A DNA stretch of 42,851 nucleotides. Source: a virus. The DNA lies in the IMG/VR virus record IMGVR_UViG_3300040806_001314, positions 1 through 42,851 of that record; one strand, written 5' to 3'. The notes beneath the pieces were generated by a model. The model was not told the DNA's origin, did not search any database, and saw only the letters and a list, made by a program, of their open reading frames with translations. How positions within the stretch are numbered: the stretch's first letter is position 1; each line of letters opens with the position of its first letter. Below, in pieces: positions 1-42,851 of this stretch. The translations under genes and the position numbers were made by a program.

Positions 1-1
1 C

Positions 2-88
2 CACAACGCAAAAAGGTTCGTAAGTGTTAAAAAGAACCGCTCTGGGCACGGAAAAGGCACAAAGAAGTACAATACTAAGCGCAAATAG
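2..88 (+). CDS. C-terminal end of a basic protein (5' truncated)
   Basis: An open frame enters from the left edge and ends at TAG 86-88, giving 28 residues. About half are Lys or Arg, with a tail reading SGHGKGTKKYNTKRK. Such a basic C-terminus would suit nucleic-acid binding or a structural protein, but the fragment is too short to name. The TAG lies just before the promoter-like box at 92-99, so this gene probably ends the preceding transcription unit. The frame could be accidental; support is the biased composition and the placement. Confidence 0.45.
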   Translation, partial: HNAKRFVSVKKNRSGHGKGTKKYNTKRK

Positions 89-91
89 GTG

Positions 92-99
92 TATATTTG
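92..99 (+). promoter_or_regulatory. Bacteroidota-type promoter -7 box (TATATTTG)
   Basis: TATATTTG matches the TAnnTTTG consensus of the primary sigma factor of Bacteroidota. It lies 32 nt before the groEL ATG, in the only clearly non-coding gap at this end of the window. I do not see a convincing -33 TTG element, so this is a motif match in a sensible position. It would start the chaperonin/lysis operon. Confidence 0.5.
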
Positions 100-130
100 G
101 TACTGAAACAGTAAAAATCAATGTTTTAGT

Positions 131-1699
131 ATGGAATTTAATCAACCTAGTGAAATTGTAAAGGACCTTACGTTTGGTTCTGACGCAGAAAAAGGCCTTT
201 TAGAAGGCGTCACCAAGTTAGCGGTGGCTGTAAAGAGCACTTTGGGTGCCTCTGGTAAGTGTGTAATCTACGAAAATGCAATGGGTATGCCGGTAATTAC
301 CAAGGATGGTGTTACAGTGGCTGAATCTGTAGTGCTTTCTGACCCATTAGAGAATATGGGTGCAACTTTAATCAAAGAAGCGGCTAGAAACACCGTAAAA
401 GAAGCGGGTGATGGCACGACCACAGCAACATTATTAGCACATCGACTACTAAGACTAGCTATTAGCGCTAGAGAAGTGGCAACTAACAGAGAAATCAGGG
501 ATGGTTTAGACTCAGCGATGCACAAAGTGCTGAATTACCTAGACAAAGTAGCTATAGAGGTCACTGATGAGCGTTTGTATGACGTAGCCACCATTTCAAC
601 AAACAACGATACCGAGCTTGGAAAAATTATAGGGGATGCTTTTTCCCAAGTCGGGCGCAACGGTGTTGTTTTGATGGAAGAAAGTGAGACAGAAGCCACC
701 TATACTGAGATTGTAGACGGTACGCAATTTGATTCTGGAATAAAATCACCGTATTTAATGACGGATAAGGAAAAAGGTAGAGCTGTTTTAGAGAACCCTC
801 TGGTACTTATAGTTTCATCGCCAATACCTAACATCCGTAAGATACAAAACGTCCTAGAATACGCTATAAAGAACAACGAGAGCCTACTTATCGTGGCAGA
901 GCTAGAGCAACAACCGATGCAAACACTGCTAATGAACAAGGTGAAGGGTAATATCAAGGTAAATATCATTGATACACCAGGTTTTGGACCAATGAAGCAG
1001 GACACTATCGCTGATTTAGCAGCTATAACAGGTGCACAAGTAATGAACGAAGAGCTAGGTGATGATCTTGATATGATTGACCCTGGTTGTTTAGGTAGAG
1101 CATTAAAATCAGTAACAGATGACAAAAACACTGTGATTACAGTAGAAGAGATGCCTGAGCAAGCTACAGAGCGTATTACCGCTGTAGAAGAAAAAATTAA
1201 AAATGAAAAGAACCCGTACTTTAAATCTAAACTTGAACAACGACTTGGTATGTTATCTGGCCATGTTGGAATTGTACGTGTGGGTGCATTATCAAAAGTT
1301 GAACTTAAAGAGAAAAAAGACAGGGTCGAAGACGCTTTGTATGCAACAAAGGCAGCACTTAAGGACGGTATCGTACCTGGTGGAGGCGTTGCACTGCGTA
1401 ACGCGGCAGAACGAATCAATGCAAAGGGTGCTGGAGAGGAAGTCTTACTCGCAGCTATTGAGCAACCATTTGTAACTATACTTGACAACGCTGGTTTAGA
1501 GACTGTGGTAGAAAAGCTACCTAAAGGCACAGGTATTAACGTTATGACAGGTAAAGTAACCAATATGGTTAAATCAGGTGTTATTGATCCAGTGTTGGTT
1601 ACAAAGACAGCTCTAAAGAACGCGGTTAGTGTAGTTAAGACTATTATCTCAGCGGATTGTGTAATTTCAAACCAGAGGATAAACAATGCGAGCAATTAA
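131..1699 (+). CDS. groEL: Phage-encoded 60-kDa chaperonin GroEL
   Basis: The protein is 522 residues (bacterial GroEL is about 548) and aligns throughout to the family. Nucleotide-site motifs are present: ITKDG with D59 (E. coli D52), GDGTTT with D94 (D87), and VEDALYATKAALKDG with D401 (equivalent of catalytic D398), followed by PGGG. ATPase activity is therefore expected. The apical segment GTQFDSGIKSPYLMTD is typical. Oddities: the near-invariant LGPKG of the nucleotide pocket reads LGASG (residues 38-42), and the C-terminus ends without the GGM-rich tail. groES overlaps its last 14 nt. Its likely role is to fold phage proteins, such as capsid or large tail proteins, in the infected cell; that role is inferred. 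The ATG at 131 follows an A/T-rich leader, usual for this host group. Confidence 0.95.
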   Translation: MEFNQPSEIVKDLTFGSDAEKGLLEGVTKLAVAVKSTLGASGKCVIYENAMGMPVITKDGVTVAESVVLSDPLENMGATLIKEAARNTVKEAGDGTTTATLLAHRLLRLAISAREVATNREIRDGLDSAMHKVLNYLDKVAIEVTDERLYDVATISTNNDTELGKIIGDAFSQVGRNGVVLMEESETEATYTEIVDGTQFDSGIKSPYLMTDKEKGRAVLENPLVLIVSSPIPNIRKIQNVLEYAIKNNESLLIVAELEQQPMQTLLMNKVKGNIKVNIIDTPGFGPMKQDTIADLAAITGAQVMNEELGDDLDMIDPGCLGRALKSVTDDKNTVITVEEMPEQATERITAVEEKIKNEKNPYFKSKLEQRLGMLSGHVGIVRVGALSKVELKEKKDRVEDALYATKAALKDGIVPGGGVALRNAAERINAKGAGEEVLLAAIEQPFVTILDNAGLETVVEKLPKGTGINVMTGKVTNMVKSGVIDPVLVTKTALKNAVSVVKTIISADCVISNQRINNASN

Positions 1700-1946
1700 T
1701 TTTTATGTGCTTGTAGAACAGCACAAGATAGAGTCTAAGAAAATAGGTGGTCTAGAAATAACAGATAACCTAGATAGTGACAATAGGTATATAAAAGCAA
1801 CTGTGGTTAGCGTAGGTAGTGAGGTAGAACACCTGATAAAAGAAAACGAGGTGGTTTACTACGATAGGCATGCTGGTAACAATGTGGATCACGAGGGTAA
1901 AAAATACCAGGTTATAAAAGTAACTGATATAGTTTTGGTTGAATAA
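1686..1946 (+). CDS. groES: Co-chaperonin GroES
   Basis: An 86-residue protein, slightly shorter than bacterial GroES (about 95). The GGLEIT segment at residues 21-26 fits the mobile loop that docks on GroEL (GGIVLT in E. coli). The end KYQVIKVTDIVLVE matches the last beta strand of the family. The start overlaps the end of groEL, so the two are probably translationally coupled; the order groEL-groES is the reverse of the usual bacterial operon. Its end forms a TAATG junction with the next gene. Residues 30-40 are short relative to bacterial homologues, so the roof of the dome may be reduced (inference). Confidence 0.88.
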   Translation: MRAINFYVLVEQHKIESKKIGGLEITDNLDSDNRYIKATVVSVGSEVEHLIKENEVVYYDRHAGNNVDHEGKKYQVIKVTDIVLVE

Positions 1947-2386
1947 TGAATATAGAGTCGTCTGATATTAGGGATATGAAGATTTTTATGTACTACAGGC
2001 TAGTACGTAAATGGGCTTGTAAAACATACAGTATCAACGATGCAGACCTTGAATTATTAATCTATTTAGATTGCAAAGTGCGATTTACGCGTAATGATTT
2101 TAAAGTAGGTACCAAAACATATTCTTGGGACAAGCACAGATGGGAACGCTTACGTAGAGATGGTTGGATTGTTGTCTGGAGAGAAAGAAATAGAACAACA
2201 CAGAAGTATACAATTTACACCGTCAGCACTAAGGCAAAGCATTTAATAAGCAGGATATACAGGATATTACTCGGTGAAGAGGATATACCAACATCCGATA
2301 GAAGTGTGTTCAGTAAGCGTGATTCCTATTCTGGCAAGGTTTATTCCTCGAGTGTTGACGATATGATTAAAGACGCAGACAGATAA
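1946..2386 (+). CDS. Winged-helix-like small protein
   Basis: A 146-residue protein joined to groES and to the next gene by TAATG overlaps. After an N-terminal helix (DIRDMKIFMYYRLVRKWACK) it has the spacing of a winged helix: DADLELLIYLD, then a Trp/Arg-rich recognition-helix-like stretch (WDKHRWERLRRDGWIVVWRE) and a beta wing (QKYTIYTVSTKAKHLI). This resembles small MarR-like winged-helix proteins of marine phages. It could regulate late genes, but the structural-gene context also allows a virion role. The fold assignment is from pattern only. Confidence 0.6.
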   Translation: MNIESSDIRDMKIFMYYRLVRKWACKTYSINDADLELLIYLDCKVRFTRNDFKVGTKTYSWDKHRWERLRRDGWIVVWRERNRTTQKYTIYTVSTKAKHLISRIYRILLGEEDIPTSDRSVFSKRDSYSGKVYSSSVDDMIKDADR

Positions 2387-2721
2387 TGGCATTTAGGATG
2401 AGAAATAACCTCAGCGGACTAGATAAAGTAGTTGCTGATGAAAGTACACCAGAAACACCTATATTTATAAAAAAATTAGATGAAGGTGTACAGGCTGAGG
2501 CTAATAATGATGGTTCTATATACATAGACCCTGATACTCCAGATAGTGAAATTAAAACCGCTATTAGTCACGAGAAGGTACACATTGATCAAATGAAACG
2601 TGGTGATTTAAATTACGACGATGAAAATGTTTACTGGAAAGGAAAAAAATACCCAAGAAAAAATATGAAAGAAGGTAGTAAAAAACTACCTTGGGAAAAA
2701 GAAGCTTATGAAAAACAATAG
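2386..2721 (+). CDS. Small HExxH metallopeptidase-like protein
   Basis: A 111-residue protein. Residues 62-66 read HEKVH, a zincin-type HExxH motif in a helix (AISHEKVHIDQMKRGDL), preceded by a beta-like segment (GSIYIDPDTPD). Residues 103-107 read WEKEA; E106 is a candidate third zinc ligand of the gluzincin type. The protein is too short for a full standard peptidase, so it could be a minimal zincin, a lysis or maturation factor, or a zinc-binding relic. It starts in a TAATG overlap and its end overlaps the next gene. No signal peptide is visible. Confidence 0.65.
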   Translation: MAFRMRNNLSGLDKVVADESTPETPIFIKKLDEGVQAEANNDGSIYIDPDTPDSEIKTAISHEKVHIDQMKRGDLNYDDENVYWKGKKYPRKNMKEGSKKLPWEKEAYEKQ

Positions 2722-4294
2722 TATGAAAAGTAGACCAATTACTAGTAGAAGTAAAGGTACACCTCTACACAAAGAAGATCCTAAAAAATTAGGTAAAATG
2801 AACGTTGTTGACGCTCAAGGTAACCTACTTGGAGCTGACGATAATGTTAAGATAACTGAAGGATCTGACGCTGTGCCTGAGGTTAGAAAAACGATTTTAT
2901 ACAGTGATTTACCTGAAAGTCAAAGACAAGCTGCTCGTGATTACAATATGAAAAAATATGGTACTCATAATCCAACAGCAGAGGGTAAAGCTGATAACAC
3001 AATTGTTGTTCAAGAAGGAAAACCAGCTACAGAGGGATCAGGTGAAAGAACAACATCATACGAACCTAAGTTAACGGAAGGAAGAGAAGCTGATAAAGTA
3101 GATACATTCTTACCATGGGAAAGACGTTTCGCTCAGCGTACGCAAAGAGGTGCTGTTAGAGATGAAATCAGACGTGGTAAGAGGGGTATGAAACAACTCG
3201 ATAAAGCTTTAAAAGCTGGTGCTATCACCCAAGAACAATACGACAAGGATTATGCTGAAGCAAGTAAATTAGCATTTGGTCAGGGTAATATCGCTAAGGG
3301 ACAATACACTAATACCGCGGGTATGGATGCTATTTTATCTCAAGGTTACCAAGCTAACCCAGCTGTTTCTACAAATACAGACATGCTACGTAAGCCCAAA
3401 GCTGAACAAGAAGCTGGTCAACCAGTGAAAGCTGATGGTTCAGAACAGATGACTCAAGCAGAATACGAAGCTGGTGGTAAAGGTAAGACAACACCTAAGA
3501 CTAGCGCGGCGGTTCAAGATGCATCTTCTAAAGCAGGAGCTTCAGTTACTGAAGACCAAGCTAAACAAGAAAGTGGTGAATTACCAAATTTATCAACTAC
3601 AATCCTTACCGCTAATCAGACGAGGTTTGATAGAGACGGTGACCCAGAAGCAGAAGAGATTCCAGATTTTAAAAGAGACCCAGAACAGGCTGTTAGTGTA
3701 AAACCTAAACAATACAAACCAAGTGAACCTAAAGGCGCTGAACTAGTTCAAATAAACAAACCTGACACAAGACCTTCTTCTTCTGATATGTTTGGTGGTT
3801 TGAGTACTGTAGAGCTATCTGATTTAAGCGAAGCCCTTACAGATCAACAAAATCAAGCTACAAACGAAGCAAATCAATTTACAGGAGAAAGTGTTCAAGC
3901 TAACACAGGCACTGGTGACAGAAGTGATATGGTTTCTTTTGAACCAACAGCTAGAGAAAAAGCTGAAAAAACAATTGAAGACAGAACAATAGATAAAAAC
4001 CGTCCTTTATCTGACGGTACGCCTTACGCTCCTGTTAACGAGTCTATTGTAACAGGTCTTGTTGATGGAACACCTTCTCTTGAAGCTAATGAATCTTTAG
4101 TTAGCAATCCTTTGTTTAAGAAAGGCTACAAGATGAACCGTAGTCATAGTCCATCTATGATGTACAATAAAAACACACCTACTAGAAAAATGGGTTCACC
4201 ATTAAACAAGCTTACGGATTTAAGCAAAGACAGTGGTCCTACTAAAATGAAAAAAGGTACTGCGTTTAAAATGAAAGGTTATGGCAAAAAGTAA
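2708..4294 (+). CDS. Large hydrophilic, low-complexity phage protein with SP-type C-terminal motifs
   Basis: 528 residues, rich in Glu, Lys, Gln, Thr and Ala with no membrane segment; mostly predicted disordered. A helical part lies near residues 135-200 (RDEIRRGKRGMKQLDKAL). The C-terminus is distinctive: RSHSPSMMYN, then MGSPLNKL, then a basic KMKKGTAFKMKGYGKK end. Similar SP-x-K/M tails recur in small proteins of marine Bacteroidota phages, and one is seen in the overprinted ORF at 23458-23655. Function unknown; position in the late operon suggests a virion or assembly role. An alternative ATG at 2723, just after the upstream stop, would shorten it by five residues. Confidence 0.75.
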   Translation: MKNNSMKSRPITSRSKGTPLHKEDPKKLGKMNVVDAQGNLLGADDNVKITEGSDAVPEVRKTILYSDLPESQRQAARDYNMKKYGTHNPTAEGKADNTIVVQEGKPATEGSGERTTSYEPKLTEGREADKVDTFLPWERRFAQRTQRGAVRDEIRRGKRGMKQLDKALKAGAITQEQYDKDYAEASKLAFGQGNIAKGQYTNTAGMDAILSQGYQANPAVSTNTDMLRKPKAEQEAGQPVKADGSEQMTQAEYEAGGKGKTTPKTSAAVQDASSKAGASVTEDQAKQESGELPNLSTTILTANQTRFDRDGDPEAEEIPDFKRDPEQAVSVKPKQYKPSEPKGAELVQINKPDTRPSSSDMFGGLSTVELSDLSEALTDQQNQATNEANQFTGESVQANTGTGDRSDMVSFEPTAREKAEKTIEDRTIDKNRPLSDGTPYAPVNESIVTGLVDGTPSLEANESLVSNPLFKKGYKMNRSHSPSMMYNKNTPTRKMGSPLNKLTDLSKDSGPTKMKKGTAFKMKGYGKK

Positions 4295-4394
4295 ACCATG
4301 TTGGAAGGGATATGAGATGGTTGGCATGAAGTCTAAAGACGGTAAAAAAGTACCAAACTGTGTACCTATAACAAAAAGAACAAGAAAAAAGTAA
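4281..4394 (+). CDS. 37-residue conserved phage microprotein
   Basis: ATG 4281 to TAA 4392-4394 encodes 37 residues: MAKSKPCWKGYEMVGMKSK, then DGKKVPNCVP and a basic end. The pattern CWKGYxxVGxKxKxGKxVPNCVP is one I recognise as recurrent in cyanophage and marine phage proteins, often as a tail on longer structural proteins. Here it is a free-standing gene overlapping the preceding gene by 14 nt and sharing a TAATG junction with the following one, which supports translation. The two Cys could bind metal. Function unknown. Confidence 0.75.
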   Translation: MAKSKPCWKGYEMVGMKSKDGKKVPNCVPITKRTRKK

Positions 4395-4669
4395 TGGCAT
4401 ACGTTCAGCATTCACCTTTTAAAAAGGTTAGAAAAACAACAAAAGGTAAAGGTCGTAATTTTAGAACGACAGAGGAAGGTGCTGGTATGACCAAAAAAGG
4501 CGTAGAGCGCTATAGAAAAGAAAACCCAGGCAGTAAATTAAAAACAGCTGTTACGGGTAAAGTTAAACCAGGTAGCAAAGCTGCTAAGCGTAGAAAGTCT
4601 TTCTGTGCTAGATCGAAAGGTTGGACCTCTGAAAGAGGTAGAGCAGCACGCCGCCGCTGGAAATGTTAA
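4394..4669 (+). CDS. DUF6321-like basic phage protein
   Basis: A 91-residue, strongly basic protein. The run GAGMTKKGVERYRKENPGS, followed by KAAKRRKSFCARSKGW and a terminal ARRRWKC, matches what I recall of the DUF6321 family of marine phages. Cys residues occur in SFCARS and as the last residue. The role of the family is unknown to me; the basic charge would allow DNA contact. It starts in a TAATG overlap and its stop overlaps the next start by 7 nt. The N-terminal HSPFKK resembles the SP motifs of neighbouring proteins. Confidence 0.8.
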   Translation: MAYVQHSPFKKVRKTTKGKGRNFRTTEEGAGMTKKGVERYRKENPGSKLKTAVTGKVKPGSKAAKRRKSFCARSKGWTSERGRAARRRWKC

Positions 4670-4872
4670 TTATGATATTTATTGTACTATTTATTTCTTT
4701 AGCTGTAATAGCTTATTTGTTAGCACTTTACAGTGAAAAACTAGAAGATAAAAACAGAAACTACGTACCTGACGAGGCTGAAGAAATCTACTTTTCTTTA
4801 AGCAAGTACATGTCTGAAGTATACAAGGCATTTAAGGATTTAATAAAAGTTATTCTAAGAAAAAATGTCTAA
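4663..4872 (+). CDS. Small single-TM protein with a Ca-binding-like loop
   Basis: 69 residues. Residues 2-22 form one hydrophobic membrane segment (IMIFIVLFISLAVIAYLLAL). Just after it lies DKNRNYVPDEAE (29-40), with D29, N31, N33, D37 and E40 spaced like an EF-hand or thrombospondin type 3 calcium loop. A C-terminal amphipathic helix follows. It overlaps both neighbours by 7-8 nt and lies directly before the holin-like gene, so a role in lysis (antiholin, pinholin or spanin-like) is possible but not shown; there is no lipobox. A second Met at residue 4 could also be the start. Confidence 0.7.
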   Translation: MLIMIFIVLFISLAVIAYLLALYSEKLEDKNRNYVPDEAEEIYFSLSKYMSEVYKAFKDLIKVILRKNV

Positions 4873-5320
4873 TAAGATAAAAAACACTAAAATAGGTAAA
4901 CTGTTGAAAGACAAGCTACCTAACGCTTTAGACTTAGTTGGTGATTTATTACCAGATCAAGGCGCTCTTGGTATTATAAAAAACGTTATAGATAAGTCTG
5001 ATATACCCGAGGTTGATAAAGAGGTTTTACATAATCAAGTAAAAGAACTTTACTCATTAGAAGTTTCTGACAGAGATAGCGCTAGAAAAAGAGAGATTGA
5101 GGTAGCTAAGACAAGAAGTTTTGATATCATGTTTAACCTTACAGGTTTTGTTGGTTTAGGGGCTTTTGTTTTCTTGATATATGCTATTGTGTATTTAGAG
5201 ATACCTCACGCAAACAAAGAAGTTTTTATACATCTTATAGGTATATGTGAAGGTATTGTACTGAGTATATTTGGTTATTTCTTCGGTTCAGCAATATCTA
5301 ACAAATCAAAAGATGGCTAG
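4865..5320 (+). CDS. Holin-like membrane protein
   Basis: 151 residues. A soluble N-terminal part with charged helices (residues 45-85, ending DRDSARKREIEVAK) is followed by two membrane segments, about 88-110 (FDIMFNLTGFVGLGAFVFLI) and 118-143, and a short polar tail SNKSKDG. This layout resembles phage and gene-transfer-agent holins of the 3TM (GTA_holin_3TM) group, which form the inner-membrane lesion at lysis. No endolysin is evident next to it. It overlaps the upstream TM gene by 8 nt and the next gene also by 8 nt. Family assignment is from topology and the DRDSARKRE-type motif. Confidence 0.65.
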   Translation: MSNKIKNTKIGKLLKDKLPNALDLVGDLLPDQGALGIIKNVIDKSDIPEVDKEVLHNQVKELYSLEVSDRDSARKREIEVAKTRSFDIMFNLTGFVGLGAFVFLIYAIVYLEIPHANKEVFIHLIGICEGIVLSIFGYFFGSAISNKSKDG

Positions 5321-6221
5321 AATAAACACTTACGCTAACGATGAAAACATTAGTGGTAACGACAAGGTTCTAGGTACTGATACAACTTCTGTAACTAGGA
5401 ACTATACTTTTACCAATATAGGTAATTACTTAAATAAAGCTAATGTAGTTTCTATACTAGGTCAAAACAACTTTGTATTTCAAAAAGAACTTATAAATGG
5501 TGTAAGGCAAGAGGGTAGCGTAAGTTTTTTAGGTTATAGTGGTGCTGGTACTCAGCTTTCAGCTATAACTTCTTTAGTTTTTAGTGCTAAAAATTCAGCA
5601 GGTATAAATGTAAATGAGTTTATAACAAGTTTAGTTGGTAAAAACATGATGTTTAGCCAATTAGACGACCCTAATAACTACGCTCAGTATAAGCTAAATG
5701 GTTTTACAGAAATATCAAATGAACCTGGTTTTTATACAGCTAGCTTACAATACATAAGCGGTAGTGGCGCTATAAGTGAAAATGCGTACTACGGTCTTGC
5801 TTTGTATTCTTTAGGAGGTGGTGCTAACTGGGGTGAAATAGAGGGTACTGTAACAGATCAAACAGATTTAGTAAACTACATCACAAGCAGGTTGTCATCT
5901 GATACTATTAATGATGCGGCAGATGTTTTGCAGGTTTTAGAAAACGGAGGGCTTACACTTGGTGAAGATGTTATTAATGCTAAAGTACCGTTTACTATTT
6001 TCGGAAAAGACGAGAATGGGGACATTATAGTTATACCAAACACAACCACGCCTCTTGGGTATACACTTCCAAAACCTTCCTCAGAACTATTAACACAAGG
6101 AGTGCCTCATATTATGGTTACTAAAAGTGATGGAACAAACATAAACCTAAGTTGGTTGAATCTTGGTTTTGCTTTAGAGGCAGATGATACAGTGTCTCTT
6201 GACGGAGGTACGTTTACATAA
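5313..6221 (+). CDS. Tail fibre or adsorption protein, short paralogue
   Basis: The start is set at ATG 5313 (302 residues) rather than the in-frame ATG at 5271, because MARINTYANDENISG matches the start of the paralogue at 12955 and gives the 8-nt overlap common in this operon. Residues 1-170 are the shared module (SILGQNNFVFQ, then a beta-rich domain). The middle WGEIEGTVTDQTDLVNYI is typical of phage fibres. The rest is beta-rich with Gly, Asn and Thr. It probably joins the tail to the host-recognition apparatus; the precise position in the virion is unknown. Confidence 0.7.
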   Translation: MARINTYANDENISGNDKVLGTDTTSVTRNYTFTNIGNYLNKANVVSILGQNNFVFQKELINGVRQEGSVSFLGYSGAGTQLSAITSLVFSAKNSAGINVNEFITSLVGKNMMFSQLDDPNNYAQYKLNGFTEISNEPGFYTASLQYISGSGAISENAYYGLALYSLGGGANWGEIEGTVTDQTDLVNYITSRLSSDTINDAADVLQVLENGGLTLGEDVINAKVPFTIFGKDENGDIIVIPNTTTPLGYTLPKPSSELLTQGVPHIMVTKSDGTNINLSWLNLGFALEADDTVSLDGGTFT

Positions 6222-6229
6222 TAAAAAAT

Positions 6230-9200
6230 ATGAGTGTTAGAATATTAGCAACAAGAGGTACAGAATCGCAAATACAATCAGCAAGTTCTGCAAGTCAATC
6301 TGAGGGGCAAATAGCCTATGCAACGGACACTAAAGACTTTTACGTTAGTGACGGTACGCAGTTTAATAAGATTGGTAAAGACCAACTATCGCAGTTTAGC
6401 GAAATATCTGTTGTTACTGATATTGGCACTTGGACGGTCAATCAAGACAACGCTTTGGACTTAAATCCCCCTGAAGGAAACCCAACAGGTATAACATTTA
6501 AACCCGACGGTACAAAGGTATTTACCATAGGGTATAGCCTTAACAGGGTGCAGATGTACGACCTTTCAACCGCTTGGGATTTAACATCCGCAGGAAGCCC
6601 TACACAAAGTGAATATTTAGTACAAAATAATTTAAGTAGCACACAGGAAGATTTCTTTATCGACTCAAGTGGTACACGAATGTATGTGCTTTCAAGAAGT
6701 TCGGATAGTATTGGTCAGTTTACTTTGAATACTGCTTGGGATATTTCAGATATTACATTTGTACAAGACGTACATTTAAACTCAACGGGTCTTAGCGGAG
6801 GAGTAGCAGGTTTTGTAACGGGAGAACCCGACCCTTCGGGTTTAACCTTTAAGCCTGATGGTACAATTCTTTATATTGTAGGATATAACCAAGACAAGGT
6901 ACATCAAATACCCTTGTCAACCGCTTGGGACATATCCACACATGGAACGATAACGTCAGTTGATGTTTCTTTAGAGGGGACTCCAAATGCTGTGCAGTTT
7001 AACAATGATGGTACAGAAATGTACGTCATGGGTTATAGTACCGATTCGATTCATTATTACTCTCTGTCTACTGCTTGGGACGTTACCACCGCTTCTTTTG
7101 TTAAAGCGTCACCGTCTTTTAGAAATATAGAAGGTACAGGCACAGGTTTTTACTACAATGAAACTGAGCAAAAAAGTTTTATATGTGGTAGGTCTACTGA
7201 TTTTGCTTACGAGGTAAATGTATCCGAAGCACTAAGATTTACCGACATTATATCCGCCCCAACTATTCAAGGTGATACGGTTGTAGCGAACGAGTTAATA
7301 ACGCCAAGTACGGGTCAAAGTAATTTTTATAACAGTGTGTACACACACGGTTTTTTACAAACTAATAGCAGTACATATTTAGGTTACAATACAGGCGCAC
7401 AAAATATAAGGATAGGAAATACTGCTTATGGCAACTTCAGGTTTCATGTTTTTCAAGGGAATTATATAGAATCTAGCTTTATAAATGACCCGACTACAAA
7501 TTTACCTAACATTAGATTTTTTAACCCTCTTATTGGGGGTGTTGGTGTATTTTCTATTGGTAAAACACATAACACAAGTTCAAACTATTTGCTTGGTGGG
7601 GTTACAGATATAGAATCTGAAGCAGATACATTTGACCACAAAGGAGAAATTACATTAGGCGGTGAACTTAAAATTGCGGGAAATCAACCGCTTAGATATA
7701 AAGACCCTAACCTGTACACGCAGGGTACACAAATAGTATTAGATAACTTTACTGAAGCGTCTGATACGGATTTACTTAATCATACACCCGACACAGGTAG
7801 TGGATATACACGAGTTTATGTTAGTTCGGGAGCAAACAACACCAATGATTACGCTAAAATATCGGGAGGCGACGGATATGTAGCTCCTGCGCGAAACAAC
7901 ACTTCTGATGGTTTTCGTTTTACAAATGACACCACTATTAGCACTGCTAACTATGAAGCAAGGGCGGTTATTAAAAGACAATCAACCAGTGATGACCCGC
8001 TTGTTTTATTTGTAAAGTACATTGATGAAGATAATTATTTTGCAATGCACTTTGCGGGTAATTATAGTTACTGTACACCAATGTCTGTAGTTAATGGAGT
8101 GCACACACAACACGGTTATTTATACTATCACGCTAACACTTCTTCCGCTGATAATATAAATATTGAAGTAGCACTAAGGGTTGTAGGTAACAATGTGCAT
8201 TTGTTTTATGAGGGCAGGTACAGAGGTAGTAGAGAGGTAAACATTACAGGCATAGGTAAGGCGGGTATTGGGTTTGGTAAGTCTAATAATTCTATACTTA
8301 CAAGTTACGATTTAACCACTAACGCTCAAATATCCAAGTTTGAAATCTACGAACTACCCGATAGTTTATTTGACGGAAGCAACTCTGTTCATTATATAGA
8401 GAATGGTGGTTTAGGTATCGGAACTACAAGTATTGGCACAGCGAAAGTGGTCATTGACCACACCAACACTAAGATGTTGGAACTCAAAAGAAATGGCACT
8501 ACAAAAGCAAGGTTTATTGCAGATAGCAATAATGGTCAATTAGATTTATATGATTCAAGCACTGTAAACAGTGTAAGATTATTATCAAGTGGTGTATCCT
8601 ATTTGAATGGGGGCAACGTAGGTATTGGAACAACGAGTCCTGCTCATAAACTTGACGTAAGCGGTGATGTGCATTTAAACAACTTGCAACTAAGTGATTT
8701 TGCAGGAGATATATATTTTGGTGTAAATAGTGCTAATAACAAGTTTAGTTACAATCAATGGTTAGCAAGTGCAAGTGGTGGTATGGTTATCAAAAATACC
8801 GCAAACGCATCAACAGGACATATAGCGTTTGAAACCTCAACAGGTGAGGCTTTAAGAATTATACGGGGCGGGCAATTACTTTTAAACGCAACAACTACTT
8901 CTTTTAGTGATAAATTATACATCAACGGAGATGCTTATGTAAACGGAGCATGGAGAGTAGGTACAAGCGGCACGTATGTAGGAAAACTATATAATACATC
9001 GGGGATATTAACTTTAGAGTCTGATAGTACACGAGACATACAATTCGGTAGTGTAACTAACGGAACTGCTATGTTTATCGAAGGTACTAACGGCAGAGTA
9101 GGTATTGGTACAACGTCACCGACAAGTTTGTTGCACTTAGAATCTGCTGAAGACGCTGTTATAAGATTAAAGTCTACCGATAACAAGGCATTTATAACCT

Positions 9201-12200
9201 TACAAGACGATGATACTAACGCTTACATATCTGCTGAAAATAGTAAATTATCTTTAGGTGCTAATCCAGGTGTAAACGCTAATAACTTAAACTTTGACAT
9301 AAGTAATAATAACGTAGGTATTGGTACATCAGCACCTACCTCTACTCTTCATGTAGCAGGTACAGCGAGAATACACTCTGCTGCAAACGGTGCTTTTGGT
9401 ACACTTACATTGGGTTCTATTAATGATATAGTTGGTGATGTTTCGTATATAGATTTTAAGAACAACGGAAGTTCTTGGATGCGGATTAACAACGGCAATG
9501 TAGGTATAGGTACAACGAGTCCAACTTCAAAACTTCATGTAGAGGGTACTTCTAAGTTTGTTGGTCAAGGTACTTGGCCGATGAGGATGGAAAACAACGT
9601 GAGTAGCGGTGATGCAGAAATGGCTTTGTGGACTGTTACAGATGTCTATGCTCAGAATGAAAATTTATCTTTAGTTGCTACCTCTAACAACTTAAATAGA
9701 CCTGTTTGGTATTTTCAAGGAAGCGGTGATGGTTGGCGAGATATTACCCTTCAAAGATATGGAGCAAGAGTTGGTATAAGAACCTTAAACCCTTCGGCTA
9801 ATCTTACCGTTCAAGGGGATGGTACAACAACGGGTAAAACGTTCTTAGCACAAGATTCAAATGGGTCTGCGCTATTTACAATTTTAGATAGTGGCAACGT
9901 AGGCATTGGTACAACCTCACCTTACGCTACTTTAACTGTTGCAGGTAACATTACTCAAACTGAAAATAGTCACCTTATATCCACAAGAAAAATTGCTGCA
10001 AGAAACGCATCGGGATTAGCGTTGTACAATGACGGAGGACAGGGTATTGATATAAAAGATAACAACGATGTAATTGTAACAAGCGGCAACGTAGGTATCG
10101 GCACTACGAGTCCCGCAAGACCACTACACGTTGATGGGTCAAGTGGCGCAAGGATAAGTTACGAATCTGCAAACATGGACTTATTCTATTACGGAATAGA
10201 GTTTAATAGACAATCTAACTATTTAAGACCTACAACAAACAGCGGTAAAAGTTTATACATAGGTTCGGGTAGTCAAAATTACACTTGGGGGAATGTTTTT
10301 ATAGACTCAGGAATTGTAGAATTTAGAAACTCTTCTTCTGAGCCTCTAATGCGTTTTGATTCATCAACAGGGAGATTAGGTATTGGTACTACATCGCCCG
10401 ACCATTTATTGCACGTTGCAGGAAATGCTAAGATGAGCAACATTTATCTGCTTGGCAATATTATACACGAAGGTGATGTAGACACTCAAATAAAATTTGC
10501 AACCGATACCATTAAGTTTGACACCGCAGGTAGTGAAAGATTAACTATTGCTTCAGACGGCAATGTAGGTATAGGCACAACGAGTCCGGGAAGAAAACTA
10601 ACTATAGCGGGAACTGATAACCTACTATTCTTAGACAGTAGCGGAAACTCTTACTTAACTATTGACAGAAACGCAACAAACAGAAGAAGCGCACTCGTTT
10701 TTTCAACCGCCGGGAATGGAACATCAGATATTCCTAATAATATTAATTGGGCGTTAGGTTCTGCTGATTCAGATGAAGTTGGTGATGGAACAGGGTTTTT
10801 TATTAATACAAATTCCTCAGCAACATCTGCAAAATTATTTATAGCCTCAACAGGTAACGTAGGTATCGGTACAACTGCACCTTCCGTAAAGTTAGAAATA
10901 GGTACTGACGGAGGCGGTGAAAACAAACTTAGAATCAATAGTGATGTTGCAACTAATTATTTACAGTTTGAATCATTAGGGAATTTTTCAAGGATAAGAA
11001 CAACTAATGGTCAAAACTTATTTTTAGAATCAGCAGGCGCAGGAGGTTATATAACCTTTAATGCCAATGGCGCTGAAAGAATGCGCGTTTTGTATGATGG
11101 AAAAGTAGGTATCGGTACTACAAGTCCTGTTGCTAAATTAGATGTAGAGGGTCTTGTTATTGCAAGAAATAACGGATTTCAATTACGAGGCACAAGCCCA
11201 AGCGCAACCACTTATACCTCAATAGAGCAAAACGGTACTGAAGGGGTATTTAGATTGTACAACGGCTCTAATTGGGGATTTATTGCAAGAGGTGTAGCAA
11301 ACAATCCGTATATAGGCGCATATCAAAATGGTAGTTTGCGTATTAGGGGATTTGGTGCTATTGATGGCAGCGATAATGCTGCTGATAAAGACCTTGCTAT
11401 TTTCGACTTTACAAATGAAAGAGTTGGTATTGGTACGCTAAACCCAACAGAAAAGTTGCACGTTGTAGGTAAAGGAGTTTTTGAATCTATTGATATTTTC
11501 AAAGTAGACACTACAGCAAACCCAAGATTAAGAGTAGGTAGGTACGATGCTGAAACCTTAAATTTCGATGTCGATGACATGGTTTCGAGGATTTATCACA
11601 AACAAGACGAAACCGATTCAAGTGTACATAAATTAAATCTTACCGTTGATTCCGATTCAACAGGAGGCTCTGAAATAAATTTAGGTTTTAGAGACAACGA
11701 TGGTAGCAACGAATCCACCAAACTTACAATACTTTCATCAGGCAAAGTAGGCATTGGTACAACAAACCCCTCACAACCACTACATGTCAATGGTAATGGT
11801 AGATTTGGTGGAGATGTATATATCAATGGGCAAATTTTACGCAGTGATAGCACAGGTACAAAAATTGGTTTTGATAATAATATAATTAGACTGCATACTA
11901 ACACCTCTGAAAGAATGCGTATTGATTCTTCAGGCAACGTAGGTATTGGAACAACATCGCCAACAACAGCATTGCAAGTCGTAGGTAGAACTAAAACATC
12001 CGAACTACACGCAAGTAATGGCAATGCTATTTACACGAATCAAGGTAAGGTTGCAATAGGCACATCTTCGGTAGACGCTTCAGCGGTGCTTAACGTAGTA
12101 GGAGATGTCAAAGCATCGGGTACTATCAAAGGTAAGATGGAGCAGATGTTTGCTTGTAGTTTCTCTGACGACTTAGGGACTACAAAACATTACATTCCAT

Positions 12201-12616
12201 TTACTTCTAATGCAGAACAGACTAACGTACACGCTGACCAAGTAGCAATGGTAATGCCATACGGAGGTAGAGTAAAATGTATTCAGATGAGATTGTCTAC
12301 TATTGACGCTGATACAACAAGAACTTTAGGTATAGAAAGTATTGCACCCGGTGTCAATATGTTTGAAAATGCAGGCAATTGGGTAGTAGAAGAAACTGAG
12401 GCTTACGAACTTGTCGCTTCAGATAATTATTATTTAGTAAATTACGTCTTCAGTAATGAAACTCATTTTGATTCGGGAGATTTACTTGCAATATCTATAC
12501 AGGACAGCGAAGATGCGTATGCAGGAAGTAAACAGGCTTACGTAAACGTTATTATAGAATACGATTTAAACAATGGTATGGGCAACGATACCGCAACAAC
12601 TAAATACACAAGTTAA
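6230..12616 (+). CDS. Giant mosaic tail fibre, 2128 residues
   Basis: Order of parts: an N-terminal segment (residues 1-55) with SEGQIAYATDTKDFYVSDG, common at fibre starts; about four or five blades with FKPDGT and LSTAWD motifs (about 75-335), like a beta-propeller; a linker; a LamG-like beta-sandwich (about 505-710); then 16 units carrying GNVGIGTTSP or variants, each followed by a KLHVxG-like strand; and a C-terminal head from about residue 1970 (FACSFSDDLGTTKHYIPF onward). The GIGTTSP repeats are typical of shaft regions in Bacteroidota phage and surface proteins. Codons ending in C or G (ccc, ggg, gac) seem more frequent than in neighbours, suggesting recruitment from elsewhere. Inferred role: receptor binding. 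Confidence 0.88.
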   Translation: MSVRILATRGTESQIQSASSASQSEGQIAYATDTKDFYVSDGTQFNKIGKDQLSQFSEISVVTDIGTWTVNQDNALDLNPPEGNPTGITFKPDGTKVFTIGYSLNRVQMYDLSTAWDLTSAGSPTQSEYLVQNNLSSTQEDFFIDSSGTRMYVLSRSSDSIGQFTLNTAWDISDITFVQDVHLNSTGLSGGVAGFVTGEPDPSGLTFKPDGTILYIVGYNQDKVHQIPLSTAWDISTHGTITSVDVSLEGTPNAVQFNNDGTEMYVMGYSTDSIHYYSLSTAWDVTTASFVKASPSFRNIEGTGTGFYYNETEQKSFICGRSTDFAYEVNVSEALRFTDIISAPTIQGDTVVANELITPSTGQSNFYNSVYTHGFLQTNSSTYLGYNTGAQNIRIGNTAYGNFRFHVFQGNYIESSFINDPTTNLPNIRFFNPLIGGVGVFSIGKTHNTSSNYLLGGVTDIESEADTFDHKGEITLGGELKIAGNQPLRYKDPNLYTQGTQIVLDNFTEASDTDLLNHTPDTGSGYTRVYVSSGANNTNDYAKISGGDGYVAPARNNTSDGFRFTNDTTISTANYEARAVIKRQSTSDDPLVLFVKYIDEDNYFAMHFAGNYSYCTPMSVVNGVHTQHGYLYYHANTSSADNINIEVALRVVGNNVHLFYEGRYRGSREVNITGIGKAGIGFGKSNNSILTSYDLTTNAQISKFEIYELPDSLFDGSNSVHYIENGGLGIGTTSIGTAKVVIDHTNTKMLELKRNGTTKARFIADSNNGQLDLYDSSTVNSVRLLSSGVSYLNGGNVGIGTTSPAHKLDVSGDVHLNNLQLSDFAGDIYFGVNSANNKFSYNQWLASASGGMVIKNTANASTGHIAFETSTGEALRIIRGGQLLLNATTTSFSDKLYINGDAYVNGAWRVGTSGTYVGKLYNTSGILTLESDSTRDIQFGSVTNGTAMFIEGTNGRVGIGTTSPTSLLHLESAEDAVIRLKSTDNKAFITLQDDDTNAYISAENSKLSLGANPGVNANNLNFDISNNNVGIGTSAPTSTLHVAGTARIHSAANGAFGTLTLGSINDIVGDVSYIDFKNNGSSWMRINNGNVGIGTTSPTSKLHVEGTSKFVGQGTWPMRMENNVSSGDAEMALWTVTDVYAQNENLSLVATSNNLNRPVWYFQGSGDGWRDITLQRYGARVGIRTLNPSANLTVQGDGTTTGKTFLAQDSNGSALFTILDSGNVGIGTTSPYATLTVAGNITQTENSHLISTRKIAARNASGLALYNDGGQGIDIKDNNDVIVTSGNVGIGTTSPARPLHVDGSSGARISYESANMDLFYYGIEFNRQSNYLRPTTNSGKSLYIGSGSQNYTWGNVFIDSGIVEFRNSSSEPLMRFDSSTGRLGIGTTSPDHLLHVAGNAKMSNIYLLGNIIHEGDVDTQIKFATDTIKFDTAGSERLTIASDGNVGIGTTSPGRKLTIAGTDNLLFLDSSGNSYLTIDRNATNRRSALVFSTAGNGTSDIPNNINWALGSADSDEVGDGTGFFINTNSSATSAKLFIASTGNVGIGTTAPSVKLEIGTDGGGENKLRINSDVATNYLQFESLGNFSRIRTTNGQNLFLESAGAGGYITFNANGAERMRVLYDGKVGIGTTSPVAKLDVEGLVIARNNGFQLRGTSPSATTYTSIEQNGTEGVFRLYNGSNWGFIARGVANNPYIGAYQNGSLRIRGFGAIDGSDNAADKDLAIFDFTNERVGIGTLNPTEKLHVVGKGVFESIDIFKVDTTANPRLRVGRYDAETLNFDVDDMVSRIYHKQDETDSSVHKLNLTVDSDSTGGSEINLGFRDNDGSNESTKLTILSSGKVGIGTTNPSQPLHVNGNGRFGGDVYINGQILRSDSTGTKIGFDNNIIRLHTNTSERMRIDSSGNVGIGTTSPTTALQVVGRTKTSELHASNGNAIYTNQGKVAIGTSSVDASAVLNVVGDVKASGTIKGKMEQMFACSFSDDLGTTKHYIPFTSNAEQTNVHADQVAMVMPYGGRVKCIQMRLSTIDADTTRTLGIESIAPGVNMFENAGNWVVEETEAYELVASDNYYLVNYVFSNETHFDSGDLLAISIQDSEDAYAGSKQAYVNVIIEYDLNNGMGNDTATTKYTS
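6475..7240 (+). repeat. Beta-propeller-like blade repeats in the fibre
   Basis: Within the 2128-residue fibre, related segments recur: ITFKPDGTKVFTIGYS with YDLSTAWDLTSA; FFIDSSGTRMYVLSRS with FTLNTAWDIS; LTFKPDGTILYIVGYN with IPLSTAWDIS; VQFNNDGTEMYVMGYS with YSLSTAWDVT; and a weaker fifth (FYYNETEQKSFICGRS). Each has a DG(T)-containing turn and a TAWD motif. Five blades are few for a closed propeller, so it may close with other strands or by oligomerisation (inference). Confidence 0.75.
8411..12108 (+). repeat. GIGTTSP shaft repeats (16 units)
   Basis: Sixteen copies of a motif with consensus GNVGIGTTSPxxxLHVxG, counted by eye, spaced roughly 60-120 residues apart with different sequence between them. 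Variants include GIRTLNP, GIGTLNP, GIGTTNP and a last degenerate VAIGTSS. The DNA copies (ggtattggtacaac and near forms) are similar enough to allow recombination. The opposite strand reads as short ORFs with VPIPTL repeats, which are mirror artefacts. Confidence 0.85.
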
Positions 12617-12618
12617 AA

Positions 12619-12942
12619 ATGGCAAACACTTACACTTGGGATTGTAAAACAGTGGATACTTATCCCACCCACAACGAGCAGACAGATGTAGTTTACAATG
12701 TACATTGGAGAGTAACAGGCTCTGATGGTACAAATGAGGCTACGCATATTGGAACTCAAACTCTTGAAACAGAAGACTTGTCGAGTTTTACCGCATTTGA
12801 TGAGGTTACTCACGCTAATGTAGTTGAGTGGACTAAAGCCGCTTTAGGTGAAGAGAGAGTAACAGAGATACAAGAAGCATTAGATGCAACACTTGTAGAG
12901 ATGGCAACGCCTACTTCTGTAACTCGTGTTATTGAAGAGTAA
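12619..12942 (+). CDS. Small fibre-associated protein
   Basis: 107 residues beginning MANTYTWDCKTVDTYPTH, then a beta-rich part (VVYNVHWRVTGSDG) and a helical acidic end (VVEWTKAALGEERVTEIQEALD). This pattern recurs in cyanophages and marine phages next to fibre genes (my recollection is a DUF7936-like family). It starts 2 nt after the fibre stop, so it is almost certainly co-translated. Likely a fibre accessory, a chaperone or a minor structural protein; function unknown. Confidence 0.75.
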   Translation: MANTYTWDCKTVDTYPTHNEQTDVVYNVHWRVTGSDGTNEATHIGTQTLETEDLSSFTAFDEVTHANVVEWTKAALGEERVTEIQEALDATLVEMATPTSVTRVIEE

Positions 12943-12954
12943 TTGATTGTATAA

Positions 12955-14769
12955 ATGGCTAGAATACAAACATACAATATAGATGATAAGATCGATGGTG
13001 ATGAGAGATTAATTGGATCAGACTCTAATACTAATCAAACTAAAAACTTTGTATTATCAGATATAGCTGACTGGATGAACTCTAGCAATGTTATAGGTAT
13101 CGCTGGTCAGATTAATTTCTTATTTCAAACAGATTCTATTACCGAAATAGGTAGAGGTAACGGTACTATAAGTTTTACAAATTATGGTGGTGATAACACT
13201 AACTTTTCTGATATAACAACTATAGTATTTAGCGGTAGTAAAAGTGATGGTACTGATGTTTCTAGTTATCTACAAACATTTGTTTCTAACATAGTTATAC
13301 TTTTTGATATAAATAATGTTTCTAATTTTGGAACATACACTTTAGAATATTTTACTCAAATAGGTAGTAGTAATTTTTACGAAGCAACACTAGCCGTTAA
13401 TTCTTCAAACGGTAGTCTTTCTGCGGGTAGCGTATATGGTTTTTCTTTGTATCAAAGTGTAACAGGTGGTGGAACAAGTGGTCCAGTGAGCTACATACAA
13501 ATGCAATCACCTAACAATACGATTTACAATGTTTATATTACTAACGACGGTGTTTTTCTACCCGTTTTAGGAACACCTATACCTCCAGATATACTTGAGC
13601 TACCTACAGTGCAGCATGATAAAACAATAACATTATACAGCCTTAATGCTGTAACTAGTAGTGTAAATGCTAACCCAGAAGAAGAATCTACACTTCAATG
13701 GCAAATTAGTAATGATGGAGTTACAAACTGGGTGGATATAGCTGGCGCAACAGCAGTTACTCATAATGTTGACCTAACGGAGTTTTACAAGTATATACGT
13801 ATAAAACAGACAGAGACAAATTTCTTTGGTGTAGATACAGCTGAGTCTACAGGTTTTTACACGATTTACTCTACTGTTTTAGCTAATATTTTTAGAGATC
13901 GCGTTAATAGCTTAGGAGGCTCTGTAGAAAGTATGACATGTCTGTATAATGATTTAGATGAATTAAAACCATCTGCTCCTTATAGCCAGGGAAAATTATT
14001 GAACAACTCGGGTCTTGAAAAACCAGGTATTGCACTGTCTCTTGAGTTGTTAGATAAAAACTATTTAGGCCCGTGTGTAAAAGCAGCTAAGCTTGTTGGG
14101 ACAGTAACCGTACTTCAGGACATCTATTTTAACAACGGTGTCTTGGATTCAACCGCGTTATTAACGTTTGCTAATGGTGGTGATGTTTTTGTCCATACTT
14201 GGTATGACCAATCAATATACTCTAACCATGCAAAAACAACAGATATTTCTTTAATGCCATACATCGTTTTATCTGGATCTTATTTAGGTTATATTAAAAA
14301 CAGAACAACAGCTTCTAATCAATCTATGTTGTCAAAGTTTAGTTATAAACCAGACGAAGAATTTTCATCTTATATAGTTAAACGTGTTACAGGTTCTGGT
14401 GTTGGTGGTGGTACAGATTCTAACACGTCTTACTACGGTGTTGCTCAACAGGGAAGTACACTTGATCCTCAAGATTTGTCAGGTAATGGCGGAACACCAA
14501 CTTTTAATGATGCCTCTTCACCTATTCAGTATTACAGTAACGGCAGTGCTCTTACAAACCCAAATAGAGATGATTTGTATAACGAGATAAGCAGTGATTT
14601 TAAGTTAATAACCACATTAGCTACATCACAGCTAAGTCTTAAATTAATGGTTGGTTATGGTTTAGCTGCGTTTAATAATGTTTTGTATAAAGAGATAATA
14701 GTATATAGAGATCAAAGTGTAAGATCTCAAGTAGAGAAAGATATAAAACTAAGGTATAATTTAGCGTAA
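12955..14769 (+). CDS. Tail adsorption protein with Ig-like and LamG/ArabFuran-like domains
   Basis: 604 residues. Residues 1-170 (MARIQTYNIDDKIDGDERLIG, with AGQINFLFQ) are a paralogue of the N-terminal module at 5313. Residues about 210-305 look like an Ig-like or fibronectin-like domain (LQWQISNDGVTNWVDIAGA). Residues about 345-604 resemble the concanavalin-fold domain of alpha-L-arabinofuranosidase B: VFVHTWYDQSIYSNHAKTT, followed by a sandwich ending in KEIIVYRD. This suggests carbohydrate binding to the host surface; enzymatic activity cannot be judged. It ends in a TAATG overlap with the next gene. Confidence 0.75.
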   Translation: MARIQTYNIDDKIDGDERLIGSDSNTNQTKNFVLSDIADWMNSSNVIGIAGQINFLFQTDSITEIGRGNGTISFTNYGGDNTNFSDITTIVFSGSKSDGTDVSSYLQTFVSNIVILFDINNVSNFGTYTLEYFTQIGSSNFYEATLAVNSSNGSLSAGSVYGFSLYQSVTGGGTSGPVSYIQMQSPNNTIYNVYITNDGVFLPVLGTPIPPDILELPTVQHDKTITLYSLNAVTSSVNANPEEESTLQWQISNDGVTNWVDIAGATAVTHNVDLTEFYKYIRIKQTETNFFGVDTAESTGFYTIYSTVLANIFRDRVNSLGGSVESMTCLYNDLDELKPSAPYSQGKLLNNSGLEKPGIALSLELLDKNYLGPCVKAAKLVGTVTVLQDIYFNNGVLDSTALLTFANGGDVFVHTWYDQSIYSNHAKTTDISLMPYIVLSGSYLGYIKNRTTASNQSMLSKFSYKPDEEFSSYIVKRVTGSGVGGGTDSNTSYYGVAQQGSTLDPQDLSGNGGTPTFNDASSPIQYYSNGSALTNPNRDDLYNEISSDFKLITTLATSQLSLKLMVGYGLAAFNNVLYKEIIVYRDQSVRSQVEKDIKLRYNLA

Positions 14770-17372
14770 TGAGCAACATAGATACATCATCTTTATATTT
14801 TTTAGCAACCTCAGGGGCAGCTAGTGATGGTTTCGCACATACCGTTAAGCCACTTGATGGTGCTGGTGACTTTAATGTAGTTCGTGGAAGTGGATTTCCA
14901 GCAACAAGGGTGGATGATAGCGGATATATATCTAAGTTTATGCTTAACCAGTTGTTGCGATCAAATACTTTTGATAACAGTGTTTCTTGGACTACTGGCT
15001 CTGATGCTACATTGTCTAGTTTATCTGATTATTGGATTTTTTCTTGTATTGGCACCTCGTTAAATGGTAAGCTTGAACAGTTGATAACAACAGATGGAGA
15101 AAGAAGATTGTACGTTCATGCTAAGCAAGGAACATTAAGTTACATTACACTAGCAGTTATATCTCCTACAAATGGCACTATATACGCGACATTTGACTTG
15201 AGTACCGGTAATCCAACAGATAGTTACACTGATGGTGCTTATGGTAGAACCATGGAGGATAAAGGTGACGGTTGGTATAGGTGTTCGTTTGTTGTTGCTA
15301 CAGATATAACAGCTATAAGGTTTTATATTAGTGCTATTGATGGCGATTTTGGAACAACAGATGGAACTGTATTTATAAAAAAATCTATGATGTCAATAGG
15401 TAGTGGTATATATGAAGATATAACTACTACAACAAATCAAGACCCACTAAACAACAACACACCTAGATACGATTTCATTGACAATTGTGGCACATTACTT
15501 TTAGAAAGAGAGAGTGAGAATTTATTATACGACTCTAATAATTTTGATTTTGAGTGGCTTAATCAAGATTTAAGTGCTACTCAACTTGCTAATGCAAGTC
15601 CAGAAAACCAGAACAATGCTGTACGTTTAGTTGTAGGTAATAACAACTCTAATCATTCTGTATTTGCTAAAGCTGTTCAACTTATAGATGGAGAAAACTT
15701 TTCTTTTGCCGTGTATGTAAAGTACAATAATGTTAAATATGTTAGGCTAAAGATCGTTAGTAACGATGGTAACTTTACAGAGCTTTTTGGAGCCACGTTT
15801 GATATAGTTGAAAAATCTGTCATTGACAAAACAAACGCTACAGGTAGGTTTGCGTTAGCTGTAGGGAGTTATGATAGAATTGTTTTAAATGGGTTGATTA
15901 CAAGCACCGCTAATTACAGAGCTGCTATTTATCTACTAGATGAAGACAGGAATGAAGTGTGGCAAGGATCTGGAGAAAACAATTACTTTTATGAGGCTAC
16001 TTTAGAAAACAAAAAACAACCTACAAGTGTAATACCAAGATCAGGTGCTAGCATTTCTAGACCAATAGAACACATAGAACTGCTAAACAGTGATTTATTT
16101 GGAGGTGATGGATATATTTATGCGGAAGTAATGTCTACCGAGCCAGACTCTTCAACAGAATTCAACTCTATAAGTATAAGTAGAAATAACGCTATTGATG
16201 ACAGGGTTTTTATATACTTCAAAAATGACGGAACTATTAATACAGAGGTTAGAGTTTCAAATAACAACTTGTTCACCACGAACTCAACAATGACACCAGG
16301 CTACTCGTATGGAACTTTTGATAAGTTTTACAAGATAGGTGTTAAGTATTGGAGCGGTGATTACTACGCTGCTGTAGATGGCGCTATAACGATATCTAGT
16401 AGTAGCACCGTGCAAATGCCTGAGCTTGATGACTTTAGATCAGCTAGTAATAACCCAACTGGTTACAACTTATACTTTAGTGGAAGAATAAAAAGATTGT
16501 TTTTCAACAGACATGAAGATTTTTCAATGCCTGATAGTATTATACTAACAAAAGTAGAAAAAGTGTTTGCTATGATCGGTCCATCTTCAATATTTTATGG
16601 TGGTCTGAGGGATGGAGATTTGGGAAGCGAGCAAAATATAAATAATTTAGACTCTTGGTCTAAGCTTAATATATTTCCAAACTTTAGCATATATAATTAT
16701 GGTATCAATAGAACTAGATTTAACCAGCAGATAAGCCTAATACTTGATGACAATAGTCAGCCAGTAGGGCCAGAAGGTTGGAATACTAGAAGGACTGATG
16801 AAGGCGGCAATTTTGAAAACTTGACGGTTCCCAAGACAGTAGGATTCTATGACCTTAAACCTGACGTTGTACTAACTAGCGGTGGCACTATTCAACGCCT
16901 TGATTTTATTGTTGGTACATCTACAACGGAGGAGATAGAAACTCAAGAAGGAATAGTGAAAAATAATTTAAGAAAACTATTAAACTATAACATAAGCCAA
17001 GGTATCCTTACTATAGTTCAGAAGACACACAACATAGGACAGTATTATAGCGGTAGTTTTGTTCCTTCTAATGTATACGCATCAGCAGAGGTTGTTAGAG
17101 GTTGGCAACAGTCCGTTGTTGATGAGTACACAGGTGCCAGCGCTGAATTAATAGCTGTTATAGATATGAAAGATATTTTAAACGATAGCGATACAAGCCA
17201 GTCTAGTGCGGCAGGTTCTAATACAAACTCAGGATACACGGGTCAGCAATACTTACAATCTGATCAACAGCATTGGAATGAAGTTGGATATGCTAAGATA
17301 GCTGAAGCAGTGTACGATATACTAGAAGAAAAAATGCCTAGTGCGCTTAAATCAACAAATACATATCCATAA
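14769..17372 (+). CDS. Tail protein with CBM-like domains and SGNH-hydrolase-like end
   Basis: 867 residues. Two related carbohydrate-binding-like sandwiches: one from about residue 55 (LLRSNTFDNSVSWTTGSD) and one from about 235 (ENLLYDSNNFDFEWLNQD); a LamG-like part follows near 430-585. From residue 597 the sequence resembles SGNH/GDSL esterases: AMIGPSSIF (S606 or S607 replaces the GDS block), NYGINR (block II-like), PDVVLTSGGTIQ at 698-709 (GxND position, but Asn missing), and a clean block V, D832-QQ-H835-W followed by NEVGYAKIAE. If active it would de-esterify or deacetylate host capsule or exopolysaccharide. The missing Asn makes catalysis uncertain. Confidence 0.72.
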   Translation: MSNIDTSSLYFLATSGAASDGFAHTVKPLDGAGDFNVVRGSGFPATRVDDSGYISKFMLNQLLRSNTFDNSVSWTTGSDATLSSLSDYWIFSCIGTSLNGKLEQLITTDGERRLYVHAKQGTLSYITLAVISPTNGTIYATFDLSTGNPTDSYTDGAYGRTMEDKGDGWYRCSFVVATDITAIRFYISAIDGDFGTTDGTVFIKKSMMSIGSGIYEDITTTTNQDPLNNNTPRYDFIDNCGTLLLERESENLLYDSNNFDFEWLNQDLSATQLANASPENQNNAVRLVVGNNNSNHSVFAKAVQLIDGENFSFAVYVKYNNVKYVRLKIVSNDGNFTELFGATFDIVEKSVIDKTNATGRFALAVGSYDRIVLNGLITSTANYRAAIYLLDEDRNEVWQGSGENNYFYEATLENKKQPTSVIPRSGASISRPIEHIELLNSDLFGGDGYIYAEVMSTEPDSSTEFNSISISRNNAIDDRVFIYFKNDGTINTEVRVSNNNLFTTNSTMTPGYSYGTFDKFYKIGVKYWSGDYYAAVDGAITISSSSTVQMPELDDFRSASNNPTGYNLYFSGRIKRLFFNRHEDFSMPDSIILTKVEKVFAMIGPSSIFYGGLRDGDLGSEQNINNLDSWSKLNIFPNFSIYNYGINRTRFNQQISLILDDNSQPVGPEGWNTRRTDEGGNFENLTVPKTVGFYDLKPDVVLTSGGTIQRLDFIVGTSTTEEIETQEGIVKNNLRKLLNYNISQGILTIVQKTHNIGQYYSGSFVPSNVYASAEVVRGWQQSVVDEYTGASAELIAVIDMKDILNDSDTSQSSAAGSNTNSGYTGQQYLQSDQQHWNEVGYAKIAEAVYDILEEKMPSALKSTNTYP

Positions 17373-17378
17373 TTATTA

Positions 17379-17386
17379 TACATTTG
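17379..17386 (+). promoter_or_regulatory. Bacteroidota-type promoter -7 box (TACATTTG)
   Basis: TACATTTG fits TAnnTTTG and falls in the 32-nt gap between the adsorption cassette and the first gene of the packaging operon (ATG 17405). A/T-rich sequence follows. The upstream -33 element is not clear because that region codes for the end of the preceding protein. It would give the packaging/capsid genes their own transcription start. Confidence 0.5.
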
Positions 17387-17404
17387 AGTTAAAATTAAAT
17401 TAAA

Positions 17405-17641
17405 ATGGCAAAAGCAAAGAAAATTACAAAAGAAGAATTGCAAGAGTTAACAAGTGTAATAAACAATGTTAACCAAATTAAAATCTCTATCGCTGACGTA
17501 GAACAACAAAAACTACAATTGTTCAGCGTTTTACAGCAACACCAGGAAAAACTAAAAGAACAACAGTCTGCTATTGAGGAAAAATACGGTGAGGTTACTT
17601 TAGATTTATCAGATGGTAGTATAGTTCCTGAAGATGAATAA
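17405..17641 (+). CDS. Small coiled-coil protein of the packaging operon
   Basis: 78 residues, Lys/Glu/Gln-rich, with a helical heptad-like stretch from about 8 to 62 (LQELTSVINNVNQIKISIAD; KLQLFSVLQQHQEKLKEQQS) and an acidic end (YGEVTLDLSDGSIVPEDE). No known domain is evident. It is the first gene after the promoter-like box and overlaps the next gene by 8 nt. Similar small coiled-coil proteins precede terminase genes in related marine phages as I recall. It may be an assembly factor; function unknown. Confidence 0.7.
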   Translation: MAKAKKITKEELQELTSVINNVNQIKISIADVEQQKLQLFSVLQQHQEKLKEQQSAIEEKYGEVTLDLSDGSIVPEDE

Positions 17642-17855
17642 CCTTATAAGAAAAATAACTATTGGTAGAGACTACAAAAATGAAGCCATGCACTACTCTG
17701 TTGGACAGGAAGTCTACGGTGGGCATGTTATAGATAGTATAGTAGAGCTTGAAGATAAGTTTAGTATATATATCAAAAAAGGTAGCAACGTTTTGCCTTG
17801 GAAAGACTTTAACAAAAACATGGGTGTTGCTGTTGAATATAACCTTGAGTACTAA
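17634..17855 (+). CDS. Small conserved phage protein
   Basis: 73 residues: MNNLIRKITIGRDYKNEAMH, a compact beta-rich core (VGQEVYGGHVIDSIVELEDK, FSIYIKKG) and a Trp-containing end (VLPWKDFNKNMGVAVEYNLEY). It overlaps its upstream neighbour by 8 nt and shares a TAATG junction with the next gene. I do not recognise a characterised family. Its fixed place next to the GroES-like and terminase genes suggests a part in packaging or head assembly. Confidence 0.7.
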   Translation: MNNLIRKITIGRDYKNEAMHYSVGQEVYGGHVIDSIVELEDKFSIYIKKGSNVLPWKDFNKNMGVAVEYNLEY

Positions 17856-18451
17856 TGAAGTCTATATTTGATTTTGTTGTAAAGCCATTAGGTGGTAGAT
17901 CTAAAAACAAAAAGAAAATAGGTGAAAAGCAGCTTATACTAAACACGGATCTTCAAGATCATAGATACGTGAATAGAATAGGTGTTGTTGTAAGCGTTCC
18001 TGTAGAAAACGATACAGGTGTAGAAATAGGTGATCAGGTTATTGTTCACCATAATGTTTTTAGAAGGTTTTATGACGTTAAGGGTAGAGAGAAAAATAGT
18101 AGAAGCTATTTTAAAGAGGATACCTATTTGTGCGCTAAAGACCAAGTTTACATGTATAAGAGAGACGATGTTTGGAAACCTTTAAATGGTTATTGCTTTG
18201 TTAAACCTATACAGTCTACAGATAAATGGACTATAGAAAACGAAAAGCCTTTTACAGGTGTTATAAAAATGCTTGGAAAAGATCTTTCTAAATTTGGTTT
18301 AAAAATAGGAAACCTAGTTGGCTTTACACCTAGAAGCGAGTATGAGTTTGTTATTGGTGATCAAAGGATGTATAGGGTTTTATCAAAAAACGTGAATATA
18401 GATTATGGACATAAAGGAAACGAAAAGGAATATAATCCTAGCTGGACATAA
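17855..18451 (+). CDS. Tandem GroES-like barrel protein
   Basis: 198 residues that read as two GroES-like barrels in tandem. The first (about 5-100) has LILNTDLQDHRYVNRIGVVV followed by GVEIGDQVIVHHNVFRRFYD and ends DQVYMYKR. The second (about 108-190) has NGYCFVKPI, GVIKMLGKDLSKFGLKIGN, then YEFVIGDQRMYRVLSKNVNI. The GxVxxV...xxGDxV...YxVxxxxI pattern is that of Hsp10. No clear GroES mobile loop is visible, so it may not cap GroEL. It could be a capsid-specific co-chaperonin, comparable in idea to T4 gp31, or a structural protein with that fold. It overlaps the next gene by 47 nt. Confidence 0.65.
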   Translation: MKSIFDFVVKPLGGRSKNKKKIGEKQLILNTDLQDHRYVNRIGVVVSVPVENDTGVEIGDQVIVHHNVFRRFYDVKGREKNSRSYFKEDTYLCAKDQVYMYKRDDVWKPLNGYCFVKPIQSTDKWTIENEKPFTGVIKMLGKDLSKFGLKIGNLVGFTPRSEYEFVIGDQRMYRVLSKNVNIDYGHKGNEKEYNPSWT

Positions 18452-18683
18452 AGCTGTTGAAGAACTTATTAAAGTTGCTGAAGAAAAAATAATAACCCAC
18501 TCAGAAGACGATGTTTCTGCAGATAGGTTAAAGAATGCTGCGGCGACAAAAAAGCTAGCTATATTTGATGCTTTTGAAATATTAAACCGTATTAACGAAG
18601 AAGAAGCTATGCTTGAAAACAAGCCAAAAGAAGAAACTCAAACAAAAGCATTTAGTGGTTTCGCTGAAAGAAGATCTAAGTAA
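18405..18683 (+). CDS. Putative small terminase subunit
   Basis: 92 residues, almost wholly helical (NIILAGHKAVEELIKVAEEK; DRLKNAAATKKLAIFDAFEI), with an acidic and basic tail ending FAERRSK. It ends in a TAATG overlap with the large terminase gene. Position, size and helical make-up fit a TerS-type DNA-recognition protein, but no HTH is obvious and no homologue was checked. The 47-nt overlap with the preceding gene is the longest true overlap in this operon apart from the nested ORF. Confidence 0.55.
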   Translation: MDIKETKRNIILAGHKAVEELIKVAEEKIITHSEDDVSADRLKNAAATKKLAIFDAFEILNRINEEEAMLENKPKEETQTKAFSGFAERRSK

Positions 18684-20902
18684 TGTACGAACAGAGTCTG
18701 TATAGCATAATAAAACCGATTAAAGATAGCACTATTAAAAGATACAATAGGGCTAAAAAATGGAAGTACGGTTACAATAAAGAATTTGATTTTATTGTGA
18801 TTAGTAGATCTGGGCAGATTGGTGATATATACCAAATACAGAACTTAAAAATTGCTTTACCTAAACAGAGCAATGTTCATGAGTTCACTGAAAAAAAGTG
18901 GACACCTTTTGATTATCCCAAAGAGCTCAAGAGAATAAAAAGTGTTTTTGAATGGAAAGAATATCCAGACAATTTCAAAGAAAACTGGGAACACTACATC
19001 GATGAAGAGTTTAATAGAAGGGAGAATGGGTTTTGGTTTAAAAACAACAATGTACCTGTGTATATCACTGGTACTCATTACATGTACCTGCAATGGTCAA
19101 AAATTGATGTTGGAAAACCAGAGTATAGAGACGCGAATAGACTCTTCTTTATATTTTGGGAAGCCTGCAAAGCTGATACTAGATGCTACGGAATGTGCTA
19201 CCTCAAGAATAGACGGAGTGGGTTTTCATTCATGGCATCCGGTGAAACTGTCAACATGGCAACAATATCAAGTGACGCCAGATTTGGTATCTTATCAAAA
19301 ACAGGTGCTGATGCCAAAAAGATGTTTACCGACAAAGTTGTACCCATCTCAGTTAACTATCCGTTTTTCTTCAAACCTATCCAGGACGGTATGGATCGGC
19401 CAAAAACCGAACTTGCTTATAGAGTTCCAGCTTCTAAGCTCACTAGAAAATCCATACAATCGCAAGAAAAACAAATAGAGCTTGAAGGTCTTGATACCAC
19501 TATTGACTGGAAAAACACCGGTGATAACTCGTATGATGGTGAAAAGTTAAAATTACTAGTTCACGACGAGAGTGGTAAATGGGAAAGACCTGATAACATA
19601 CTCAATAACTGGCGTGTTACTAAAACATGTCTTAGGCTTGGTTCTCGTATTATAGGTAAATGCATGATGGGATCAACATCTAACGCTTTAGACAAAGGCG
19701 GTGATAATTTTAAAAAGCTATACTACGACTCTGATGTTACGCAAAGGAATAAAAACGGGCAAACAAAATCAGGTCTGTACAGCTTGTTCATACCAATGGA
19801 ATGGAATTATGAAGGTTTCATCGATGAGTATGGCAACCCAGTATTTGAAACTCCCGATAAAGCAGTGTATGGACCACACGGGGATGAAATTGACATCGGT
19901 GTTATCGAGAACTGGGAAAATGAAGCAGAAGGGTTAAGAGGTGATCAAGATGCTCTTAATGAATTTTATAGGCAGTTTCCACGAACAGAAGAACACGCCT
20001 TTAGAGATGAGACTAAAGACAGCTTATTTAATCTAGCTAGAATATATGATCAAATAGATTTCAACGAAGGCATTGTTAGGGATGGTTTAGTTACAAGAGG
20101 TGGTTTTCACTGGAAAAACGGAGTTAAGGATACAGAGGTATTCTTTAGCCCAGATCCAAAAGGTAGGTTTATAATTTCTTGGGTACCAGATAAACAACTG
20201 CAAAATCGAGTGATTATAAAAAATGGGGTAAAATATCCTGGAAACGAACACATGGGCGCTTTTGGTTGTGACTCTTATGATATCAGTGGTACTGTTGATG
20301 GTAAGGGCTCTAATGGTGCTCTACACGGTTTAACAAAGTATTCCATGGAAAACGCACCACCAAATCATTTTTTTCTTGAATACGTTAGTAGACCAAAGAC
20401 TGCTGAGATATTTTTTGAAGACATTTTAAAATCTTTGGTATTTTATGGAATGCCTGTTTTAGCAGAAAACAATAAACCTAGGTTTTTGTACTTTTTAAAA
20501 CAAAGAGGTTATAGAGGTTTCTCTATGAACAGGCCTGATAAAGTTTGGAACAAGCTATCTGTAACTGAAAAAGAGATAGGTGGTATACCAAACTCTAGTG
20601 AGGATATAAAGCAAGCACACGCTGCTGCTATTGAGACATACATAGAAACATACGTAGGTCAAGTTAATGATGGTGAGTATGGTAACATGTATATGAACCG
20701 AACTTTGAACGATTGGAGTAGGTTTAATATAAACAAGAGAACTAAGTTTGACGCTAGTATTAGCTCTGGCTTAGCAATAATGGCTTGTAACAGGCATTTG
20801 TATAAACCTGTTGCAGAAAGAACAACTAAAAGTATAAACTTTGGTTTTGCTAAATATAAAAACAGCGGTAGCAAATCGCAGATAATAGAAAATTATGGCT
20901 GA
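18683..20902 (+). CDS. terL: Terminase large subunit
   Basis: 739 residues, long for TerL because of an N-terminal extension of about 120 residues. ATPase motifs: a degenerate Walker A-like KNRRSGFS at 175-182, Walker B LLVHDE with D295 and E296, and the coupling motif GSTSN at 330-334. The C-terminal RNase H-like nuclease begins AFGCDSYDISG with D530 as first metal ligand. This enzyme drives genome packaging into the procapsid through the portal and cuts concatemers. Its order TerS-like, TerL, portal is standard. The Walker A resembles that of TerL proteins from Bacteroidota phages, including crAss-like ones (remembered pattern). It overlaps the portal gene by 8 nt. Confidence 0.92.
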   Translation: MYEQSLYSIIKPIKDSTIKRYNRAKKWKYGYNKEFDFIVISRSGQIGDIYQIQNLKIALPKQSNVHEFTEKKWTPFDYPKELKRIKSVFEWKEYPDNFKENWEHYIDEEFNRRENGFWFKNNNVPVYITGTHYMYLQWSKIDVGKPEYRDANRLFFIFWEACKADTRCYGMCYLKNRRSGFSFMASGETVNMATISSDARFGILSKTGADAKKMFTDKVVPISVNYPFFFKPIQDGMDRPKTELAYRVPASKLTRKSIQSQEKQIELEGLDTTIDWKNTGDNSYDGEKLKLLVHDESGKWERPDNILNNWRVTKTCLRLGSRIIGKCMMGSTSNALDKGGDNFKKLYYDSDVTQRNKNGQTKSGLYSLFIPMEWNYEGFIDEYGNPVFETPDKAVYGPHGDEIDIGVIENWENEAEGLRGDQDALNEFYRQFPRTEEHAFRDETKDSLFNLARIYDQIDFNEGIVRDGLVTRGGFHWKNGVKDTEVFFSPDPKGRFIISWVPDKQLQNRVIIKNGVKYPGNEHMGAFGCDSYDISGTVDGKGSNGALHGLTKYSMENAPPNHFFLEYVSRPKTAEIFFEDILKSLVFYGMPVLAENNKPRFLYFLKQRGYRGFSMNRPDKVWNKLSVTEKEIGGIPNSSEDIKQAHAAAIETYIETYVGQVNDGEYGNMYMNRTLNDWSRFNINKRTKFDASISSGLAIMACNRHLYKPVAERTTKSINFGFAKYKNSGSKSQIIENYG

Positions 20903-23318
20903 GTCAGTTATAAAGAGTTATTTTCCTAGTCAAGTAGCTAGTGATCAAGAAAAACTAAGTCTAGAGTATGGGCTTAAAGTAGGTAAAGCTATCGAGGATG
21001 AATGGTTTAAAAGAGATGGTGGTGTTTACAGATTTCACAGTAACCAAGAAACCTTTCACACTCGTAGGCAATACGCTAGAGGAGAACAGTCAATACAGAA
21101 ATACAAAGATGAACTTTCTATAAATGGTGATTTGTCTTACTTAAACCTAGACTGGAAACCTGTACCTATTATACCTAAATTCGTGGATATCGTAGTAAAC
21201 GGTATTTCTGAAAGAACGTATGATGTAAAAGCTTTTTCTCAAGATCCTTTTGGTATTGAAAAAAGAACTAAATACATGGAGTCAATACTAAGAGATATGC
21301 AAACTAAGCAGATAAGCGATTTTGCAGAACAAGCTTTTGGTATTAGTATGTATGAAAACCCAAAACAGAGTTTACCAGAAAACCAGGAAGAGCTAGAGCT
21401 CCACATGCAGCTTTCTTACAAGCAATCTATAGAGATAGCGGAAGAACAAGCTATAGCTACAATACTGGAAGATAACAAGTACGAAAACATTAGAAAAAGA
21501 CTTAACTACGACTTAACAGTTTTAGGTATGGCTTGTGTAAAAAACACATTCAATACGTCTGAAGGTATAAAAGTAGAGTATGTTGATCCAGCGGCTTTAG
21601 TTTATTCTTTCTCCGAGTCACCTTATTTTGATGATATATACTACGTGGGTGAAGTTAAAAACGTACCTGTAAACGAGCTTAAAAAACAGTTTCCAGAATT
21701 AGAAAATGATCAACTAGATGAGATACTTAAGAAAAGTATACATGATAGAGGACATTATAGTAACTCACCTAGAAACAACCACACTGTAGATATAAACACA
21801 GCTCAAGTTTTGTATTTTAACTACAAGACATACATGAACGAGGTTTATAAATTAAAAGAAACAGGTAGTGGTGCAAGCAAGATTATACTTAAAGATGATC
21901 AGTTTAACCCACCACAAGATTTAGAAACAAGGTTTGGTAAAATTTCAAGATCATTAGAGGTAGTTTATGAAGGTGCACTTATTCTTGGTACAGACATTAT
22001 GTTAAAGTGGGAACTTTCTAAAAACATGATGAGACCTAAAAGTGACGACACTAAGGTTAAAATGAACTACAACATGGTAGCTCCACGCATGTATCAGGGT
22101 CGTATCGAGTCTCTAGTATCAAGGATTACTAGTTTTGCTGATATGATACAGCTTACACACCTAAAACTACAACAAGTGTTGACACGTATGGTGCCAGATG
22201 GTATATACATCGATGCTGATGGTTTAGCTGAAATAGATCTTGGTAATGGTACAAACTATAATCCAGCGGAAGCACTTAATATGTTCTTCCAAACAGGTAG
22301 TATTATAGGTAGGTCATTTACATCAGAAGGTGACATTAATCCTGGTAAGATACCAATTCAAGAAGTAACGTCGGGGGCAGGAGGTCAAAAAATAGGTGCT
22401 TTAATAAACACGTATAACTATTACCTACAAATGATTCGTGATGTTACGGGTTTAAACGAAGCTCGCGATGGATCTACACCTGATAAAAATGCTTTAGTTG
22501 GAGTACAGAAGTTAGCTGCTGCTAATTCTAATACAGCTACCAGACATATTTTACAGTCTAGTCTTTTCTTAACAGCTGAACTAGCTGAGAGTTTGTCTCT
22601 TCGTATTTCAGATGTTATAGAGTTTTCTCCTACAAGAGAATCATTGATAAACAAAATAGGTGCGCATAACACTGCTGTTATTAGTGAACTTCACGACATA
22701 CACATACATGATTTTGGTATATTTATAGAACTAGCTCCTGATGAGGAAGAACAACAGTTGCTAGAAAACAATATACAAGTGGCTATAGCTCAACAAACTT
22801 TAGATATTGAAGACGCTATAGATATTAGAGAAATTAAAAACGTTAAGTTAGCTAACCAACTTTTGAAGCTGAGAAGAAGAAAGAAAAAAGAAATGGATCA
22901 GCAGATCGCTCAGCAAAACATGCAAGCTCAAGCCCAAGCAAACGCGCAAACACAACAAGCTGTTGCTCAAGCAGAGGCTCAAAAACAACAAGTCATTGCT
23001 CAAGGCAAAGCGCAGCTTGCTCAGTTACAAGCTCAGTTGGATACTCAGAAACTACAGTCTGAGGCTAAAATTAAAAAAGAGCTTATGGCTACTGAGTTTG
23101 AGTACAATATGAAGTTAAGAGGTTTAGAGTTAGAAGGTCAAAAGTCAAAAGAAAAAGAAAAAGAAGACCGAAAAGACAAAAGAACTAAAATACAAGCCTC
23201 TCAGCAAAGCGAATTAATTAATCAAAGACAAAACAATAAACCACCAAAAGATTTTGAATCATCTGGTAATGATACTCTTAACGGTAATTTTGGATTAGGT
23301 TATTTTGAACCTAGGTAA
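20895..23318 (+). CDS. Portal protein
   Basis: 807 residues. The N-terminal half has portal-like features (GLKVGKAIEDEWFKRDGGVY; NGISERTYDVKAFSQDP), and the core contains RDVTGLNEARDGSTPDKNAL and VGVQKLAAANSN, which I associate with long portals of short-tailed phages. From about residue 665 a Gln/Ala-rich coiled coil (QANAQTQQAVAQAEAQKQQV) passes into a Lys/Glu-rich helix and a disordered tail. The portal is the dodecameric ring through which DNA enters and leaves; the long helical end fits a barrel reaching into the capsid (inference). Placement after TerL supports the call. Confidence 0.88.
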   Translation: MAESVIKSYFPSQVASDQEKLSLEYGLKVGKAIEDEWFKRDGGVYRFHSNQETFHTRRQYARGEQSIQKYKDELSINGDLSYLNLDWKPVPIIPKFVDIVVNGISERTYDVKAFSQDPFGIEKRTKYMESILRDMQTKQISDFAEQAFGISMYENPKQSLPENQEELELHMQLSYKQSIEIAEEQAIATILEDNKYENIRKRLNYDLTVLGMACVKNTFNTSEGIKVEYVDPAALVYSFSESPYFDDIYYVGEVKNVPVNELKKQFPELENDQLDEILKKSIHDRGHYSNSPRNNHTVDINTAQVLYFNYKTYMNEVYKLKETGSGASKIILKDDQFNPPQDLETRFGKISRSLEVVYEGALILGTDIMLKWELSKNMMRPKSDDTKVKMNYNMVAPRMYQGRIESLVSRITSFADMIQLTHLKLQQVLTRMVPDGIYIDADGLAEIDLGNGTNYNPAEALNMFFQTGSIIGRSFTSEGDINPGKIPIQEVTSGAGGQKIGALINTYNYYLQMIRDVTGLNEARDGSTPDKNALVGVQKLAAANSNTATRHILQSSLFLTAELAESLSLRISDVIEFSPTRESLINKIGAHNTAVISELHDIHIHDFGIFIELAPDEEEQQLLENNIQVAIAQQTLDIEDAIDIREIKNVKLANQLLKLRRRKKKEMDQQIAQQNMQAQAQANAQTQQAVAQAEAQKQQVIAQGKAQLAQLQAQLDTQKLQSEAKIKKELMATEFEYNMKLRGLELEGQKSKEKEKEDRKDKRTKIQASQQSELINQRQNNKPPKDFESSGNDTLNGNFGLGYFEPR

Positions 23319-23354
23319 TATAAATTATAGTATCCTTTAATATTTTATTTTAAC

Positions 23355-24557
23355 ATGCAAGAAGAAAACACTGTGAGCCAAGAAGAAAAGGTTCAAAACA
23401 AAGTTGATGATGATGGTGTCATTAAGGTAGATTTAAGAAATTTTAACAATAAAGAAGATGTCGTACAAAGCGAAGATAATGAAGAGGCCGGAATGCGGGT
23501 GCCAAGTGGGGACGTGCAACTGCCAAGCGATGGCGATGCCCCAGCCGATCAACCAGAAAGCGCAGAGCCCAGTGAAGTACGGAGCTCCGACGAAGAAGAG
23601 CCCTTACGCGATGATGGAGAGCCCGCTAGCGAAGTACGGGTGCTCGAAGAAGTAGTAGACGAAGAACCTACTGTTGAAAAAAATGATGTAGAACCTGAGA
23701 GTGTAACATCGGAAGAAAAGGTAAATATAGAATTACCTGAAAACATAGAGAAACTTGTTGAGTTTATGAACGAAACAGGTGGTACTTTAGAAGATTACGT
23801 TAGATTAAACACTGATGTTGATTCTTTAGATGACACTCAGGTTATAAAAGAATACTACAAGATGACTAAACCCCATCTTGAAGACGAAGACATTGATTTC
23901 CTTATAGAAGACAGTTATTCTTTTGACGAAGATGACGATGATGATAGGGAAATTAGACGTAAAAAATTACTTTACAAAGAAGAAGTTCAAAAAGCTAAAA
24001 GCCATTTGAACAACATGAAGAGTAATTATTACGATGAAATAAAAGCTGGTAGTAGGCTAACACCTGACCAGCAAAAAGCGGTTGAGTTTTTTAACCGTTA
24101 TGAAAAAGAAAATGAAGAGTCATCCGCTCTAGCTAAAAGGCAGAACGAAGTTTTCGTTCAAAAAACAAATAATGTTTTCAACCAAGATTTCAAAGGTTTT
24201 GAATACAACGTTGGTGAAAAAAGGTATCGTTTTAATGTCAAGGACGCTAGTAAGGTTAAAGAAAACCAAAGCAGCTTAAGTAATTTCACTAAAAAGTTTT
24301 TAGCAGAAGACAATACTATAAGCGACGCTAAAGGTTATCATAAGGCTTTATTTACAGCGATGAACGCAGACGCTGTAGCTGAACACTTTTACCAACAAGG
24401 TAAAGCTGATGCAATGAAGGAGAGTTCTGCACGTGCGAAAAATGTAAACATGGATCCACGTGGTCAACACGAACCTGCAACTCAAATCGGCGGCTTTAAG
24501 GTAAGAGCTGTTTCAGGTGATGACTCTGGAAAACTGCGTGTGAAAATTAATAAATAA
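23355..24557 (+). CDS. Scaffold-like protein
   Basis: 400 residues directly before the major capsid gene. The first 125 residues are acidic and low-complexity. The middle is charged and helical, and the end (FKVRAVSGDDSGKLRVKINK) is basic, as in scaffolding proteins that bind the capsid through a basic C-terminus. This size and charge pattern is typical of podovirus scaffolds. Nucleotides 23481-23640 are about 62% G+C by hand count, far above the surroundings, and there the +1 frame is open as a separate ORF. No protease motif is evident. Function is inferred mainly from position and composition. Confidence 0.72.
   Translation: MQEENTVSQEEKVQNKVDDDGVIKVDLRNFNNKEDVVQSEDNEEAGMRVPSGDVQLPSDGDAPADQPESAEPSEVRSSDEEEPLRDDGEPASEVRVLEEVVDEEPTVEKNDVEPESVTSEEKVNIELPENIEKLVEFMNETGGTLEDYVRLNTDVDSLDDTQVIKEYYKMTKPHLEDEDIDFLIEDSYSFDEDDDDDREIRRKKLLYKEEVQKAKSHLNNMKSNYYDEIKAGSRLTPDQQKAVEFFNRYEKENEESSALAKRQNEVFVQKTNNVFNQDFKGFEYNVGEKRYRFNVKDASKVKENQSSLSNFTKKFLAEDNTISDAKGYHKALFTAMNADAVAEHFYQQGKADAMKESSARAKNVNMDPRGQHEPATQIGGFKVRAVSGDDSGKLRVKINK
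23458..23655 (+). CDS. Overprinted ORF: Cys-rich, SP-motif microprotein inside the scaffold gene
   Basis: 65 codons in the +1 frame of the scaffold gene, from ATG 23458 to TAG 23653-23655. The product has a Cys cluster, CGCQVGTCNC (residues 13-22), then SPVKYGAPTKKSPYAMMESP and LAKYGCSKK. The SP-x-K/Y motifs resemble the end of the 528-residue protein at 2708 and small proteins of marine Bacteroidota phages. In the overlap the scaffold frame uses codons rare elsewhere here (cgg, ggg, ccc, gcc, ctg); its third positions are second positions of this ORF, as expected if both frames are constrained. A purine-rich AAAGAAG abuts the ATG. Expression is not proven; the Cys cluster could bind zinc. 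Confidence 0.6.
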   Translation: MSYKAKIMKRPECGCQVGTCNCQAMAMPQPINQKAQSPVKYGAPTKKSPYAMMESPLAKYGCSKK

Positions 24558-24576
24558 CTTATAAATAAATTAGAAA

Positions 24577-26016
24577 ATGGCTGGTTCATTTCAAGATCCT
24601 CAAGGTGCGTTTCCGGCGAGTTTAACGCCTGCACCAACTAAAACACTGTTCGATAAGAACTATTTAAACATCGCTGCTGACGATTTTAACTTCGCTAAAC
24701 AATTCTTACCAGAAGTTTACGAAAAAGAAGTTGAGCGTTACGGCAACAGATCAGTATCTTCATTCTTAAGAATGGTAGGTGCTGAAATGCCAATGGCTTC
24801 TGATGAAGTTGTTTGGACAGAACAAGGACGTTTACATGTTGCGTATGACGACGCGGTTATTGCCGCTGACAACACCGCTACTGATAAGACTATCAATATC
24901 ACTGGTCACGCTATTCGTCAGGGACAGACTATCATTGTTTCTAAAGATTTTGTGTCAGTTAGAGCTTATGTTCAATCTGTATCTACAGATTCTATTGAAG
25001 CTTACCCTTTAACGTCTACCAATTGGCCAGCTAGCTTTGTAGCAGCGACTAATCCAACATTAAAGGTGTTTGTTTACGGTTCTGAGTTTGCCAAAGGAAC
25101 TGCAGGTATGCAGGGTTCTATTGACGCTGGTTTCCAGAAGTTCAGTAACTCTCCAATCATCATGAAAGACAGATACTCTATCAATGGTTCTGACACTGCA
25201 CAGATTGGTTGGGTTGAAGTTACTTCTGAGCTAGGTACATCAGGTTACCTATGGTACTTGAAGTCTGAGCATGAAACTCGCCTTCGTTTTGAAGACTACC
25301 TAGAAATGACTATGGTAGAAGCTCAAAAAGCTACACAAACTATCAATATCCTTGATACAGACGGTTCTACCGACACTGGTCACGATGTAAGAGGTACTGA
25401 AGGTTTGTTTGCTGCTATCGAAAGCAGAGGTTTACAGTTTAACGATCACGACTTTAACAACACTACTGGTTTAACCGGTTTAGCTGAGTTTGATCTTATC
25501 TTGCAAGAACTTGATAAGCAAGGTGCTATTGAAGAAAACATGCTTTTCTTAGATAGAGGAACTGCTCTAGCTATTGATAACATGCTTGCTCGTGCTAACT
25601 CTTACGGTACTGGTGGTACATCTTACGGTGTGTTCAGCAACAGCGAAGACATGGCGTTAAACTTAGGTTTCTCTGGTTTCCGTCGTGGTTCTTACGACTT
25701 CTACAAGACTGACTGGAAATACTTGAACGACGCTGCTACTCGTGGTTTAACTCAAGATGTTGATGGTGTTCTTGTACCAGCAGGTGTATCTACAGTTTAC
25801 GACCAAACTTTAGGTAAAAATATCCAGCGTCCTTTCTTACACGTTCGTTACCGTGCTTCTGAAGCAGACGATCGCCGTATGAAGTCTTGGATCACTGGTT
25901 CTGTTGGTGGTAACTACACTAGCGACATTGATGAGATGAACGTACACATGCTTTCTGAAAGATGTTTATGTGTACAAGGTGCGAACAACTTCATCTTGTT
26001 CAAAGAAACAACCTAA
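24577..26016 (+). CDS. Major capsid protein
   Basis: 479 residues, following a scaffold-like gene and ending in a strong terminator. The sequence begins MAGSFQDPQGAFPASLTPAP and contains long soluble alpha/beta segments without membrane parts. Codon use is visibly more selective than in other genes (cgt for Arg, aac for Asn, ggt for Gly, tct for Ser), as expected for the most abundant virion protein. The HK97 fold is assumed from position and size, since no fold-specific motif can be read by eye. The size also matches capsid proteins of crAss-like phages. Confidence 0.85.
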   Translation: MAGSFQDPQGAFPASLTPAPTKTLFDKNYLNIAADDFNFAKQFLPEVYEKEVERYGNRSVSSFLRMVGAEMPMASDEVVWTEQGRLHVAYDDAVIAADNTATDKTINITGHAIRQGQTIIVSKDFVSVRAYVQSVSTDSIEAYPLTSTNWPASFVAATNPTLKVFVYGSEFAKGTAGMQGSIDAGFQKFSNSPIIMKDRYSINGSDTAQIGWVEVTSELGTSGYLWYLKSEHETRLRFEDYLEMTMVEAQKATQTINILDTDGSTDTGHDVRGTEGLFAAIESRGLQFNDHDFNNTTGLTGLAEFDLILQELDKQGAIEENMLFLDRGTALAIDNMLARANSYGTGGTSYGVFSNSEDMALNLGFSGFRRGSYDFYKTDWKYLNDAATRGLTQDVDGVLVPAGVSTVYDQTLGKNIQRPFLHVRYRASEADDRRMKSWITGSVGGNYTSDIDEMNVHMLSERCLCVQGANNFILFKETT

Positions 26017-26034
26017 TTTAGGTTTTAATTAAAG

Positions 26035-26078
26035 TAACTATCCCTGGCCTAGTGCTGGGGATAGTTATTAATTTTTTT
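26035..26078 (+). terminator. Rho-independent terminator after the capsid gene
   Basis: A perfect 10-bp stem, TAACTATCCC (26035-26044) with GGGATAGTTA (26058-26067), can extend by two G-T and two G-C pairs to a five-base loop. It is followed by a run of seven T (26072-26078). It lies 18 nt past the capsid stop and would end or attenuate transcription from the packaging operon. Confidence 0.88.
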
Positions 26079-26091
26079 ATTTTATTATTTT

Positions 26092-26859
26092 ATGGCAACT
26101 AAAGAAAAAAAAGCTCCTAAAACAAATTGGGAGATTAAAGACCGAGTTTATTACCTACAGGGTGATTCAAAACCAATTGTTTTCACTGTACCAGCTATGC
26201 ACAACAACAAAAGGTCACTGCTTTGGTTTGATGAAGAAAAAGGGTATCAAAGAGAACTTAGATACGCTACTAATCAACCAAGTGTTTTTGTAGATGAGCA
26301 AGAAGGTCCAGCAACAATGGAACATATTATTTTTAGAAACGGTAGTCTATTTGTACCTAAAGAAAAACAAGCTTTACAAAAGCTCTTGTCTTTGTACCAC
26401 CCTTACCTAAACAAACTTTATTATGAGTTTGATTCTGTACAAGAGGCTACTGATGATTTAGAGTACATAGAGTACGAGTTACAAGCTTTAAACTTGGCTG
26501 CTCAAATGGAAATTGATCAAGCTGAGGCTATACTAAGGGTAGAGTATGGTTCTAAGGTTAATCAGATGACATCTAGGGAGATCAAAAGAGATCTTATACT
26601 ATTTGCTAAGAGAAACCCAGGTTTGATGATAGAACTCGCTAATGATGAAAATGTTGAAATCAGAAACTTTGGTATAAAAGCTGTAGAAGCTGGTATACTA
26701 AAATTAGCACAAGATCAAAGAACATTTAACTGGGCTAGTAACGGTAGAAAAGTTATGACCGTTCCTTTTGATGAAAATCCTTATTCAGCTTTAGCTGCGT
26801 TCTTTAAAACAGACGATGGTATTGAAATTTATCAAAACATCGAAAAAAGGTTGAAATAA
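26092..26859 (+). CDS. Putative head or connector protein
   Basis: 255 residues. The N-terminal half is beta-rich (WEIKDRVYYLQGDSKPIVF; LLWFDEEKGYQRELRYATN), and the C-terminal half is helical (EIDQAEAILRVEYGSK; REIKRDLILFAKRNPGLMIE), ending VPFDENPYSALAAFFKTDDG. I recall conserved homologues in marine phages directly after the capsid gene, without known function. It lies between two hairpins (26035-26078 and 26866-26898), so it may be transcribed at a distinct level. Candidate roles: head completion, capsid decoration or a connector adaptor. The T-rich leader lacks a Shine-Dalgarno site. Confidence 0.7.
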   Translation: MATKEKKAPKTNWEIKDRVYYLQGDSKPIVFTVPAMHNNKRSLLWFDEEKGYQRELRYATNQPSVFVDEQEGPATMEHIIFRNGSLFVPKEKQALQKLLSLYHPYLNKLYYEFDSVQEATDDLEYIEYELQALNLAAQMEIDQAEAILRVEYGSKVNQMTSREIKRDLILFAKRNPGLMIELANDENVEIRNFGIKAVEAGILKLAQDQRTFNWASNGRKVMTVPFDENPYSALAAFFKTDDGIEIYQNIEKRLK

Positions 26860-26865
26860 ACAGTT

Positions 26866-26898
26866 GAAAGGGTGATTAAATAAAATAGTCACCCTTTT
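26866..26898 (+). terminator. Hairpin between capsid-region and tail genes
   Basis: AAAGGGTGA (26867-26875) pairs perfectly with TCACCCTTT (26889-26897); three further pairs, one a G-T, close a seven-base A-rich loop. Only four T follow before AA, so it is a weak terminator or attenuator rather than a full stop. It could also stabilise the 3' end of the upstream mRNA. Confidence 0.6.
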
Positions 26899-26915
26899 AA
26901 CAAACAAAATACAAC

Positions 26916-27614
26916 ATGGCAATAAGCGTAAATACGGTATACCAGAGAGTATTAGCCATACTCAATAAGGAACAAAGGGGTTATGTTACTCCAGAAGAGT
27001 TTAACCTTTTTGCCAATCAAGCTCAATTAGATATATTTGAGCAATATTTCTACGACATTAATCAGTTCGGTAGATTACCAGGTAACGACACAGAGTATTC
27101 AGACATGCTCGATAATCTTAACGAGAAGATTAGTTACTTTGAAAAAACAGCTACACTTTCTTACTCTACACAATTAAGCAGGTTTACACTACCTACAGAC
27201 TTGTATAGGGTAGGTACGCTTATATTTGGCAACAAAGAGGTTGAGAGAGTGAATAAAAACGAATACCTATACATATCACAAGCTCCACTCGCAAAACCCA
27301 CAGACGCGCGTCCTATATATGTTAAGGACACTGATGGTTTTATAGTTTATGGTAGCGATGAAAAAGATGGTACCGATACGGTTAAAATAAACTACATTAA
27401 AAAGCCATCAAACGTTGTTTGGAACTATAAAACAGTTTTAGGTAATGCTCAATACAAAGCGACGGGTTCGGTTGATTTTGAGTTAGAACCTTCAGAAGAA
27501 CCTGATTTGGTTATTAAGATATTAGGTATGTGCGGTGTTGAGGTTAGAGATCTTAGTATCTATCAGCTAGCTGCACAAGAGGAAATTAGAGACACACAAG
27601 AAGAAAAGCAATAA
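26916..27614 (+). CDS. Tail ring or tubular protein A-like
   Basis: 232 residues. The start VNTVYQRVLAILNKEQRGYV followed by TPEEFNLFANQAQLDIFEQY is a pattern I associate with ring or tail-tube-adaptor proteins of Bacteroidota short-tailed phages. The middle is beta-rich (FTLPTDLYRVGTLIFGNKEV) and the end is helical. It would form a ring below the portal. Position between capsid and the tail-tube-B-like gene fits T7 gene 11 or a crAss-like ring protein. Structure prediction would be needed to choose. Confidence 0.65.
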   Translation: MAISVNTVYQRVLAILNKEQRGYVTPEEFNLFANQAQLDIFEQYFYDINQFGRLPGNDTEYSDMLDNLNEKISYFEKTATLSYSTQLSRFTLPTDLYRVGTLIFGNKEVERVNKNEYLYISQAPLAKPTDARPIYVKDTDGFIVYGSDEKDGTDTVKINYIKKPSNVVWNYKTVLGNAQYKATGSVDFELEPSEEPDLVIKILGMCGVEVRDLSIYQLAAQEEIRDTQEEKQ

Positions 27615-27617
27615 TAA

Positions 27618-28484
27618 ATGGGATTATTTACAGGAACACATGAGGATTACTACACTGGATCCGATTTTGGAGGTTATCAGTTTGTATCTATAAATGATCT
27701 CATTAACAACTTTGTTATAGCTTATGTTGGTGAAAGCAAGATCATATCTAAGATAAAAAGAACAGAGGTTGCATTTCATGCACACAGAGCTTTACAAGAG
27801 CTTAGTTACGACACCACGAGGTCTTACAAAGCTTATGAGATAGAAGTACCGCCTTCACTAACAATGGTGCTACCGCATGATTATGTAAACTATGTTAAAC
27901 TATCATGGGTAGATGACGCTGGTATTGAAAGGGTTATATATCCAGCCGCTAAAACATCTAACCCTTCAGCTATAGTACAAGATAATAGCTACGACTACAC
28001 GTTTGATAACAATGGTAATCTTGTTTTAGCAACTGACTCTGAAACATGGACTAAGTTTAAAGCTGGTACATCTGACAACTCAGCAGAGCATGATGCTCCT
28101 GAATTTGATGCTACGTTTGGTGCTAGATTTGGTATGGACCCGCAACACTCTCAAGCAAATGGTAGTTTCTACATCGATGATATAAAGTCTAAAATACACT
28201 TTGGTTCAGAGATGACAGGTAGAATAGTCACATTGAAATACATTAGTGATTCTGTCGCTACAGACGCTGAGATGAAGGTACACAAGTTTGTTGAAGAGGC
28301 GGTTTACAAGCATATTGCACACGCTATACTGTCAACAAGGGTTAACACGCCGGAGTACATTATCGCTAGATTTAAAAAAGAAAAGTTTGCTGCTAAGAGA
28401 AACGCTAAGCTACGCTTGTCAAACATCAAGCTTGAAGAGTTAACACAAATACTACGCGGCAAGTCTAAACAAATAAAACACTAA
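27618..28484 (+). CDS. Head-tail connector or ring protein
   Basis: 288 residues, 3 nt after the preceding gene. Conserved-looking parts: SINDLINNFVIAYVGESKII, then FHAHRALQELSYDTTRSYKA, VLPHDYVNYVKLSWVD, and a basic helical end (FKKEKFAAKRNAKLRLSNIK). The helix bundle plus beta layout resembles tail tubular protein A/connector proteins that sit between portal and nozzle. With the 232-residue protein it probably makes two stacked rings. Assignment from context and pattern only. Confidence 0.68.
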   Translation: MGLFTGTHEDYYTGSDFGGYQFVSINDLINNFVIAYVGESKIISKIKRTEVAFHAHRALQELSYDTTRSYKAYEIEVPPSLTMVLPHDYVNYVKLSWVDDAGIERVIYPAAKTSNPSAIVQDNSYDYTFDNNGNLVLATDSETWTKFKAGTSDNSAEHDAPEFDATFGARFGMDPQHSQANGSFYIDDIKSKIHFGSEMTGRIVTLKYISDSVATDAEMKVHKFVEEAVYKHIAHAILSTRVNTPEYIIARFKKEKFAAKRNAKLRLSNIKLEELTQILRGKSKQIKH

Positions 28485-28487
28485 CAG

Positions 28488-31400
28488 ATGCCAGAGTTAA
28501 AGCGCCTTTTCACATCAGGTAAAATGAATAAAGACCTTGATGAGAGACTAGTGCCTAATGGCCAATACAGAGATGCTCAGAATATTCAAGTTAGTACCTC
28601 TGAGTCTTCTGATGTTGGCGCTATTGAAAGCATAGTTGGTAACGCTATAAAAAACAAAAGAACATCAGATCCTGATACCTACTGGAGCGCTAATTTTGGA
28701 TTAACAAACCCTACATGTGTTGGTGTTTTAAGAGACACGGAAAACAATAAGATATACTGGTGGATAAGCGCAGATGATGGTGATGGTATCCTTGAATACA
28801 GTGAATCAACAGGTTTAACACTACCTGTTTTAGTTGACACAGGTTCTATACTTAATTTTAGTAAAAACTTTCTAATAACAGGTTGTAATGTTTTTGAAGG
28901 TATGCTAGCTTGGACTGATGATTTAAACGAGCCCAGAGTAATTAACATAGAAACATTTAAAGCTGGTAGCACTAGTAATACCACATCATTAAGTACCACA
29001 ACAACTGTTTATGGTAGATCTTTTTTAGCTAGTGACATAACGGTTATTAAAAAGAAACCTAACACAGCACCTACTTTTACAGCCGCTTCTTCTACAAGGA
29101 CAGGTGTTGGATCTGGTTTAAACACCGTAACTGTTGAAAAAGACTTTACAGAAACTATAAATAACGCAGATGTTCCATTAGAAGTTGGGTCGTCTGTGAG
29201 TTTTATAACATCAGCCAACACTAACTGGTTGGCAAACGATATAGTTATACTAACAGCAAGCGAGATAAACGATAATAACAACGAGGACGAGTATCAAGTA
29301 AGAATAAAGATAACATCTTTGCAAGGGCCAAATGTCGTGGGCACTATACAGTCTATATCTTCAAATTTACCAGGTTTTCCTTATACATGGACATGTGTTC
29401 TAGAAGAAGAAAAGCCTATGTTTGAGTTTACTTTTCCAAGATTTGCTTATCGTTGGAAATACAAAAACAACGAGTACTCGGCTTTCTCACCTTTTACAAA
29501 ACCAGTGTTTGTACCTGGAGATTTTGAATACAGTTCACTAGAGTCACACAACATAGGTATGGTGAATAACTTAAGAAAACTTACTATAAATGGTTTTCAA
29601 ACACCTCCAGCAGATGTTGATGAAATAGAAATTTTGTATAAAGACTCTTCTTCAAATAACATATATAAAGTTGATGAGATCGATGCTACAGAAACAAGCT
29701 ACTCTATAACTTCTGAACTTATATACCATGTTATACAGGCTAATCAGATACTAAGACCTTACGACAACGTTCCGTTAAAAGCAAAAGCACAGGAACTCAT
29801 AGGTAACAGGTTAGTATATGGTAATTACGTACAAGGTTATGATGTAGACACTGAAATTAAAATAACTCTAGACATAGACTCTAGTGATATAACTAGTGTA
29901 AGAACTCCAGAATCTTCTTTAAAATCAATTAGGACATATCAAGTTGGTATTGTTTTTATAGATGAAAACGGTAGAGAAACACCTGTATTTACAAATGACA
30001 CTGCTTCTATTAGAGTTGATAAAAATGTATCGCACAAGGTAAACAAATTAAAGGTAGATTTTGATACATCTAGCAACGCTGCGCCAACTTGGGCAACTCA
30101 TTTTAAATACTTTATAAAAGAAACATCTAACCCATACTACAATTTTGTTCTTGACAGATACTACGCTTCTGAAGATGGTAATATTTGGTTAAGTATACCA
30201 AGTGCAGAAAGAAATAAAATACAAGAGGGTCAATATGTTGAAATAAAAAAGAAACACAACTCTGATGAACCTGTAGAAGGTAACGCTAGATACAAGATAT
30301 TAGACATAAGTAACGAAGCGCCTGAATTTATAAAAACAACAAGGCATTTTGCTGCTACAGGTTTAATAACAAGGGGCGGTGAAACAGATAAAATAACATC
30401 TGATAGAAAGCAATTCACTTTTATAGGCCCAACTATATCTGAAAATGATAAATTTTTTACTTTATTTAGAGAATCTGTATACTTAGTGTTTAAAGATGAC
30501 ACTAATACAAGTCAATTTTACGAAGTAAAAAGCGGTGGTTATTATGACTCCGCTCATAATTTATACAGGATAGAATTAGTTGAGAAAATAGATGAAACAG
30601 ATAACTGGATAGACTCATTAAGTAATACAGATGAATTTACATGTGAAATACACGAGCGTGTTGTTTTAAATTTACCCGAGTATGAAGGTAGGTTTTTTGC
30701 TAAAATAAACAGAGATGTTGTATTTGAAGAAAATATAATATACAACTTTACAAATAAGCCTAGTGATTACCAATTGGTAGCGAACACACAGTTAGCTATA
30801 GCCAATAATATACTAGATAATCCAGACACGCAAGTTGGAGAAATAATAGATAATACTGCTTGGGCAGAAAATGCAAACGCTGATCCTAGTGTTACCGCTC
30901 ACGGTAGACCTACCGATGGTAGCAAACTTTTTGGTTTTTACTTTGCTCCTTTTGATGGTGATTTAACAGGTGATACACCTAAAACTTTTGATGATACCAT
31001 AGATGAAGGTAGTGTTGTTCAGTTTTATGATAGCACTTCTTCAACATGGAGTGGTCTTTACGAAGTAGATTCTGTATCTAAAGGTTCTTATGATAGACAA
31101 AGCCCTGACATTGGTGATACTACAGATGAAGCAGGTTATTATTGGAACATAACATTAAAAGAGCAATTTAGAGGAGATATCGATTTTGAAGGTGATCCAT
31201 ACACGATTACTAGCATAAAAATAGTAAAAAGAAAAAGGTTGTTAACTACTCAGTTTGACGAGAACTCTGTGGTTTTAAGCTCTTTTAACCCAGCTGTTTG
31301 GGAAACAGAACCTTTAGAAACAGCTGAGCTAGACATTTATTACGAAGCAAGCGACGCAATAGCTATAGGTAATTTAAATGCAGAACAAACGTTATCGTAC

Positions 31401-32834
31401 ACTAATTGTTATAGCTTTGGCAATGGAGTTGAGTCTGATAGAATAAGAGATGATTTTAACGCGCAAATTTTAGGTAAAGGTGTAAAAGCTTCGTCTACTT
31501 TAGACGAGCCGTACGCTGAAGAGCGTAAAAAAGCAGGTATGATATACAGTGGTATATTTAACAGTGTTAGCGGTGTAAATAACCTAAATCAATTTATAGC
31601 TGCAGAGAAGATAACAAAAGACTTAAACCCTATATACGGTTCAATACAAAAACTTCACACTAGAGACACTGATTTAATAGTGTTGCTAGAGGATAAGATA
31701 TTTAGAATACTTGCCAATAAAGACGCTCTTTACAACGCTGATGGTAATGCTAACCTTACAGCTACCAATCGTGTGCTTGGGCAAGCAACACCTTACGTTG
31801 GTGAGTATGGTATATCTAAAAATCCTGAATCGTTTGCATCGTATGGTTTCAGAGCTTATTTCACAGACAAATCAAGAGGTGCTGTAATCAGACTTTCTAG
31901 AGACGGTATAACCGAAGTATCAGGTAAAGGCATGAGTGACTATGTACTTGACGCTTACAAAAGCCACAACATAAATCAGATATACGGATCTTTTGATGAA
32001 GACACAAGCGCTTACAATGTTAGGGTTAATGGTGAAGTTTTATCATTTAAAGAAAATGTAGATGGTTGGCCTACTAGACTAACCTATGAACCAGAATTTG
32101 GTATATCTTTAAATAACGAATACTATACTTTTAAAAACGGAGAGTTGTATATCCATAACGACGCTACTAACAGGTCTAATTTTTACGGTACACAGTACGA
32201 TACAAGTGTAACAATGCTGTTTAACGACGAGCCTTCAAGAATAAAAAACTTTAAAACTTTATCCTACGAGGGTGATACAGGTTGGACAGCCGCTGTAGAC
32301 ACTGATCAGCAAGACGGTGAGGTAGCTACATGGAAAAACAAAGAAGGTATACACTACAACTACATTAGAGGTTTAGATAGTACATGGGATCAAAGCAACC
32401 AAACAGGTACGCTAGATACTAGTGAGTTTAATGTACAAGGTATAGACGAATGTTCTTACGCAGCATTAAACGGTGCTCAAACAGAGTGGACGATTAGGTT
32501 TACTAATAACATAAACTCACTGTTACAAGGTTGGAGAGATGCTAGTGATCCTGATCAAGTATACAGTGATGACAAAGTGTATTTTGTAGACGATAGTGAT
32601 GAAGATAAGATTTACTTGATAGGTAGATGTATATACGTATCAGATACAGAAATACATGTAACCAAGGATACACAACATGTTCCTGCTACAGGTGATTTTA
32701 TATTTTTTGCTAAAAACTCACAAGTAAATACATCGGGTATTATAGGTTACTACGCATCTGTAAAGATGACTAAAACAGGTGGAACAAACAAAGAACTTTT
32801 TGCTGTTAACTCTGAGATATTTATTAGTAGTTAA
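28488..32834 (+). CDS. Tail tubular protein B / muzzle-like protein, 1448 residues
   Basis: The start KRLFTSGKMNKDLDERLVPN followed by GQYRDAQNIQVSTSESSDVG is strongly conserved in short-tailed Bacteroidota and marine phages in the protein closing the tail tube. The rest is mostly beta-rich with no membrane segments, consistent with propeller and sandwich domains of T7 gp12-like nozzle or crAss-like muzzle proteins; it is nearly twice the length of T7 gp12 (about 790). A conserved-looking stretch near residue 1100 (TPYVGEYGISKNPESFASYG; FRAYFTDKSRGAVIRLS) suits the ring interface. Placed between connectors and internal proteins, as in T7. Confidence 0.8.
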   Translation: MPELKRLFTSGKMNKDLDERLVPNGQYRDAQNIQVSTSESSDVGAIESIVGNAIKNKRTSDPDTYWSANFGLTNPTCVGVLRDTENNKIYWWISADDGDGILEYSESTGLTLPVLVDTGSILNFSKNFLITGCNVFEGMLAWTDDLNEPRVINIETFKAGSTSNTTSLSTTTTVYGRSFLASDITVIKKKPNTAPTFTAASSTRTGVGSGLNTVTVEKDFTETINNADVPLEVGSSVSFITSANTNWLANDIVILTASEINDNNNEDEYQVRIKITSLQGPNVVGTIQSISSNLPGFPYTWTCVLEEEKPMFEFTFPRFAYRWKYKNNEYSAFSPFTKPVFVPGDFEYSSLESHNIGMVNNLRKLTINGFQTPPADVDEIEILYKDSSSNNIYKVDEIDATETSYSITSELIYHVIQANQILRPYDNVPLKAKAQELIGNRLVYGNYVQGYDVDTEIKITLDIDSSDITSVRTPESSLKSIRTYQVGIVFIDENGRETPVFTNDTASIRVDKNVSHKVNKLKVDFDTSSNAAPTWATHFKYFIKETSNPYYNFVLDRYYASEDGNIWLSIPSAERNKIQEGQYVEIKKKHNSDEPVEGNARYKILDISNEAPEFIKTTRHFAATGLITRGGETDKITSDRKQFTFIGPTISENDKFFTLFRESVYLVFKDDTNTSQFYEVKSGGYYDSAHNLYRIELVEKIDETDNWIDSLSNTDEFTCEIHERVVLNLPEYEGRFFAKINRDVVFEENIIYNFTNKPSDYQLVANTQLAIANNILDNPDTQVGEIIDNTAWAENANADPSVTAHGRPTDGSKLFGFYFAPFDGDLTGDTPKTFDDTIDEGSVVQFYDSTSSTWSGLYEVDSVSKGSYDRQSPDIGDTTDEAGYYWNITLKEQFRGDIDFEGDPYTITSIKIVKRKRLLTTQFDENSVVLSSFNPAVWETEPLETAELDIYYEASDAIAIGNLNAEQTLSYTNCYSFGNGVESDRIRDDFNAQILGKGVKASSTLDEPYAEERKKAGMIYSGIFNSVSGVNNLNQFIAAEKITKDLNPIYGSIQKLHTRDTDLIVLLEDKIFRILANKDALYNADGNANLTATNRVLGQATPYVGEYGISKNPESFASYGFRAYFTDKSRGAVIRLSRDGITEVSGKGMSDYVLDAYKSHNINQIYGSFDEDTSAYNVRVNGEVLSFKENVDGWPTRLTYEPEFGISLNNEYYTFKNGELYIHNDATNRSNFYGTQYDTSVTMLFNDEPSRIKNFKTLSYEGDTGWTAAVDTDQQDGEVATWKNKEGIHYNYIRGLDSTWDQSNQTGTLDTSEFNVQGIDECSYAALNGAQTEWTIRFTNNINSLLQGWRDASDPDQVYSDDKVYFVDDSDEDKIYLIGRCIYVSDTEIHVTKDTQHVPATGDFIFFAKNSQVNTSGIIGYYASVKMTKTGGTNKELFAVNSEIFISS

Positions 32835-32867
32835 TAGTGTGCAATAACAATTAAAGAATAATTAACT

Positions 32868-33557
32868 ATGGCGCAACCAGCTTACTTATTAGCTTCAGCG
32901 GGCTTAAACCTAGCACATAATCTCTACACTGGTCCACAAAGACGAGAAAGGTTTAGTAATGCAGAGGCTGATTTTAACAGAACTAAAGCCCAATACTTAA
33001 GTCAAGATTTAAGTAACCCAGCTTTAAACCAACAAAATGTATTTGAGGATTTAACTGTAAATACTCAAGAAGCAGATTTTATTGCAAATCAACAGAATCA
33101 AGCTTTAGCAAATACAATGGATAGCATGAACCAGGCTGCTGGTGGATCCGGTATTGCTGGCCTTGCGCAGGCTATGGCTAATCAGCAAAGCCAAAATGCT
33201 ATACAAGCTGGCGCGCGTATTGGTATGCAAGAGGCTAAAAATCAAGCTTTTGAAGCACAAGGTGCTCAAGCGCTGCAACAATCAGAACTTCAAGGTGAAA
33301 TGTACTCTAGAGCACTAAAAAGAAATCAATTTGCCACAGAACTAGGTATGGCTCAACAAGAGTTTGGTCAAGCTAGAGCTGAAAAGCAAGCCGCTACTAC
33401 GCAAGCGTTTAACGCATTTGGTAATATGGCTTCTGCGGGATTTGGTTATATGGAAAACATAAACGCAGCAACCGAAGAAGACTTTGGTTTAGGTACAGGT
33501 ATAATAGGATTACTTGGTGGTGTTTTAGGTAAAACAGGTGGAGGAACTTATGGCTAA
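32868..33557 (+). CDS. Internal virion protein, T7 gp14-like by position
   Basis: 229 residues, Ala/Gln/Asn-rich and mainly helical (NQQNQALANTMDSMNQAAGG; EMYSRALKRNQFATELGMAQ), with a Gly-rich hydrophobic end (FGLGTGIIGLLGGVLGKTGG) that could insert in a membrane. Size, composition and place (after the tail tube, before two larger internal proteins) match T7 gp14, which forms the outer-membrane pore during DNA ejection. No sequence homology to gp14 is claimed. Its stop overlaps the next start by 8 nt. Confidence 0.65.
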   Translation: MAQPAYLLASAGLNLAHNLYTGPQRRERFSNAEADFNRTKAQYLSQDLSNPALNQQNVFEDLTVNTQEADFIANQQNQALANTMDSMNQAAGGSGIAGLAQAMANQQSQNAIQAGARIGMQEAKNQAFEAQGAQALQQSELQGEMYSRALKRNQFATELGMAQQEFGQARAEKQAATTQAFNAFGNMASAGFGYMENINAATEEDFGLGTGIIGLLGGVLGKTGGGTYG

Positions 33558-35007
33558 GAAACAATCATACATGCCACCTATGGGTGGAGATGCTAACTTA
33601 ATACAAGGTGCTGGTTTTGCAGCTAAAAACCTTATGCAGCCTGTTGGTCAAGGTATAATTGAGCAAGGTAATTTAAGAGCTCAGGAAAATAAACAAAGAA
33701 AACAAGAGATATCAAAACAAGCCGATGCGCGTATGGCTGCGTTTATGGAAAACATGCCGCAGAATATTGATATCGCTAAAGTTCCAGAGCAAATGCGTCC
33801 TGAAATTACTAATTTCTTGATGGATGAAAAAGACAATTACTTTAGAAACGCTCAAATAGCTGCTACCGCTGGTCCACGTAGTCCACAATATGCTGAGGCT
33901 ATTCAAAACATGAATACTATCATGCAGAAGTTTCAAAACCTTAACAACGACTTAACTAAGCTTTACGACACTAAAAAGAAAACATTAGAAGACTTTGAGT
34001 TAGGTTCTATATCAAATGGTACTTCTGCTGATGCTAAGGATTTTATGACGAGGCTTACCACAGATGAAATAACATTAGGTATTAATAGTGAATCAGGTAG
34101 ATTAGCTTTAGGTGATGATGGTTCTATGAACATGGATAACCTACCTAAAATGCACTACAAAGACCACGAGTCTGCACAGGCTATACTAACACTTAATAAC
34201 CAGCTATATAACAATGGTAGACCTATGGATGCTGGCCAAGAAAGTATAGTACGTATGCAGCTTCAGAACATAATGGATAAAGGTGGTAACGCTGCAGTAA
34301 GGTCGTTAGCTACAGACGATCATATTATACCTGGTGGTCTAGGTATTGATCCAGAAGATTACACACCTGAAGAGCTTAAAAAATTAGTTCTTGACCAATA
34401 TGTCAACGTAATGAAAACAGCTTCTCAAAACGGTTACAAAGCTGTTATACAAGAAGAAAACAGAGCAGATAATAGAGCTTTGGAAAGAAGTATAAACTTA
34501 GCTAAAAGGAAAAAAGAACTTGGTGTAGACGGTAATGGTGGTGATGATGGTATGACCAATGCTCAAAGACAAAAAATAAAACAAGCTGAAAGGATAGTAT
34601 CTCAAGTACAAGGTGATCTTCAGGATATCATTAATATGGAACCAAATGAAGATGTTGTTTTGCTTGTTGGTAGTAAATACAAAGGCAAAGAGGTTCTTGG
34701 AGCTAAAAAGCGACAAATTCTTGAAAACGGGAAGTCAAAAGAAGTTTTAGAAATTGAATTTTTAGTTAAAACTTCTACTCGTAATTCAGGAACGCGTTAT
34801 GAGACGGTCGAGCAAATTACAGACGCGGTTAATATCGATCTTTCTGATCCTAGACAACAACAAATGTTAAGAGACCAAATAATTAGATACCGCTTTGGTT
34901 CTGATGACGCTTCTGATAAAGCATTGCTAATATCAGGTGATCTTAGTGATGTAGAGGAACAATTACCTACAATGGAGGAGCTTTTAATAGGCCGTCAATA
35001 TAAATAA
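33550..35007 (+). CDS. Internal virion protein, T7 gp15-like by position
   Basis: The start is set at ATG 33550 (485 residues): MAKKQSYMPPMGGDANLIQG is the conserved-looking beginning, and a clear Shine-Dalgarno GGAGG (33540-33544) stands five bases before it; the in-frame ATG at 33538 would precede that site. The protein is helical and hydrophilic, with a Gln/Lys-rich N-terminal helix, a middle part containing STSADAK-like and LATDDHIIPGGLGIDPEDYT segments, and an acidic end (DLSDVEEQLPTMEELLIGRQ). It probably lines the ejection channel with its neighbours. Function inferred from order and composition. Confidence 0.65.
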   Translation: MAKKQSYMPPMGGDANLIQGAGFAAKNLMQPVGQGIIEQGNLRAQENKQRKQEISKQADARMAAFMENMPQNIDIAKVPEQMRPEITNFLMDEKDNYFRNAQIAATAGPRSPQYAEAIQNMNTIMQKFQNLNNDLTKLYDTKKKTLEDFELGSISNGTSADAKDFMTRLTTDEITLGINSESGRLALGDDGSMNMDNLPKMHYKDHESAQAILTLNNQLYNNGRPMDAGQESIVRMQLQNIMDKGGNAAVRSLATDDHIIPGGLGIDPEDYTPEELKKLVLDQYVNVMKTASQNGYKAVIQEENRADNRALERSINLAKRKKELGVDGNGGDDGMTNAQRQKIKQAERIVSQVQGDLQDIINMEPNEDVVLLVGSKYKGKEVLGAKKRQILENGKSKEVLEIEFLVKTSTRNSGTRYETVEQITDAVNIDLSDPRQQQMLRDQIIRYRFGSDDASDKALLISGDLSDVEEQLPTMEELLIGRQYK

Positions 35008-35019
35008 TAATATTTTCAC

Positions 35020-38000
35020 ATGTTTGAATACGAAGGAAAAACGTATAGCTTTGATGATATTCAGGCTATTGTAAGTGATTACAACGCTCAAAACAACACC
35101 TCATACACTGTAGACGACTATGTGTCTATGGCAGGTATGGCAAAGGTTGATGATTCAGCAAAGATGGAGGGCGTGGATCAGCAGGACGTGACCACACAAA
35201 GCCCAATAAAACCGTCCGAGGGGCTAGCGCAAGATATGGCTTCGTTTTCGGAAAATTATTCATCGGAATCGAGTACAGAAGATAGCCAGAATCAAATGGG
35301 TGAGTTTAAATTACAAACACCCAGCACTTTACAACCTATTGATCAAACCGAGTTTACACCTCATATAATAGACCACGAGTTTGTTGATGAGATGTACAAC
35401 AAAACTAGGTATAGTGATAAAGTAATGTCTTCTGTCAACAAGGTTATTAAATCTGATAACCTTCCTAAGATTGATAGAAAAGCTTTGATTGACGAAAAGG
35501 AAGACTTCTATGGTTTACAGACTGATCAAATATTAGATTACTCTAGTCAAGAAATGGTCATGCAGTTTAACGACGCTGTGTTAGTTGACTACATGGAGAA
35601 CGACGAGGACTTTGCTTTAGCTAGAAAAGAGTTTGAGTTAGACTTTAAACCTAAAGCTAAAGAATACGCTGATCAGCTAGCTAAAAAGTACGGTATTGTA
35701 AAAGAAGACGGTTCTTTTGATTACGACAGTCCTAACGCTGAACGCTACATTCAAGACATGAATGATTACTATTACTCTAATTTCTTAAAAGATGAGAGAA
35801 TAGCTAAAGACATTACTAATTTTAACAACCAGTTAAGTTTTTACCACGATAATAATTACTCAGCGTACAATGTTGAGGCGCATACACCTAGTTGGGTTTC
35901 TTATATAAACAACTCTAAGCTTTACTCGCCCTTTAAAAATTCGGGATTAAATCTCATCAACTCTTTTTCTATGCTTAGGCGTATGAATACAAGTATACAA
36001 AAAGGTGGTTTAATGGACGAAGACTTACAAAAAGTAAGTTACAACCATAACAAAATGCTTAGGCTTGCTGATGAAAAAGGTTGGTCTGAAGATCAAAAAG
36101 GTGTTATTGACGATTATGGTATATTTCAACCTATGGGTGAACAATATCCTTCAATAAACCCTTCTAGAGGCGCAAAGCTAACGACTTGGAGAGAAGCTAG
36201 AGAGCAACAAGAAGAGATGATAAAATCTCAGCAAGGAGATTGGGTTAAAAGATACAACAAGGTTGTTGAACGCATGGCTATCGATATGTCTTTTGATACT
36301 AGTACGATGGACGATGTGTTCAGTGCTCAGGGTTTTGCTGGTACAATGAAGGAAGCGGCTGGTATGGTGGCTGAGCAAATACCTCAAATGGCTGCCGCTT
36401 TAATATCTTACGGTTCTTTACCAGCTGCTCAAATGGCTGGTGATGATTACTTTTCTGTCATATCAGATAGAGCTAAAAATAAGTTTGGTGTAGACGATCA
36501 AGGTTTAACATCTGCTATGTTGTTAGATATAGTTGAATCAGATTCAGCAAACGAACTTGGTAAAGGCTCTATAGCTGTTGGTGTTTTTAGCGGTGCCGCA
36601 GAGTACATCGGTGCTAGATCAGTAAGCAAAGCTGCGTTAGGTGTAAACGTCTTAAAACAATCATCTAGAAACGCCATGTCTTCACTTCTTAGAGGTGTAA
36701 TGCAAAAAAACCTTAGACAAGCACTTAAAAAAGCCGGTGTTGGTGTTTTAAAGCAAGGTAGAGCTTCTCTTGGGGCAGGTTGGGACGAAGCTTGGACGGA
36801 GTTTACACAAGAGCTTCTAACACAAGCACATGTTGGTGAATTTAGTTCTGACAGGTTGCTTGAATCTGCTGGTATGGGCTTTACGGTGGGTATGCTTATG
36901 CCTGTTTATGGATCTGTAAGTGCTTACACTTTAAACGAAATGCAGAGTGCCTTTAACATGGTTAGAGGTAGGTTTGATCCTAAGAGTTCTGAAGCCATGT
37001 ATAACTGGTTTTCTGAAAGAATAAGAGTTAAACTTGAAAACGGTCAAATAAGTAAAGATGAGTTTGATCAACAAATGGAAGATCTTAGGTACGTTCAAAA
37101 TGCTAATACGTCTATACCTTCCAAAGTTAGACAGGATAAAAATCTAGCTAATAAATGGGTTAAAGCTGAGATTGAATTTCAAAAAATAAAAAGAAAAACA
37201 CAAGCTAAAGAAGAACTCGGCGAAGAGTATGATATGTTTAGCTTAGCAGCTGCGGCTACGCATAAAAAAGCTTTAGAAGCGCTAGTTAAAGTGTCTGAAA
37301 AAAAAGACATTGATCCTGCTAGAATAAAAGAATTAAAAAGAAGGCTTAACAAGGTTAAAAGGTACGACATAAGCGGTTACATGTTTGCAACTGCAGCGTT
37401 AGGTCATATTGAAGTTTACGATAGGAACTTTAGTAGATTTACTAAAGTATTCAACAACAGTTTAAAAGCAGCTAGGCAAATAGATACAGATATAGTTAAA
37501 ATCGACACCTTTGAAGAAGCTGCTATTATTAAGTTAGCTGATCAAGGTATTGTAAAACCTGGTAAAAACGCGACAGATAAACAAAAACAAGAGTACGAGC
37601 AAGCTGTTAAAGAGCTAGTTGCTAAAATGGATGGAACTCAAGGGTATATTTCTGATGCTTTCTTTTTAGGTAAAGATGGCAAGCAATATGTTATAACATC
37701 ACTTATAAATGATCCTGAGTACAACACCCAATCTCCTTCTCACGAACTTCAACATCATTTATGGAAGAAAACTCTTAATAATGACCAAGCTATAGTTGAT
37801 AACCTATATTTCGCTACAAGAGACGCATTGATAGAACTTTCTAGATCTGGAAAGATTAAAGGAGATGTTAAGTCCGTGCTTGAATCACTTGAGAAAGCCT
37901 ACGAATTAAAAGACAACAAAAACAAACGTGATGAGTTGCTTAACATAATTGGTGATTCTTTTATGGTTGAAGGTGATTCTAGACTTGCTTGGAATGAAAA

Positions 38001-41000
38001 TTTACTTCAAAAAGTAGGTAGACATATCAACGAGTGGTTTGGTAAAACATACAACACAGAAGTTAATCTAGACACTGGAGAAGATGTTATTAGATGGATA
38101 TCTGGGTACAAGAGAAATATAGCTCTAAATAGAGGTCTTGGTGCAGGTACTGTTAAAGGTGCTAAAGAAGGATTTAAAGGTAAATTAACGGAATCTAAAG
38201 GGCCAAAATACACTGCTAAGTTTGATGAATCTGTAATGGAATCTAAAAGAACAGTTCCAACAGAAGATCAAGCTAGAGTTTCTAAAGAAATACAAGAGAT
38301 ATACAACAATAGGGAAGAATACGGTGAGTTTTGGGCATTTCAAGTTTTAGAGTATCAATCTTCAAAAGGTCAAAACTATTTTAGAAACTTAGTTAGAAGC
38401 ATACTTAAAAAACACAATTACTACGAAAGACCTAACGCTAAACAGATGGAAGAGGATGTTATAGCTAACTCTCTTTACAACTGGAATCAAAGAAAAGATA
38501 CTCGTAGAGAAATAGGTAATGATGGTGTTTTAGGTTTAATAATGTCTTATGACGAGTCTAAAAATGATTCATTACTTGCTTACATAAATACATACCTTGG
38601 TCTAAATATGACCACGCAGAATGGTTATGGTATTATTGATAAAGCACTACAAGCTACTTCTGGTAGAGGATTTGAATCTAGTGTTGATGATGTTTACGAT
38701 TTATCAATATCCGAGGATAGCAACGGTATGGGTATGAGTGAAGGTCTTGATTTCACAGAAGAGGTTACATTCAGCAAGCTACGTCGTATATTAAACCTTA
38801 ATGAAGAGCAAATGAACATGGTTCGTAAAGCCGTTATGGACGGTATGCTTGCTCTTGAAGAAGTTTCTGGGCCTGGTACTCTAGCTGAAATGGCTATGGA
38901 GCAACCTGTTTTGTTTAGAAACTACTTTAAAAACGTGTTTAAAGAGTACCTGTATAAATACCTTCTTGAAGAGGTTGTTGGTACTAAACAGGGTTATAGA
39001 GAGTTTTTAGATAAAGCGTATGAATGGATACCTCAAATATTTGATATAAGAACATTAACAAATAGAAAAATAACTCCTTTCTATGAAGTGCTAAAAGATC
39101 CTAAAACAGGTAAACCTCTTAGATACAATTACAAAGAATCAATCGAGCTAATGCTTGATGATCCTAAAGCTGGTAACGCTAAGGTTGTTAAAAGAGAACC
39201 AACTTATCAAGAGTTTAAGAATTGGTATAACGCTGTAGGTATGTCTCAAAACATGTGGTTTCAACGTAAAAAGTCTATTGTTGAAGCTATGGCTGAGACG
39301 CTGGGTTTTGACGCGGCTTTAGAGGTGCTTAAGAATCCATCTCAGAAGTTTTTTACAGCTAGAGGTAAAGAACGTAGTGCTGATCCAATGGACGTGATGG
39401 GTGAAATAGCAGAAGCTTCTGATAAATACAAAGGCTCTGCTGTTGTTGCTAGAATAGCTCAGGTTATAAATAGAGATCCAAATGTTAAGTTTAGCAGCCG
39501 TATGTCACCAAGAGATGCAGCTGACTTGATAACTAGAGATCAAGAGATACAAAGCTTGATGGAGCGTATGGTTAACCCAGCTGTGGTTCAAAACATGGCT
39601 AAAAACGCTGGTGTTAACACACGTACTAAAGAAGACATTAGAGATTACATGTCAACTATTATAGAAGACGCTATAGAACAAACTATGCCTACAGTTTTAG
39701 ATCCTAATTCTGTAAAATACTTGGCTGAAAAAGCAGCAAACTTCATAATGTCTTTGCACGCTAATAAAACTAGATACAACGTTGAGCAAAACAAAAAAGT
39801 TTCTAATGCTTACAGTTACCACGTTGTTAATGTTTTGACTGATGCAGCTAAAAACAAAGTGTTTAACAATGGTTTAGATAATTACTTGAATGTATCTGGT
39901 TATTCATCTATCGTTGACGCAACTAAAGTCAATAACAGTTTTTTAACACACGTTGTAACACAACGGTTCTTTAACGCTTTGGAAAAATATCTAAAGGAAG
40001 CAACACCTATGGATGTTGGTAACAAAAATGTTGACTTGTTATCTGATGTGTTGCAAACTAAGGTTGCTGTTGAAAATGTACTTTCTATAATAGATCCTGT
40101 AAACTACATTGAGCGTGTAAGGTCTATTAACGAAAGAATAAGAAAAAATTACGGTTTAACTGGTGATTATCAGGGTTACATTGCTAGAGAAATAGGTTTT
40201 GAAAAAGACTATAGATCTATCACCGGTGAAGAGCTTGATGATGATTATGGTTATAAATATGGCGCTTACAATAGCGTTGCTATCGGTGAGTCAAACGATC
40301 TTACGTTAATAGCCAACTCTGTGTTAAACGCTAGAATAGACTTTGAAGAAAAGTTACCTAAGTTCAACCCCACCGTTGAGCTTAGCCTTGCTTTCTCTGA
40401 CGCAAAACAAGTTAGCAAATCAACTATTGGTTATGCTCAAGAGGTGAGAAAAAGAATGAAACCATATAGTGATATACTAAACAGTATAATTGAAGAAACA
40501 TCAGAAGCTTACAGAAACAATCTTATAAACTACAACGACGTAATAAACATACTTAAATCTTTAAACAGCAATAAAGATTTACTTAAACTAGGTATGTTGC
40601 CGTTCGCTGTGCAATCTGACGTTGTACTTGAAAAAGCTAAGCTTGGTGAAGATTCTTACATTGTTTATAGAACTGGACCTGTTGATGATGCGTATTTACA
40701 AAAAAACAATAAAGAAGGTCATTACTTTGCAGAGTTTGAAATATACTCTAACAACTACAGGGTTTTCACACAACAAGAAGTTTTAAGGAAAGAGGGTCGT
40801 AGAAACGATAGAGACAAAACAGAGGCTTACGTTGTACAGATGAAAAATCCGTATGAGATGTCTGATAAAATGGAGTTTATGCGGGCTGTTATAGGAGGAT
40901 TAAGGCCGCAAACGTTAATAAACTTAGGGTACGACGGTATTATATTTAACAGCCCTATTGCTAGTGGAGCTGAATTTTTACCTGGTAAAGAGTTTTTAGC

Positions 41001-42851
41001 TTTTAGCTCTAAGCAAGTTACTAAACTAACGAATTTTGATCGTGAAGCTACTATAGCTATAAACAACGAGGGCGTTATACCTTCAACTACACATGAGTAC
41101 ATGGTTTCATCTATAGCCGAATACATACTTGGTAACGGGGTTTATTCTAATAAAAACCCTATGTCATCTGACGTACTTGGTGCTTCTATAATAGCTAACA
41201 AGAAATACAAGACTAAACTAAAAAAACTTGGTTATCTAAACGAAATGGAGTTATCTATGATTGACGAGAAGTCATTTAATGATGTCACGCCATTTAGCAG
41301 ATTTATCAATATGACTAGACCTAGTCTACCGCGTACATCAAAACCAGGTTTCCAAACATCGTCTAATGATTTCTTTTTATACGACTTTAGCACAGGTAAT
41401 TTTAGCAAGACATTAGACCTTTCTAAGCTAAATGAGCATGATAGAATTCAACGTGTTATCGCTGACTTAAAAATATTAGGTGATGATATAAGAGACTCTA
41501 AGAGAAAGAAAAAATCAAGTGATGAAAAGAAAGGTAGAGAGAAAGCTAATAAACAAACGTTTAAACGTAAGAAAAAAAGACTTACAGCTAAAACAGTTGA
41601 CAAATTAGCATCTATACTTGATGAGACTAGAGAAAAAGTAAGAGGTAAAATGCTTACTCAAGAAGAGATCGACAAAGAGCAAAAACTAGAAGAACAAGAG
41701 CGCGAGGCTGCTGCTTTAAACAAGCAGATGAACGACTTGATAGAGGAGTTATTTGGTATTAAATCAGAAAGCGTGATAGATGCTATTACAGCTGATGAGA
41801 GATCAAAGAAAACAACTAGAAGAGAATTGTTACCACCTGCCGCTGAAGACTTCTTTGGTTTACTAGAAAACTATTTAGTCGGTAAAGGTAAGCAGGGCGA
41901 AAAACACTTGTCTTTCTTGTACGAGTACCTTATTGAGCCTTTAATGATGGCTAACTTTAATTATGATTCAGAAAGAATTAGACTTCTAAAAGCGTTTAAA
42001 AACATTAGAGACACTTATAAAGCGACTTTCTCTTTCTTGAAAAGAACAGCTGTTGATTTTAAGAGATCAGATGGTGTAGAAATGCAATACTCTGGTGAAT
42101 CAGTGCTTAGAGCGTATATATTTGAGAGACTTGGACACGACACTGGTTTAGACCCTGAAGTTAGGAAAGCCTTTAATGCACATATTATAAAAAATCCAGA
42201 TTTAAAAACCATAGCATTAAAAGTTATATTGATAACTAAAGAGCATAACTACGCTGAGCCTAAGGGTGATTGGTGGCTTGGTAGTATACAAGAGGATATA
42301 CTAACAGCTTTAAAGAGTAATAGTAGAAAAGTTTATTACGATGAGTTTATAAGAAATGCTGAGATTATGTTCAGTGAGGATAATATGAACAAACTTAAAT
42401 ACGCTCTTGGTTACAAATACACTAAAGCACTTGAGGGTACATTAAAAAGAATAAAAGCTGGTAGCAACAGAACTGAACAATTAAGTAAAACAACCCGTGC
42501 TCTTTTTGACTTTATGAACGGTACAGCTGGTGTTGTTATGTTTGGTAACGTTAGATCGGCTGTTCTACAGTTAATATCATCAACAAACTACATCGATTAT
42601 TCAGATAACAACTTACTAGCTGCTACTAAAGCAATGGCAAACTTCCCTCAGTTTGTTAATGACTTTATGTACATAATGAACAGTGATTTCTTATTAGCGC
42701 GTAGAAACGGTCTTCAGATGGACATCAATGAATCTGAGATCATAGATAAGACTAAGACAGCTTCTAATAAGTTTAGAGCTATGTTAGCGCTTATACTATC
42801 AAAAGGGTATGTATTTACTAAATACGGTGACTCTACAGCTATCGCTCTTGG
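35020..42851 (+). CDS. Giant internal polyvalent protein with zincin-like and ART-like domains (3' truncated)
   Basis: Open from ATG 35020 through the window end: 2610 complete codons with no stop. N-terminal motif MFEYEGKTYSFDDIQAIV, then an acidic linker (about 45-90) in a GC-rich patch, a helical part, and Ala/Gly-rich hydrophobic segments (about 460-640: GTMKEAAGMVAEQIPQMAAA; ESAGMGFTVGMLMPVYGS) that could cross membranes during ejection. Residues 907-914 read SHELQHHL, a zincin-type HExxH (H908, E909, H912). Residues about 1875-2005 resemble ART-type polyvalent domains: YIVYRTGPVD with R1884, later YAxx-type strand AYVVQMKNPYEM, GYDGIIFN (1970-1977) and EFLAFSSKQVTKL. A basic coiled coil follows (about 2165-2240). 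The end (NVRSAVLQLISSTNYIDYSD, from 2510) matches a tail domain common in marine phage giants. Confidence 0.85.
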   Translation, partial: MFEYEGKTYSFDDIQAIVSDYNAQNNTSYTVDDYVSMAGMAKVDDSAKMEGVDQQDVTTQSPIKPSEGLAQDMASFSENYSSESSTEDSQNQMGEFKLQTPSTLQPIDQTEFTPHIIDHEFVDEMYNKTRYSDKVMSSVNKVIKSDNLPKIDRKALIDEKEDFYGLQTDQILDYSSQEMVMQFNDAVLVDYMENDEDFALARKEFELDFKPKAKEYADQLAKKYGIVKEDGSFDYDSPNAERYIQDMNDYYYSNFLKDERIAKDITNFNNQLSFYHDNNYSAYNVEAHTPSWVSYINNSKLYSPFKNSGLNLINSFSMLRRMNTSIQKGGLMDEDLQKVSYNHNKMLRLADEKGWSEDQKGVIDDYGIFQPMGEQYPSINPSRGAKLTTWREAREQQEEMIKSQQGDWVKRYNKVVERMAIDMSFDTSTMDDVFSAQGFAGTMKEAAGMVAEQIPQMAAALISYGSLPAAQMAGDDYFSVISDRAKNKFGVDDQGLTSAMLLDIVESDSANELGKGSIAVGVFSGAAEYIGARSVSKAALGVNVLKQSSRNAMSSLLRGVMQKNLRQALKKAGVGVLKQGRASLGAGWDEAWTEFTQELLTQAHVGEFSSDRLLESAGMGFTVGMLMPVYGSVSAYTLNEMQSAFNMVRGRFDPKSSEAMYNWFSERIRVKLENGQISKDEFDQQMEDLRYVQNANTSIPSKVRQDKNLANKWVKAEIEFQKIKRKTQAKEELGEEYDMFSLAAAATHKKALEALVKVSEKKDIDPARIKELKRRLNKVKRYDISGYMFATAALGHIEVYDRNFSRFTKVFNNSLKAARQIDTDIVKIDTFEEAAIIKLADQGIVKPGKNATDKQKQEYEQAVKELVAKMDGTQGYISDAFFLGKDGKQYVITSLINDPEYNTQSPSHELQHHLWKKTLNNDQAIVDNLYFATRDALIELSRSGKIKGDVKSVLESLEKAYELKDNKNKRDELLNIIGDSFMVEGDSRLAWNENLLQKVGRHINEWFGKTYNTEVNLDTGEDVIRWISGYKRNIALNRGLGAGTVKGAKEGFKGKLTESKGPKYTAKFDESVMESKRTVPTEDQARVSKEIQEIYNNREEYGEFWAFQVLEYQSSKGQNYFRNLVRSILKKHNYYERPNAKQMEEDVIANSLYNWNQRKDTRREIGNDGVLGLIMSYDESKNDSLLAYINTYLGLNMTTQNGYGIIDKALQATSGRGFESSVDDVYDLSISEDSNGMGMSEGLDFTEEVTFSKLRRILNLNEEQMNMVRKAVMDGMLALEEVSGPGTLAEMAMEQPVLFRNYFKNVFKEYLYKYLLEEVVGTKQGYREFLDKAYEWIPQIFDIRTLTNRKITPFYEVLKDPKTGKPLRYNYKESIELMLDDPKAGNAKVVKREPTYQEFKNWYNAVGMSQNMWFQRKKSIVEAMAETLGFDAALEVLKNPSQKFFTARGKERSADPMDVMGEIAEASDKYKGSAVVARIAQVINRDPNVKFSSRMSPRDAADLITRDQEIQSLMERMVNPAVVQNMAKNAGVNTRTKEDIRDYMSTIIEDAIEQTMPTVLDPNSVKYLAEKAANFIMSLHANKTRYNVEQNKKVSNAYSYHVVNVLTDAAKNKVFNNGLDNYLNVSGYSSIVDATKVNNSFLTHVVTQRFFNALEKYLKEATPMDVGNKNVDLLSDVLQTKVAVENVLSIIDPVNYIERVRSINERIRKNYGLTGDYQGYIAREIGFEKDYRSITGEELDDDYGYKYGAYNSVAIGESNDLTLIANSVLNARIDFEEKLPKFNPTVELSLAFSDAKQVSKSTIGYAQEVRKRMKPYSDILNSIIEETSEAYRNNLINYNDVINILKSLNSNKDLLKLGMLPFAVQSDVVLEKAKLGEDSYIVYRTGPVDDAYLQKNNKEGHYFAEFEIYSNNYRVFTQQEVLRKEGRRNDRDKTEAYVVQMKNPYEMSDKMEFMRAVIGGLRPQTLINLGYDGIIFNSPIASGAEFLPGKEFLAFSSKQVTKLTNFDREATIAINNEGVIPSTTHEYMVSSIAEYILGNGVYSNKNPMSSDVLGASIIANKKYKTKLKKLGYLNEMELSMIDEKSFNDVTPFSRFINMTRPSLPRTSKPGFQTSSNDFFLYDFSTGNFSKTLDLSKLNEHDRIQRVIADLKILGDDIRDSKRKKKSSDEKKGREKANKQTFKRKKKRLTAKTVDKLASILDETREKVRGKMLTQEEIDKEQKLEEQEREAAALNKQMNDLIEELFGIKSESVIDAITADERSKKTTRRELLPPAAEDFFGLLENYLVGKGKQGEKHLSFLYEYLIEPLMMANFNYDSERIRLLKAFKNIRDTYKATFSFLKRTAVDFKRSDGVEMQYSGESVLRAYIFERLGHDTGLDPEVRKAFNAHIIKNPDLKTIALKVILITKEHNYAEPKGDWWLGSIQEDILTALKSNSRKVYYDEFIRNAEIMFSEDNMNKLKYALGYKYTKALEGTLKRIKAGSNRTEQLSKTTRALFDFMNGTAGVVMFGNVRSAVLQLISSTNYIDYSDNNLLAATKAMANFPQFVNDFMYIMNSDFLLARRNGLQMDINESEIIDKTKTASNKFRAMLALILSKGYVFTKYGDSTAIAL
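37738..37758 (+). other. Zincin-like HExxH motif in the giant protein
   Basis: The codons encode SHELQHH (residues 907-913), with H908, E909 and H912 as the HExxH triad and H913 adjacent. The preceding beta-like strand (GKQYVITSLIN) and the helix around the motif fit a zincin fold. Downstream Glu or His residues that could serve as third ligand are numerous, so it is not assigned. Confidence 0.6.
40630..41035 (+). other. ADP-ribosyltransferase-like (ART-PolyVal type) domain
   Basis: Within the giant protein, residues about 1871-2005. It has the order expected of ART domains in polyvalent phage proteins: YIVYRTG (R1884), GHYFAEFEIYSNNY (the STS-like second strand), VVQMKNPYEM, GYDGIIFN, and a final EFLAFSSKQVTKL strand containing E1991 and Q1999. 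This family transfers ADP-ribose from NAD to protein or nucleic-acid targets. Which acidic residue is catalytic is not settled from sequence alone. Confidence 0.6.

Follow-up and report, generated by a model that had tools for sequence, protein, structure and literature searches.

Overprinting is a classical feature of phage genomes. Gene E of phiX174 is nested within gene D in another reading frame (PMC8227390), and in the dsDNA phage lambda the small protein Rz1 is embedded in the +1 frame of Rz (PMC6139136). Outside phages, an overprinted "gene nursery" has been described in deltaretroviruses, where one region yields several overlapping genes (PMC3744397). Here we analyzed a viral contig of 42,851 nucleotides (IMG/VR record IMGVR_UViG_3300040806_001314; hereafter, the window), in which a 65-codon frame lies at positions 23458-23655 of the plus strand, in the +1 frame of a 400-residue open reading frame. 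We are largely convinced that this frame is a genuine gene overprinted on the acidic linker of a capsid scaffold gene, and that the linker is a slot for interchangeable small basic proteins.

The nested frame and its host gene

The host frame (23355-24557, plus strand) is preceded by a portal gene (20895-23318; phrog_6547) and followed by a major capsid, or head structural, gene (24577-26016; phrog_13704). The same order, with one gene between portal and major capsid, occurs in elemo, phi38:1 and Panino, and the relatives at this position in elemo, phi38:1, Calle and Panino are annotated as "structural protein" or as hypothetical. Since profile searches with the host frame gave no family match of its own, it is from gene order and from these "structural protein" relatives that we infer a capsid scaffold gene, and the word scaffold is used below in that sense. 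The nested gene is overlaid on an acidic linker (23457-23657, plus strand; host-frame net charge about -18), and its start lies 11 host codons past the K of a KVDL motif (23424-23435, plus strand), as in most nested types. Elsewhere, the window encodes a GroEL-like chaperonin (131-1699; Pfam Cpn60_TCP1, E 4.9e-56) and, far from it, a GroES-like co-chaperonin (17855-18451; phrog_13932, E 1.1e-16).

A preliminary description of this locus had reported a +1 frame with its own ATG and TAG, which we confirmed, and had placed it in a patch of about 62% G+C where the scaffold frame uses rare codons. Both of the latter observations hold. The patch (23481-23640) has 61.9% G+C against a contig mean of 36.7% and is the most G+C-rich 160-nt window of the whole contig, and the codon log-odds of the scaffold frame is -0.34 there versus a minimum of -0.15 among 430 control windows. 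Rare codons are found in both the scaffold and the nested frame of the overlap, so codon usage proved uninformative as to which frame is the older.

The nested protein contains a cysteine cluster, CGCQVGTCNC (23494-23523, plus strand), and ends in the signature SPLAKYGCSKK (23620-23652, plus strand); we refer to it as the Cys/SP type. Searches of Pfam, PHROGs, NCBIfam and the PDB with this protein returned zero matches, no relatives were found in phage records or bacterial genomes, and no recognizable relative was found beyond the scaffold slot. AlphaFold predicted a disordered chain without a usable fold (mean pLDDT 52). The SP motifs had also been said to echo the end of the protein that begins at 2708. 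Similar motifs are indeed present there, as low-complexity sequence only: the protein at 2708-4294 has a C-terminal SP/KM-rich low-complexity tail (SPSMMYNKNTPTRKMGSPLNKL...) that resembles the SPxKM repeats of the nested protein.

The length of the frame carries no weight as evidence for a gene, and on this point the earlier reasoning fails. When the scaffold protein was held fixed and codons were permuted among synonyms, the longest +1 ORF reached at least 65 codons in 206 of 2000 permutations, and in homologues 4-42% of permutations yielded a +1 ORF of equal or greater length. Acidic linkers tend by their nature to be free of +1 stops, because runs of GAA/GAG are read as AAG/AGG, and we therefore dropped length as evidence. 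It is the conservation of the nested protein, not its length, that exceeds chance. A chance ORF, in a linker that is merely open in +1 and from which no nested protein is made, is favored by the 10% of permutations that are this long and by the scaffold linker of the Maribacter phage Panino (L216:3668-4828), an empty but open slot that has no recognized nested gene and is open in +1 for about 80-100 codons. However, nested residues, including cysteines, are kept where scaffold residues change, and related nested proteins are separate genes in other phages (see below); we assign this explanation a negligible probability.

Conservation and selection in the two frames

Profile scans of IMG/VR recovered the Cys/SP protein at 21 loci, including one that nearly duplicates the window region. 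Retention of the +1 ORF in homologues had been proposed as a check on the gene, and the ORF is present at the same place, with start and stop intact, in 20 further viral contigs. At all Cys/SP loci the frame is nested in +1 within a homologous scaffold, and its start is offset from the scaffold start by 103 nt in nearly all of them and by 88 nt in L118, the most divergent. Although no fold is predicted, four cysteines (C13, C15 and C20 of the cluster, and C62 of the C-terminal signature) have counterparts in 12 of 12 distinct lineages; C22 is variable. The C-terminal SPLxKYGCS[KR]K is near-invariant across lineages. Nested length ranges from 50 to 88 codons and changes by whole codons with the nested frame intact; the longest form, of 88 residues in L013, results from expansion of the KSPxKM repeat in the nested frame. 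Nested identity between the window and L103 is 0.82, compared to synonymous-permutation means of 0.48 and 0.34 with the scaffold protein kept, and between-lineage identity exceeds all or nearly all such permutations, even if these are limited to the G+C-rich stretch.

We also compared selection on the two frames. Where the scaffold residue is the same, the codon is identical in 88% of cases inside the overlap versus 64% outside, and scaffold amino acid identity is 0.60 inside versus 0.80 outside. In an OLGenie-like count (our own implementation, with Jukes-Cantor distances and bootstrapping over codons), changes that spare the scaffold protein but alter the nested one had a distance of 0.30 inside the overlap versus 1.29 elsewhere, an approximately fourfold fall; for changes that alter the scaffold protein but spare the nested one, it was 0.61 versus 0.18. 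The scaffold omega was 0.79 (0.51-1.21) inside the overlap and 0.10 elsewhere. A second, independent alignment based on the scaffold gave similar values (distance 0.34 vs. 1.26; omega 0.72 vs. 0.10), so that the drop in synonymous change across the interval, which the preliminary description had singled out for examination, was found in two alignments. The nested dNN/dNS of the Cys/SP type was 0.39-0.41 (bootstrap 0.24-0.64), to be read against 0.67, rather than 1, in the control +1 frame; this separation is moderate, and the silent-site drop is therefore the stronger statistic. Four MPFK types, which occupy the same slot in related phages, have the same signature, with a nested omega of 0.08-0.24 versus 0.62-0.72 in control frames and a host omega of 0.6-1.4 in the overlap versus 0.14-0.17. 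In the overlap, then, selection acts mainly on the nested protein, and the scaffold evolves almost neutrally. With the +1 ORF retained and silent variation reduced, the earlier reading of an overprinted gene is supported.

Synonymous constraint by itself cannot discriminate between a second protein and a constraint on the RNA or DNA, such as a packaging signal, an RNA structure or a binding site. However, the overlap has many changes that leave the nested protein as it is (0.61 vs. 0.18, above) and few that alter it, homologues differ in length (50-88 codons) by whole codons that preserve the nested frame, and predicted folding around the nested start is weak. We therefore consider a nucleic acid constraint in place of a protein very improbable.

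A linker slot with different nested genes

The window belongs to a marine phage with a conserved hidden gene, and in its relatives the same slot holds several other tiny, interchangeable genes, which are unannotated. A scan with a scaffold profile matched at least 562 relatives. In a sample of 74 distinct scaffold-seeded genes with complete 5' ends, 59 have a recognized nested gene in +1, in roughly the same position: 49 belong to the MPFKSxxQ superfamily, 4 to the LTxxEW...KKKY type, 3 to the Cys/SP type and 3 to the MPYGKK type. The other 15 have none and are scaffolds of the kind that had been named as evidence against the gene, with stops in +1 and an intact scaffold frame. None is inside the window's clade; they lie outside it or, in L052, on one long branch beside it. 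The further family LTxxEWxxxxKMPxPHKNKKKYNRK was found in the scaffold linker of L004, L021, L031, L037, L082, L085 and L088, and in L082 and L088 it follows an MPFK gene, so that two nested genes stand in tandem. Whatever the type, nested starts usually lie 10-12 host codons past the K of KVDL; those of the KACY and IAMLL types are more scattered. The KACY type has a predicted structure of two short helices (pLDDT 74), for which a structure search gave weak matches to uncharacterized small viral proteins and none in the PDB.

On a scaffold tree built without the linker, the nested types need 26 changes, a number in which losses are somewhat overcounted because L021 and a few others are labelled as lacking a gene although they carry the LTxxEW type. 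Close relatives differ in type or lack a nested gene (L021/L022, L043/L048 and L083/L151). The Cys/SP type forms one clade, apart from the long-branch L052, which has no Cys/SP gene. Absences among scaffolds reflect both gain and loss, since in L035 (G006:C1:3615-3731) a nested MPFK gene has decayed and is interrupted by a TAG, although the scaffold frame around it is intact. The distance from KVDL to LPENIEK lends no support to a clean insertion of nested genes into linkers that had been shorter: its median is 83 codons in scaffolds that lack a nested gene, 90 in those with the KACY type and 105 in those with the Cys/SP type. Therefore, the linker was largely replaced by the nested genes.

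A second host gene, unrelated to the scaffold gene, is also used. Among the best 80 viral loci of the subfamily MPFKSKAQMKACYAQNNPKWDCKKW, 79 are nested in +1 within a longer ORF. This ORF is the scaffold at 67 loci, and at 12 it is a very long one of 1,274-3,076 codons; the remaining locus is cut by its end. Ten of the 12 long ORFs resemble the giant structural protein of either elemo or MW202828. In the cultured elemo Flavobacterium phages (68 records) and in MW202828, the giant structural gene contains an MPFKSK gene in its +1 frame (L125:3974-4129 and L126:3980-4132). The nested gene is unannotated, and in the two records examined the giant gene is the sole annotation at the locus. The scaffold linker is short, with many stops in +1, in elemo, in MW202828 and in six contigs that contain both the giant-gene copy and the whole 5' end of the scaffold. 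Therefore, each of these phages appears to use one place, with the subfamily gene in the scaffold or in the giant gene but not in both. The window itself has a stop-free frame of 2,613 codons (35011-42851), which runs off the end of the window and occupies the place that the giant structural gene has in elemo; this frame has no PHROG match, and no MPFK-type nested gene was found in the contig.

Relatives of the MPFKSxxQ proteins also exist as separate genes in the distant phages C75C1, P-RSP2, S-CBS2, 023Pt_psg01 and FlowerPower. The gene is annotated only in the last two; in the first three (L120:2501, L121:2501 and L124:2501) the frame is unannotated. Some nested MPFK proteins of related phages match phrog_1375 (best E 2.6e-7). 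On a further reading, against which we lean on balance, these would be mobile micro-genes: open in two frames, they would usually reside inside other genes and be exchanged as a unit. The companion frame would encode a stop-free, hydrophilic, acidic peptide, and the DNA could thus move between disordered linkers of different structural genes and leave the host protein unbroken.

Probable translation, possible function and comparison with known nested genes

From its cultured relatives, the host of the window phage is probably flavobacterial. Ribosome profiling of Flavobacterium johnsoniae indicates that A at positions -3, -6, -12 and -13 promotes starts without Shine-Dalgarno pairing (PMC6847099). 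The nested ATG of the window has A at all four positions (23445-23457, plus strand). Over 104 nested starts the frequencies of A at -3, -6, -12 and -13 are 0.73, 0.88, 0.95 and 0.95, compared to 0.39, 0.50, 0.57 and 0.31 for ATGs that lie further downstream in these genes in the same phase, an enrichment that host Lys and Glu codons explain in part. Judging from such sequence features, ribosomes most likely initiate internally on the late structural mRNA, at the ATG of the nested gene, and use an A-rich start signal that resembles those of Flavobacterium and has no Shine-Dalgarno sequence. In favor of programmed frameshifting, by which the nested frame would be fused to the scaffold N-terminus instead of using its own start, A-rich runs immediately precede the nested gene, and a few codons 5' of the ATG are free of stops in its frame. 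However, conservation begins at the start codon, which is TTG once and ATG 101 times among 102 MPFK genes, and the separate-gene versions of the same proteins begin at that methionine. We therefore favor internal initiation and judge frameshifting improbable.

The slot may be explained simply. The scaffold linker would need only to be open, hydrophilic and acidic, and because GAA/GAG is read in +1 as basic codons of the AAG/AGG type, such a linker can hold a Lys-rich protein cheaply. Cheap dual coding would thus make the linker a standing slot for one of several interchangeable small basic proteins, which the window's clade would fill with the Cys/SP type. The nested products are small, soluble and basic (+7 to +19), and the companion linkers are acidic (-4 to -19).

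A lysis function is suggested by both phage precedents, E and Rz1, which are nested in +1; gene D of phiX174, within which E lies, encodes the external scaffolding protein. However, the window protein has no hydrophobic segment and no lipobox. Its peak 19-residue hydropathy is 0.39 and its charge +9, the membrane-spanning segment of E is absent, and the N-terminus MSYKAKIMKRPECGC contains no hydrophobic stretch; the host N-terminus MQEENTVSQEEKVQNKVDDDG is charged throughout and so lacks the N-terminal transmembrane segment expected of an i-spanin. Hydropathy and the lack of a signal peptide led us to discard the E and Rz1 readings, and lysis in general seems a very slim prospect. Tentatively, and with a good chance of being wrong, the sequence could be read as that of a late and strongly basic protein, involved in assembly or associated with the genome, which would pair with the acidic scaffold or with DNA and whose four constant cysteines would bind zinc. 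A protein directed against the host cell or host defenses is unlikely, if still a serious contender: such roles are common for small, variable, interchangeable phage accessory proteins, but both host-gene locations are late structural genes.

These genes have been invisible because standard gene callers report one frame per locus, as in elemo, where the giant host gene is the sole annotation over a nested gene. Inventories of phage small proteins thus have gaps where one can foresee them, in the acidic linkers that structural genes encode, and most sampled members of a scaffold family of at least 560 relatives hide a selected small gene. Presence, absence, replacement, a relic and a second host gene together form a natural series for the origin and movement of overlapping genes, with a simple rule for why the slot works, that acidic host codons are read in +1 as basic ones. 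The cultured Flavobacterium phages open the nested genes to direct testing. In open-access papers, we found no description of nested genes in these scaffolds, of this slot or of interchangeable nested genes.

E of phiX174 is likewise a small gene wholly within another gene, in +1, and here the other gene is a presumed scaffold gene too. However, E is a membrane lysis protein of ssDNA microviruses. The window derives from a tailed dsDNA phage, and its nested protein and those of its relatives, which are soluble and basic and can replace one another, come from several families that share one slot. Rz1 is a lipoprotein that partners the product of Rz, and the window protein has neither a lipobox nor a membrane segment. 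The small MPFKSxxQ proteins of phrog_1375, matched by some nested MPFK relatives but not by the Cys/SP protein of the window, are separate genes in distant members and nested in the window's phage family. Unlike in the deltaretrovirus nursery, one phage structural-gene slot here holds small genes that differ between relatives, and one nested subfamily recurs in a second host gene. A recurrent slot with interchangeable nested genes looks like a new form of overprinting.

Follow-up and report, generated by a model that had tools for sequence, protein, structure and literature searches.

What is the very long gene that closes the late operon of this virus, and what would its product do at the start of an infection? 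The window analysed here is a whole virus record (IMGVR_UViG_3300040806_001314; 42,851 bp), and it ends inside the gene in question (35020..42849, + strand), whose 3′ end lies off the contig. The reading frame opens with an ATG at 35020 and continues for 2,610 codons without a stop to the contig end. A scan of the protein against 2.9 million viral contigs returned a single close relative with a complete giant, designated L001, which is 3,018 aa long and 79% identical across window residues 1-2610. The window giant is therefore short of about 400 residues. The preliminary description had put the protein at more than 2,610 residues and at least twice the length of T7 gp16 (1,318 aa), which is upheld by the full-length L001 protein at 2.3 times gp16. 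That description also looked to the sequence beyond the window, where the record stops and the complete L001 homologue supplies the remainder. The whole giant has no significant match in Pfam or PHROGs, and a tblastn search of 50,697 phages returned no match to it.

The genes ahead of the giant encode the terminase large subunit (18683..20902, + strand; phrog_6681, E 1e-164; 63.5% to MW202828), the portal protein (20895..23318, + strand; phrog_6547, E 8e-155), a capsid-type protein and a muzzle (tail tip) protein of 1,448 aa (28488..32834, + strand; PF25729 crAss_MUZ_C, E 1e-11; phrog_14478). The giant is the last gene of this late operon, downstream of portal, capsid and muzzle. Relatives by terminase and portal include the uncultured podovirus MW202828, the Flavobacterium elemo phages, Tenacibaculum phage Gundel_1 and Cellulophaga phages of the Pervagoviridae and Pachyviridae. 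In most of them the late region closes with muzzle, small, middle and giant genes, sometimes with small genes interspersed; this order is not present in Gundel_1. Because the relatives found on bacterial contigs all belong to MAG bins, no host is assigned from a single isolate. Elsewhere in the window, the phage encodes its own GroEL (131-1699; PF00118, E 5e-56) and GroES (1686-1946; PF00166, E 1e-11). At 17855-18451, which Pfam leaves unmatched, there may be a second GroES-like gene, GroES being annotated in that position in Cellulophaga phage phi18:3 and the elemo phages. A 111-aa protein with an HEKVH motif (2386-2721) matches weakly to DUF6782, a putative metallopeptidase family (E 0.015). 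After the giant, the L001 record encodes at 19383-20827 a secreted thioredoxin-like protein, by reading lacking CxxC, and a 363-aa protein resembling an outer-membrane beta-barrel; a role of the two in superinfection or as receptors is possible.

Two genes separate the muzzle from the giant. Their products, of 229 aa (32868..33557, + strand) and 489 aa (33538..35007, + strand), occupy T7 gp14-like and gp15-like positions and contain no cysteine. With the giant of about 3,018 aa they form three consecutive late genes in a small-middle-giant series, ordered and sized like T7 14-15-16 and N4 52-51-50; the giant, third in the series, does sit where T7 gene 16 lies, as had been proposed. The upstream pair accompanies the giants across the family, with median lengths of 237, 477 and 2920 aa for the small, middle and giant proteins. 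The three window proteins together have 0 cysteines in 3,328 residues. Among the 81 family giants longer than 2,000 aa, 38 cysteines occur in 230,351 residues and 74 of the 81 have none; the protein two genes upstream of the giant has none family-wide in 17,495 residues. Control values are 0.36% cysteine for the remaining upstream late ORFs and 0.53% for a broader comparison set. T7 gp15 and gp16, N4 gp51 and gp52, and N4 gp50 (3,341 aa read) are likewise free of cysteine, and crassvirus cargo proteins mostly have one to three each. The lack of cysteine in the N4-like virion RNA polymerase has been explained by its passage through the tail (PMC3915230). The cysteine depletion seen here therefore speaks for a chain threaded through the tail. 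In four otherwise cysteine-poor giants (L100, L115, L132 and L134), the last 130 residues carry six cysteines as a C-terminal tail (GxRC ... C..H), and these tails may be zinc knuckles.

Carriage in the particle can be approached through cultured relatives. The last gene of phi18:3 (gp123, 1,935 aa) is syntenic with the giant and is annotated from MS/MS as a virion structural protein. Neither phi18:3 gp123 nor phi38:1 gp101 has a detectable sequence relation to the window giant, and the placement of the giant in the virion thus rests on synteny. In the elemo phages the giant is labelled 'structural protein', a label whose proteomic basis was not found in the literature searched. Gene order, the near-absence of cysteine and the MS/MS-annotated protein at the syntenic place in phi18:3 all agree with the ejection-type role proposed in the preliminary description. 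The giant is probably the third and largest protein of an ejection set, carried in the particle and pushed into the cell ahead of the DNA.

How the protein is built was assessed across its family. Muzzle relatives (593 drawn, 80 kept) and relatives of the giant C-terminus (521 drawn, 80 kept) were aligned, and the kept loci hold 85 distinct giants with the C-terminal module, 81 of them long (>2,000 aa). Judged by sequence, this is a family of almost cysteine-free giants of about 2,200-3,700 residues that share a metal-protease-like site. Conservation is very uneven along the chain. L001 segments covering residues 2201-3000 are recognisable in 81-83 of the 84 other giants, and the N-terminal half in few of the 84 by plain sequence search. 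The N-terminal region itself (residues 1-740; 35020..37239, + strand) is the fastest-evolving part, with omega of about 0.27-0.31. L001 segments across residues 1501-2100 are recognisable in 0 of 84, so the stretch holding the ART-like part discussed below is hypervariable. The layout would thus run from a variable N-terminal half through a conserved HExxH...E zincin-like metallopeptidase and a hypervariable slot to a conserved C-terminal module, all-helical and about 800 aa long. The membrane-like, hydrophobic segments ascribed to the protein earlier did not hold up: the highest Kyte-Doolittle mean over 19 residues of the window giant is 1.21, below the level of a membrane helix, and a mean of at least 1.6 is reached in only 11 of 81 family giants.

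The zincin-like domain (residues 741-1050; 37240..38169, + strand), supported by a 73-giant alignment (A4), a structural model and hhalign, contains the putative zinc-binding motif HELQH at residues 908-912 (37741..37755, + strand). Exactly one HExxH is found in 79 of 81 giants, against 0.5 expected from shuffling. A glutamate lies about 60 residues downstream in all 80 rows of a motif-anchored alignment, in an EExxTxxSD-like context that reads RDELLNIIGDSF in the window. This residue, Glu 972 (37933..37935, + strand), would be the third zinc ligand, giving the gluzincin pattern HExxH...E. H908, E909, H912 and E972 are the sole invariant columns of the 73-row alignment. The domain profile also matches the giant of Flavobacterium phage elemoA around HEIFH (hhalign probability 95%, E 4e-8, 183 columns), and a homologous zincin domain is therefore present in a cultured phage. 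Against the N4 virion RNA polymerase the same comparison is not significant, though the HELVH of N4 was aligned at the motif. AlphaFold models the domain with pLDDT 80 and pTM 0.68, the motif lying on a helix preceded by two strands. The model has no confident match in the PDB or fold libraries, its PDB rows being generic helical ones. Of the zincin called earlier, the motif stands and is conserved in relatives; the model gives a strands-then-helix arrangement with no confident library match. With one HExxH in 79 of 81 giants and a conserved downstream Glu, conservation of a zincin-like site throughout a deep family is firmly established at the sequence level; zinc binding and proteolysis would follow from it.

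At the other end of the protein, the conserved helical module starts within the window (residues 2191-2610; 41590..42849, + strand; present in 83 of 84 other giants) and is complete in L001 (residues 2203-3018). Its model is all-helical, mostly at pLDDT 70-95. Foldseek comparison with BFVD returned proteins of uncultured marine viruses (E 1e-36 to 1e-39), and further matches to a protein annotated as ART-PolyVal-like (E 6e-7), a large polyvalent protein associated domain (E 2e-6) and PolyVal ADP-ribosyltransferases (E 3e-6 and 4e-5). The PDB gave generic long-helix rows only, and the module profile found no match in the elemo, phi18:3 or phi38:1 giants by hhalign. The BFVD matches (E 6e-7 to 4e-5), which come from predicted folds and are independent of any call on the ART-like part, are the best support for a polyvalent-protein reading, and the earlier comparison with polyvalent proteins is borne out at this C-terminus. 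Like the polyvalent proteins of Iyer et al. 2017 (PMC5512222), the giant is a very large multidomain late-gene protein with a zincin-like MPTase, an ART-like part and a C-terminal helical module common by fold. It differs from them in that no Pfam LPD domain is detected, the N-terminal half is unmatched, and the ART-like part falls under the PF18760 cut-off and has R rather than H at strand 1. The late virion gene location and a polyvalent-associated module shared by fold are thus present; of the two or more disparate activities that mark such proteins, the zincin-like site is firm and the ART-like domain is sub-threshold.

This ART-like segment (residues 1856-2010; 40585..41049, + strand) lies in the hypervariable slot. 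By sequence reading it carries YRTG, GHYFAE, NPYEM, GYDGI and EFLAFSS in the usual ART-fold order, the YRTG / GHYF / EFLAF series falling at residues 1883-1995 with R1884 in YRTG and E1991 in EFLAF. The window copy has no match in Pfam. In the L001 copy, PF18760 (ART-PolyVal) is the single match among 24,736 Pfam models (E 0.0045, 18.2 bits against a curated cut-off of 31.2 bits); it is co-linear and spans model positions 29-135 of 140. Four shuffles of the L001 domain gave 0 matches to PF18760. The match starts past strand 1, leaving the candidate strand-1 R of YRTG outside the alignment. No further carriers beyond L001 were found in the viral and bacterial collections or the fetched loci, PF18760 searched directly in four genomes gave none, and the segment has no sequence relative in the PDB. 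Its omega of 0.165 indicates purifying selection. In a model of L001 residues 1850-3018 the ART-like part, built from two sequences, reaches a pLDDT of about 35, with strands at the R and GHYF motifs. Polyvalent ARTs have an H-Y-D active site and Alt an R-S-E one (PMC5512222); with R at strand 1 and E as the downstream acid, the segment fits neither exactly.

The ART-like domain of the preliminary description thus survives in its motif series and in a co-linear PF18760 match in L001, but that match is sub-threshold, the window copy is unmatched and the model is poor; similarly, the profile search for ART-PolyVal and LPD families yielded 18.2 bits in L001, under the cut-off, and no LPD. The likeness to T4 Alt stands as an analogy only, with a packaged ADP-ribosyltransferase that acts on entry: the segment has no recognised R-S-E serine motif, and Alt is a single-purpose R-S-E clade protein. 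On balance, residues 1856-2010 appear to be ART-like, although not a member of PF18760. ART-like segments by motif, with no Pfam support, also occur in the elemoA giant (YRGTS, residues about 1114-1220) and in the L084 giant (YRGGG, residues about 1687-1760).

Slot contents differ between lineages, with a HAD domain, a P-loop kinase or the ART-like part depending on the lineage. HMM searches detect a HAD phosphatase-like domain (DFDDTL, LTAR, K, YFADD) just before the C-terminal module in 72 of 85 giants, with motifs I, II and IV intact in 62 of 85. It is absent throughout the window clade (L001, L009, L010 and L060), and for that reason the idea that the ART-like part replaced HAD in the window lineage was dropped. 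In a few relatives this HAD domain directly follows a P-loop kinase (Zeta_toxin / AAA_33, E down to 1e-15). The resulting kinase-then-HAD order, seen at residues 1531-1879 of L104 and in a few other giants, is that of polynucleotide kinase-phosphatases.

Between the zincin-like domain and the slot, a block at residues 1084-1227 (38269..38700, + strand) weakly resembles sigma-70 region 2. HMM matches to it occur in 36 sequences including the window, with consensus DEILTGKRGLLDLIKNYDPEKGVSLSGYINSYLSKRAIE. Sigma factors make up four of its nine matches among PDB profiles, at sub-significant E values of 0.02-0.16, Sigma70_r2 is matched in one of 45 relatives (E 0.0036), and hhalign against E. coli RpoD is not significant. 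With the PDB matches sub-significant and the RpoD comparison negative, the resemblance is kept as a lead only. The L001 record (G001:C1) separately encodes two sigma-type domains at 1517-1726 and 4048-4287 (PF04542, E 1e-20 and 9e-7).

The best explanation of these observations as a whole, and a likely one, is that the phage is a podovirus infecting marine Bacteroidota and bearing a muzzle of the crassvirus type, and that its giant is an ejection protein of polyvalent type, in which a conserved protease-like core is combined with a slot for variable payloads. The giant would travel in the virion and enter the cell through portal and tail as a mostly unfolded chain, before or with the DNA. The zincin would most likely cut the giant itself after folding, thereby releasing the payload or splitting the ejected chain into separate enzymes; this reading follows from the near-universal presence of the zincin whatever the payload. 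Self-processing by zincins in polyvalent proteins has been proposed (PMC5512222), and the model for crassviruses, in which the cargo is partly unfolded (PMC10172136), is in line with it. In the window lineage the divergent ART-like domain of the slot is probably, to judge from its motifs, an ADP-ribosyltransferase that would modify a host protein within minutes of the start of infection. Host targets such as RNA polymerase or defence proteins are speculation.

Other readings can be set against this one at several levels. The giant might remain in the virion throughout, as a tail protein or structural scaffold, which the bare 'structural protein' annotation of cultured relatives would allow; the family-wide near-absence of cysteine, the ejection-set gene order and the enzyme-like domains make this very improbable. 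It might instead be a virion RNA polymerase of the N4 or crassvirus kind, diverged past recognition. Its gene position is shared with crassvirus gp47 and N4 gp50, the N4 polymerase also combines an HExxH domain with a large helical C-terminal domain, and one weak fold row pairs the giant with the N4 polymerase domain (Z 4.2). Against this, the giant contains no DxDxD motif and no RNA polymerase profile match, neither its zincin nor its C-terminal profile is significant against the N4 protein by hhalign, and the sigma factors encoded by the L001 genome suggest use of the host polymerase, so that such an identity is very improbable. A bolder proposal, itself improbable, is that the giants are a chassis for payload delivery that replaces the virion RNA polymerase here, uniting a self-processing zincin, differing effectors (ART-like, or HAD with or without the P-loop kinase) and a sigma-region-2-like domain that would dock on and redirect the host RNA polymerase at entry.

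At the level of single domains, the zincin might serve envelope penetration, cutting peptidoglycan cross-links or periplasmic proteins during ejection and so filling the role that the transglycosylase domain has in T7 gp16, with the slot incidental. Its occurrence in 79 of 81 giants, irrespective of payload, would suit this role, and the lack of any lysozyme- or SLT-type Pfam match in the giant means that another wall-opening activity would be needed. However, an HExxH is lacking from the syntenic giants of phi18:3 and phi38:1, two relatives from Bacteroidota, and the N4 virion RNA polymerase, which enters the cytoplasm, does have an HExxH domain (PMC12633501); penetration is thus unlikely to be the function. 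That the ART-like segment is some other, unrelated alpha/beta domain, or a relative that has lost catalysis and is kept for binding, is quite conceivable, given the sub-threshold score, the unmatched window copy, the lack of a PDB sequence relative, the low pLDDT and an R at strand 1 where polyvalent ARTs are reported to have H (PMC5512222). What speaks for an ART is that the one family named beforehand was the sole match of 24,736 and was covered over nearly its whole model, and that the R and GHYF motifs fall on predicted strands of a segment under purifying selection.

Comparison with known ejection systems helps to place the polyvalent-type giant. N4 gp50, which acts with gp51 and gp52, is similarly the last of a three-gene ejection set, about 3,000-3,500 aa long, cysteine-free in the 3,341 residues read, and equipped with an HExxH domain and, at the C-terminus, a large helical part. 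The giant differs in having no detectable RNA polymerase, in profiles that are not significant against the N4 sequence, and in an HExxH placed ahead of the variable middle. T7 gp14, gp15 and gp16 share the gene order and the small-middle-large sizes, with gp15 and gp16 cysteine-free, but the giant is more than twice as long as gp16 and, searched over the whole protein at E up to 1, has no transglycosylase-type Pfam match. A cultured counterpart is gp21 of elemoA (3,694 aa), an elemovirus protein with the same gene position, no cysteine and the homologous zincin domain (E 4e-8); it differs by a DUF3293, a different YRGTS segment and a weak C-terminal fold match (E 2e-3). In crassviruses the cargo genes gp45, gp46 and gp47 likewise follow the muzzle gene, but the position of gp47, an RNA polymerase subunit, is held here by a zincin-bearing giant.

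The picture, then, is one of ejection proteins of polyvalent type in podoviruses with a crass-type muzzle, recognisable by clear markers at the family level; that the window giant carries an ART-like payload is plausible from its motifs. The markers are simple: near-absent cysteine, a near-universal single HExxH...E and a variable slot followed by a conserved helical end may reveal ejected polyvalent proteins that annotation pipelines have missed. The cultured Flavobacterium elemo phages make both delivery and self-processing directly testable. If this explanation is true, hundreds of marine phages would send an enzyme package of several thousand residues through the tail ahead of all phage gene expression.
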